From: Paludibacteraceae bacterium
Lineage (GTDB): Bacteria; Bacteroidota; Bacteroidia; Bacteroidales; Paludibacteraceae
Reading direction: 5' to 3'
NCBI GenBank assembly: GCA_017444065.1
Contig: JAFSXJ010000013.1
Location: 1-40,236, forward strand
DNA length: 40,236 nt
Shown here: piece after piece, positions 1 through 40,236 of the stretch
How the letters are laid out: every line of letters begins with the position of its first letter
Numbering within the stretch: the first letter of the stretch is position 1
Notes under the pieces: generated by a model
Databases searched by the model: none
Seen by the model: only the letters and a program-made list of their open reading frames with translations
Told to the model about the DNA's origin: nothing
Position numbers and translations under genes: made by a program

Positions 1-2
1 AT

Positions 3-130
3 CTGGAAGGTAACATCTATGCGTTTGATAGCACAACAATTGACCTTTGTCTATCGCTCTTTGAATGGGCACATTTCAGAAGAAAGAAAGGTGGCATCAA
101 GGTGCATACATTGTTTGATGTGGAGGCTGG
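3..130 (+). mobile_element. IS4-type transposase fragment (5' and 3' truncated)
   Basis: Frame 3 is open from the left edge and encodes a stretch matching the DDE core of IS4-type (DUF4372-linked) transposases common in Bacteroidales. The visible signature is YAFDSTTIDLC followed by FEWAHFRRKKGGIKVHT. The first D lies in the expected DST motif of the catalytic core. The match ends near the codons for FDVEA at about 117-130, where the reading frame runs on into unrelated ATPase sequence. Only about 42 codons are present, so this is a broken remnant. The rest of the element, if any, lies left of the window. The family call is recognition from memory. Confidence 0.6.
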
Positions 131-469
131 TGTGCCGACATCATTGCTGCTCTCCACAGTGCCTGTGGATAACACATTCATGGGAGCAATAGCCGAGAAC
201 TACGTGGCGTGGCTCAAGCTTTGGCTGCGAGGCAGATTCCGCTATATTATTGGCGGAACAGTAATACAGCCGAACTGGATTTCCTATGGCAACAGGACGC
301 CAGAATTATTCCTGTTGAAGTAAAGAAAGGTATGCATACGCGCGCAAAAAGCATGAATCAGTTCCGTTTGACATACCATCCGGAGATTGCAATCAAAATC
401 TCTCAAAAGAATTTCGGATTGGAAGAAGGAATTCGCTCAATTCCTTTCTACGCAGTCTTTTGTATGTAA
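117..469 (+). pseudogene. C-terminal remnant of an AAA/DUF4143 ATPase, frameshifted
   Basis: The end of a DUF4143-type ATPase can be read in two frames. Frame 3 gives AGVPTSLLLST, then GAIAENYVA up to about position 209. Frame 2 then continues with AQALAARQIPLYYW, a TAELDF motif and IPVEVKKG to the stop at 469. The ELDF and EVKK residues match the PD-(D/E)xK-like core typical of DUF4143 C-termini. The break is explained by a 5-bp tandem duplication (GTGGC GTGGC) at about 204-213, which shifts the frame. The N-terminal AAA domain is missing and is replaced by transposase sequence. The stop codon directly abuts the stop of the convergent gene at 470. The remnant is certainly broken; the family assignment is fairly sure. 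Confidence 0.7.
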
Positions 470-1624
470 TTACTCCGCAGAAATCAACTCAATCTTCGTC
501 AGCGTGAAGCCTACGCCGCTAAGGACGAAGCCGCGTGTCTTGACCTCGTCGAGGGCGGTGTCGTCGAACATGTAAACGACATCCGTGCCGTCCAGCGGAT
601 ACCAGACAGGTTCGGGTGCGCCGGTCAACTCGCCCCAGGTCTTGGCGTTGCGCAGGGAGAGCTGCGGCGAGATGCCTGCTGCTTTGGCGGTCGGGTCAAT
701 CTTGTAGGAGATGATCAGCACGTCATTGGCAGTACACTCCTGAAACGGTGCAGCGTTGATCTTCAGGTTGCCGCTCCAGTCGTTGGGGAACGCCCGTTCG
801 CCGTGGAAGATCTCGCCGGGCTGCAGCACGTACTCACGCGGAGCACGCTGCGCAGCAGAATAGTCTTCGCTCACCTCGCCCACGAACTGCACGATACCTA
901 TGCCCGTGAGCATGTACCCCTTGCCACCGACGCGCATGGCGACGTTGCCGCCTGTACCGGCGAGGGCAAGCTTGAGCAGGGGAGCCTTTTCGTTGATGTA
1001 CCACGTGTAGTTGTCGCCGCCGACGGGTACGCCATCCACCGACGGGTCAATAGCGTTCCATGTGAAGTCCATCAGTTTGGCACTCGCGCCGTCTTTCACC
1101 TTGCTGATATGCAGCCTGAGACCGTCACCTTCGCGCAACGTGGCGAAGCATTGCCCGGGAATCTCGGCATTGGCACTCCAGTCATCTTTCATCACAACCG
1201 CCGGTCCGTTCCAGACCATCGTCTCACGGTAGTCCTCGGCGCTACTGAGCGTGACCTGCAGGATGCGGTAGTCATGTCCGCCGATGGCTATGCCGTGCTC
1301 GCGGGCAATGGCGATGATATCCTCGGTGAGCGTCATACGGAACGGTCCGCTGATGCCGAAGTAGCCGTACTCGGGTGCCACGCCCTGCCATGTCTTCGGG
1401 TGCTGGAACGCTCCTTGCGCCGTCCGCTTGGCGTTGTCGTTATACACGGTGAGGATGTCGCCTGCCTTGGTATCTGCAAAGTGCCGCGCCTCCAGCACGA
1501 TATTGTCCTTCCACGCCTTGCCTATCGTCTTCGGCCCGATGAGGATGGTGCGCTCAATGGCGTGAGCGGGAACAAGGAACAGGGAGCAGAGAACAAGAAC
1601 GGATATGTAGCGGAGATGTGTCAT
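470..1624 (-). CDS. Secreted protein of three tandem beta-rich repeats, possibly carbohydrate-binding
   Basis: A 384-residue secreted protein. The ATG at 1624 is preferred because the upstream ATG at 1651 lies inside the -7 promoter box. An N-terminal signal peptide (LRYISVLVLCSLFLVPAHA) is clear. The mature part contains three related segments of roughly 100-120 residues (about 25-125, 130-255 and 265-384). Each runs from a Trp-containing start through a GD.L motif, then an FQ or FTW segment, to a closing glycine-rich strand such as GIAIGGHDY, GYMLTGIGI or GFVLSGVGFTL. This layout resembles jelly-roll carbohydrate-binding modules, but no catalytic motif or named family is recognised. Its promoter shares a 35-bp element with the GH26 mannanase gene at 18539-19651, so a role in handling mannan or a related glycan is inferred. 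Confidence 0.75.
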   Translation of the reverse strand: MTHLRYISVLVLCSLFLVPAHAIERTILIGPKTIGKAWKDNIVLEARHFADTKAGDILTVYNDNAKRTAQGAFQHPKTWQGVAPEYGYFGISGPFRMTLTEDIIAIAREHGIAIGGHDYRILQVTLSSAEDYRETMVWNGPAVVMKDDWSANAEIPGQCFATLREGDGLRLHISKVKDGASAKLMDFTWNAIDPSVDGVPVGGDNYTWYINEKAPLLKLALAGTGGNVAMRVGGKGYMLTGIGIVQFVGEVSEDYSAAQRAPREYVLQPGEIFHGERAFPNDWSGNLKINAAPFQECTANDVLIISYKIDPTAKAAGISPQLSLRNAKTWGELTGAPEPVWYPLDGTDVVYMFDDTALDEVKTRGFVLSGVGFTLTKIELISAE

Positions 1625-1648
1625 GGCTTTCAGTTTTGTATTCGAGTG

Positions 1649-1700
1649 CAAAATTACAAAAAATGTGCCACTTTTGCTGACACAATTTTAGCAAATGCTA
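1649..1700 (-). promoter_or_regulatory. Promoter with 35-bp element shared with the GH26 gene
   Basis: On the minus strand a -7 box TAATTTTG lies at 1649-1656, about 25 bp before the chosen ATG. Nine bases upstream of it starts a 35-bp element (1666-1700) with the cores TAGCATTTG, GTGTCAGCA and GTGGCA. It matches 29 of 35 positions at 19692-19726, with the same 9-bp spacing. The -33 position reads TCAG rather than TTTG in both promoters, which fits activator-dependent promoters. The binding protein is unknown; the AraC regulator at 19745-20629 is a candidate. Confidence 0.7.
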
Positions 1701-1756
1701 TACCATCCGGCATAATTATAGATCTTTCTGTTCCATGAATATGTCTAATTGGTTTG

Positions 1757-3046
1757 TCATGGTTTCAGGCAGCCTATGGGCACGACGTATATACCGTCTT
1801 CACGGCGATATGCATATTGCCCTCCAGTCAGAATCATAAGGAACGTAGGGGCCTGCATTCTCTGCAGGTCTATGTCATGGGCTAAAGCCAGCAGGTTTTT
1901 AGCTGCAGCTTCCTCTTCAACCATTCCCAATTTCACCTCCACAGCTGCCCAACGCTTATCATGCAAGGCAACCACCAAATCACATTCCAATCCGTTTTTG
2001 TCATGATAATGGAATATCTCGCCATCATTTGCCTGTGCATATACTCGCAGGTCGCGAGCACACAAATCTTCGAACAGGAAGCCAAACGTATTGAAATCTT
2101 TTAGTAGTCCTACGGGGCTGACACGCATTAACGCGGCAGCGATACTGGGATCTACAAAATGCCGTTTGGCAGATGTTCTGATTGCCGTCCTGGAGCGCAA
2201 TGCCGGTGACCATGCCAGAACATCATCCACCATAAATATCCGCCGGAGTGCTGACATATATGCTGCAAACGTATTGGCTGCGATGGTTTGGTCAGTTGCG
2301 CGAACATCCGCCATGATTGTTTCATTGGAAGCCATGGTGGAGATGTTCCGCGCGTATGACTCCAATAGCCGTCTTACCCGCAGAGGATTTTTCTCAACTC
2401 CATCTACACGGTGAATATCAAAGTTTATGACTTCCTCTACATAGTTTCGCGCTGTCCGCAGTGCCACCCGCTCAGAAAGACTTATGCTTGCCGGCCATCC
2501 GCCCCGGCAAATGGCATACGCGAGACGTTCAATACTCAAGTCAGATGTTTCTGCGATATCCGGCTGCTCGTCGAACAACGAGCGCAGGCTCACCTTGCCG
2601 TTTGACTCTTCGGACTCCCATAGCGACATCGGACGCATCCGTAACGGAGCTATACGCCCTACACCCGTATGCAGTCGTCGTTCGTCATCCGGAGCACCCT
2701 CATCCTCTCTCGGAACGGCTGAACCTGTCAAAATAAACTGCCCTGTCTCCCCACGCATGTCAACAGCAAAACGCACAGCATCCCACAGGACAGGAGCCTC
2801 TTCCCACTCGTCAATCAACCGGGGAACAGCGCCATCCAGCAGCAGGGAAGGTTTGGAGGCTGCAATCTGTTTGTAGCGCTTGGAATTGTCCCTATCCTGC
2901 ATAAACAAGGCACTTTGCGCAGCTTTACGTGCCGTATAAGTCTTACCGCACCATTTTGCGCCCTCTATCAGCACCGCACCTGATGCCTCTAATTGCTCTT
3001 GTAATTCTATGTCACAAATGCGCGATTTGTAGTTTTTTACTTCCAT
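1757..3046 (-). CDS. AAA family ATPase with C-terminal DUF4143 domain (copy A)
   Basis: A 429-residue orphan ATPase. The Walker A motif is GAKWCGKT near residue 34, Walker B is PRLIDEW, and a sensor-like ILTGSA follows. The C-terminal half carries the DUF4143 domain with a nuclease-like core (NGLECDLVV, then AAVEVKLG). The ATG at 3046 is chosen because the next upstream ATG (3085) would precede the transcription start. It aligns along its whole length with the divergent gene at 3481-4764, and both end in QYAY.REDG, VVPIGCL and P. Proteins of this type are abundant and scattered in Bacteroidales genomes, and their cellular role is not established. No partner gene is evident. The family call is secure; the function is unknown. 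Confidence 0.85.
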   Translation of the reverse strand: MEVKNYKSRICDIELQEQLEASGAVLIEGAKWCGKTYTARKAAQSALFMQDRDNSKRYKQIAASKPSLLLDGAVPRLIDEWEEAPVLWDAVRFAVDMRGETGQFILTGSAVPREDEGAPDDERRLHTGVGRIAPLRMRPMSLWESEESNGKVSLRSLFDEQPDIAETSDLSIERLAYAICRGGWPASISLSERVALRTARNYVEEVINFDIHRVDGVEKNPLRVRRLLESYARNISTMASNETIMADVRATDQTIAANTFAAYMSALRRIFMVDDVLAWSPALRSRTAIRTSAKRHFVDPSIAAALMRVSPVGLLKDFNTFGFLFEDLCARDLRVYAQANDGEIFHYHDKNGLECDLVVALHDKRWAAVEVKLGMVEEEAAAKNLLALAHDIDLQRMQAPTFLMILTGGQYAYRREDGIYVVPIGCLKP

Positions 3047-3074
3047 AGTACAAATGTTTTTCTGGTTTGCGTTG

Positions 3075-3106
3075 CAAAGATACAAAAAATAAATGAATTA
3101 TGCAAA
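3075..3106 (-). promoter_or_regulatory. Promoter of ATPase copy A
   Basis: On the minus strand, TTTG (3103-3106), a 20-bp spacer and TATCTTTG (3075-3082) match the Bacteroidota housekeeping consensus exactly. Transcription would start near 3068, giving a leader of about 20 nt. The promoter is almost identical to that of copy B, including the CAACG that follows the -7 box. Confidence 0.8.
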
Positions 3107-3165
3107 TTTTCCACAAAGAAAATGATGTTTAACTGATAAAAATGTCAATGTTTTTTAAGTTTTAT

Positions 3166-3223
3166 TGACAATTTTGGCATGATTTTACTGACAATTTTGG
3201 AGCAGAATGACTGACAACTTTGG
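3166..3223. repeat. Three direct repeats with an exact 23-bp period
   Basis: TGACAATTTTGG occurs at 3166-3177 and 3189-3200, and TGACAACTTTGG at 3212-3223, spaced exactly 23 bp apart. A degenerate fourth copy (TGTCAATGTTTT) lies one period earlier at 3143. Regularly spaced repeats of this kind are found at the ends of IS21-like elements or as iteron-like protein binding sites. No transposase is adjacent, so the origin is open. Confidence 0.7.
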
Positions 3224-3246
3224 CCATATTAAAGGGAATTACCCTT

Positions 3247-3305
3247 GATGTTGCTTCGAAAACGGCCGCATAATGACCGCTGAACGAAGCGACAATGGCT
3301 CGACT
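3247..3305 (+). repeat. 59-bp direct repeat, left copy
   Basis: This 59-bp sequence begins GATGTTGCTTCGAAAACGG and ends GGCTCGACT. It recurs at 4847-4905 in the same orientation with 51 of 59 positions identical and no gaps. The two copies start exactly 1600 bp apart and bracket ATPase copy B with its promoter. The rest of 3224-3423 holds no gene that I can support. Confidence 0.75.
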
Positions 3306-3423
3306 TCGCCGTGGGAGAGACAATTTCCTTGGCCAAGAAGTTCATTTCTCAACTTGCGGAATGAAATATCTACAAATCGCTGAATGGATTTTCCGTAAAT
3401 TACTGAATTTTTTTGCAAAAATA

Positions 3424-3455
3424 TTTGCATATGTCATTTATTTTTACTATCTTTG
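3424..3455 (+). promoter_or_regulatory. Promoter of ATPase copy B
   Basis: TTTG (3424-3427), a 20-bp spacer and TATCTTTG (3448-3455) match the Bacteroidota consensus. The ATG lies 25 bp after the -7 box. The spacer and the bases after the -7 box are nearly the same as in the copy A promoter. Confidence 0.8.
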
Positions 3456-3480
3456 CAACGGAATTTAATAGAGCTATTTT

Positions 3481-4764
3481 ATGGTTGATAAAAAGGACTA
3501 CATAAAACGCATTGCGGATGATTTGTTGGCGTTGCAGTTAGAAGCTGCCGGAGTGGTGGTAGTAGAAGGCGCCAAATGGTGTGGTAAATCGACTACTGCC
3601 GAACGACAGGCAGCCAGTATGATACGCATGGATGATCCTAAGCGCAAGAAAGAGTATTTACAATTGGCACAAACAGATGTGGAAGAGTTGCTGGTCGGTG
3701 ATACCCCACGTCTGATTGATGAGTGGCAAAAGACGCCGCAAGTATGGGATGCTTGTCGCTACATAGTGGATTCACGCAGCGAGGACGGACAGTTCATCCT
3801 TACCGGTAGCGCCGAGCCAGTCGATTCGTCTCAATTGTCACACACCGGCACAGGGCGCGTAGGATGGGTGAAGATGCGTCCGATGACGCTTTGGGAGTCG
3901 GGGGAATCAAGCGGTAAGATATCTATTGCCCAACTATTTGAAGACGGGTTCAAGGCATCGGCAGCAAAGGAGTTCACTCTGCGTGAGATATGCTACCTTA
4001 TATGCCGGGGCGGTTGGCCTAAAGCCATCGGCAAAACCGAACGAGTAGCTTTGCGTCAGGCTTATAACTATGTAGATGCTGTTGCCAAGCGCGAGATCAT
4101 TGAAGTTGATGAAGTGAACCGCAGCGAATCCAACACGCGCCGTCTGCTGCGCAGTTATGCGCGGCATCAAGGGACACAAGCCAGCAAAGGCACTATCGCA
4201 GCAGATATGCTAAGTTCTGATGGACAAGGCATGGATGATAACACCATAGCATCCTATCTAAAGGCCCTAAAGAAGATTTTCGTAATAGAGGATATGGAAG
4301 CATGGAATCCTAATCTCCGCAGTAAAGCCGCAATCCGCACTTCTGACACGCGATATTTTGTGGACCCAAGTATTGCAACGGCTGCACTCGGCATCGGACC
4401 AGCAGATTTGATGAAAGACCTTAATACATTAGGTTTGTTATTTGAGACGCTTGTGGTACGGGATTTGCGTGTGTATGCCGAAGCCAATGACGGACAGGTA
4501 TTCCATTATCGTGACAGCAATGGTCTGGAGTGCGACAGCGTCATTCATTTGCGGAACGGGCACTATGGTCTGGTTGAGATTAAATTAGGAGGTGAGATGC
4601 TTATTGAAGAGGGGGCTGCTAATCTGAATTCTCTTGCTGATAAAATTGATACATCCAAAATGTATGCACCATCTTTCAAGATGATTATTACAGCGGTAGG
4701 GCAATATGCATATTGTCGCGAAGATGGAGTATGTGTTGTCCCCATTGGATGCTTACGCCCATAG
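3481..4764 (+). CDS. AAA family ATPase with C-terminal DUF4143 domain (copy B)
   Basis: A 427-residue paralogue of the divergent gene at 1757-3046. Walker A is GAKWCGKST, Walker B is PRLIDEW, the sensor region is ILTGSAEP, and a CRGGWPKAI segment follows. The DUF4143 C-terminus shows NGLECDSVI and GLVEIKLGG, the same nuclease-like core as copy A. Copy A has ECDL where this copy has ECDS; both keep the acidic residue. The two genes share promoters as well as coding sequence, so a duplication that included the regulatory region is likely. Direct 59-bp repeats flank this copy. The biological role of the family is unknown. Confidence 0.85.
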   Translation: MVDKKDYIKRIADDLLALQLEAAGVVVVEGAKWCGKSTTAERQAASMIRMDDPKRKKEYLQLAQTDVEELLVGDTPRLIDEWQKTPQVWDACRYIVDSRSEDGQFILTGSAEPVDSSQLSHTGTGRVGWVKMRPMTLWESGESSGKISIAQLFEDGFKASAAKEFTLREICYLICRGGWPKAIGKTERVALRQAYNYVDAVAKREIIEVDEVNRSESNTRRLLRSYARHQGTQASKGTIAADMLSSDGQGMDDNTIASYLKALKKIFVIEDMEAWNPNLRSKAAIRTSDTRYFVDPSIATAALGIGPADLMKDLNTLGLLFETLVVRDLRVYAEANDGQVFHYRDSNGLECDSVIHLRNGHYGLVEIKLGGEMLIEEGAANLNSLADKIDTSKMYAPSFKMIITAVGQYAYCREDGVCVVPIGCLRP

Positions 4765-4846
4765 CGTCATAATTTTCGTAAAAACCAATACACTTATCCT
4801 ACGGTGACGTCCACGATGATCCCGAAATGGTCGCGAATAATGACTC

Positions 4847-4905
4847 GATGTTGCTTCGAAAACGGACGCACAATGACCGCAGGACGGACCGACTACGGCT
4901 CGACT
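4847..4905 (+). repeat. 59-bp direct repeat, right copy
   Basis: Second copy of the 59-bp sequence found at 3247-3305, in the same orientation with 8 substitutions. It lies about 80 bp after the stop codon of ATPase copy B. Confidence 0.75.
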
Positions 4906-4974
4906 ATTGACAACTATTCTGCATTTAACGATTTCGCCTATGTGCTGAAACTGATCTTGAATCGTCCTTGGGTT

Positions 4975-5007
4975 TATGTTATGCTTATGTTATGCTTATG
5001 TTATGCT
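4975..5007. repeat. Tandem repeat, 3 x 11 bp
   Basis: The unit TATGTTATGCT occurs three times head to tail without a mismatch, inside the gene-poor stretch after ATPase copy B. Confidence 0.9.
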
Positions 5008-5384
5008 GTTAAACCTTTCCTTTTCCGAGGTGGTCAACAATTACCAAAATTATCAACAATTCAAGGTCGTCATGAATTGAGTAAACCCTAGGATAACTCC
5101 TTGTTCCGTCGTCGTCAATTCATGCTTTATTTCACCTCTTGCCCCTGGAGAGGGTAGGTATTGCCGTAACGGAGGATGAGGAACTGGCGATGAAGTGGCT
5201 ATTTGAAGGTCGTTATGCGTTCGGCGATGCGACGGACGGTGGAGCAGCGATCATAGTCGGCAATGTCGCACGGGAAGTTCTGTGGGGCTTGGAAGATGAG
5301 CAGACTGGTGCATTGCGGATTATTCTCATAGAAAAGTGATTGTCTTCCCTGCAACAGTGAGGGCGAAAAGGATGTTTGGAATTA
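5008..5384. other. Gene-poor stretch, possible decayed coding sequence
   Basis: I see no gene I can support between 4765 and 5384. A plus-strand frame of 66 codons (5139-5339) and a minus-strand frame without a start codon (about 5377 down to 5199, reading through ADYDRCSTVRRIAERI) both look somewhat protein-like. Neither belongs to a family I recognise. The minus-strand frame may be the tail of a degraded gene. The rest holds the repeats listed separately. Confidence 0.35.
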
Positions 5385-5780
5385 TCATAAATGGGCAGGA
5401 GTATAAGTTCGTTGTTTGTAGTTGGTGCTTCTTACTTTTCCGGTGGTTTGGGAGATGTTGCCGTTGTAGTCGTAGGTCAGGTATAAGCCGCCGACTCGGT
5501 TGACGCGACCGAAGGAGTCATACGAGATATAAATATCCCCAATGCAGGTCACTTGTCCGTAGTAGTTGTAGGAGATATAGGTGCTGCCTACACAGGTCAC
5601 ACGGCCTTCATAATCGCGGCTGATGTGGTCGCCCTCGAACATTGAATAGGCGAACTCGCCACTTGGCGCATACACCACGAACTCCCGTCCTTGTCGGTCA
5701 TTGAAACGGATGCCCATGCTCTGAGCAAAGCATCCGATGCTTATGAGGCATAATAGTGCAATAGATAAAAACTTTTTCAT
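5385..5780 (-). CDS. Small secreted protein with YISYD-type repeats
   Basis: A 131-residue protein. The ATG at 5780 starts a clear signal peptide (KKFLSIALLCLISIGCFA). The mature part contains about four tandem units of 18-20 residues with a G.V..IG..YISYD pattern: RVTCVGSTYISYN, QVTCIGDIYISYD, RVNRVGGLYLTYD and a last unit ending YNGNISQTTG. The pattern recalls short YD/RHS-like beta repeats and suggests a small extracellular or periplasmic beta-structure. No enzyme motif is visible and I do not recognise a named family. No convincing -7 box was found upstream. The neighbours are gene-poor stretches, so context does not help. Confidence 0.65.
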   Translation of the reverse strand: MKKFLSIALLCLISIGCFAQSMGIRFNDRQGREFVVYAPSGEFAYSMFEGDHISRDYEGRVTCVGSTYISYNYYGQVTCIGDIYISYDSFGRVNRVGGLYLTYDYNGNISQTTGKVRSTNYKQRTYTPAHL

Positions 5781-5868
5781 AATCTTTAACACTGGTCCGT
5801 GTCGTGCGCAACTATTAAATTTATATTGCAGAGTTTTTCCGTCCTTTCTATATATAAATGCGCAAAAA

Positions 5869-5892
5869 GAGCCAAAAGTAACCTCTTGGCTC
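5869..5892. terminator. Inverted repeat, possible terminator
   Basis: GAGCCAA (5869-5875) and TTGGCTC (5886-5892) form a perfect 7-bp stem with a 10-base loop. On the minus strand it is followed by TTTTTGC, on the plus strand by GATTTTTC. There is no well-supported gene immediately upstream on either strand. Apart from this element and the promoter at 6146-6185, I see nothing in 5781-6203. Confidence 0.4.
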
Positions 5893-6145
5893 GATTTTTC
5901 TGGAAAAAAAATTGAAGACCTCATTCTTTGTCCCCATTACAGCAAAAATGAATTTTAGCGACGGCGAATTTGTGTTTTTGCCGTAGGAAAAATTCAAAAT
6001 CAAGGTAAAGGGCCACTGCTCCGAGTAGCTTCAATAAGATTCCAGAAAAGTCCGAAGTAAAAAAGTTGGCAGACGATGAACCCTCTTGAAATTAAATATA
6101 TACTTGTCAAATTGTAAAGAAATCAACAAAAAACGCATGTCATTT

Positions 6146-6185
6146 CACTTAAAAGTGTAATATTTCATTTTTTTTATTATCTTTG
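6146..6185 (+). promoter_or_regulatory. Toxin-antitoxin promoter with likely autoregulatory operator
   Basis: The -7 box TATCTTTG lies at 6178-6185, 18 bp before the ATG. No good TTTG is present at -33. Just upstream of that position is the near-palindrome CACTTAAAAGTG (6146-6157), placed where an antitoxin repressor commonly binds. Its use as an operator for the downstream XRE protein is inference. Confidence 0.5.
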
Positions 6186-6203
6186 TACTCAAATTCAAGA
6201 ATT

Positions 6204-6680
6204 ATGGAAAGAACTGCTAAAATTGTATCTGTTGCTCAATCGGACAACGTCGGCCTCTACTAGATTAGTTTTAATGGCGGCGAAACCGAATATCAAAAAT
6301 TCAGAGCCAAATTCAAAGAAAACGCCAAGCTCAACAAAGACTATCAGGAAATCCTATTCGCTATAGACCGAATCATTGCAAATGGCGCTTTTGAACGACA
6401 CTTTAGACGCGAAGGTAAATCCAAAGACAGAGTTGCAGCATTATCTGTTTATTCCAAGACATTAAGACTATACTGTTTGCGAATATCAGATCATATCCTA
6501 ATTGCTGGTAATGGCGGAAACAAAACAACCCGCACCTACGAAGAAGACAAAGAACTCAATGGTTACGTTATAGATCTGCAGAAGTTTGACGAGCTCCTGA
6601 AAGAAGCACAACAAAACGGCTCTATAACTATAGAGAAGAATGTAATAATCGGTATTGAAGAAACATCCTTTACATTATGA
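6204..6680 (+). pseudogene. Toxin-like gene of a type II TA pair with in-frame amber codon
   Basis: The frame starting at ATG 6204 encodes a 158-codon product interrupted by TAG at codon 20 (6261-6263). Otherwise it reads smoothly, with the pattern LRLYCLRISDHILIAGNGG followed by a TRTYEEDKEL segment. I recognise this as a common Bacteroidota toxin-like protein found in front of an XRE antitoxin, and a relation to the RelE/HigB group is possible. The stop at 6680 overlaps the antitoxin ATG by 4 bp (ATGA). No good start codon follows the amber codon in the next 200 bases, so the gene is probably inactivated. One substitution would restore it, so a sequencing error should be excluded. Promoter and antitoxin appear intact. 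Confidence 0.65.
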
Positions 6681-6949
6681 CAACTTTCTACGACAAAGAA
6701 TTGGAACAAGAGTTGAATGCCATACCGGCAGCAACACGCGAGTCCTATATGCTTGCCGATAAAATAGCAAGCAGGATTGAGTATGTCATGAAGGAAAAGA
6801 ATGTGAGCAAAAAGCAACTCGCTGAAAAGACTCACAAGAGGCCATCAGAGATAACCAAATGGTTAGCCGGCGGTCATAACTTCACATGCAAGACCATTGG
6901 ACTTATCCAGCAAGCATTAGGCGCTCCGCTGATAGAGGTGGCACACTGA
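6677..6949 (+). CDS. XRE-family HTH antitoxin
   Basis: A 90-residue protein with a helix-turn-helix at about residues 30-85 (IASRIEYVMKEKNVSKKQ, then LAEKTHKRPSEITKWLAGG). It is typical of the antitoxins that follow the toxin in HigBA-like pairs. The start overlaps the upstream stop by 4 bp, implying translational coupling. It should bind the toxin and repress the promoter at 6146-6185; both are inferred from family behaviour. A strong terminator follows within 10 bp, so the pair forms a two-gene unit. Since the toxin frame is broken, the antitoxin may now be a leftover or may act on another toxin. Confidence 0.75.
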   Translation: MTTFYDKELEQELNAIPAATRESYMLADKIASRIEYVMKEKNVSKKQLAEKTHKRPSEITKWLAGGHNFTCKTIGLIQQALGAPLIEVAH

Positions 6950-6957
6950 TAAATTAG

Positions 6958-6994
6958 CAACGACTCGCAAAACGCGAGTCGTTGTTGTTAGTTT
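6958..6994 (+). terminator. Intrinsic terminator of the TA operon
   Basis: A perfect 11-bp stem (6958-6968 with 6974-6984) closes a 5-base loop, and the 3' side runs into TTGTTAGTTT. It starts 8 bp after the antitoxin stop codon. Confidence 0.85.
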
Positions 6995-7031
6995 ATGCCC
7001 ATTTGATTATAGATGAGCATCTGCATGTCTG

Positions 7032-7154
7032 CTATAGTTTATTGAACAGATTGGTGATTTTCTCTTTTTGATATTTGGCGATGAGGTCTTTGTAGTCCTG
7101 GCGGGAGCGGCATGTATCTCGTCCTGTTACGCAGCCAATCACGAGTCGTTCGCA
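7032..7154 (-). pseudogene. C-terminal remnant of an unidentified gene
   Basis: A 40-codon minus-strand frame without a start codon reads ERLVIGCVTGRDTC, then RSRQDYKDLIAKYQKEKI and a short tail to the TAG stop at 7032. It has protein-like composition and looks like the tail of a longer protein. Upstream the frame is closed by TAA (7155-7157). I do not recognise the family. No other gene fits 6995-7194. Confidence 0.35.
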
Positions 7155-7194
7155 TTAGTTCTTACCGATACATTTCCGAACTCTCATCCTAACA

Positions 7195-7854
7195 TTAGTT
7201 CATGCATTCCAAATGGAAACGGATTTGTTTCTGGCATTTAGGGCAGAAAGTAAGCACACCTTCTCTGCCGCACAAGTTCTCCCATGTCTCTGACGATGTT
7301 GAAACAAAAACCTCGACGAGCGAAGTTCCGCATGTGGGACATGTCTCGGAGATTATCCTTCGTCTGTTGGTGCTGCAGCCGCATTGCGCAACATCGTTCC
7401 ATTTCCAAGCAGGAAATCCGGAAAGATCTCTTTCTTGTTTAAGCAAATAGCTCTCAACATGAAGGCTCTTCCATTCTTCCAGGCTCATGATCTTCCGGCG
7501 ACTCTTGATTTTCATGAGCTCATCATAGAAGTATTCGCCTTCATAATTGACGACATCAATACCTGCCTGAACAAAGCCCTCAAAACTGCGCTCCTTTAGA
7601 TATGTTCTGATCTTCGATTCCATATCAAAGCGGTAGCATTCATTATTCTCGTCGTAATGAAACACTTTACCCCATATGTGGTATTTACCTATATTAGAAT
7701 GATATGTCACCCGCAAATCCAGATGAAATAAGGTGTCATTGAACACATAGTAATAATCCCCGAAAACACTGCTTTTGCTTTGAATGCTCCGCTTAAAGGT
7801 ATTCAGTGGGATTTCGTTCGTCTTGCTTAAAAGTTCTTGTTGTTCTGTCTTCAT
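7195..7854 (-). CDS. Hypothetical protein with C-terminal zinc ribbon
   Basis: A 219-residue cytoplasmic protein without signal peptide or membrane segment. The last 65 residues carry paired cysteines arranged as CGC, CPTCG, a later single C and CPKCQ, which should bind one or two zinc ions. The N-terminal two thirds are rich in aromatic and charged residues and match no family I know. A -7 box TACTTTTG lies 46 bp upstream, so it probably has its own transcript. The neighbour to the right (7943-8293) is also a small zinc-ribbon protein. Confidence 0.65.
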   Translation of the reverse strand: MKTEQQELLSKTNEIPLNTFKRSIQSKSSVFGDYYYVFNDTLFHLDLRVTYHSNIGKYHIWGKVFHYDENNECYRFDMESKIRTYLKERSFEGFVQAGIDVVNYEGEYFYDELMKIKSRRKIMSLEEWKSLHVESYLLKQERDLSGFPAWKWNDVAQCGCSTNRRRIISETCPTCGTSLVEVFVSTSSETWENLCGREGVLTFCPKCQKQIRFHLECMN

Positions 7855-7900
7855 AAATGTAGATTTTTGTTGGGTTATATACTAATGACATTTATGAGCA

Positions 7901-7908
7901 CAAAAGTA
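7901..7908 (-). promoter_or_regulatory. -7 box upstream of the zinc-ribbon gene
   Basis: TACTTTTG on the minus strand fits TAnnTTTG and is followed by about 46 bp before the ATG at 7854. No TTTG stands at the expected -33 position, so this is a weak or activated promoter at best. Confidence 0.4.
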
Positions 7909-7942
7909 ACCACTTGCACCATGTTTTTTATGGTAAGTCCTC

Positions 7943-8293
7943 CTATCCCTTCACCATTGCGATCAGTTCCTCAAGGGTATAGGCGTAGCGGATGGTGTAG
8001 CCATTGCGGATGAAGGCGGCATATAGGGGATTAGGTCGGGTGTCGCGAGGCTGTTCTTCCGGCGTGGGACGGAACTCGATGAGCTGACGATTAGGCATGT
8101 CGTGATACAGCATGGGATAATTGATGTCCCATACTCGTCCGCATTGAGGACATCTCCATTGGAACAACTCGCCCGAAATGATCTTCTCTTTCAACTCAGG
8201 CGAGAGAGACGTATTAACACTCTCCCAAACAGTAAATTCCCCACGCGCTCCGCATTGCGGGCATTGGATGGTATGATTTCTCTGACTGGACAT
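7943..8293 (-). CDS. CpXC domain zinc-ribbon protein
   Basis: A 116-residue protein with two CPQCG motifs about 38 residues apart (near residues 11 and 49), the hallmark of the CpXC family. The segment between them (EFTVWESVNTSLSPELKEKI, then ISGELF) fits family members, which are small proteins of unknown function. There is no signal peptide. It lies 39 bp after the small membrane protein gene and seems to be the last gene of the long run that begins at 17695. Alternatively it could be expressed alone; no promoter was seen in the short gap. Confidence 0.75.
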   Translation of the reverse strand: MSSQRNHTIQCPQCGARGEFTVWESVNTSLSPELKEKIISGELFQWRCPQCGRVWDINYPMLYHDMPNRQLIEFRPTPEEQPRDTRPNPLYAAFIRNGYTIRYAYTLEELIAMVKG

Positions 8294-8332
8294 AATAATG
8301 ATAGCAGTTTACTTGTGAAAGGTTATATCGTA

Positions 8333-8497
8333 TTACCACCATTTGCCGCCAAGCCACATCCAGACGAAGAAGAGGATGCCACCGATGAGCGGGCCGATAG
8401 ATTTTTGCGGTACGCCTATCAGATGGAATACGAGCACCAACAGCACACCTATCTCTATCATAGCAAGGATTCTCTTGGGCTTGGAATCAATCTTCAT
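8333..8497 (-). CDS. Small two-helix membrane protein
   Basis: A 54-residue protein starting at ATG 8497, 13 bp after the DUF1232 gene. A basic N-terminus (KIDSKPKR) precedes two hydrophobic segments, about residues 10-27 and 34-49, ending in GGKWW. It looks like a small inner-membrane protein. The longer frame upstream of this ATG overlaps the DUF1232 gene and is not credible. The function is unknown. Confidence 0.55.
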   Translation of the reverse strand: MKIDSKPKRILAMIEIGVLLVLVFHLIGVPQKSIGPLIGGILFFVWMWLGGKWW

Positions 8498-8510
8498 GTA
8501 CTGTCGTTTT

Positions 8511-8828
8511 TTATGCAGGTATCCACTTATCCAGTTGAGCCTCAGCGCGGCGGTACATGTCGGGAGTAATGTACTTGCGCATGCGGTCATATACTATTTC
8601 GATGGAAAGGATCTCATCCGCCCAACCAAGAATAGGATTCTTGCGAGCAGAGATCAAGTCAACCGGTAGAATCAAATATGCCAGAGCAGCATAGATGATA
8701 GCCTTATCTTTTGCTGCCGTCTTGTCATCTTTCAGGACATAGTATAGCAACAGCGGCGTTCGAGCCATTGAACGCCCTACACGTCTGGCGAAACCACCAA
8801 GATTATTCCATAACAGATTCAGATTCAT
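8511..8828 (-). CDS. DUF1232 (YkvA-like) membrane protein
   Basis: A 105-residue protein with the DUF1232 signature: a lead-in LLLYYVLKDDKTAAKDK, a hydrophobic helix IIYAALAYLILPVDLI and a conserved NPILGWADEI segment. Family members are small membrane-associated proteins of unknown role. The start codon lies directly after the stop of the small basic gene (8830-8991), so the two are likely co-translated. Confidence 0.8.
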   Translation of the reverse strand: MNLNLLWNNLGGFARRVGRSMARTPLLLYYVLKDDKTAAKDKAIIYAALAYLILPVDLISARKNPILGWADEILSIEIVYDRMRKYITPDMYRRAEAQLDKWIPA

Positions 8829-8829
8829 T

Positions 8830-8991
8830 TTATTTGAACGCTTTGGTTAATTCGCTGATTACTATCTTGCCAACCTTGCGTTCAAGTCCTTGTTTGGACG
8901 TTGGAATACCCGTTGCCTTTGCAAACTGTTGCTTTGCCTTTGTTACACCTAAAGCTCTCTTCCATGAGAATGTTAGACCTGGGATTTTCAT
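8830..8991 (-). CDS. Small basic protein
   Basis: A 53-residue open frame that is easily missed by size. It reads MKIPGLTFSWKRALGVTKAK and then a basic helix-rich tail with ATGIPTSKQGLERKVGK. It fills the gap between the PEGA protein gene (26 bp upstream) and the DUF1232 gene (1 bp downstream) on the same strand. I recall similar small ALGVTKAK-type proteins in Bacteroidota, some next to DUF1232 genes. No function is known. The tight fit argues that it is real. Confidence 0.6.
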   Translation of the reverse strand: MKIPGLTFSWKRALGVTKAKQQFAKATGIPTSKQGLERKVGKIVISELTKAFK

Positions 8992-9017
8992 CGTATATAT
9001 TTTTGGAAAAAAATTAT

Positions 9018-10514
9018 TTACAACGCGAAGCCTATACCAACTACTAAATTGGATAAAGCATCCATAACCTCGAGATATTCTTTTGTTACTAAAGTATTAT
9101 ATCCTGCTGTAATGGTAAAGCCCTTTCCAGATTTACCATGAATATTTGCAATAATACCACCTTCGACATTTGCCCCGCTAACTTTCGGCGAATATTTAAA
9201 CTTCGAGCCATCGCTTTCAAATGTACCATATCCAGCTCCAGCATATAAATATAATTCCTGACATAAACGGAACATTAAACCTCCGTTGACAGACCAACTA
9301 TTCACTCCGAAAGTGTTTTCAGAAGCCGCAGGCTGCATGTTGCCAGAAAACAACGGCATACCTATATTGTATCTGCCAGATATGTATCCTCCTGCTATCC
9401 CACATATGCCCAACATAAGTCCAGCATCTGCTTTCGGTGAGTATTGGAACGAGAGGAATGTCCATGGTTTCTTTTTGTATAAATTTGGAGCATTTACTTC
9501 TGTCGTTTGTACCTGTTCGACATGAACATTTTTAGAACGTGACCAGTATCCGGGACGGGTAAACACCACCTTATAATCTCCAAGCAAACTATTCGTTGTT
9601 TCACTGTATATGGTACGTTTCTCCATGTTATTCTTTTTTCGCGGCTTCAAGTAATCATATCCAGCATTAAATGTTTGATTTGACTTGGCATAGGATTCTC
9701 TAAGGCATCCTAAGATTTCCTTCTTGAAAGTTGCACCTGAACTGGGAACATTGATTTCATGCTCTTCTTCAATTTCGCCATGTTTTACTTTTACACGATG
9801 ATTCCCAATGGATACAGATGCAACATACTTGTGCTTCCCTGCAGATATCCCGTCAACGTATATATCGGACAACTCATCTGTTTCAATAGTAAGGAAAGCA
9901 GATGATTGACTTAATACTATGGCGCGTTTTATTGTATCGTCTCGATTAAGATTTATAATCTCATTGTATGTTCCAAATCCATTTTTTTCGACCGAAATAG
10001 AATATTGATTGACTTCTAACAACTTATCATATGTACTTCCTCCATAAAAAGGCTCATTGTTGATTTTCAACACGGCTCCTTGAGGACCATAGTTTATTAT
10101 TAGTCGACCATAATACTTGACATCTTTACCGGAAATGACCATTTTATAGCAACATTTCCGCTTAACTTTTTTTATGCCATAATCAGCAAATTTAATTGTT
10201 ATAGGCAAATATGTACCATCTTTTTTGCGAATCTCCAGAAAACGTGCGCCTTCTGCCATAAAGAAGACATACTGCCCTTGATTGTATTGTTGCTCTCCTA
10301 TAATATAGTCTGACACAAATACCAAATCATTCAAAGTACATTGAACTTTTATAATGGCCGTTTCTACACCATTTGCGTCTTTGGGATTATTAACATCAGA
10401 TCCACTTGCATCGTTCAAGGCTTCATAAAAGTCTTGTTCGATAACAAACTCTTCTGCATGCAAACGCATAGCAAACGATGCAATAATCAATAAAAATATT
10501 ATTATCCTTTTCAT
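9018..10514 (-). CDS. PEGA-domain protein with C-terminal barrel-like region
   Basis: A 498-residue protein with an N-terminal signal peptide (KRIIIFLLIIASFAMRLHA). After an all-beta region of about 130 residues come PEGA-type units: about 145-205 (GAVLKINNEPF, later VEKNGFGTYNEI), 205-270 (IYVDGISAGKHKYV) and a weaker one near 305-345 (GDYKVVFTRPGYWSRS). The last 150 residues (LGICGIAGGYISGRYNIG, YLYAGAGYGTFES, ending VVGIGFAL) alternate like an outer-membrane beta barrel. PEGA domains are envelope-surface modules often linked to signalling clusters. It lies 13 bp after the NTF2-like gene and belongs to the run headed by the kinase. Confidence 0.75.
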   Translation of the reverse strand: MKRIIIFLLIIASFAMRLHAEEFVIEQDFYEALNDASGSDVNNPKDANGVETAIIKVQCTLNDLVFVSDYIIGEQQYNQGQYVFFMAEGARFLEIRKKDGTYLPITIKFADYGIKKVKRKCCYKMVISGKDVKYYGRLIINYGPQGAVLKINNEPFYGGSTYDKLLEVNQYSISVEKNGFGTYNEIINLNRDDTIKRAIVLSQSSAFLTIETDELSDIYVDGISAGKHKYVASVSIGNHRVKVKHGEIEEEHEINVPSSGATFKKEILGCLRESYAKSNQTFNAGYDYLKPRKKNNMEKRTIYSETTNSLLGDYKVVFTRPGYWSRSKNVHVEQVQTTEVNAPNLYKKKPWTFLSFQYSPKADAGLMLGICGIAGGYISGRYNIGMPLFSGNMQPAASENTFGVNSWSVNGGLMFRLCQELYLYAGAGYGTFESDGSKFKYSPKVSGANVEGGIIANIHGKSGKGFTITAGYNTLVTKEYLEVMDALSNLVVGIGFAL

Positions 10515-10527
10515 CGCAATATATTAT

Positions 10528-11520
10528 TTATTTCGTATTTAAGTCAAAGAATGAGGGATCAAAGATTTCATCTTCATCCAGTGTTTGAGTTCGACTATCA
10601 TCTAAATACTTTGGTTGCCATGTGCGCACCCTGATTTTGGGCTCATTTTCATTTGTGAAGTCCCATAGCATGAATACATAGCCTACATCTGAATATGTGG
10701 ATGAGCTCCAATGTTGTGTTACAAGAACACCATATACATTGGGATATTTTTGTGCGTTTACATGCCGATAAATCTTCACGTCATCGAACTTTACATTGAT
10801 GTAATTATTCTTTTTAAATACTATGCTAAGTCTATTCACATATTCCGTCTTAGTTTCTTTGCGATATACAACTAAATCGCTATTGGGATTAACTTCCGAG
10901 CCTGGGACGCGGCGTATAACTTTGCCTGTGATAATCAATGCATCATCGCTAAAGATGTCATTAATGAACGGTAAATCTTTCTTATTGTAAGCTGTCCGAT
11001 ATTGCTCAACAAAATCAAGGATCTGCAATCTTCTCGTAAGATCGTTGAGTTCTGCACCTTTTTTCAAGACATCTGCTCCCACATGGGCATCATCAGCCAT
11101 AACAAAATAACGAATTCTACCATCGGATGTAAAGTTGATTATACCTTCTTTTATAGATGCTTGTTCGTCTATCGTTGTTCCATCTGTCGGTATTACTCGG
11201 ATAACTATGTTTCGAATCTGATATCCCGTTTGAGTTTTTATACCCGCCGTAGATATTTGTTCTGCATCACATGAGAAATGAAGATTCTCCCAAAGCATAT
11301 TGATATCATCTCCAAAATCACTTTCGCAAGATATTCCAGATAGAATGAGCGAACGATTTGCAAGGCAAGCCGAATTAACTTCTGTGAGTAGTTTAGATGC
11401 GTTTTGCTCCATTGTAGAAGCAATACTCGGCGAGGAAACACCCGATGTGATTTTTACATCAACCGCTTGGCTTGTACAAAAAACACTTAGAGCGATTACT
11501 ATTAAAATAAATTTTTTCAT
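10528..11520 (-). CDS. Secreted protein with NTF2-like C-terminal domain
   Basis: A 330-residue protein. The ATG at 11520 begins a signal peptide (KKFILIVIALSVFCTSQA); a longer frame upstream would overlap the preceding gene and lacks this signal at its start. From about residue 190 an NTF2/SnoaL-like fold is suggested by FVEQYRTAYNKKDLPFIN, then DIFSDDALIITG and a closing VGYVFMLWDF segment. The first half (AS.LLTEVN, then CESDFGDDINMLWENLHFSC) is of unknown fold. It lies 22 bp after the preceding gene. The domain is likely to bind a small ligand or a partner; no catalytic residues are recognised. Confidence 0.65.
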   Translation of the reverse strand: MKKFILIVIALSVFCTSQAVDVKITSGVSSPSIASTMEQNASKLLTEVNSACLANRSLILSGISCESDFGDDINMLWENLHFSCDAEQISTAGIKTQTGYQIRNIVIRVIPTDGTTIDEQASIKEGIINFTSDGRIRYFVMADDAHVGADVLKKGAELNDLTRRLQILDFVEQYRTAYNKKDLPFINDIFSDDALIITGKVIRRVPGSEVNPNSDLVVYRKETKTEYVNRLSIVFKKNNYINVKFDDVKIYRHVNAQKYPNVYGVLVTQHWSSSTYSDVGYVFMLWDFTNENEPKIRVRTWQPKYLDDSRTQTLDEDEIFDPSFFDLNTK

Positions 11521-11542
11521 TGTATATGAGTTTGATAATTTA

Positions 11543-12637
11543 CTAATAAAGAGTATGTTTTGTGTCGTAGAACAAATCTGTAACATTAGACATCCTAACA
11601 TAGGAATGTAACGAACATCTAACCACATCCTTCTTTCCTAAAAGCGTTTTTATAGGAAACTCTACAAAGAGCACATGTATATATCCTAACGATTCATTTA
11701 CCCATATATACGATCCGTTAATTGTTTCTGTATTGAAGTTCTCAACTCCCCAATATGGAATACAACCATCATTATATGCAATATTCTGCCATGCATTCAG
11801 CGAGATTGTATCAGCTATGACATTGTACCCATACCGATGATGCTCCATACGCACAACTATTGTACTATCACTCCCAGCAATCATTATGTTTTGTAGTGTC
11901 TGTTTTGGAAAAACATATGGCGAAGAAAGAATACGTAGATTTTGGTTCTTATGCAAATAGATTGTATTGGTAAGTTGGTCTGATAGGTAACAAGTTCCTT
12001 GCGCCATCATAAATGGAGCTAAAGGGATTGATTTTAGTCGAGTAGTATCAATAACTAAAGCAGGCTTTTCGTTTCGCAAATGCTGAGCAAACAACTCGTG
12101 ATCCAACTCTATCTTATCTTTTCCTCTTATCAACTGCACATCTTTTGGGAACATGAATCGAGCCTTAACAACTTCATTCGATATCACAGCAAAACAATAT
12201 CCTTTGTCAGATTCAGTTAGGGATGTAGAAACTGTTGAGTCTAGAAAGTTTTGACCTATTATATCTCCAAATGTTCCTTCACTAAACCACACCCCATCAT
12301 CCTGCATCTTTTGCACGTTCGGTATTTCATGTGAAGATGGGAGCACTAATTCCAACATGTATCGTTCAATAAATGTTTCGATTTGTTTAGGATAGAGCGA
12401 CAGCGAATCCGGGAAAATTGCACATCCTATATGTGTAATTACATGATCTGAATCAATATTTACCCGCACCTGGCATTTTTGATACGTCAGGAACAAGCAT
12501 GTATCAGCAAATGTTGAATCGCAGATTTCTGCAAGGCGCAAGGCAGAACCCATCTGCTGAAGACGAGAAGATTCATACACTTGGCAATACCCAACAACCG
12601 AGTATATACATAATAATATTATGAACCACTTTTTCAT
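11543..12637 (-). CDS. Secreted hypothetical protein
   Basis: A 364-residue protein with a signal peptide (KKWFIILLCIYSVVGYC). The mature part is beta-rich with scattered cysteines, and I see no motif that places it in a family. Its ATG overlaps the stop of the upstream membrane-protein gene by 4 bp, so the two are probably translationally coupled. The position between a membrane protein and an NTF2-like secreted protein suggests a periplasmic or surface role within the same pathway. Confidence 0.6.
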   Translation of the reverse strand: MKKWFIILLCIYSVVGYCQVYESSRLQQMGSALRLAEICDSTFADTCLFLTYQKCQVRVNIDSDHVITHIGCAIFPDSLSLYPKQIETFIERYMLELVLPSSHEIPNVQKMQDDGVWFSEGTFGDIIGQNFLDSTVSTSLTESDKGYCFAVISNEVVKARFMFPKDVQLIRGKDKIELDHELFAQHLRNEKPALVIDTTRLKSIPLAPFMMAQGTCYLSDQLTNTIYLHKNQNLRILSSPYVFPKQTLQNIMIAGSDSTIVVRMEHHRYGYNVIADTISLNAWQNIAYNDGCIPYWGVENFNTETINGSYIWVNESLGYIHVLFVEFPIKTLLGKKDVVRCSLHSYVRMSNVTDLFYDTKHTLY

Positions 12638-13605
12638 TCAGAAGAACCATGAAGAAATTCTTTTAATTTTACATCTTTAGAGAACCAATACGCATTTTCA
12701 GGCTTTCCGTTCACAAAACGCCCTTTTATATAGTCCCCCTTTTCTGTTATCTTGCCCGGCCAACCAGTAATTTCTACTGATTTATTATATGTTAATATTC
12801 CTTCACCATTTATACTATTAGGGCTCATACCATTTTTACTTTCCCATGTTCCGTAACTAAGTTTGAGCTGCTTGGGATTAGTTTTAGTTTTTGGCTTGTC
12901 CTTAACTATAGGAGGAGTAACAGGAGTAGAAGTCCTATCCTGCTTTGGCTTTTCTGTGGTAGTTGTAATGGTCGGCTGCGGATTTGGTGCTGTGTTTTGA
13001 GGTTGGCGTTGTATCAAGAACACAACTAGTATACCTATGAGCAGTCCGATGCAGGCCGCAATTAACAAGAAAATGATCAACTTCTTTTTTTCGTTTTGCA
13101 AACGGATCTGTTCTTCAGCCCTTAAACGCGCCTCTTCAGCTTCTTTAGCAACTCTTTCTGCTTCTTTAGCTCGTTGCTCTGCAGCTTTTGCACGTTCTTC
13201 AGCATCCTTAACTATATCTTGCGAGTCCTTTTCACCACTGCCCTGCGAAATGTTTGGTTGTTGAGAAGACGCGAATACTTGTCGAGCGGATGACAGCGCC
13301 GGATATGTATGAAGCCATCCTAAACCATAAGCCAAACAAGAGAACGCATACAATGCTGCTTCTTCTTGCAGTTTATTCTTTCGAGCAAAAGACCGCGCGA
13401 GCAATTCTGCTTCGGCATTCCATTTACCTATATCAAGCAATTTGCGTGTATAGCCATCTTGGACAACGTTCTTTAGAATCTTCTTGTAAGGGCGCGCTTC
13501 AACATCAGCAAACCCACCTTCATCGTCAATACAATTGACAAAAATGTTGGAGCAGATGATATCTGTTCCACGATTCTTAATTATTTTTTTTATAATAACG
13601 TGCAT
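12634..13605 (-). CDS. Membrane protein: helical N-domain, coiled coil, TM, MORN-like tail
   Basis: A 323-residue protein with four visible parts. Residues 1-100 form a predicted helical domain (FADVEARPYKKILKNVVQDG, then ALYAFSCLAYGLGWL) that I recall at the N-terminus of many Bacteroidota proteins without a settled name. Residues 132-173 are an Ala/Glu/Arg coiled coil (EERAKAAEQRAKEAER). A single transmembrane helix spans about 176-198. A Pro/Thr linker then leads to MORN-like units (GEGILTYNKS, KGRFVNGKPENAYWF) near the C-terminus. There is no signal peptide, so the N-domain should face the cytoplasm and the MORN part the periplasm. It could connect the kinase/phosphatase pair with the secreted proteins encoded downstream; this is inference. 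Confidence 0.65.
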   Translation of the reverse strand: MHVIIKKIIKNRGTDIICSNIFVNCIDDEGGFADVEARPYKKILKNVVQDGYTRKLLDIGKWNAEAELLARSFARKNKLQEEAALYAFSCLAYGLGWLHTYPALSSARQVFASSQQPNISQGSGEKDSQDIVKDAEERAKAAEQRAKEAERVAKEAEEARLRAEEQIRLQNEKKKLIIFLLIAACIGLLIGILVVFLIQRQPQNTAPNPQPTITTTTEKPKQDRTSTPVTPPIVKDKPKTKTNPKQLKLSYGTWESKNGMSPNSINGEGILTYNKSVEITGWPGKITEKGDYIKGRFVNGKPENAYWFSKDVKLKEFLHGSSE

Positions 13606-13609
13606 CCTT

Positions 13610-14296
13610 TTAACGCTTGAATGATTGCATGTATGCTATCACGGCTTGTAATCCCTGACGTTCGTACATATTTTTCATTTTGCGGAATCCATCGCCATAA
13701 ATAGGGTCCGCACTGTTGGTCAACAGGAATATTTGTCCTGTTGCCACTTTTGTACCAATAGATTGTAGAATAAGATAGGCACCAAGATTGCAAAACCCCT
13801 CTGTTATAGGTTGGGGTGGAAATATCTGATTTTCATACTGCCATATATGCAACATTTCATGAGATAGAACTAAAGCGAGCGCAGTTTTTGACAAATGACG
13901 GAGTACGACCATTGTAAATCCTGCTGGTTCGGGAGGATAAATAACATAACCTCGCACATTGTGGGCATACTGTTGCTCCATTTGTGAAACAGAAACTCCT
14001 TTTAGAAATACATGCGACTTTACCTCTAATCTATTTTGCTTATAAAATGTGCGAATATAGGATATAACAGACTTAACAGTATTCTTATCAGGTATAGTTT
14101 TGGAGCAAGACTCACACAACCAGACATGAGGCTCTATTTCTATAGCATTCTTGCCGTATGTACGCCCGCAGCAATAACATAAGCAATTCTTATGTTCCTC
14201 ACAGGCATAATTACCGTCCCAATCTCGGTATGCTGCGTCCAATAATCGTTTGCCGCATACGCTACAACAATGGGCACTTAGTCCAATCAGGTCCAT
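13610..14296 (-). CDS. LIM-type zinc-binding protein with DA1-like metallopeptidase domain
   Basis: A 228-residue protein. Residues 10-64 carry LIM/treble-clef-like zinc ligands: CSVC (11-14), CEEH (32-35), CLCYCC (38-43) and CESC (61-64). A zincin domain follows, with HEMLH at 146-150 and a downstream Glu in ITEGFCNLGAYL (about 166), the arrangement of gluzincin-type DA1-like peptidases. Plant DA1 is a LIM-domain peptidase, and bacterial LIM-plus-peptidase relatives are known from comparative genomics. The gene sits 6 bp after the PP2C gene and 4 bp before the membrane-protein gene. The active-site residues are present, so an active protease is likely. The substrate is unknown. Confidence 0.75.
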   Translation of the reverse strand: MDLIGLSAHCCSVCGKRLLDAAYRDWDGNYACEEHKNCLCYCCGRTYGKNAIEIEPHVWLCESCSKTIPDKNTVKSVISYIRTFYKQNRLEVKSHVFLKGVSVSQMEQQYAHNVRGYVIYPPEPAGFTMVVLRHLSKTALALVLSHEMLHIWQYENQIFPPQPITEGFCNLGAYLILQSIGTKVATGQIFLLTNSADPIYGDGFRKMKNMYERQGLQAVIAYMQSFKR

Positions 14297-14302
14297 AGCA
14301 CT

Positions 14303-15649
14303 TTAATCTCCAGATGCATCGTCTATTTTTACATTGTCACCCTTGATATAGCGCAACGACTGAACGGATTTTTCGTAATTAGCCTTGCAACGTTGGTATT
14401 CACGTTCGATAGCCAGTTTACGAGACTCCAAATCTTTGCTCTCTTTTTGAGATTTCTCAATTTTTTGCTCTATTTCTGTCAATTTTTGTTGCCACTCGGC
14501 CATTTCCTTTATATACATTTGAATATCTACGCCAAGCGAATCCACAAGTCTATCTTCAATTGCCTTAGACATAGTGTCAAGCAACTTCTCGTTGTAGACA
14601 AAAGCAACTGACATATCGTCTTGACTACCACTCTTGCTCAACTTAGGCAAGTTAGATTGAATTTCAGGAATAACAGCCTCTAATCCTTCTTTTTTGATTG
14701 AGCGGATAATGTTGCCGTAGAAATTATATAATCTATCACCGTCTCCAAATGTATCATCTAAGCCATCTGAACCCAAGAAAATAGCTGCTGGGAAATAGTT
14801 GTCACTCTCAACACAATATCTAAAATCATTTACAGGATTCGAGCCACACAATGAAGTTGTTTTATTCAGGAAACATTTTTCATCCCATGGGATCGGTTGA
14901 GAGAATTGCATATCCACATCCAGCATGACGCATTTGCCATCGCCCAAGTGGAACGCAAACCAATAATCCGGTGTCTGAACGTAAGTCATCAACGTACAGC
15001 CATACACTTTTACTATGCGTTCTGGATCTTGTAATAATTGCAGGTGCTCCGGCTTGACGTTATTGGTTTCCCATTCGGTTACAGGGCGCGAAGCGTCTTC
15101 GGAAATAGTTTGTCGCCATTGAGCATATATAGTGGCAAACAAATGCCGCATGACTATATCCAATTGATCTTGTTTGTCAATTGTATCCAATGTGCCGACC
15201 TGTGTTAAATGTAAGTTAGCAAACGTCGACTTATCACACTCGCGAACAAATTCCTGAACCGTTTTAACCGTAATATCAGCTGCTGCCTTTGCGCCAAAAG
15301 CACTTCGGAAATATGTATCTCCACCATGTCCGTCGCAAACTACGGCTATATAGAAACCATGCTCATCATCTGCAAATGTACAAGAATAGTCCTGACACTC
15401 TTTGTCAGTTCCTTTATGGCTTTCTCCTTGGCAGGAATAATTATAGCATCTTGTTCGCAATCTTTCGGTATTATCATGATATTGCTCCGTATCGTCATGT
15501 GAATCATCGTTTTTATCGATGTCCACGAAGGGCTCGGCAGGAATTGGATCCTGCCGAACCTCTGATTGGGGGAATTGTTGTTCGGATGTTTCTTCTTTTT
15601 TGCGAGAAGAAAATAAACTAAAGAACGACATACGTATAGACATTAACAT
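14303..15649 (-). CDS. PP2C-family protein phosphatase with C-terminal coiled coil
   Basis: A 448-residue protein. Metal-binding PP2C motifs are present: a KECQD segment (83-87) in the position of the usual NQD, then VVCDGHGG (103-110), HLGDGKC, LGSDGLDD and SQDDMSVAF. The N-terminal 65 residues are low-complexity and acidic. The last 70 residues form a charged coiled coil (LTEIEQKIEKSQKESKDLES). Its ATG directly abuts the stop of the VWA gene. The expected role is removal of phosphate groups placed by the adjacent kinase. PP2C, TerY-like VWA and kinase genes together make the TerY-P triad known from tellurite-resistance-type gene neighbourhoods, although no other ter gene is seen here. Confidence 0.85.
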   Translation of the reverse strand: MLMSIRMSFFSLFSSRKKEETSEQQFPQSEVRQDPIPAEPFVDIDKNDDSHDDTEQYHDNTERLRTRCYNYSCQGESHKGTDKECQDYSCTFADDEHGFYIAVVCDGHGGDTYFRSAFGAKAAADITVKTVQEFVRECDKSTFANLHLTQVGTLDTIDKQDQLDIVMRHLFATIYAQWRQTISEDASRPVTEWETNNVKPEHLQLLQDPERIVKVYGCTLMTYVQTPDYWFAFHLGDGKCVMLDVDMQFSQPIPWDEKCFLNKTTSLCGSNPVNDFRYCVESDNYFPAAIFLGSDGLDDTFGDGDRLYNFYGNIIRSIKKEGLEAVIPEIQSNLPKLSKSGSQDDMSVAFVYNEKLLDTMSKAIEDRLVDSLGVDIQMYIKEMAEWQQKLTEIEQKIEKSQKESKDLESRKLAIEREYQRCKANYEKSVQSLRYIKGDNVKIDDASGD

Positions 15650-16402
15650 TTACCAATTGTCATCCATGCTAACATTAGCCGCCTCAGTGCCTATTTGCAC
15701 ATTATCAGCGCCTTGAAGCTGCTGTGCAATCGCCTTGTTGGTCTCATCTTGTTTGGTGGCAGGTTCCGCACCTCCGGCTGTTGTGCTGGAACTTTTTGAG
15801 CCGACTTGAGACGATGTTACCACAACGCATCTAATCACCTTTTTTAGAGACTCGACATCGTGTACCTGGATAACACTTTCGATGTTTCCTGTAAACTTAG
15901 CCAAAACTTCGAGATCCGCATCGTCACCAATTGCGATAGCCACTTTGATAGCTGCTTTGTACCAATTGTTTTGTTTCAATTTGTCCAAACCGCCATTGAA
16001 ATCATCTGTTGGTCCTCCATCAGAAAGTAGTATCAAGACTGGGGCAAATGAACCACTTCCACTTGTCATAAAGCCATGTGATTTCGATAATTTGTTCGCT
16101 AGTTCGACACACGCCTCGCCCAAATCGGTAACACCTCCGGCAGTCTGATCTGGCCAATCGAAATCTGCAGCTATTTTTGGCTCATTGTAAACCCAATTGC
16201 AGCCACTTGAGAAAGTCATCGCTGCAATTTTGATTTCTGCGTCAGCATTGGAGTCATTAATGTCATTAACTATGGGCAGTACGTTACGAATAGCATCGTT
16301 AACTGCTCCGATTTTCGAACCTCTCATACTGCCTGACACATCAGCCAATAGGAAAAGAGTCATCGTGCGACGTGGCACGGCTTCTACGTCAAGTAAACTC
16401 AT
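15650..16402 (-). CDS. TerY-like VWA domain protein
   Basis: A 250-residue soluble protein with a complete MIDAS: DVSGSM at 21-26, the Thr in GGVTDLG at about 92 and the Asp in LLSDGGPTDD near 128. The VWA fold fills residues 10-190. A Ser/Thr- and Gln-rich tail follows. In TerY-P triads the VWA protein is the presumed phosphorylation target or scaffold, and the Ser/Thr-rich tail here would be a natural site; that is inference. The gene lies 18 bp after the kinase gene and abuts the PP2C gene. Confidence 0.85.
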   Translation of the reverse strand: MSLLDVEAVPRRTMTLFLLADVSGSMRGSKIGAVNDAIRNVLPIVNDINDSNADAEIKIAAMTFSSGCNWVYNEPKIAADFDWPDQTAGGVTDLGEACVELANKLSKSHGFMTSGSGSFAPVLILLSDGGPTDDFNGGLDKLKQNNWYKAAIKVAIAIGDDADLEVLAKFTGNIESVIQVHDVESLKKVIRCVVVTSSQVGSKSSSTTAGGAEPATKQDETNKAIAQQLQGADNVQIGTEAANVSMDDNW

Positions 16403-16420
16403 AGTAGTAAAATTTTATGG

Positions 16421-17695
16421 TTATTGAATTTTTGCGATGTATTGATATCCTCTGATTTTTAGTTTTAATTGCAATCCTAACTTAACTGGCAAATACTCAT
16501 TCGTCTTGACAATGCGAATTTGACCTTGCGTAGTTTGCACCTCTATTTCATTTGACATCAAGTTCTGAATAACAAGCATATTCGGATTTTGAGCCGTATG
16601 AACGACACGCATATCCGGTGTGTCATCGCGGTCGATAAAGAGCATATTGCCGTCCGTCAATGCTAATTTACGCTTATCTATAACTAGAACATTATTAACC
16701 TGAATTGTTTTGCCGCATTCCATACACTTCGTTTGGCTAACAAATGTTTCTTTTCCGCAATAAGGGCATCGAATAAGGTCGTCACGTACAGCTGTTAGGA
16801 TATCCAACCATTGCTGCTCTGTTAGGCGTTTCGTAGGAGATTGAAGAATAGGAGCTGTAAACTCGCGCACAAAGGCATCTCTAAGCGCGGCGGGGAAGGC
16901 AGGCCAGCGCGCAATTACATTGTTATGAACGCCTTTAACCGGTCCATTAGACTTGTCCTGTGGATTGGCTATAAATAAGATTTCACTTCCATAGCATTTG
17001 CGCTCCCATTCTTCTGTCATACACGGATGTCCTAGCACCTTTGCCCCTTCAAATGGGTGATTCATGTAAATAACCAGGAACAGAATCAGCGACATTGAGA
17101 ATTTGTCTGTATAGGCATCCGGCATACGTTGACCGGTTACAACTTCTGGAGCCATATAGCGAGCTTTACCTAAGATGCCGGATTTCTCTCCATTTGGGAA
17201 AGCATTGTCGTTATCGCATATAAGCACATGTCCTGTCTTGGGATTGATAAAGAAGTTTCCGTCATTCAAGTCCTGATAACTTAACCCCTTCGCATGCAAT
17301 GCTTTATAAGCCTCGCAGATTTCAATCGCAGTCGTTAGAAGTGCTCCCACATTCACAAAACGCTGCCTCGCAATTAGGAATTGTCCAAACTCATAATAAC
17401 CTTCCGGGCGCAATTTCATAATATAGCCAAAACTCCCCTGCTCATATTGAGTAACGTACTCCGGCCATATAAACATAGGAGCAGGAGCTCCGTCATCGGC
17501 GTTCTTGCGCAAGTTCTTGTAAAACTTATCCGGGGAAGATGATGGCGCAGACTTATACCATTTCAAAGCCATATCTTTTCCATTAACTGAGACAAGATAA
17601 ACATATCCCTGTCCTCCTTCGCCCAGAAGTTTCTTCACTGTGGCAGTCATTCCGTTGGTTAAGTGTACGGTCGCACCAATTTTTAATTCTGACAT
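16421..17695 (-). CDS. Protein kinase with zinc ribbon and FHA-like tail (TerY-P type)
   Basis: A 424-residue soluble kinase. It has a glycine loop GEGGQG (25-30), ATP-binding Lys in MALKWY (K45), a catalytic loop YQDLNDGN (140-147) in place of HRDLKPEN, a metal-binding CDNDN (160-164) in place of DFG, and MAPEVV (181-186). The Asp and Asn needed for catalysis are retained. A zinc ribbon follows (Cys 310, 313, 324 and 327) and then a beta-rich tail of about 95 residues that resembles an FHA-like or related phosphopeptide-binding fold. It is the first gene of the minus-strand run that continues to 7943. No good promoter was found just upstream. Confidence 0.85.
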   Translation of the reverse strand: MSELKIGATVHLTNGMTATVKKLLGEGGQGYVYLVSVNGKDMALKWYKSAPSSSPDKFYKNLRKNADDGAPAPMFIWPEYVTQYEQGSFGYIMKLRPEGYYEFGQFLIARQRFVNVGALLTTAIEICEAYKALHAKGLSYQDLNDGNFFINPKTGHVLICDNDNAFPNGEKSGILGKARYMAPEVVTGQRMPDAYTDKFSMSLILFLVIYMNHPFEGAKVLGHPCMTEEWERKCYGSEILFIANPQDKSNGPVKGVHNNVIARWPAFPAALRDAFVREFTAPILQSPTKRLTEQQWLDILTAVRDDLIRCPYCGKETFVSQTKCMECGKTIQVNNVLVIDKRKLALTDGNMLFIDRDDTPDMRVVHTAQNPNMLVIQNLMSNEIEVQTTQGQIRIVKTNEYLPVKLGLQLKLKIRGYQYIAKIQ

Positions 17696-18011
17696 ATGAT
17701 TTAGTTTTACAATATTTTTTCGGATTTCCTATCTGAGGTGATTTGCATGAGACTTATAAAAAAATCATCCTTATCAACAACATTGTACTGAAAATCATCC
17801 ACGCACATTGAATATCACGCGTACATTCCATTTCGTGGGTATAATCTTTTACTAAACATACTAGACAAGTAAGATCCTTTCTAATTTATCACAAACCCAT
17901 TACTCATGCTATCCTTATCTATGTTTTATCGGATTTTCGGCATCCTCCGTATATATACATGTCATTTACTCACCATAAAGTAACCCCCTCATGTGATTTT
18001 TTTGCAAATAG
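17696..18011. other. Intergenic stretch upstream of the kinase gene
   Basis: AT-rich sequence with no gene I can support. It lies between the terminator of the RNA candidate and the kinase start codon and should hold the promoter of the signalling run, but no clear TAnnTTTG box was found on the minus strand. The short repeat AAAATCATCC occurs twice (about 17759 and 17790). Confidence 0.5.
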
Positions 18012-18291
18012 GTACAATAAAAGCGGGACTGCACTATTGCTGTTCCGCTTGTTGAGGCTCTGGTATTGCCTTTCGTTCCAAACAACAACACTGAAGCCCA
18101 CGCCGCATGTATATATGTGCACGCACATACGCGTACATAAGAATACATACCAATGGGCATCTTTGTGCTGCGATGTTTTGGAACAAAGAATTTACCAGAT
18201 TCCAACAAGCCAAAACAAAGCGCGTAAGACGCCTTTATATGTCCGTATCTACCCACCCCTTAGGACATATTCCCTCGGCGTGAGCTAAATA
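18012..18291 (-). ncRNA. Candidate structured non-coding RNA, about 280 nt
   Basis: A consensus promoter (18298-18329) and a strong intrinsic terminator (18013-18050) on the same strand bracket this stretch. No credible protein lies between them. The RNA strand contains several inverted repeats: ATATGTCC with GGACATAT over 18 bases near the 5' end, CCGTAT with ATACGG around them, TTGGAA with TTCCAA, and a long hairpin closed by GCCCA with TGGGC that includes ATGTAT with ATACAT. I do not recognise it as tmRNA, RNase P RNA or SRP RNA; their signature motifs are absent. A 6S-like or Bacteroidales-specific RNA is possible but unproven. Exact ends are estimates. Confidence 0.6.
18013..18050 (-). 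terminator. Intrinsic terminator of the RNA candidate
   Basis: On the minus strand AAGCGG, then AC and GCA pair with TGC, GT and CCGCTT around a 4-base loop, giving an 11-bp stem with two 1-base internal mismatches. TTTTATT follows directly. Confidence 0.8.
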
Positions 18292-18297
18292 CGGATG

Positions 18298-18329
18298 CAA
18301 AGGTACAAAAAAAATCTGACATTTGCAAG
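18298..18329 (-). promoter_or_regulatory. Strong promoter of the RNA candidate
   Basis: CTTG (18326-18329), a 20-bp spacer ending in a run of eight T and one G, and TACCTTTG (18298-18305) on the minus strand. The whole 32 bp differs from the gyrB promoter (39198-39229) at only about three positions. Transcription would start near 18291. Confidence 0.75.
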
Positions 18330-18410
18330 AGGAAGAAGAAGATTTTTGCGAAAAGGAGGAAAGAATGTGAGAAATTTAACGGGAATACCAAATATGGCGC
18401 ACCTGCAACT

Positions 18411-18437
18411 GCAAAACGAGCACATGAAGTGCCCGTT
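18411..18437 (-). terminator. Intrinsic terminator after the GH26 gene
   Basis: On the minus strand ACGGGCAC and GTGCTCGT form an 8-bp stem (one G-U pair) around a 5-base loop, followed by TTTTGC. It lies about 100 bp beyond the stop of the mannanase gene. Confidence 0.65.
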
Positions 18438-18510
18438 ATATTGAATAGGAGATGGGTTTGAGTACGGAAACCACGGAATGGACGGAAAGAAGAAATGAAA
18501 GCATCTACTT

Positions 18511-18561
18511 CATCTGGGCTTTCATTTCATCTGTGCTTTCATTTCATCAGCGCCTTCATTT
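18511..18561. repeat. 17-bp tandem repeat across the GH26 stop codon
   Basis: Three head-to-tail 17-bp units of the form CATCTGNGCTTTCATTT lie at 18511-18527, 18528-18544 and 18545-18561; the last is degenerate. The third unit encodes the last residues of the mannanase, so the tail and 3' flank arose by local duplication. Confidence 0.75.
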
Positions 18562-19651
18562 CTTCGCGGTCGATGACCAAGCCTGTGCCGAACGCATCTT
18601 TCCACCATGCTTCGCCGGCGAACTGGTGCTCGTCACTGGTGCCGTTGTTGTAGTTGTAGTCATACCACGGCATGAACCAGCTCCAGCGGCTGCCTTCCGC
18701 CCAGATCTTCGACCACAGGGACATATCCACCTCGTCGCCGTTGCCGCACTCAGCCAGCGTGATCAGTTTGTTCGGGTACTCGCTTTTGAGTTGTTTGTAC
18801 TCCTTGGCGAGCGGGTACTGCAGGGCGTAGTAGTTGTCGCGTCCGACCACATCCACCACATCATCGCCCGGGTACCACACATTGTCGCCTATCTGCGAGT
18901 TCCACACCCAGATGAGGTTGTTGAGCTTGTGATAGTTGACCAACCGGTCGTACATGAAACGCCAGAGCTGCTTGTATACCTCCGGTCCTTTTGCTCCCCA
19001 CCAGAACCATGCACCGCCTCCGGCAAAGTCGTAGGTGTTGCCTGCCGCCTCGTGCAGCGGACGCCAGATGACAGGGATGCCGCGTTTCTGCATCTTCTTC
19101 AGGTAACCGGCGACTTGGTCGATGTCATGAATCATTCGCTTGTACTCGTCGCTGGACGGGTCGCTGACTTTCGACGGGTCGAAGCTCGTCTGTCCGGGGT
19201 CTGTGCCCGGCGAGCATGTGTAGTTGGTGCCGTTGTTGGCAGGCACCTGCCAGTGCCACATGCAGCCTACCACACCGCCGGCATCATACCAGTCGGTCAC
19301 GGGCGTGAGGTCGCTGTAGTCCAGCCAGCCTTGTTTGTTCACATCCTTGGAGGCGTGGATATTGATGAAGTCAAACACGTTGAGGGCAGGGTAGCGTCCT
19401 GTCCACTTATAGACGTTCTCCGCCTCACGGGTGTTCCAGTCGATGTTCGCCACAACGCCCGACATCGCTTTCTTCTCGAACTGCGATGTCAGCACTGCCC
19501 ACAACCGCTGCGTCTCGGCAGTGGCATTGGGGTTGCACAGGGTGTAGGTGACGGCCGGTTGCGGCTCAGGCTCTTCGGCATGCACACAACTGCACGCACT
19601 CAGGCAGAGCGCAAACAAAACGAATGATTTGAAAGAGAGAAGATGTCTCAT
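18539..19651 (-). CDS. GH26 beta-mannanase, lipoprotein
   Basis: A 370-residue secreted glycoside hydrolase of family 26, expected to cut beta-1,4-mannan at the cell surface. The ATG at 19651 gives a lipoprotein signal with lipobox LSAC (Cys20). The acid/base Glu lies in WRPLHEAAG (E201) and the nucleophile Glu in ITLAECG (E301), both at the expected spacing. Other GH26 features are MWHW near 131 and WFWWG near 216. The ATG further upstream (19720) falls within the regulatory element and is rejected. The gene follows an AraC regulator on the same strand, with an activator-type promoter between them. No SusC/SusD pair is present in the window. Confidence 0.92.
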   Translation of the reverse strand: MRHLLSFKSFVLFALCLSACSCVHAEEPEPQPAVTYTLCNPNATAETQRLWAVLTSQFEKKAMSGVVANIDWNTREAENVYKWTGRYPALNVFDFINIHASKDVNKQGWLDYSDLTPVTDWYDAGGVVGCMWHWQVPANNGTNYTCSPGTDPGQTSFDPSKVSDPSSDEYKRMIHDIDQVAGYLKKMQKRGIPVIWRPLHEAAGNTYDFAGGGAWFWWGAKGPEVYKQLWRFMYDRLVNYHKLNNLIWVWNSQIGDNVWYPGDDVVDVVGRDNYYALQYPLAKEYKQLKSEYPNKLITLAECGNGDEVDMSLWSKIWAEGSRWSWFMPWYDYNYNNGTSDEHQFAGEAWWKDAFGTGLVIDREEMKALMK

Positions 19652-19674
19652 GGCGTTGCTTCGAAATTTTGGCA

Positions 19675-19726
19675 CAAAAGTAATAAAAAAATGCCACAAA
19701 TGCTGACACTTTTTTAACAAATGCTA
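19675..19726 (-). promoter_or_regulatory. GH26 promoter with shared 35-bp element
   Basis: The -7 box TACTTTTG lies at 19675-19682 on the minus strand. The 35-bp element (19692-19726) begins 9 bp further upstream and matches the element at 1666-1700 in 29 of 35 positions without a gap. The cores are TAGCATTTG, GTGTCAGCA and GTGGCA. A canonical -33 TTTG is missing. Together this suggests a fixed-distance activator site used by both genes. Confidence 0.75.
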
Positions 19727-19744
19727 CGCCGAGGGCTGTTTTCA

Positions 19745-20629
19745 TCAGATTATGACCTTGGTTTTGGCATATTTCTCACGGAACTCGGTGGGAGAGGAGC
19801 CTTTACGGCTGCGGAAAAGACGGTTGAAGTTGCTCAGGGTGTTGAAGCCGCACTGGAAGCAGATACTTGACACCGGCTCGTCGGTGTCAACCAGTCTGCG
19901 CACAGCCGCACCAAGGCGCACATCCACGATATATTCCGACAGCGTCTTGCCGGTGCGGAGCTTGAAGTAGCGCGAGAACGCCGTAGGTGCCATGTTCGCC
20001 AAGCCGCTCATCTGCTCAAGCGTTATGTTCTCCATGTAGTGCGCTGCTACGTACTCCTTCACCCGCGCCACACGGCGGCTCTCGCTGCTGGTCTTGACCT
20101 GTGCGAACGATGAACTGGACAACTCACGCGCGTTGTCGAACAGCGACAACGCGTGCAATATATACATCATCTCCATCGCCGCATCAAAGCCGTTTCGGAT
20201 ACTTGACAACCTGTGCAGCCGAGGATAGACGCGCATAATCGCCTCCATGGGGAAGCACAAGCCGCGCTGTGCACGAATGAACATCTGTTGGATGCTGCGG
20301 AACGGGTTGGTGGAGAAGAACGTACCTTCGCTGTAGTCGAAAGAGAACTGGATGGTTATTTCGTGAATATCTGTACTGGTGCATGTGCCTTGCGTCCATG
20401 CGTGCTCAAGGTTGGGCGAGGTGATAAGCACAAGCTCGTACTCCCCAATCTGCTCCACCGAGTCGCCGACAAACCGCTCGCAGCCTGCGCCATGCTCCAC
20501 GAAGTTCAGTTCGTAGAGGTTGTGGCGGTGCAACGGAAAATCGCAGCATACCTTGTGCCGGTCAGCTACGTACATCAGGTCATGTTCACCCAGCGGGGTT
20601 ATCTCTTGGAGAATGGTCTGTTGTTCCAT
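19745..20629 (-). CDS. AraC-family transcriptional regulator (cupin plus HTH)
   Basis: A 294-residue regulator. The N-terminal half is a cupin-type sensor domain (PLHRHNLYELNFVEHGAG). The C-terminal 100 residues hold two helix-turn-helix units (ITLEQMSGLANMAPTAFSRY, then SSICFQCGFNTLSNFNRLF). It lies directly upstream of the GH26 gene on the same strand and has its own consensus promoter. It probably senses a mannan-derived sugar and activates the two promoters that carry the 35-bp element. The sequence supports the family; the regulon is inference from position and from the shared element. Confidence 0.88.
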   Translation of the reverse strand: MEQQTILQEITPLGEHDLMYVADRHKVCCDFPLHRHNLYELNFVEHGAGCERFVGDSVEQIGEYELVLITSPNLEHAWTQGTCTSTDIHEITIQFSFDYSEGTFFSTNPFRSIQQMFIRAQRGLCFPMEAIMRVYPRLHRLSSIRNGFDAAMEMMYILHALSLFDNARELSSSSFAQVKTSSESRRVARVKEYVAAHYMENITLEQMSGLANMAPTAFSRYFKLRTGKTLSEYIVDVRLGAAVRRLVDTDEPVSSICFQCGFNTLSNFNRLFRSRKGSSPTEFREKYAKTKVII

Positions 20630-20663
20630 GGTAAAAAAGTGTTAGTCCAACGCATTGAGACCA

Positions 20664-20695
20664 CAAAGTTACAAAAATAATCTGACAAATGCAAA
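20664..20695 (-). promoter_or_regulatory. Promoter of the AraC regulator gene
   Basis: TTTG (20692-20695), 20-bp spacer and TAACTTTG (20664-20671) on the minus strand, an exact consensus match. The transcript would start about 28 bp before the ATG at 20629. Confidence 0.8.
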
Positions 20696-20766
20696 TAGAA
20701 AAGACAGAAATGTTGGAAAAAGTGAAAGATTGATGGGAAATGGGGAAATAATCAAACAGGAGGAAG

Positions 20767-21507
20767 TCAGGAGATACAATTATTGAGCACGAGCGAGGCG
20801 AGCATGTGGCCGAAGATTGCGGTAATATGTGCCACTGTGCCATTGGGTCGAGGTGAGCCATCGGTACTATCGGCAGACTGTTGTGCGTTGGGCAAGGCTT
20901 CGTCGCTATAGACGCAGAGAAATTTGCGTTCAGGGAAGAGTTCCATGTGCTTGAACTTCTGCCGCAAGGTTCGAGCCAAGGGGTCGCCGGTGACCTTGCG
21001 GAAGTCGGCTATACGTATCTTTGTCGGGTCAAGTTTTCGTGCCGCACCCATGCTTGAGAACAGTTGAGCGTTCGGCATGCGTGTGGCAGTATTAATCAGC
21101 AGTGCTTTGTCGGTCAGGGAGTCGATAGCGTCGATGATAAAGTCGTATTCGTCCAAATGGAAGCAGTCAGCAGTCCCGGCGTTGAATCGTCCGTTGATGG
21201 CCGTAATCTGCGCATCGGGATTGATACTGAGCAGTCGTTCACGCAACACTTCGACCTTCGGCAGGCCGAGTGTGGCAGTGGTAGCCATGAGCTGGCGGTT
21301 GATGTTCGACGGCACCACAACGTCACCGTCAACAATAGTCAGGTGGTGGATACCCGACCGGACAAGCGTCTCGGCGCACCAAGAGCCTACACCGCCTACA
21401 CCGAACAGGATGACGCGGACTGACGCGATGCGAGCCACGCAAGGCTCGCCTAACAGGAGTTCTGTACGTTGGAATATGTCTTTGTTGTAGGTCAAGTCAG
21501 TCAACAA
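20767..21507 (-). CDS. tcdA: tRNA threonylcarbamoyladenosine dehydratase (E1-like)
   Basis: A 246-residue ThiF/E1-like enzyme of the TcdA (CsdL/YgdL) group, which cyclises t6A at tRNA position 37 using ATP. The nucleotide loop GVGGVGSWCAE lies near residue 36, followed by DGDVVVPSNINRQ with the conserved Asn-Arg-Gln. DAIDSLTDKALL and a C-terminal PNGTVAHITAIFG also fit. It is 10 bp downstream of rodA and probably the last gene of the rod-shape run. A role in cell shape is not implied. Confidence 0.87.
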   Translation of the reverse strand: MLTDLTYNKDIFQRTELLLGEPCVARIASVRVILFGVGGVGSWCAETLVRSGIHHLTIVDGDVVVPSNINRQLMATTATLGLPKVEVLRERLLSINPDAQITAINGRFNAGTADCFHLDEYDFIIDAIDSLTDKALLINTATRMPNAQLFSSMGAARKLDPTKIRIADFRKVTGDPLARTLRQKFKHMELFPERKFLCVYSDEALPNAQQSADSTDGSPRPNGTVAHITAIFGHMLASLVLNNCIS

Positions 21508-21517
21508 TTATCAATAA

Positions 21518-22972
21518 TTAATGGAGCTTGTTCAGTCGTTCGGCGTCAAGGCGGAGAAGGACGGCAAGCAGCATGGTGAAACTGATAAGTGAGGAGCCGC
21601 CGTAACTGAAGAATGGCAGCGGTATGCCGATGACAGGCAGCAAACCCAGCACCATGCCGATGTTGATTGTCAGGTGGAAGAAGAAGATGCCCGCCACGCA
21701 ATACGCATAGATGCGCGAGAAGTTGTCGCGCTGGCGTTCGGCTATCACAATCAGCCTGATGATAAAACACAGATAGGCTATCAGCAGTCCCGCCGAGCCG
21801 AGGAAACCCCATTCCTCACCTACGGTGCAGAAAATGAAGTCCGTGTCCTGCTCAGGCACGAAGCGTAATTTGGTTTGTGTGCCTTTCAGGAATCCCTTGC
21901 CGCTGAATTGTCCCGAACCGATAGCGATAAGCGACTGGTTGACATTATAACCCGCACCTGTCGGGTCGTCCTTCAGACCGAGCAGCACCTCAATACGAGT
22001 ACGCTGGTGCGGTTGGAGAACCTTGTTGAATACCATCGTACAACCTTCGCAGAAGACCAATGCAATGGCAATATACGCCGTGACAAGCAGCATGGAGAAG
22101 TGCCTTCGGTAGATAACGATTGCCGTGAAGTACGTCATCGCAAGCAGCAAGGCAATGAGCGAGACGATATTGAAGTTGACCGTGTACCAGATGTTAATAA
22201 TCAGTCCGGCAGCATAGGTGAGCACCACAATGCCGACGAGTACGAGAACATTTTTCCAATCCTGCTCATGCAACCATGCAAAGCCTACAAGTACAGCCAT
22301 CAGTGCCAGATAACAGAGCAGGATACCTACGTTACCTTCGCCCCACGGCAGTGCTACCTCGCCGAAACGGATGGAGCAAATGAACAGCAGTGCGAACGAC
22401 AGACCGCCTGTGATGACATAGCCCGACATGCCGAAGCGGTAGAACATCAGCATGAACGATGCGAATACCAGTGCCGAGCCAGTCTCGCGTTGCCAGACCA
22501 TAATGATTATAGCAGGCAAAGCGAGCAACAGGGAGGGTGTAAGCAGGTCACGCCACGAACGCACACGGTATTCATAACGCCCCATGTACTTCGCCAGAGC
22601 CAGTGCCGTAATCATCTTCGCCAACTCGGCAGGCTGGAACTTGATAGGACCGATATCTATCCACGACATCGAGCCCTTGACGTTGTGCGCCAATAATGGT
22701 GTGATGAGCAGCACTATAATCCAGAACGCGTACAGCAGGTAGGCAATCACCTCATACGTCCGCCCCTCAATGAACAGCACGGCTATGCCCAGCACGCACG
22801 CTATGCCCAGCCAGAGGAACTGCTTGCCGGCGCGGTTGCTCAGGTCGAACACCGATGTCTGGTCAAACGTGTAACTGGCACCGTAGATGTTCAGCCAGCC
22901 GAACAAGGCTATCGTCAGAAAAAGGATGATAGTCCACCAGTCGATACCTGATATGATGCTGTTGCGGGTCAT
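21518..22972 (-). CDS. rodA: Rod shape-determining peptidoglycan polymerase RodA
   Basis: A 484-residue SEDS-family membrane protein with about ten transmembrane helices. It polymerises lipid II into glycan strands during elongation, together with the class B PBP encoded just upstream. SEDS signatures are visible: an early WIDIGPIKFQPAELAK segment, then QSLIAIGSGQFSGKGF, and near the end GLLPVIGIPLPFFSYGGSS. The ATG overlaps the stop of the PBP2 gene by 4 bp. Length and motif order fit Bacteroidota RodA. Confidence 0.93.
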   Translation of the reverse strand: MTRNSIISGIDWWTIILFLTIALFGWLNIYGASYTFDQTSVFDLSNRAGKQFLWLGIACVLGIAVLFIEGRTYEVIAYLLYAFWIIVLLITPLLAHNVKGSMSWIDIGPIKFQPAELAKMITALALAKYMGRYEYRVRSWRDLLTPSLLLALPAIIIMVWQRETGSALVFASFMLMFYRFGMSGYVITGGLSFALLFICSIRFGEVALPWGEGNVGILLCYLALMAVLVGFAWLHEQDWKNVLVLVGIVVLTYAAGLIINIWYTVNFNIVSLIALLLAMTYFTAIVIYRRHFSMLLVTAYIAIALVFCEGCTMVFNKVLQPHQRTRIEVLLGLKDDPTGAGYNVNQSLIAIGSGQFSGKGFLKGTQTKLRFVPEQDTDFIFCTVGEEWGFLGSAGLLIAYLCFIIRLIVIAERQRDNFSRIYAYCVAGIFFFHLTINIGMVLGLLPVIGIPLPFFSYGGSSLISFTMLLAVLLRLDAERLNKLH

Positions 22973-24810
22973 TGTTCTGCTGAGGGGTGTGCCAAAACGG
23001 CGTTACTAATTTTGTTATAAAGCGGCTTACGGCGGATAGTGCCGGTGAGGTACTGCTCCATGACCAGTGAGGCGACAGGTGCCGCCCATGTCGCGCCGAA
23101 GCCTGCGTTCTCGACAACTACAGCCACGGCAATCTTCGGGTTGTCCATAGGCGCAAAGCCTATGAAGATAGCATGGTCCTTGCCGTGCGGGTTCTGCACC
23201 GTACCGGTCTTGCCGCACATCTGCAGGCTGTCGATGTTGTACCATCGTCCCGTGCCGTTGGTCATAACCTGGTGCATGCCTTGTGCGGTCAGAGCGAACC
23301 ATGCTGTGTCCATGCCCGTCTCATGGCGAAGGGTAGGGGCATCAGTCAGTTCGGTATTCAGGTGCGGCGTGATATAGTAACCGCGGTTGGCGAGTGTAGC
23401 CGCCTGATTGGCGAGCTGCAAGGGCGTGACAAGCACCTCGCCTTGGCCGATACTGAGTGATCGGATGGTGATTGCTTTCCAGCCTTTCTCACCATAGATG
23501 CGGTTGAACTCCCGCTCAAGAGGAATCTTTCCGGGCGACTGCTCGCCGATGTCCGTTCCCTCGAAACGCAGCCCCAGGCCGAACTTCATGACATCGTCAC
23601 GCCAGAGGTTGTAACGCTTACGGAACGTAGCGTTGTTGTCGCCGAAACCGTCTTTTTGCAGCATATCACGGAACGCGTTCCAGAAGTACGGGTTGCAACT
23701 CTGCTCAATGGCGTTCAGGAGGCTGACCGGCGAGCCGTGGTGGTGCGTACATTTGATAGGTGTGGACGAGGGGCCGGAACAAGGATATTTGCTTTGCGGC
23801 GTTATCCCTCCCTCCTGCAGGCAGACGACTGACTGGATGGTCTTGAACGTCGAGCCTGGAGGGTAGGTAGCCTGCGTGGCACGGTTGAACAGCGGCTTGG
23901 CCGGGTCTGTCAGAAGCATGTTATATTGTGTCGACCGCTGCTTGCCCACCAGAATCTCGGGATTCCACGTGGGGGATGACGCGAGGGCAAGTATCTCTCC
24001 CGTAGCGGGCTCGAGTGCCACTACGCTACCTACCTTGCCCTGCAAAAGTTGTTCGGCAAGTGCCTGTAACTGTATGTCGAGTGAGAGGTGCAGGTCGATA
24101 CCTGTTATGGCCTCAACATCCTCTGCGCCGTCGTGGTACGAACCTTGTATCCTTCCGCGCGAGTCACGCATGATTACCTCTACACCTTTTTCGCCGCGCA
24201 GCCTCTGCTCGTAGGTGCGTTCCAGTCCGTCGCGTCCGGCATAGTCGCCTGCCTGATAGTAGTCGTCGCGGTCGATGTCCGCCTGTGACACTTCGCCTAC
24301 CGAGCCAAGTATATGTGCGGCATACGGATAGGTATAACCGCGCAGCGTACGTTTGCGGATACCTGCGCCGCTGAACTTGTACGAAGTCTCGCGCAGCGAG
24401 GCAACCTCCTGCTTGGTGAGTTGCGACATGAAGATTTGCGGCGTGTAGGTTGAGAAACCGCGGTTGCGCCGTTTGTCGCGGATGGCAGTTATACGCTCGT
24501 CAAACTCCTGTCGGTCGATGTCCAGACACCGGCAGAACGCCAGCGTGTCAAAGCCGTGACGCATCTCCTGAAAGATGAGCGTGACCTCATAGATAGGCTG
24601 ATTGAATACCAGCAACTCGCCATTGCGGTCGTATATCAGTCCCCGTGAAGGATAAATGACCTGCCGAAGCAGGGCATTGCTGTCCGCCTTCTGCTTCTGC
24701 GACTGGTCAATGATCTGCAGCCAGAACAGACGGATAATGAATATCAACACAACGAGCACTACGGCTCCCGTGATGATACCTGCTCTTCGTGTGTGCGGGT
24801 CGTTGATCAT
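22969..24810 (-). CDS. mrdA: Penicillin-binding protein 2, elongation transpeptidase
   Basis: A 613-residue class B PBP. An N-terminal membrane anchor (IITGAVVLVVLIFIIRLFWL) precedes a dimerisation region and the transpeptidase domain. Catalytic motifs are STFK (in YPPGSTFKTIQS), SCN (in IEQSCNPYFW) and KTGT (in CGKTGTVQNPHG). It crosslinks peptidoglycan in the rod complex with RodA and MreBCD. It overlaps rodA and follows mreD after 51 bp. Confidence 0.94.
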   Translation of the reverse strand: MINDPHTRRAGIITGAVVLVVLIFIIRLFWLQIIDQSQKQKADSNALLRQVIYPSRGLIYDRNGELLVFNQPIYEVTLIFQEMRHGFDTLAFCRCLDIDRQEFDERITAIRDKRRNRGFSTYTPQIFMSQLTKQEVASLRETSYKFSGAGIRKRTLRGYTYPYAAHILGSVGEVSQADIDRDDYYQAGDYAGRDGLERTYEQRLRGEKGVEVIMRDSRGRIQGSYHDGAEDVEAITGIDLHLSLDIQLQALAEQLLQGKVGSVVALEPATGEILALASSPTWNPEILVGKQRSTQYNMLLTDPAKPLFNRATQATYPPGSTFKTIQSVVCLQEGGITPQSKYPCSGPSSTPIKCTHHHGSPVSLLNAIEQSCNPYFWNAFRDMLQKDGFGDNNATFRKRYNLWRDDVMKFGLGLRFEGTDIGEQSPGKIPLEREFNRIYGEKGWKAITIRSLSIGQGEVLVTPLQLANQAATLANRGYYITPHLNTELTDAPTLRHETGMDTAWFALTAQGMHQVMTNGTGRWYNIDSLQMCGKTGTVQNPHGKDHAIFIGFAPMDNPKIAVAVVVENAGFGATWAAPVASLVMEQYLTGTIRRKPLYNKISNAVLAHPSAEQ

Positions 24811-24861
24811 GTAGAAATGAAAGGTTAGAGTTTAAGAAGATAAGAGGTCAAGAGGCGTGGC

Positions 24862-25362
24862 CTATGTGTTCTTGCGAACATATTCCAGCATCAGTATGAA
24901 CGCGAAACTAAAGACGCTGCTCAGCAGAATCTGCAACAATGTGTAACCGAAGTGGTGGAAAGTAAAGGCCTCCAGCATAAACACTATCGTGTGGTGAACG
25001 ATGACAAGCACGGCAAGCAGGTGCACGTAATTGGCCGTACCGATGTCCTGGATAGTGATGGCACCTTTCATCCGATCCATGTCCTGCACGTAACGGGCAA
25101 CAATCAGCGGGCGCAGATACGCCACCATGACACATCCTGCCATGTGCAGTCCCGGTGCGTGGGTTGACAGGTCCATAACAGCTCCGATGGCCGCACCAAT
25201 GAGCATCTGTGCCCAACGGGGCAACTCAATCGGCATAAGCAGGATAGCCCACAGGTAGATGAACGGGTGAACCAGTCCCAACCAATGCAGGTTATCAAGC
25301 AATAACACTTGCAGGAACAAGAGCAATGCGAATAATCCTATGAACTTCAGCCAGTCAGTCAT
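24862..25362 (-). CDS. mreD: Rod shape-determining protein MreD
   Basis: A 166-residue integral membrane protein with about five hydrophobic helices, the first WLKFIGLFALLLFLQVLLL. Sequence conservation in MreD is low, so the call relies on size, topology and position between mreC (11 bp upstream) and mrdA. An IGAAIGAVMDLSTHAPGLH segment resembles the conserved GxxxDxxxxxxxG region of the family. Confidence 0.85.
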   Translation of the reverse strand: MTDWLKFIGLFALLLFLQVLLLDNLHWLGLVHPFIYLWAILLMPIELPRWAQMLIGAAIGAVMDLSTHAPGLHMAGCVMVAYLRPLIVARYVQDMDRMKGAITIQDIGTANYVHLLAVLVIVHHTIVFMLEAFTFHHFGYTLLQILLSSVFSFAFILMLEYVRKNT

Positions 25363-25373
25363 GTGGGGGCAGT

Positions 25374-26243
25374 CTATTGAATTGAATCCAGTTCGGCGCG
25401 GTGTGCGAATTGCAGAATATTTACCGTATGCAGAGACTTAAAGTCCGTAGCGAGGCGGACGTCAATATCGTAGTACGAGTCACCTTCTCCCAACTCCACA
25501 TCACTGACCACACCCACAGGCATATCCGCAGGAAAGATGGCACTCATGCCGCTTGTGACAATCGTGTCTCCCACCTTGACATCCACGTGGCGCGCTACGT
25601 CTTCCAGACTGGCGGTACGTATATCCGGCATGTGCCAGTGGAGCGTAGCCATGTATCCGTTCTTGCTGATCATCGAGGAAATGAAAATTCCTTCGTGAAT
25701 GACGGGTGCGACCACGGCAAAGTGGTTGCTCACAGACTGCACGACACCTACAATGCCATCCTTGCCGATGACCCCCATGTCAGGTGTTATGCCGTCGCGG
25801 CGTCCTTTGTTGAGCGTGAGGTAGTTGTGATGGCGGTCGTTGCTGAATGCAATGACACGTGCGGGAACGAAAGAGTAGTCAAGATCGGAAGAAACATACG
25901 GGGCATCACTTCCGATATTGCTCCGATAACGGCTCGACAACGGCTCGACAACGGCTCGACAACGATCCGAGTCCGCCACCTGGATATTGTACAAACGCAA
26001 GACCTCGGCATTCAGTCGTGCGTTCTCCTCGAGCAGCTGCGCATTTTCGGCGCGCAAGCGGAAGTATGAGGCGACATCGTCGGTCATCTGCTGTACGCCG
26101 GCCGTTATGACATTTGCTGCCCCAGAGGCCGCGACCTGCTGATACCTGTTGCCACGAACGACGAAAATAAATGCAACAATTTCCAGCCCCAAAAGGAGCA
26201 GGAAATTGCTGTATCGTACTATCAGTTGCAGCAAGTTACGCAT
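25374..26243 (-). CDS. mreC: Rod shape-determining protein MreC
   Basis: A 289-residue periplasmic scaffold with one N-terminal membrane helix (FLLLLGLEIVAFIFVV), a coiled coil (LRAENAQLLEENARLNAEVL) and the beta-barrel MreC domain (NYLTLNKGRRDGITPDMGVI). It links MreB and MreD to the synthases. An unusual segment just after the coiled coil (CRAVVEPLSSRYRS) is encoded by three 11-bp tandem repeats, described separately. The gene is 42 bp downstream of mreB. Confidence 0.92.
   Translation of the reverse strand: MRNLLQLIVRYSNFLLLLGLEIVAFIFVVRGNRYQQVAASGAANVITAGVQQMTDDVASYFRLRAENAQLLEENARLNAEVLRLYNIQVADSDRCRAVVEPLSSRYRSNIGSDAPYVSSDLDYSFVPARVIAFSNDRHHNYLTLNKGRRDGITPDMGVIGKDGIVGVVQSVSNHFAVVAPVIHEGIFISSMISKNGYMATLHWHMPDIRTASLEDVARHVDVKVGDTIVTSGMSAIFPADMPVGVVSDVELGEGDSYYDIDVRLATDFKSLHTVNILQFAHRAELDSIQ
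25931..25963. repeat. 11-bp tandem repeat inside mreC, 3 copies
   Basis: The unit GGCTCGACAAC (plus strand) is repeated three times without a mismatch in the mreC coding region. Eleven is not a multiple of three, so each copy is read in a different frame and the three together add exactly 11 residues. Loss or gain of one unit would shift the frame. Confidence 0.9.
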
Positions 26244-26285
26244 CGGCGTCGGCAGTTACGTCGTAACGGCAATAACAGTTGTCAC

Positions 26286-27305
26286 TTATCGAATGAGGAA
26301 TCCGAATCGGTCGTAGTTCTTCAGCGCGATGCCCGTACCGCGTGCTACGGAGAGCAGCGGTGCTTCCGCCACATGGAACGGGATGGTAATCTTGTCCTCG
26401 AGGCGTTTAGCCAGCCCGTGTAATTGCGCGCCACCACCTGCGAGGTAGATACCGCGCTCAACGATGTCGGCGTACAGCTCCGAAGGAGTGGACTCAAGCG
26501 CTGCAAGGACTGCCTGCTCGATGCGTGAGATGGATTTCTCGAGGCAATGCGCAATCTCCTGATAGCTTACCTGCACCTTCATCGGCAGTGCTGTAACCTT
26601 GTTAGGTCCGGTCACCAGATAATCCTCGGGAGCATCTTCGAGTTCAGGCAGCGCGGCTCCGACGGCAATCTTGATGCGCTCGGCTGTCGGCTCGTCAATG
26701 CGCATGTTATGCATACGGCTCATAAAGTCGATAATGTCGCGGTTGAAATCGTCGCCGGCGGTCTTGATGGATTTGTTTGCAACAATACCTCCGAGCGAAA
26801 TAACTGCAATCTCGGTAGTACCGCCACCTATATCCACCACCATACATCCTTCGGGCGCCTCCACGTCAATGCCGATGCCTATAGCCGCCGCCATCGGTTC
26901 GTAGAGCATGTAGATCTCACGGCCTCCGGCGTGCTCGCAACTGTCGCGTACGGCACGAATCTCCACCTCGGTACAGCCCGAAGGTATGCCGACCACCATG
27001 CGTATAGCGGGCGTAAAGAGGCGGTGCTTTTGCGGAATCATCTTGATCAGTCCGCGGATCATCATTTCGCAGGCTTGGAAGTCGGCAATCACGCCTTCCT
27101 TCAACGGGCGTACCGTACGGATCTGCTGGCTGCCTCGGCCAATCATCTGCTGCGCCTTGCGGCCTACGGCGAGGCACTTGTTGTCCGCCTGCGAGATGGC
27201 CACTACGCTCGGCTCGTTAACCACTATCTGATCCTCATACATGATGAGGGTGTTGGCGGTGCCAAGGTCTATTGCAATCTCTTGGGTAAATGAGAAAAAA
27301 GCCAT
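26286..27305 (-). CDS. mreB: Rod shape-determining actin homologue MreB
   Basis: A 339-residue actin-like filament protein that directs the elongation machinery. Nucleotide-binding motifs are IDLGTANTLI, MVVDIGGGTTEIAVIS and YLAGGGAQLHGL. The ATG at 27305 gives the usual N-terminus (MAFFSFTQEIAIDLGTA); an upstream ATG would add 12 residues not typical for the family. It starts the series mreB-mreC-mreD-mrdA-rodA-tcdA. No convincing TAnnTTTG box was found in the 58 bp before it. Confidence 0.95.
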   Translation of the reverse strand: MAFFSFTQEIAIDLGTANTLIMYEDQIVVNEPSVVAISQADNKCLAVGRKAQQMIGRGSQQIRTVRPLKEGVIADFQACEMMIRGLIKMIPQKHRLFTPAIRMVVGIPSGCTEVEIRAVRDSCEHAGGREIYMLYEPMAAAIGIGIDVEAPEGCMVVDIGGGTTEIAVISLGGIVANKSIKTAGDDFNRDIIDFMSRMHNMRIDEPTAERIKIAVGAALPELEDAPEDYLVTGPNKVTALPMKVQVSYQEIAHCLEKSISRIEQAVLAALESTPSELYADIVERGIYLAGGGAQLHGLAKRLEDKITIPFHVAEAPLLSVARGTGIALKNYDRFGFLIR

Positions 27306-27348
27306 AATTATCAGTTTGTTTAGGATAAATAAATATGTCAAAACACGT

Positions 27349-27373
27349 CCCCGTTTGGGTTAACTACACGGGG
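27349..27373 (-). terminator. Possible weak terminator at the end of the HIT gene
   Basis: On the minus strand CCCCGT pairs with ACGGGG around a 13-base loop and is followed by ACGTGTTTTG. The hairpin starts within the last codons of the HIT gene. The U-tract is short, so read-through into mreB is possible. Confidence 0.35.
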
Positions 27374-27771
27374 TCGATAGCCTGTGCGATGGAGTTGGCA
27401 ATCTCAGCCATCTCCTCAGCAGAGAGTTGAAGTTTGGGATTGGTGAACAGCATATCCTTCTCCGAGTTCATCGGAACGAGATGTATATGCACGTGGTTGA
27501 CCTCCATGCCCAGTACCGCCACGCCGACGCGTTCGCATCCCGTGGCCTGCTTGATGCCGGCTGCTACCTTTTTGGCAAAAATCATGAGATTGGCGAGCAG
27601 TTCGTCATCGAGGTCAAAGATATAATCCGCCTCGGGTTCAGGCAGCTTGGGGATAACCAGAGTATGTCCTTTCACCAGTGGGTTGATATCCAGAAAAGCA
27701 TAGCACTGCTCATTTTCCGCAACCTTGTAACTGGGAATATCGCCCTTAATGATTCGTGTGAAAATTGTCAT
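27364..27771 (-). CDS. HIT family hydrolase (HinT-like)
   Basis: A 135-residue histidine-triad protein. The catalytic motif HVHIHLVP (in EVNHVHIHLVPMN) and the N-terminal FTRIIKGDIPSYKVAEN are typical of HinT-like purine nucleoside phosphoramidases. The cellular role in this group is poorly known. It lies 33 bp after greA on the same strand and is probably co-transcribed with it, a pairing common in Bacteroidota. Confidence 0.9.
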   Translation of the reverse strand: MTIFTRIIKGDIPSYKVAENEQCYAFLDINPLVKGHTLVIPKLPEPEADYIFDLDDELLANLMIFAKKVAAGIKQATGCERVGVAVLGMEVNHVHIHLVPMNSEKDMLFTNPKLQLSAEEMAEIANSIAQAIDPV

Positions 27772-27804
27772 AAATTACTCCTTTCAACAATTCGTTTTCC
27801 GATC

Positions 27805-28275
27805 TTACAGAGAAATCTCGAGCACTTCCAGTTCAAGCGTGCCTGCAGGTACAGTGACCTGAGCCACCTCGCCGACCTTCTTGCCAAGCAGCCCTTTGGC
27901 GATGGGTGTGGTGGAGGCAATCTTGCCCTCGGCGATGTTCGCCTCACCTTCGGTCACAATCTGATAGATTTTTTCCGCGCCATTCCTCTTATTACGTACA
28001 CGTACGCGTGTAAGAATCTGCACCTCGTCGGTGTTGATGGTTGATTCGTCGATAATCCTTGCGTCCACGATTTTGCTTTTGAGGATAGCGATTCGTGTTT
28101 CCAAATGTCCTTGTTCCTCCTTGGCGGCGTCGTACTCGGCATTCTCACTCAAGTCTCCTTTGTCGCGCGCCTCAGCGATAGCCGCAATCACACGCGGACG
28201 CTCCACGCTCTCGAGGAATGAAAGTTCTTCTTTCAGTTTCTGCAGTCCATCTGCAGTCATGTAAGTTGTTGCCAT
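27805..28275 (-). CDS. greA: Transcription elongation factor GreA
   Basis: A 156-residue protein that rescues backtracked RNA polymerase by stimulating transcript cleavage. The N-terminal coiled coil (LQKLKEELSFLESVERPRVI) carries the acidic tip DLSENAEYDAAKEEQ, and the C-terminal domain ends TPIAKGLLGKKVGEVAQV. The ATG at 28275 fits the usual length; the frame extends upstream but the added residues are not GreA-like. It follows a 60-residue gene by 19 bp. Confidence 0.95.
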   Translation of the reverse strand: MATTYMTADGLQKLKEELSFLESVERPRVIAAIAEARDKGDLSENAEYDAAKEEQGHLETRIAILKSKIVDARIIDESTINTDEVQILTRVRVRNKRNGAEKIYQIVTEGEANIAEGKIASTTPIAKGLLGKKVGEVAQVTVPAGTLELEVLEISL

Positions 28276-28294
28276 ATATAATGTGTTTGTTTTT

Positions 28295-28477
28295 CTAATA
28301 CTTTCTGTTGAGAATTTCCGAGGCAATAAAGGCCTTCCGGAAGGTATCCGGATCACTTAGTTCAAGCAACTCGTTCTCCTGCTCGGGGAGAGCAGTCTGC
28401 GGCTGTGGGGCCTGCGGCTTGACGGTTGCCTGATGCGGCTCGACATGCGCCTTGTTTTTTGCCTTTTTCTTTGCCAT
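28295..28477 (-). CDS. Small conserved lysine-rich protein
   Basis: A 60-residue protein. The N-terminus is basic (AKKKAKNKAHVE), the middle is Pro/Gln-rich, and the end LSDPDTFRKAFIASEILNRKY is a conserved-looking motif that I recall from small Bacteroidales proteins. The function is unknown. It is the first gene after a consensus promoter 188 bp upstream and precedes greA by 19 bp. Confidence 0.7.
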   Translation of the reverse strand: MAKKKAKNKAHVEPHQATVKPQAPQPQTALPEQENELLELSDPDTFRKAFIASEILNRKY

Positions 28478-28492
28478 AAATCACAACATTTT

Positions 28493-28516
28493 AACGACGC
28501 AAGTGCTTGCATCGTT
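28493..28516 (-). promoter_or_regulatory. Hairpin in the leader of the small protein-greA-HIT transcript
   Basis: A 24-base inverted repeat, AACGATGCAAG and CTTGCGTCGTT around two bases with one mismatch, lies 15 bp before the ATG at 28477. It is followed by AAAATG rather than a U-tract, so it is more likely a translation- or stability-controlling hairpin or an operator than a terminator. Confidence 0.45.
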
Positions 28517-28664
28517 GGTCAAATTCTATACAAAAACACAAAACAAAAAAGTCTTCACAGCAAGGCATTTTTTCTCAGGTTCTAAAAACAACAGGAAACT
28601 TCCCAGCCTCCTGTTGCCATTAAACCTAAACCTTAACTATGAAAATTTTATTTGTTTTCGAGTG

Positions 28665-28696
28665 CAAAGGTAATACATTTATTTTAATTATGCAAA
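28665..28696 (-). promoter_or_regulatory. Promoter of the small protein-greA-HIT operon
   Basis: TTTG (28693-28696), 20-bp spacer and TACCTTTG (28665-28672) on the minus strand. The predicted leader is about 180 nt, unusually long, and contains the hairpin at 28493-28516. The remaining sequence of 28478-28803 is AT-rich without a gene. An AT-rich inverted repeat at 28704-28725 could serve as a weak terminator for miaB. Confidence 0.75.
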
Positions 28697-28803
28697 TATT
28701 TTTGCAAAAAAATGCACTTTTTTGCTGTTTTTTTGAGTTTTTCACCCAAATTGGCTATTTTCGAATGTTTTGTCCCTTCGTTTTTGCAAGAAAAGTCAGG
28801 TTC

Positions 28804-30150
28804 CTAATCGGCTATTTCCCCTTTCAATGTTGCAGCAGTGGCGGACAGGATCCGTACGTTCACCAGCTCGCCGATATGTCTGCCTTGCCGCGGAAAGACG
28901 ACGGTTTTGTACTGTGATGTACGTCCGTACATGTCCTCCCGGCTACGCTTGGAGTATCCTTCCACCAGCACTTCGACTGTCTTTCCTACCTCGCGCAGGT
29001 TGCTCTCGAGTGAGAGGGTGTTCTGCAAGGCTATAATCTCGTTGAGGCGGCGCACTTTCTCCTCCTCGCTGATGTTGTCAGGCAGGTGTTTCTGAGCGTA
29101 CGTGCCAGGGCGCTCGGAGTACTTGAACATGAATGCCGTGTCGAATCCGACTTCGCGCATCAGGGAGAGCGTCTGTGCATGGTCCTCGAGTGTCTCGTCG
29201 TGGAAGCCGCAGAACACGTCGGTTCCGATCGTGGCGTCCGGTACGATGCGACGGATAGCCGCTATGCGCTCCAGGTACCACTCGCGCGTGTACTTGCGGT
29301 TCATGAGTTTGAGTATCTTGTTGCTGCCGCTCTGTACGGGCAGGTGGATAAACTTGCAGATGTTCTTGTTGGCTGCGATAACGTTCAGCGTCTTGTCAGA
29401 CATGTCTTTCGGATGCGAAGTGGTAAATCGGATGCGCATCTGAGGCACGGCGTCAGCAACGGTCTGGAGCAAATCGGCAAAATCAATATATATACCATTT
29501 TGACATGTACCATTTACCATTTTGTTATTTTGCTCCCAACGGTAGGAGTTGACGTTCTGCCCAAGTAGCGTCACCTCTTTGTAACCGCGTTGCCACAAGT
29601 CGCGAACCTCGCTCAGGATGCTCTCAACGTCGCGCGAACGCTCGCGACCGCGGGTATAAGGTACTACGCAATACGAGCAGAAGTTGTTACAACCGCGCAT
29701 GATGCTCACAAAGCCGGATATCTGCTTGCCTATACGCGCCGGCAGTACGTCGGCGTAGGTTTCGGTAGTGCTCAGCCGGACATTAATGGCCTGGTGTCCT
29801 TGCTCGCATTGGGCGATCAGGTTAGGCAGGTCAAGATAAGCGTCCGGACCGGCAACGAAATCCACCTTGTAGTCGCGCAGCAGTTCCTCACCCATACGCT
29901 CAGCCATGCAGCCTATCACACCAATCATGCGACGCTTGGCGTGCTTGCCTCCGGCAAGTTCTTGCAATCGGTGTTGTACACGTTGCTCGGCGTTGTCACG
30001 GATGGAGCACGTGTTCAGCAGTACGATGTCTGCCTTTGCCAGATTGTCGGTATATTCAGCATCAGTGGTCTGCAGGATGGCTGCCACTACCTCGCTGTCC
30101 GCCACATTCATCTGGCAGCCATAGGTTTCGATGTAGAAGGTCTTAGCCAT
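28804..30150 (-). CDS. miaB: tRNA-i6A37 methylthiotransferase MiaB
   Basis: A 448-residue radical SAM enzyme that adds a methylthio group to i6A at tRNA position 37. The N-terminal MTTase domain (ETYGCQMNVADSE) carries the Cys ligands of the second cluster, with further Cys in NTCSIRDNA and GCMAER. The radical SAM motif CNNFCSYC is followed by VVPYTRGRERSR, and the C-terminus holds the TRAM domain (VEVLVEGYSKRSREDMYGRT). The loop after LLGQNVNSYRWE has a Asn/Met-rich stretch (NNKMVNGTCQNG) coded by AT-rich DNA unlike its surroundings. It starts 3 bp after the AraC gene. Confidence 0.94.
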   Translation of the reverse strand: MAKTFYIETYGCQMNVADSEVVAAILQTTDAEYTDNLAKADIVLLNTCSIRDNAEQRVQHRLQELAGGKHAKRRMIGVIGCMAERMGEELLRDYKVDFVAGPDAYLDLPNLIAQCEQGHQAINVRLSTTETYADVLPARIGKQISGFVSIMRGCNNFCSYCVVPYTRGRERSRDVESILSEVRDLWQRGYKEVTLLGQNVNSYRWEQNNKMVNGTCQNGIYIDFADLLQTVADAVPQMRIRFTTSHPKDMSDKTLNVIAANKNICKFIHLPVQSGSNKILKLMNRKYTREWYLERIAAIRRIVPDATIGTDVFCGFHDETLEDHAQTLSLMREVGFDTAFMFKYSERPGTYAQKHLPDNISEEEKVRRLNEIIALQNTLSLESNLREVGKTVEVLVEGYSKRSREDMYGRTSQYKTVVFPRQGRHIGELVNVRILSATAATLKGEIAD

Positions 30151-30153
30151 AAT

Positions 30154-30999
30154 CTATACCATCAGCCTGTAGGCTTTGGGTGTAACGGATGCGTGAGTCT
30201 TGAAGAATCGGTTGAAGAACGCCACATTGTCAAATCCCAACGAGAGGGCAATCTCCTTCACCTGCAGGTTCGTGAGTTTGAGCTTCGCCTTGGCATCGGT
30301 GATAATAGCTTCCACGATGAGGTCGCCGGCAGTCTTGTCACTCACCTGTTTGATGGTAGCGCACAGGTGCGGCAATGTGATATGCATCATTTCTGCGTAT
30401 TTCGACACGTGGTGCCATTCGTGGTAATGCTTCAGCACGAGATTGCAGTACTCATAGTAGATTTCGTTCTTGCGGTCCTGCGGGCGGAGGGTCGTTTCCG
30501 ACTGCTGACGGAAGAAGCCGTTGAACGTCATCTGGAAGATGTTATATACGTTCACCATCTTCTCGGTGTTCAGCAGCGAAGGCATGCAGTTGGATGCGTC
30601 TATGAGCAGTTTGCATGTGCTGACCATGATTCCTGATTGCTCCGCGGTGAGCGTGACGATTGGTGAATGCATGTGCATGGCATTGGCCGTCAGGCGTGTC
30701 TGGAAAGTGTTCTTCTCCATGAACGACGAACTGAACAGTACATAGTACACCAGTGCGTCTTCGGAGAACTCATGTATCAGCAGGAACGAACCGGACTCCA
30801 GCAGCAAGGCGTCGTTCGCGTGGAAATCGTATTGCGTCACGTTGATGGTCGCCTTGGCACTGCCACGTGCCAGAATGGCAAACACCGTGCACTTTATCTT
30901 GCACGGATAGCGACCGTACTCGTTCATTACTCTGCCGCTCGCATCACCAATCAGGTAATCCTTCGGGCAGTCTAACAATGGAATAGTGTTATCTTGCAT
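30154..30999 (-). CDS. AraC-family transcriptional regulator
   Basis: A 281-residue regulator. The N-terminal domain is cupin-like and weakly conserved (FHANDALLLESGSFLLIHEF). The C-terminal AraC HTH is clear (LTNLQVKEIALSLGFDNVAF, then FNRFFKTHASVTPKAYR). It lies 3 bp before miaB on the same strand. The target is unknown and its link with tRNA modification is probably only positional. A -7 box TATATTTG at 31048-31055 is a possible promoter, though no -33 TTTG is present. Confidence 0.85.
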   Translation of the reverse strand: MQDNTIPLLDCPKDYLIGDASGRVMNEYGRYPCKIKCTVFAILARGSAKATINVTQYDFHANDALLLESGSFLLIHEFSEDALVYYVLFSSSFMEKNTFQTRLTANAMHMHSPIVTLTAEQSGIMVSTCKLLIDASNCMPSLLNTEKMVNVYNIFQMTFNGFFRQQSETTLRPQDRKNEIYYEYCNLVLKHYHEWHHVSKYAEMMHITLPHLCATIKQVSDKTAGDLIVEAIITDAKAKLKLTNLQVKEIALSLGFDNVAFFNRFFKTHASVTPKAYRLMV

Positions 31000-31089
31000 A
31001 ATAGTTCATATAGTTTCAGTTCGTGTGCGCATATATAAATGCGACTGCAAATATACGAAAAGTTTTTTGAATTTAATTGTATTCTTAAA

Positions 31090-31126
31090 AAAAAGCACGT
31101 TTTTGCAGTCAAAAACGTACTTTTTG
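31090..31126 (-). terminator. Intrinsic terminator of the gyrB-to-acyltransferase run
   Basis: ACGTTTTTG and CAAAAACGT (31097-31105 and 31110-31118) form a perfect 9-bp stem around 4 bases, extended by flanking A/T pairs, with eight T on the minus-strand side. It lies 26 bp after the acyltransferase stop. Confidence 0.8.
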
Positions 31127-31151
31127 TAAGATGTTCCTTAAAAATGAGAGC

Positions 31152-31820
31152 CTATTGTGGTGTATTGTACCACTGCTCAAGTTGTTCGTTGAAGGCTCGG
31201 CGGTCGAGGCTAATCCACTTGCGCAGGTTGTCGGTCATGTCCTCGAAATGCATTGTGACGTGGCGACGGAGTTTGAAATGTGTTGGCTGCTTGCTGGTCA
31301 GGCTGTCGTCCAGACCGGTCGTGCGAAGCATAATGACGCGCACATGGGCGTACAGATCCTTGTTCTCCGGTGCAAACAATCCTTGGCATATCTCGTAAGC
31401 CAGGCGCCGGTTGCCGATAGATTCGACAGGCTTGAAACGGATATGTCCTGACGGATAGATGAGCAGGTCTTCACCGTTGGCAAGAGTCTGCAAGGCTGTA
31501 GATGTTAGTTGGCGCGCCTTGGCGGCACTCGCCTCGCGGTTGTCTGCAGAGGTCGCCGGTAGGTCGGGCACCATGATTGCACCCGCCAGACGCAATGCCC
31601 AACCGGATACAGGCTTGCGGAAAAACGCCTCATCGCACATCGGACGAAGAATGACATCCCAGAACTCTGCGCAAAGCATTGGCGGCTCGACATAAGCCGG
31701 ATGGTTGGGCAGCAGCAGATGCACCTTGCCGTCACGCAGCAACTCGCCGCCTTCGGTGCGGATATCGTAGTGCAGATGCATCAGCCATCTGACAATCTTG
31801 GCCACTTGTATGCGTTTCAT
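31152..31820 (-). CDS. PlsC-like lysophospholipid acyltransferase
   Basis: A 222-residue acyltransferase. Motif I is LLPNHPAYVEPP, where the usual H-X4-D appears as H-X4-E (H40, E45). Motif III is LIYPSGHIRF in place of FPEGTRS. There is no clear membrane helix. Family members transfer an acyl chain to lysophosphatidate or related lipids at the inner membrane. It follows kdsD by 18 bp and is the last gene before the terminator, so a role in envelope lipid synthesis is plausible. The Asp-to-Glu change in the catalytic dyad is unusual, and activity cannot be assumed. Confidence 0.75.
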   Translation of the reverse strand: MKRIQVAKIVRWLMHLHYDIRTEGGELLRDGKVHLLLPNHPAYVEPPMLCAEFWDVILRPMCDEAFFRKPVSGWALRLAGAIMVPDLPATSADNREASAAKARQLTSTALQTLANGEDLLIYPSGHIRFKPVESIGNRRLAYEICQGLFAPENKDLYAHVRVIMLRTTGLDDSLTSKQPTHFKLRRHVTMHFEDMTDNLRKWISLDRRAFNEQLEQWYNTPQ

Positions 31821-31838
31821 GTCGTCAATGATGCAGCG

Positions 31839-32795
31839 TTAGGCAAAATCGATAATGTGGTGGATGGAGATGATACCGATGATAGCTTCGGTGTCGGGCG
31901 TTTCCGTTACGGCAAGGGTCGTTATGTTGAAGCGGTCCATTATAGCCAGTGCTTCGGATAGCAGCGCGCCCTTGCATATGTGCTTGTAACTCGGAGTCAT
32001 GATATCTGCAGCAACGATATGCAGGTCGTCGTATTTCTGAATCGCACGGCGGAGGTCTCCGTCAGTGATGATACCTACGCACCGGTCCTTGTCATACACC
32101 ATAGTCATGCCCAGATGATGGCGCGTCATCTCGCAAACCAGTTCGCGGAACGGCGTGTCGGTATATACGCGTGGCACGGCATTGTACATGTGGTTGCCTA
32201 CGCGCCCCAAGAGTTTACGCCCTAATGCTCCGCCCGGATGATAGACTGCGAAGTTCTCCGCCCTGAAGTGCCGCTTCTCCATCAGGCAGACCATCAGCGC
32301 ATCGCCCATCATAAGGGTTGCTGTGGTCGAGGTGGTTGGAGCCAGTCCCAGTGGGCAGACCTCTTTGTCCACATGCACAGAGAGTACCAGGTCGCAGCGT
32401 TGCGCCAGAGGTGACTGCAGGTCACCTGTCATGGCTATAAGCTTGCAGCCCATCTGATGCAGCGGGTCGATGACTGCCAGTATCTCGTTTGTCGCGCCGC
32501 TATTGCTGACGAGCAGTGCCACATCATCGGCACCTACCATGCCCAGGTCACCATGTACGGCTTCCGCAGCATTGACGAAGATAGCGGGAGTGCCCGTTGA
32601 GGCGAATGATGAGGCAATCTTCCGACCGATGAGACCGGTCTTGCCGATGCCCATCACGACAACCTTGCCCTTGCAGGCGTACAACAAATCCACTACCGAT
32701 GCAAAATGCTCATCAATATGCTCGGTCACCTTCGTAAGTTCGGTCAGTTCCTGCCGGAAGATGTCTTTGGCTCTATGTATGGTATCTTGTGTCAA
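31839..32795 (-). CDS. kdsD: Arabinose-5-phosphate isomerase KdsD
   Basis: A 318-residue enzyme converting ribulose-5-phosphate to arabinose-5-phosphate, the first step of KDO synthesis for LPS. The SIS domain shows VVVMGIGKTGLIGRK and LVSNSGATNEI, and APTTSTTATLMMGDAL fits the active-site region. Two CBS domains follow (about 205-318, with CVGIITDGDLRRAI and IIGIISIHHI). It lies 3 bp after kdsA, the next enzyme of the pathway. GutQ or KpsF paralogues are possible, but the context favours KdsD. Confidence 0.93.
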   Translation of the reverse strand: MTQDTIHRAKDIFRQELTELTKVTEHIDEHFASVVDLLYACKGKVVVMGIGKTGLIGRKIASSFASTGTPAIFVNAAEAVHGDLGMVGADDVALLVSNSGATNEILAVIDPLHQMGCKLIAMTGDLQSPLAQRCDLVLSVHVDKEVCPLGLAPTTSTTATLMMGDALMVCLMEKRHFRAENFAVYHPGGALGRKLLGRVGNHMYNAVPRVYTDTPFRELVCEMTRHHLGMTMVYDKDRCVGIITDGDLRRAIQKYDDLHIVAADIMTPSYKHICKGALLSEALAIMDRFNITTLAVTETPDTEAIIGIISIHHIIDFA

Positions 32796-32798
32796 AAC

Positions 32799-33611
32799 TC
32801 AACTCTTTGCCAGTGCATCAAACGCTTTGGCTTGGTGCAGGATGTTATAAATATCTGCCAGTTTCACCTGATTGGCTGCATCGCTGATAGCATGGTCGGG
32901 GTCGGGATGCACCTCCATGAACAGACCATCCACTCCTACCGCCAGAGCGGCACGCATCAGTGGCGGTACCAGTTCTCGATTGCCTCCGGTCACTCCCTTT
33001 GCGGATGAAGGCTGTTGTACAGAATGCGTGGCGTCGAAGACTATAGGGCAGCCGAACTCACGCATTCTGACCAGTGAGGTCATATCCACCACCAGATTGC
33101 CGTAGCCGAACGACGAACCGCGTTCGGTCAGCCACACGCTGCTTTCATGAGCCGCTTCGCGGCATTTGGCAATAGCACCGCGCATGTCCCAAGGAGCCAT
33201 GAACTGACCTTTCTTGATGTTCACTATCCTGCCTGTTCGTGCTGCGGCTTGCAGCAGATCGGTCTGGCGGCATAGGAATGCCGGAATCTGTAATACGTCT
33301 GCTACCTCGGCTACAGGTTCGCACTGCCAACTCTCATGTACATCGGTCACGATGGGCAAACCGTATTGCTGCTTGACCTCAGCCAGAATGCGCAAGCCTT
33401 CCTGCATCCCCACGCCTCGCTCGGAGGATGAGGATGTACGGTTGGCTTTGTCGAACGAGGACTTGAACCAAAGTTCAATTCCCAGTTCGGCGCATACGTT
33501 CCGGAGTGTTTCTGCCGTCTGCATGACTACCTCTCTGCTCTCTATTGCGCAGGGACCTGCAATCAGGAAGAACGGGCGTTTATGGTCTGAGGGTGTCGGC
33601 ATACCGGTCAA
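32799..33611 (-). CDS. kdsA: 3-deoxy-8-phosphooctulonate synthase KdsA
   Basis: A 270-residue aldolase-type enzyme joining arabinose-5-phosphate and phosphoenolpyruvate to KDO-8-phosphate. Diagnostic segments are FLIAGPCAIESREVV, KSSFDKANRTSSSS, GLPIVTDVHES and FDATHSVQQPS. The presence of kdsD directly downstream supports the role. The start abuts the stop of the gene at 33612. Confidence 0.95.
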   Translation of the reverse strand: MTGMPTPSDHKRPFFLIAGPCAIESREVVMQTAETLRNVCAELGIELWFKSSFDKANRTSSSSERGVGMQEGLRILAEVKQQYGLPIVTDVHESWQCEPVAEVADVLQIPAFLCRQTDLLQAAARTGRIVNIKKGQFMAPWDMRGAIAKCREAAHESSVWLTERGSSFGYGNLVVDMTSLVRMREFGCPIVFDATHSVQQPSSAKGVTGGNRELVPPLMRAALAVGVDGLFMEVHPDPDHAISDAANQVKLADIYNILHQAKAFDALAKS

Positions 33612-34931
33612 TTAACCCTGTTCGTACACGCGTATCCACGCTACGCTCAGCAGGCCTTCCGATCCGCGTTGGTTCTCGTCGATGAACGATGAGAGGGCGA
33701 GGAACAGCTTCTCGTTAGGAATATTCTTTGTAGTGCGATAGACCTCCACGTTGTTGACCAGCCATACCAGTTCGCGGTCTGTCCAGCGCAGCGAGTAGAT
33801 GAAGTACTTGCGTGGAGAGATGCCGCGTACCACGGTGCCGTCAAATCCGTCATTGGTATAGTTGCCCACGGTGATGTTCTTGCCGTTGTAGTGGAATATG
33901 CTGACCATCGGCAGGCGTTCACCGCTGCCAAGCCAGAAAGCATGGTGGATATTTCCTTCGATGCGAATCTTAGCCATGAATACACCCTCTTTCTGACGGA
34001 AACTGTCAGCTGTCTGAATAATATCGGAGGTGTAGTCGAAATCCTTGCTGATGAAGCCTTTCTTGGCATCCCAAGCGGTAGCAGTCACCTTCTCCTGCTT
34101 GGTGAACAGTTGGATCTTGCCATCCATAGCGCCTGCGTTACGACCGCCGTTGTTCGCCTGTTTCTCGTTGGCGAAGGAGTGCTGCTTGATGAGCTTGGGG
34201 TTATTGTAGGCAAAGCCGGGCTTCCAGCTCGACTCGCTCAGTTTCAGCCAGTCGCACTCGTCCACGAAGGTAGCGTGAAGTTTCTCCATGCGCGCAATCT
34301 CGTCGCCATCCTGCTTCATGTAGAAGATGATATCAGCCTTGGCTGCCAGTTGCTTGTAGCGAACCTCCTGTTGGTACTCGTCGGTGGTTTTCCAGCGGTT
34401 GGGGTTGCTCCAGAACGCATGCTGCTTCTTGAATTCATCGGTAGCGACTTCGGCACTCAGTTCTTTGAACTGTGCCGGCAGTTTTGAGTTGCGGTAGTTG
34501 AGATAGGACTTGTATTCGGCCGATTTCTCGAAGTCAGCCATCTGCTTCAGTTCAAGCGAGTTGCGGACTTCCTTCTCGCTCTGCAGCTTGATGTAGTTCT
34601 CGGAGTTACGGAACTCAAGGTAGTCCTTGAGCCGCTTGCTGGTTTCCATCTCAAGGAACATCTGCAGCTGCTTGTCGTTCAACAGTTTCTTGTATGTGCT
34701 GATAGTATTGTGCGTCGGAGTGTTCTTGTAGTTGGTGTGAATAAGGTTGTACTTGTTCTGTTGGAACTCTTTGCTCTCCACCACTTTTTTCAGTTCAAGA
34801 TACTCCTTGAGCTCTTCGGATTGCTCCACTTGACGGTAACGGGCAATGCGCTGCTCGTCCGCCAGAATACGACGCTCCATCTTTTCGGTTGACTGGAGTC
34901 CGCCTGTTAGTCTTTTAAAGAATAGATTCAT
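33612..34931 (-). CDS. GH16-fold protein with helical repeat N-terminus, likely non-catalytic
   Basis: A 439-residue protein without signal peptide. The first 200 residues are charged helices with repeats of the form LKEYLELKK, LKDYLEFRNS and YKSYLNYRNS, like an irregular coiled coil. From about residue 230 a concanavalin-like domain of GH16 type follows (GVFMAKIRIEGNIHHAFWLG, SLRWTDRELVWLVNNVEVY). The catalytic E-x-D-x-x-E of GH16 would sit just before IFHY, but here the sequence reads LPMVSIFHY, so the acidic residues are gone. A binding or structural role is more likely than hydrolysis. It lies between kdsA and the LOG gene with almost no spacing. Confidence 0.7.
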   Translation of the reverse strand: MNLFFKRLTGGLQSTEKMERRILADEQRIARYRQVEQSEELKEYLELKKVVESKEFQQNKYNLIHTNYKNTPTHNTISTYKKLLNDKQLQMFLEMETSKRLKDYLEFRNSENYIKLQSEKEVRNSLELKQMADFEKSAEYKSYLNYRNSKLPAQFKELSAEVATDEFKKQHAFWSNPNRWKTTDEYQQEVRYKQLAAKADIIFYMKQDGDEIARMEKLHATFVDECDWLKLSESSWKPGFAYNNPKLIKQHSFANEKQANNGGRNAGAMDGKIQLFTKQEKVTATAWDAKKGFISKDFDYTSDIIQTADSFRQKEGVFMAKIRIEGNIHHAFWLGSGERLPMVSIFHYNGKNITVGNYTNDGFDGTVVRGISPRKYFIYSLRWTDRELVWLVNNVEVYRTTKNIPNEKLFLALSSFIDENQRGSEGLLSVAWIRVYEQG

Positions 34932-34950
34932 AAATCGTAGGTGTTTACGG

Positions 34951-35496
34951 TTATTTATTTTTATCCTCCGAGAGGATGTTGTATAGTTCGTCCAGTGTGT
35001 TCACATATACCGGCGAATAAGCCTCTTGCTGTGGCAGGAATTGAAGTTCCCTCATCTGTTCAGCCTGGCGGCGTATGCCTTCGTAGAAACCCTTGTAATT
35101 GAGAATGTATATCGGTTTGTGATGTTCGCCCACAGTACCTGAAGCAATGACGTCGTACATCTCGTCCAGCGTTCCGTAGGAGCCCGGCAGGCATACGAAG
35201 CAGTCGGCTACATCACGCATCGTCTGCTTGCGTTCCGCCATCGAACTGACGATATGCAGTATCGTGCAGTTGTCTGCGAGTCGTCCGGCGGAGATAATCC
35301 GTTGCGGTACTACGCCTGTCACCTCACCGCCTATGGCTCTGGCAGCATTGCTTGTGCGGGTCATCAGGCCACCGGTCGCTCCGCCATAAACGAGCGTGTG
35401 ACCGTTCGCCGCAATCCATCTGCCCAGTTCGTCACCTAGCTGAAGGTACTCCTCGGGGATGGAATCTTTCGCACTGCAATATACGGCTATTCTCAT
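34951..35496 (-). CDS. LOG family protein (TIGR00730, nucleotide 5'-monophosphate phosphoribohydrolase-like)
   Basis: A 181-residue Rossmann-like protein. It has LVYGGATGGLMTRTSNAAR and LPGSYGTLDEM, the latter standing for the family's PGGxGTxxE motif with Gly replaced by Ser. Members hydrolyse nucleotide monophosphates, including cytokinin precursors in plants. In bacteria the true substrate is often unclear. The start overlaps the stop of the flotillin gene by 4 bp. Confidence 0.82.
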   Translation of the reverse strand: MRIAVYCSAKDSIPEEYLQLGDELGRWIAANGHTLVYGGATGGLMTRTSNAARAIGGEVTGVVPQRIISAGRLADNCTILHIVSSMAERKQTMRDVADCFVCLPGSYGTLDEMYDVIASGTVGEHHKPIYILNYKGFYEGIRRQAEQMRELQFLPQQEAYSPVYVNTLDELYNILSEDKNK

Positions 35497-36995
35497 TTCT
35501 TAATCTTTGCCTCGCCGGCAATGACTTTGGTGTTGTTCTGCATGATGTCGGCCATATCTACGCCTGTCGCCTCCTTGATGACCTCCATCGTCTGGCGCAT
35601 CACTACGGGTACGTTGCCGCTTATACCGGCAGCCTCCACACCAGTCGTGCCATAGACGTGGATGTCGTTGATCGAGGTCAGCGGCTCAGCCACCTTGCCT
35701 GCAATCTCCGGCAGAATCTTCACCATCATCTCGGCAATGGCTGCACCATTGTACTTCTTGTACGCCTCGGCTTTCTTGTCCATGGCTGCAGCTTCCGCCT
35801 CACCTTTGGCGCGTATGGCAGCCGCTTCGGCTTCGCCCACGGCTTTTATACCTGCGGCTTCCTGTTGCTTGGCGAACAGTGCTGCTTCGGCTTGTGCCTT
35901 GACTGCAGCTGCCTGCTGCTCTGCCTCGTAACGCTCGGCTTCAGCCTTGCGCTTGCGCTGCTCGAGTTCGGCGGCTGCGTCTATCTCCTTCTGGTACTTG
36001 TCGGCATCGGCTTTCTTGTTGACCTGTGCCTCCAGCGTCTTTTGTTGGATGGCTATTTCTTGCTCGCGCAGCAGTTGCTCCTGCTTGGCTTTCTCCACTT
36101 CGGCTTCGATGGTCAGACGATTGATCTCCTTCTGGCGTTCCTGCTGACGGATAGAACGTGCGGCTTCAGCCTCAACGGTCTTGATATTGATTTCCTTTGC
36201 CTGCTCCTGCTTCTGAATCTCGTAGGCGGCATCGGCAATAGCGGACTGCGTGTCAGCCTGCTTCTTCAGGTCAGCCTGCTTGACGGCAAGTTCGGTGTTG
36301 CGGATGGCAATCTCCGTCTCGGATGCCACGCGTGCATCATTCGCCTGCTTGGCAGCTTCGGCGCGCGCTATAGCCACGTCACGTTCGGCGTTCGCCTTGT
36401 TGATTGAGGCGTCCTTGGTAATCTTGCACGTGTTGTCTGCACCTAAGGCGTGGATCAGTCCCTCGCCGTCGGTGATTGACTGGATGTTGCAGGAGAGAAT
36501 CTCTATACCGAGTTTAGCCATGTCGGCTGCGGCTTTCTCCTGAATCTGGTTGGAGAACCCGTCACGATCGACGTTCAGCGAACGCAAATCCTGCGTACCG
36601 ATGATCTCACGCATGTTACCTTGCAGCGAGTCGCGAATCTCGGCAGCAATCTCCTCACGGCTCTTGCCGAGGAAGTTCGCAGCGGCGGTCTCAATCAGCT
36701 CGGGATTGATACGCACCTTGGCTACTGCATCCACATCCACGTTGATGAAGTCAGAGGTCGGTACAGCGGAGTCCGTCTTGATATCTACACTCAGCTGACC
36801 CAGATAGAGCTTGTCCACCTTCTGTAAGCCGGGGATGCGCAGACCGCCAGTACCGATCAGGAACTTCGGGCGGCGACGCGGCCAGCCGGAGATGACCAGT
36901 GCCTGGTTTGGGGACGTCTTGACATACGACAAGAGAATGAACACTAATAGCACAACGGCTACAATCACGATAGTAACAATTTGCGGGTCAGACAT
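35493..36995 (-). CDS. Flotillin-like SPFH domain protein
   Basis: A 500-residue membrane-associated scaffold. One N-terminal hydrophobic segment (IVTIVIVAVVLLVFILLSYV) precedes the SPFH domain (about 30-200). A long Ala/Glu/Lys coiled coil with EAAKQANDARVASE-type repeats spans about 205-430. Flotillins organise membrane microdomains and affect membrane fluidity. It starts 26 bp after gyrB and overlaps the LOG gene. Confidence 0.9.
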   Translation of the reverse strand: MSDPQIVTIVIVAVVLLVFILLSYVKTSPNQALVISGWPRRRPKFLIGTGGLRIPGLQKVDKLYLGQLSVDIKTDSAVPTSDFINVDVDAVAKVRINPELIETAAANFLGKSREEIAAEIRDSLQGNMREIIGTQDLRSLNVDRDGFSNQIQEKAAADMAKLGIEILSCNIQSITDGEGLIHALGADNTCKITKDASINKANAERDVAIARAEAAKQANDARVASETEIAIRNTELAVKQADLKKQADTQSAIADAAYEIQKQEQAKEINIKTVEAEAARSIRQQERQKEINRLTIEAEVEKAKQEQLLREQEIAIQQKTLEAQVNKKADADKYQKEIDAAAELEQRKRKAEAERYEAEQQAAAVKAQAEAALFAKQQEAAGIKAVGEAEAAAIRAKGEAEAAAMDKKAEAYKKYNGAAIAEMMVKILPEIAGKVAEPLTSINDIHVYGTTGVEAAGISGNVPVVMRQTMEVIKEATGVDMADIMQNNTKVIAGEAKIKK

Positions 36996-37021
36996 AGTTG
37001 TATGGAATTAAAAATACAAAA

Positions 37022-39118
<2,097 letters not shown>

Positions 39119-39160
39119 CTATACCTGTGGGGGTATATTGTCGGGGTGGTGCATATTCAC

Positions 39161-39174
39161 AAAACGGCCGTTTT
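39161..39174. repeat. 14-bp palindrome in the gyrB leader
   Basis: AAAACGGCCGTTTT is a perfect palindrome about 30 bp downstream of the -7 box, so inside the transcribed leader, followed by a half-copy AGCCGTTT. It could be a protein-binding site for supercoiling-related control of gyrB; this is inference. Confidence 0.6.
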
Positions 39175-39197
39175 AGCCGTTTCTGCTAATTTGCGTA

Positions 39198-39229
39198 CAA
39201 AGGTACAAAAAAAAAATGACATTTGCAAG
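39198..39229 (-). promoter_or_regulatory. gyrB: gyrB promoter
   Basis: CTTG (39226-39229), 20-bp spacer with a run of ten T, and TACCTTTG (39198-39205) on the minus strand. Nearly identical to the promoter of the RNA candidate at 18298-18329. Confidence 0.8.
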
Positions 39230-39247
39230 TGATTTGTCATTTTTTTT
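39209..39247 (-). terminator. Terminator of the radical SAM gene, overlapping the gyrB promoter
   Basis: AAATGACA and TGTCATTT (39214-39221 and 39235-39242) with flanking A and T runs form a stem of about 12 bp around 13 bases, ending in ten T on the minus strand. It begins about 22 bp after the radical SAM stop. Its 3' side is the same DNA that forms the spacer and -33 region of the gyrB promoter. Confidence 0.7.
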
Positions 39248-39268
39248 TCAAAAGAGTGCAAAAATATA

Positions 39269-40236
39269 CTATTTTTGTCCCAGACGGTCGAGGTGACAGA
39301 GCATCAGACTGCCGTCTTCGCGCCTGAGGTGCATTCCGTTACCCTCGCAGAAGTCGAAAGCCTTGCAGTCCTTGCACGGCTCGAGTTTGCGCATCCAGCT
39401 GCGGTCGCGGTAAGGCTTGAAGTCCTCTTCCCATACGCGCCAGAACGAGTCTTTGTAGATGTTGCCCTGATAGTATTTGCCGCGGATGCTTGTGCAGGCG
39501 GATATACTGCCGTCGATGAGGATGGATGCCACGCTTAGTCCGGCTGCGCACTGGTACAGATGGTCGCGCACTTTGCCTTCGTAACTGCCTAAATAGCCCT
39601 CGCAGGAGTACGACACGTGCCTGCCTGCCTCGCGTTCGGCTACGATGAAATCCATCAGCTGCCTGAACTGCTCGTCTGTCAGGATGAGTTCGGGGTTCCT
39701 GGCGGCTCGCCCCATCGGGTCGATGCCGAACACCCGCCAGTCGCGCACACCGAGGCTCCACAGCAGGTCGCGGATAGCAGGCAGATGGTCGATGGTGCGC
39801 TGGTTGGCGCAAGTCACCACATCCCATGTCAGACGTTTCTCCGCAGCGCAGAGGCGTATCGCCCGGCACGCGCCTTCAAACGCCAACGGGTGCTGCCGGA
39901 GCCAGACATGGTCTTCCTCCAATCCGTCCAGCGAGACGGTTATGGAGCGCAGGCCGGCTTTCCTGAGCTCGCGGAAGCGCGCCTCGGTCAGTGCCAGACC
40001 GTTGGTAACCATGCCCCACGGGTAACCGCGGTCGTACAGCGCACGACCAATCTGAGGCAGGTCTTTGCGCATCAGCGGTTCGCCGCCGGAGATGATGACC
40101 ATCACCTTGTGCGGGTCAACGTGCGGCGTAATCTCGGTGTCAATGACGTGCAGAAAATCCTCCGCAGGCATGTCAGGTGTCTCTACCGACGACACGCAGT
40201 CGCTGCCGCAGTGCAGGCAGTGGACATTGCAGCGCA
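39269..40236 (-). CDS. Radical SAM/SPASM protein, 5' end outside the window
   Basis: About 322 residues are visible; the gene runs off the right edge. The first visible codons read CNVHCLHCGSDC, which contains the CxxxCxxC cluster motif, so only a short N-terminus is missing. A GTG at 40195 lies inside this motif region and is not the start. SGGEPLMRKDLP and ITVSLDGLEEDH follow. The C-terminal SPASM-like domain has CAAG, ISACTSIRGKYYQGNI, CKDCKAFDFCEGN and a last Cys in MLCHLDR. This matches the Bacteroidota radical SAM group often paired with a lipoprotein gene (recalled as TIGR04133). The substrate is not known and the partner is not in the window. Confidence 0.82.
   Translation of the reverse strand, partial: RCNVHCLHCGSDCVSSVETPDMPAEDFLHVIDTEITPHVDPHKVMVIISGGEPLMRKDLPQIGRALYDRGYPWGMVTNGLALTEARFRELRKAGLRSITVSLDGLEEDHVWLRQHPLAFEGACRAIRLCAAEKRLTWDVVTCANQRTIDHLPAIRDLLWSLGVRDWRVFGIDPMGRAARNPELILTDEQFRQLMDFIVAEREAGRHVSYSCEGYLGSYEGKVRDHLYQCAAGLSVASILIDGSISACTSIRGKYYQGNIYKDSFWRVWEEDFKPYRDRSWMRKLEPCKDCKAFDFCEGNGMHLRREDGSLMLCHLDRLGQK

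Follow-up and report, generated by a model that had tools for sequence, protein, structure and literature searches.

We report that twelve minus-strand genes in a 40,236-nucleotide stretch of DNA (the whole stretch analysed, hereafter the window) form a run of three parts: a triad of kinase, VWA protein and PP2C phosphatase together with a DA1-like LIM peptidase; an envelope module, which is a transmembrane/MORN hub followed by SEC1, SEC2 and a PEGA/barrel protein; and four small tail genes. With about even confidence, we read this run as a cytoplasmic TerY-P switch and an envelope module that are joined by a hub with an exchangeable head, where a helical domain of the hub, N-dom, would be the plug for the triad. 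The TerY-P triad itself is reportedly treated by Anantharaman et al. 2012.

The run was laid out as follows; bit scores above the Pfam cut-off are given with that cut-off.

16421..17695, minus strand: Ser/Thr kinase, 424 aa, with kinase domain, Zn ribbon and C-terminal FHA-like beta domain (Pkinase, E 1.3e-14, 54.6 bits, cut-off 31.7)
15650..16402, minus strand: TerY-like VWA protein, 250 aa, with a MIDAS judged intact by eye (VWA, E 3.3e-6, 27.9 bits, cut-off 23.8)
14303..15649, minus strand: PP2C phosphatase, 448 aa, with coiled-coil-like C-terminal tail (PP2C_2, E 1.3e-24, 87.4 bits, cut-off 24)
13610..14296, minus strand: LIM-like Zn segment and DA1-like peptidase (HEMLH...E), 228 aa (DA1-like, 30.0 bits, cut-off 25; motifs by eye)
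12634..13605, minus strand: hub, 323 aa, with N-dom, coiled coil (by eye), one transmembrane segment (172-202) and MORN-like C-terminus (profiles, hydropathy)
11543..12637, minus strand: SEC1, 364 aa, signal-peptide-like start by eye (aligned with 16 relatives; profile searches)
10528..11520, minus strand: SEC2, 330 aa, secreted by eye, NTF2-like C-terminus (Cds6_C/DUF4440 below cut-off)
9018..10514, minus strand: PEGA and beta-barrel-like protein, 498 aa (PEGA, 38.5 bits, cut-off 20.8; OMP_b-brl below cut-off)
7943..8991, minus strand: co-directional tail of a 53-aa basic protein, DUF1232 (34.7 bits, cut-off 23), a 54-aa membrane protein and CpXC (90.6 bits, cut-off 25.4)
18298..18305, minus strand: TACCTTTG, Bacteroidetes-type -7 element that may act as promoter for the run or for a leader RNA

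The coordinates, which descend from 17695 to 7943, agree with the preliminary description of a dense run, with gaps between 0 and 39 bp and one 4-bp overlap. Specifically, the gaps are 18 bp (kinase/VWA), 0 (VWA/PP2C), 6 (PP2C/DA1-like) and 4 (DA1-like/hub), the hub and SEC1 overlap by 4 bp, and 22, 13, 26, 1, 13 and 39 bp separate SEC1, SEC2, the PEGA protein, the 53-aa protein, DUF1232, the 54-aa protein and CpXC in that order. SEC2 was taken to start at an internal ATG, position 11520, and not at 11628, where the mechanical ORF begins. The Pfam scan covered ten of the twelve proteins, all but the 53-aa and 54-aa ones. The TACCTTTG sequence fits the consensus of Bacteroidetes-type -7 elements; eight sites of this kind are present in the window against 2.2 expected, sigma-70-type promoters are at chance level, terminators number 10 against 7.9 expected, and no Rfam family was detected at the gathering threshold between positions 5000 and 19000. 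The source assembly is a draft of 145 contigs and 80.6% completeness, and the bacterium is a relative of gut and rumen Bacteroidales.

A kinase, a VWA protein with intact MIDAS and a PP2C phosphatase do head the run, as had been proposed, with Pfam matches above cut-off and motifs inspected by eye: the VWA MIDAS (DVSGS...T...D) and the PP2C metal motifs (DGHGG, GSDGLDD and QDD) are intact, as are the lysine, catalytic D/N and APE of the kinase, the DFG of which is replaced by DND. The Zn ribbon of the kinase (CPYC...CMEC, near residues 310-330) has four Cys that are nearly invariant in an alignment of 44 rows, drawn from 49 listed kinase tails, and every Zn-ribbon Pfam match to it is under cut-off. 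The C-terminal 127 residues were modelled by AlphaFold with a pLDDT of 93.4, and among the best 50 of 380 Foldseek matches the FHA domain of APLF came on top (prob 1.00, TMq 0.51, E 8.3e-3), with none of these 50 at E<=0.001. The suggested LIM/DA1-like peptidase likewise holds, the DA1-like match being over the Pfam cut-off and the LIM-like segment recognised by eye; among the triad loci searched, its gene is seen only in the window, in L008 and L009, and in L001-L004, which are copies of these.

Searches of genome contigs gave 54 relatives of the VWA gene, and kinase, VWA and PP2C are all present at 50 of these, which together with their adjacency in the window bears out a TerY-P-type triad; L001-L004, being located within the window, L008 and L009, were excluded from counts, and L005-L007 (same-family genomes) are not among the 54. 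The closest comparison is offered by L008 and L009, assigned to the same genus because L003 and L004 lie in them: their VWA proteins are 84% identical to that of the window, and kinase, VWA, PP2C and DA1-like genes are accompanied by an N-dom protein, with no match to SEC1, SEC2, PEGA, DUF1232 or CpXC in the flanking stretch. The triad thus occurs without the downstream genes, and the twelve genes are therefore not a conserved unit. A single 12-gene unit had been claimed, for which the gene order in relatives had been named beforehand as the refuting comparison; we reject it, since the two halves occur apart, in L008 and L009 versus L070-L072 (below). The claimed lack of TerC, TerD and nuclease genes stands for the ten scanned run proteins and does not extend to related triads, which can adjoin nuclease domains. 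A gene family (c11) that by eye resembles a secreted nuclease is present at 14 of the 50 triad loci; a single copy was scanned and gave no NCBIfam match.

The tail genes were considered as module members and rejected: no matches to 7943-8991 were found beside triads or SEC1 loci, except for the 53-aa protein, which has a match upstream of one distant triad (L048). This protein is also present in three of 25 other same-genus genomes, with the other queried genes absent from the surrounding stretch examined.

What travels with the triad is N-dom, a helical domain of about 105 residues that makes up the cytoplasmic head of the window hub (about residues 1-105; E 4.6e-30 against an HMM built including this sequence) and for which a model of seven helices was predicted (pLDDT 96.2). 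An N-dom gene is present at 37 of the 50 complete triad loci, and at 26 of the 37 its start is no more than 300 bp beyond PP2C; N-dom is never fused to the triad proteins at these 50 loci. At two of the 13 loci where it was unseen, the sequence stops at the PP2C frame or no more than 1 base away. Across 295 genomes of the order, N-dom was found in three (own included), with the triad adjoining in all three, and a close triad VWA (E<1e-70) in four (Fisher p 9e-7 for the association); in G488, a kinase and a PP2C are present along with a close triad VWA, and N-dom has no match. The proteins that carry N-dom have varied partner domains, i.e. TPR, Sel1, FtsK, LRR, SF1 helicase-REase, FGE-sulfatase and FKBP, and in one of them, by length and sequence that of L010, SF1 helicase and MTES_1575 REase matches were detected. 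Two alignments were used, with 62 (A1; L003, L004 and L024 dropped as copies or near-copies) and 55 (A2) of the 65 N-dom proteins. That N-dom is a known Pfam domain is unsupported, 62 copies having matched 40 families at E<=1; among the 25 of the 40 families listed the commonest was matched by three copies (best E 0.0037), and EAD models are absent from these 25, so an identity with EADs is unsupported as well. No fold match at E<=0.001 was found in PDB or in BFVD, and seven matches of the N-dom profile to PDB sequences (E 0.12-0.94) were judged to be chance. The best reading is that N-dom is a docking domain dedicated to the triad, where the association is observed and binding may underlie it. 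If so, N-dom would be a dedicated TerY-P partner domain that marks direct targets, and its presence on varied proteins that travel with the triad would make a list of candidate partners readable from sequence.

Turning to the other half of the run, the transmembrane segment of the hub was located by hydropathy and its MORN-like C-terminus would be in the periplasm. The window hub has no Pfam MORN match of its own and scores E 3e-20 against a MORN-C profile built including this sequence; the description "MORN-like" is nevertheless correct in kind, as the C-terminus aligns with other hubs, of which those of L070 and L117 exceed the MORN cut-off. The link that had been drawn from the membrane protein to envelope components is likewise sustained. 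SEC1 has no Pfam match, SEC2 relatives are present in 47 of 393 order genomes (own included; the context of 20 of the places was examined), and the PEGA/barrel protein has a homologue in L070 (2e-60).

In L070-L072, of the same genus, hub, SEC1 and SEC2 follow a tubulin-like gene and the triad is absent. The tubulin-like gene matches PF13809 in L070 (E 9e-50) and L072 (5e-46) and was assigned by similarity in L071; the PEGA protein is clearly related to that of the window in L070 and weakly in L071 (7e-8), and the gene at this position in L072 has no match to it at E<=0.01. The same adjacency of MORN hub, SEC1, SEC2 and PEGA protein is seen in the window, where the tubulin-like gene and the Zn-ribbon head of the hub are absent, with the triad and N-dom instead. 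When adjacency was defined as 250 bp from SEC1, a MORN hub was found at 17 of 34 SEC1 loci (16 of 33 without the window), and the heads of these 17 hubs are Zn ribbon (12), kinase (2), TIR, lipoprotein-like and, in the window, N-dom (one each). Of the 12 Zn-ribbon hubs, 10 are accompanied by the tubulin gene and two lie <200 bp from a contig end; none of the five other hubs has this gene in the flanking stretches examined. The 17 loci without a hub by this rule include several short stretches and L120, where a Zn-ribbon/tubulin hub lies 345 bp from SEC1; L107, L108 and L115 carry a secreted Sel1-type protein in place of the hub, and the envelope genes therefore also occur without a MORN hub. 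For the SEC1 profile, 17 of the loci later scored served as input, so the scores of these loci are by construction. SEC1 was present in 9 of 395 genomes across the phylum (own and the already-found G383 included), in 1 of 12 of the family around G351 (G351 itself) and in 10 of 79 of that around G589 (G589 and the already-found G417 included). We consider it an evenly balanced proposition that this is a general trans-envelope device of Bacteroidales with an exchanged head (Zn ribbon with tubulin-like protein, kinase, TIR, or N-dom with TerY-P) in which N-dom is the dedicated partner of TerY-P.

The exchanged heads suggest that signalling through the cell envelope works by a plug-and-play device. 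The periplasmic MORN part of the hub, SEC1, SEC2 and the PEGA/barrel protein would constitute a trans-envelope assembly, and the cytoplasmic head, exchangeable among lineages, would here, in the one case of this junction seen, dock the triad through N-dom. Kinase, PP2C and VWA may set the phosphorylation state of the hub or assemble on it, and the kinase may use its FHA-like domain to read or hold a partner. Most likely, phage, bacteriocin or wall damage would perturb the envelope and change the hub, with the triad and the DA1-like peptidase as readout. Outside-in signalling appears somewhat likelier because the kinase- and TIR-headed hubs resemble receptors. With the swapped head it should also be simple to test which half does the sensing and which the acting.

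The opposite direction, from cytoplasm to envelope as had been proposed, is somewhat less probable: the triad would sense a cytoplasmic signal and phosphorylate N-dom or the coiled coil of the hub, and the envelope would be remodelled via MORN, SEC1, SEC2 and PEGA. Consistent with this, His-Xaa-Ser genes are present at 23 of the 50 triad loci, all 23 with N-dom, and at these loci protein family c5, in which 24 of 24 proteins carry N-dom, lies upstream of an exported repeat protein and radical-SAM maturases, an arrangement that looks like an output; other N-dom partners (helicase-REase and FtsK) are effector-like. The kinase-TM-MORN and TIR-TM-MORN hubs, however, have a receptor layout with catalytic cytoplasmic output. 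It is unlikely that chance or recent recombination brought a TerY-P island next to a degenerate envelope operon of the tubulin type, where fusion with the hub gave a functionless chimera. Such a chimera would fit a single case, and the N-dom/SEC1 pairing is known from one genome only, the draft assembly, so that the junction depends on one ORF; the envelope genes of the window have also diverged from those of L070-L072 (20-22% identity for SEC1). Yet the 323-aa ORF of the hub is intact and includes the transmembrane segment and MORN part, SEC1, SEC2 and PEGA are open and tightly ordered, and N-dom sits at the N-terminal slot taken elsewhere by the Zn ribbon, the expected contact to an upstream system. 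Equally improbable is a stand-alone anti-phage TerY-P defence with the envelope genes as passengers: T7-like phage defence is reported for TerY-P modules in PMC7699616 and PMC11090510, and two PADLOC kinase models, PD-T4-6 (best E 2.1e-11) and mad6 (1.1e-10), match the kinase, but these matches span the kinase domain only, as could be so for any related kinase, PADLOC at E<=0.1 (which may lack TerY-P models) gave no match for VWA and no phosphatase model for PP2C, and the N-dom hub links the envelope genes to the triad.

The preferred reading, a TerY-P switch plugged into an envelope module, shares features with several known systems; judged by their listings, none of the open-licence PMC papers found in searches for the module describes it. 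The TerY-P triad is described in PMC11090510, and its role is called hypothetical in the literature passages seen; as in that triad, a kinase with Zn ribbon, a TerY-like VWA and a PP2C share one operon in the window. Unlike it, the ten scanned run proteins have no nuclease, TerC or TerD match, the tail that follows the Zn ribbon looks FHA-like, N-dom is a partner, and an envelope module lies downstream. Anti-phage TerY-P of the OB-fold type has a C-terminal OB-fold in its kinase; for the window tail FHA came first (prob 1.00, none at E<=0.001 among the best 50 of 380). The GAP1-N2 GTPase systems (Kaur et al. 2020, PMC7159879) are mainly from Gram-positives and have alternative themes, of which tubulin is one and kinase(ZnR-beta)/PP2C/vWA another; they also include GYF proteins and membrane proteins whose extracellular part is PEGA or NTF2. 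The L072 tubulin-like protein similarly carries GYF_2, whereas the ten scanned run proteins match no GTPase family and the host belongs to Bacteroidales. MORN and TerY are unmentioned in the main text of PMC7159879, as are SEC1 and exchanged heads in its sections seen. These sections also describe EADs, of which a core component always carries a copy; N-dom resembles them as a small non-enzymatic helical domain that recurs within one neighbourhood on proteins whose other domains vary, and differs in being absent from all triad proteins. Finally, the FtsZl1 operons (Makarova and Koonin 2010, PMC2875224; "Bacteroidetes" is unmentioned in its main text) differ from the window, which has no tubulin-like match, and are like L070-L072, where a tubulin-like gene accompanies the envelope genes as in FtsZl1/Tubulin_2 operons.

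The 12 minus-strand genes of the run (17695 down to 7943) agree in strand, spacing and domain calls with the preliminary description, and the MIDAS of the VWA protein is, as claimed there, intact by eye. On the same kind of inspection the metal motifs of the PP2C phosphatase are intact and the kinase motifs mostly so, the DFG position reading DND. The source genome is a 2.42 Mb draft (145 contigs, 80.6% complete). The kinase tail (127 residues) consists of a Zn ribbon and, after it, a beta domain (AlphaFold pLDDT 93.4), and its best Foldseek matches are FHA domains (APLF, probability 1.00, TM about 0.5-0.6, E 8e-3), with none at E<=0.001 among the matches listed. Because the usual phosphothreonine-binding motif was not evident by eye, we claim for the modelled beta domain an FHA-like fold and nothing beyond the fold.

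Scanning genome contigs for the VWA protein gave 54 loci, by title mostly Bacteroidales with a few Spirochaetales/Treponema, Ruminococcaceae, Clostridiales and Lachnospiraceae and one Gammaproteobacteria; kinase, VWA and PP2C are all present at 50 of them. The nearest relatives of the window VWA protein (84% identity) lie at two loci of the same genus, L008 and L009, where KIN-VWA-PP2C-DA1 is followed by a protein with the N-terminal domain of the window hub; the downstream window genes were looked for there and none matched. A PP2C relative is present in 6 of 200 family genomes, own included. A Cys-rich family of ~120 aa, possibly a TerY-C-like metal protein, is present at 30/50 triad loci (e.g. 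18943-19311 of triad locus L010), often directly ahead of the kinase gene; the single copy examined had no NCBIfam match, and by the clustering used the window lacks a member.

The triad is associated with a putative adaptor, the ~105-residue helical N-terminal domain (N-dom) of the hub, a TM/MORN protein (12634-13605, minus strand). Iterated profile searches found it in 65 proteins of the loci examined, at most 20 residues from the called start in 59, slightly further in four and C-terminal in two. Its AlphaFold model has seven helices (pLDDT 96.2) and matched nothing at E<=0.001 among PDB and viral structures, and none of 62 copies had a convincing Pfam match. Partner domains, from the 55 of the 65 proteins scanned, include TPR, Sel1, FtsK, LRR, WG, FGE-sulfatase, FKBP and an SF1 helicase with an MTES_1575 nuclease. 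The N-dom is present at 37 of the 50 complete triad loci, with its start <300 bp downstream of PP2C at 26 of these 37, and a TM-bearing N-dom protein occurs at 24 triad loci (simple hydropathy); none of the triad proteins themselves bears it at the 50 loci. It was not found at the other 13 (L051-L056 among them), two of which, L035 and L046, have no sequence beyond PP2C. For a whole-genome control we took 295 order genomes (own included): the N-dom is in three, adjoining a triad each time, a close triad VWA (E<1e-70) in four and any VWA at E<=1e-10 in eight. The N-dom is present in 3/4 genomes with the close VWA vs 0/291 others (Fisher p 9e-7); the one of the four that lacks it, G488, still has all of kinase, VWA and PP2C. 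Proteins of ~2300 aa with an N-terminal N-dom are encoded at L010 (12015-18923), running on into an SF1 helicase and REase, and at G478:C2.

His-Xaa-Ser genes are a second envelope partner of the triad. HxsB- or HxsD-family genes occur at 23 of the 50 triad loci, with the N-dom in 23/23, and HxsB and HxsC are both present at 21; at L014, L016, L017, L020, L021 and L031, for example, the His-Xaa-Ser radical-SAM genes adjoin the triad. One representative per family was examined (HxsB 564.5 bits, cut-off 370; HxsC 324.5, cut-off 267.9; HxsD 68.1, cut-off 50); the exported repeat protein, which is HxsA-like, scored under its cut-off. Usually first in order at these loci is family c5, with the N-dom in 24/24 members and one TM in the copy inspected by eye. 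Among the publication titles listed on His-Xaa-Ser, none ties it to TerY-P.

Relatives of the envelope genes after the hub were found, own genome included each time, in 4/101 genus genomes for SEC1, in 47/393 order genomes for SEC2 (20 stretches inspected for neighbourhoods) and in 3/200 family genomes for the window PEGA protein. At the SEC1 loci of the three other genus genomes (L070, L071 and L072) a TM protein is followed by a tubulin-like protein, the Zn-ribbon/TM/MORN hub, SEC1 and a secreted protein, and lastly by SEC2 and a PEGA-position protein in varying order. The tubulin-like protein matches PF13809 in L070 (E 9e-50, frame broken into two) and L072 (5e-46) and was assigned by similarity in L071; the PEGA-position protein of L070 closely resembles that of the window (2e-60), the one of L071 does so weakly (7e-8), and the one of L072 gave no match at E<=0.01. 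Further SEC1 loci were added through SEC1 profile searches, and 34, window included, were classed in one uniform scan. With a MORN hub required <=250 bp upstream of SEC1, 17/34 have one, and its head is swapped between loci.

Heads of the MORN hubs at 17 SEC1 loci
Zn-ribbon head: 12/17, called by cysteine pattern
Ser/Thr kinase head: 2/17 (L116, L151), Pfam support
TIR head: 1/17 (L117), Pfam support
Lipoprotein-like head, without cytoplasmic part: 1/17 (L153), by eye
N-dom head: 1/17 (window)

A tubulin-like gene is present at 10 of the 12 Zn-ribbon-hub loci, the hubs of the other two beginning <200 bp from a contig end, and in none of the five other hub loci within the stretches examined. 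The 17 loci without a hub by this rule include a further Zn-ribbon/tubulin case (L120, hub 345 bp from SEC1), L110 and others with scant upstream sequence; the upstream protein is a secreted one of Sel1 type in L107, L108 and L115 (Sel1 shown in L107, by eye in L108 and L115) and a caspase-domain protein in L154. In L154 (reverse complement 4399-10242) the SEC1/SEC2/barrel genes come after this protein, its caspase domain shown and its Sel1 part called by eye, and after a membrane protein called CHASE2-like by eye. At L121 a TIR-headed hub (TIR_2 slightly under cut-off) stands ahead of a SEC2 relative, with no SEC1. The junction of N-dom and envelope genes comes from one genome, a draft, and the comparison draws on draft genomes.

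In the mechanism that we propose, the hub would cross the inner membrane once with its N-dom touching the triad, and the MORN, SEC1, SEC2 and PEGA parts would together make an envelope assembly; the DA1-like peptidase may target a triad- or hub-linked protein. By their layout the kinase-TM-MORN and TIR-TM-MORN hubs resemble receptors, whereas the partner of His-Xaa-Ser type resembles an output. We rate signalling from envelope to triad as somewhat likelier than the inside-out direction, from triad to envelope.

Outside the run, the window holds the following features.

18005-18297, minus strand, upstream of the triad: strongly structured, rod-like putative RNA
17924-17949, minus strand: sub-threshold match to DUF805b RNA (RF02914; 25.7 bits vs gathering 35.6, E 6.7e-5)
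6477-6949 (plus strand) and 5385-5780 (minus strand), downstream of the run: two features called by eye, namely a small pair of genes of HTH/toxin-antitoxin-like type and a secreted protein bearing short repeats of the G-Y-I-S-Y type

The halves of the putative RNA fold at z -5.1 and -4.8, and nothing reached an Rfam gathering threshold. It has an 80% identical copy at G000:C11:48327-48568 (L179); in this two-sequence comparison, with the structure taken from one sequence, 6/107 pairs are changed on both sides yet paired. The element TACCTTTG lies ahead of it and its end is near CCCGCTTTT. The motif CAAAGRTA (reverse of TAYCTTTG) has 8 sites in the window, on both strands, vs 2.2 expected, and these fit Bacteroidetes-type promoters.

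The definition of TerY-P in excerpts of PMC11090510 is the same as that used for this triad; there its function is hypothesised, and an OB-fold type is cited as stand-alone defence. TerY-P protection against T7-like phages is named in an excerpt of PMC7699616, and FtsZl1 operons contain envelope genes according to part of PMC2875224. Excerpts of PMC7159879 describe GAP1-N2 systems, mainly Gram-positive, with tubulin, HSP70 and kinase(ZnR-beta)/PP2C/vWA as non-overlapping themes and with extracellular PEGA or NTF2 domains. As in GAP1-N2 systems, so far as those excerpts go, a tubulin-like gene and the triad alternate in Bacteroidales ahead of PEGA/NTF2-like envelope genes, and given this parallel grammar the arrangement in the window is not categorically new.
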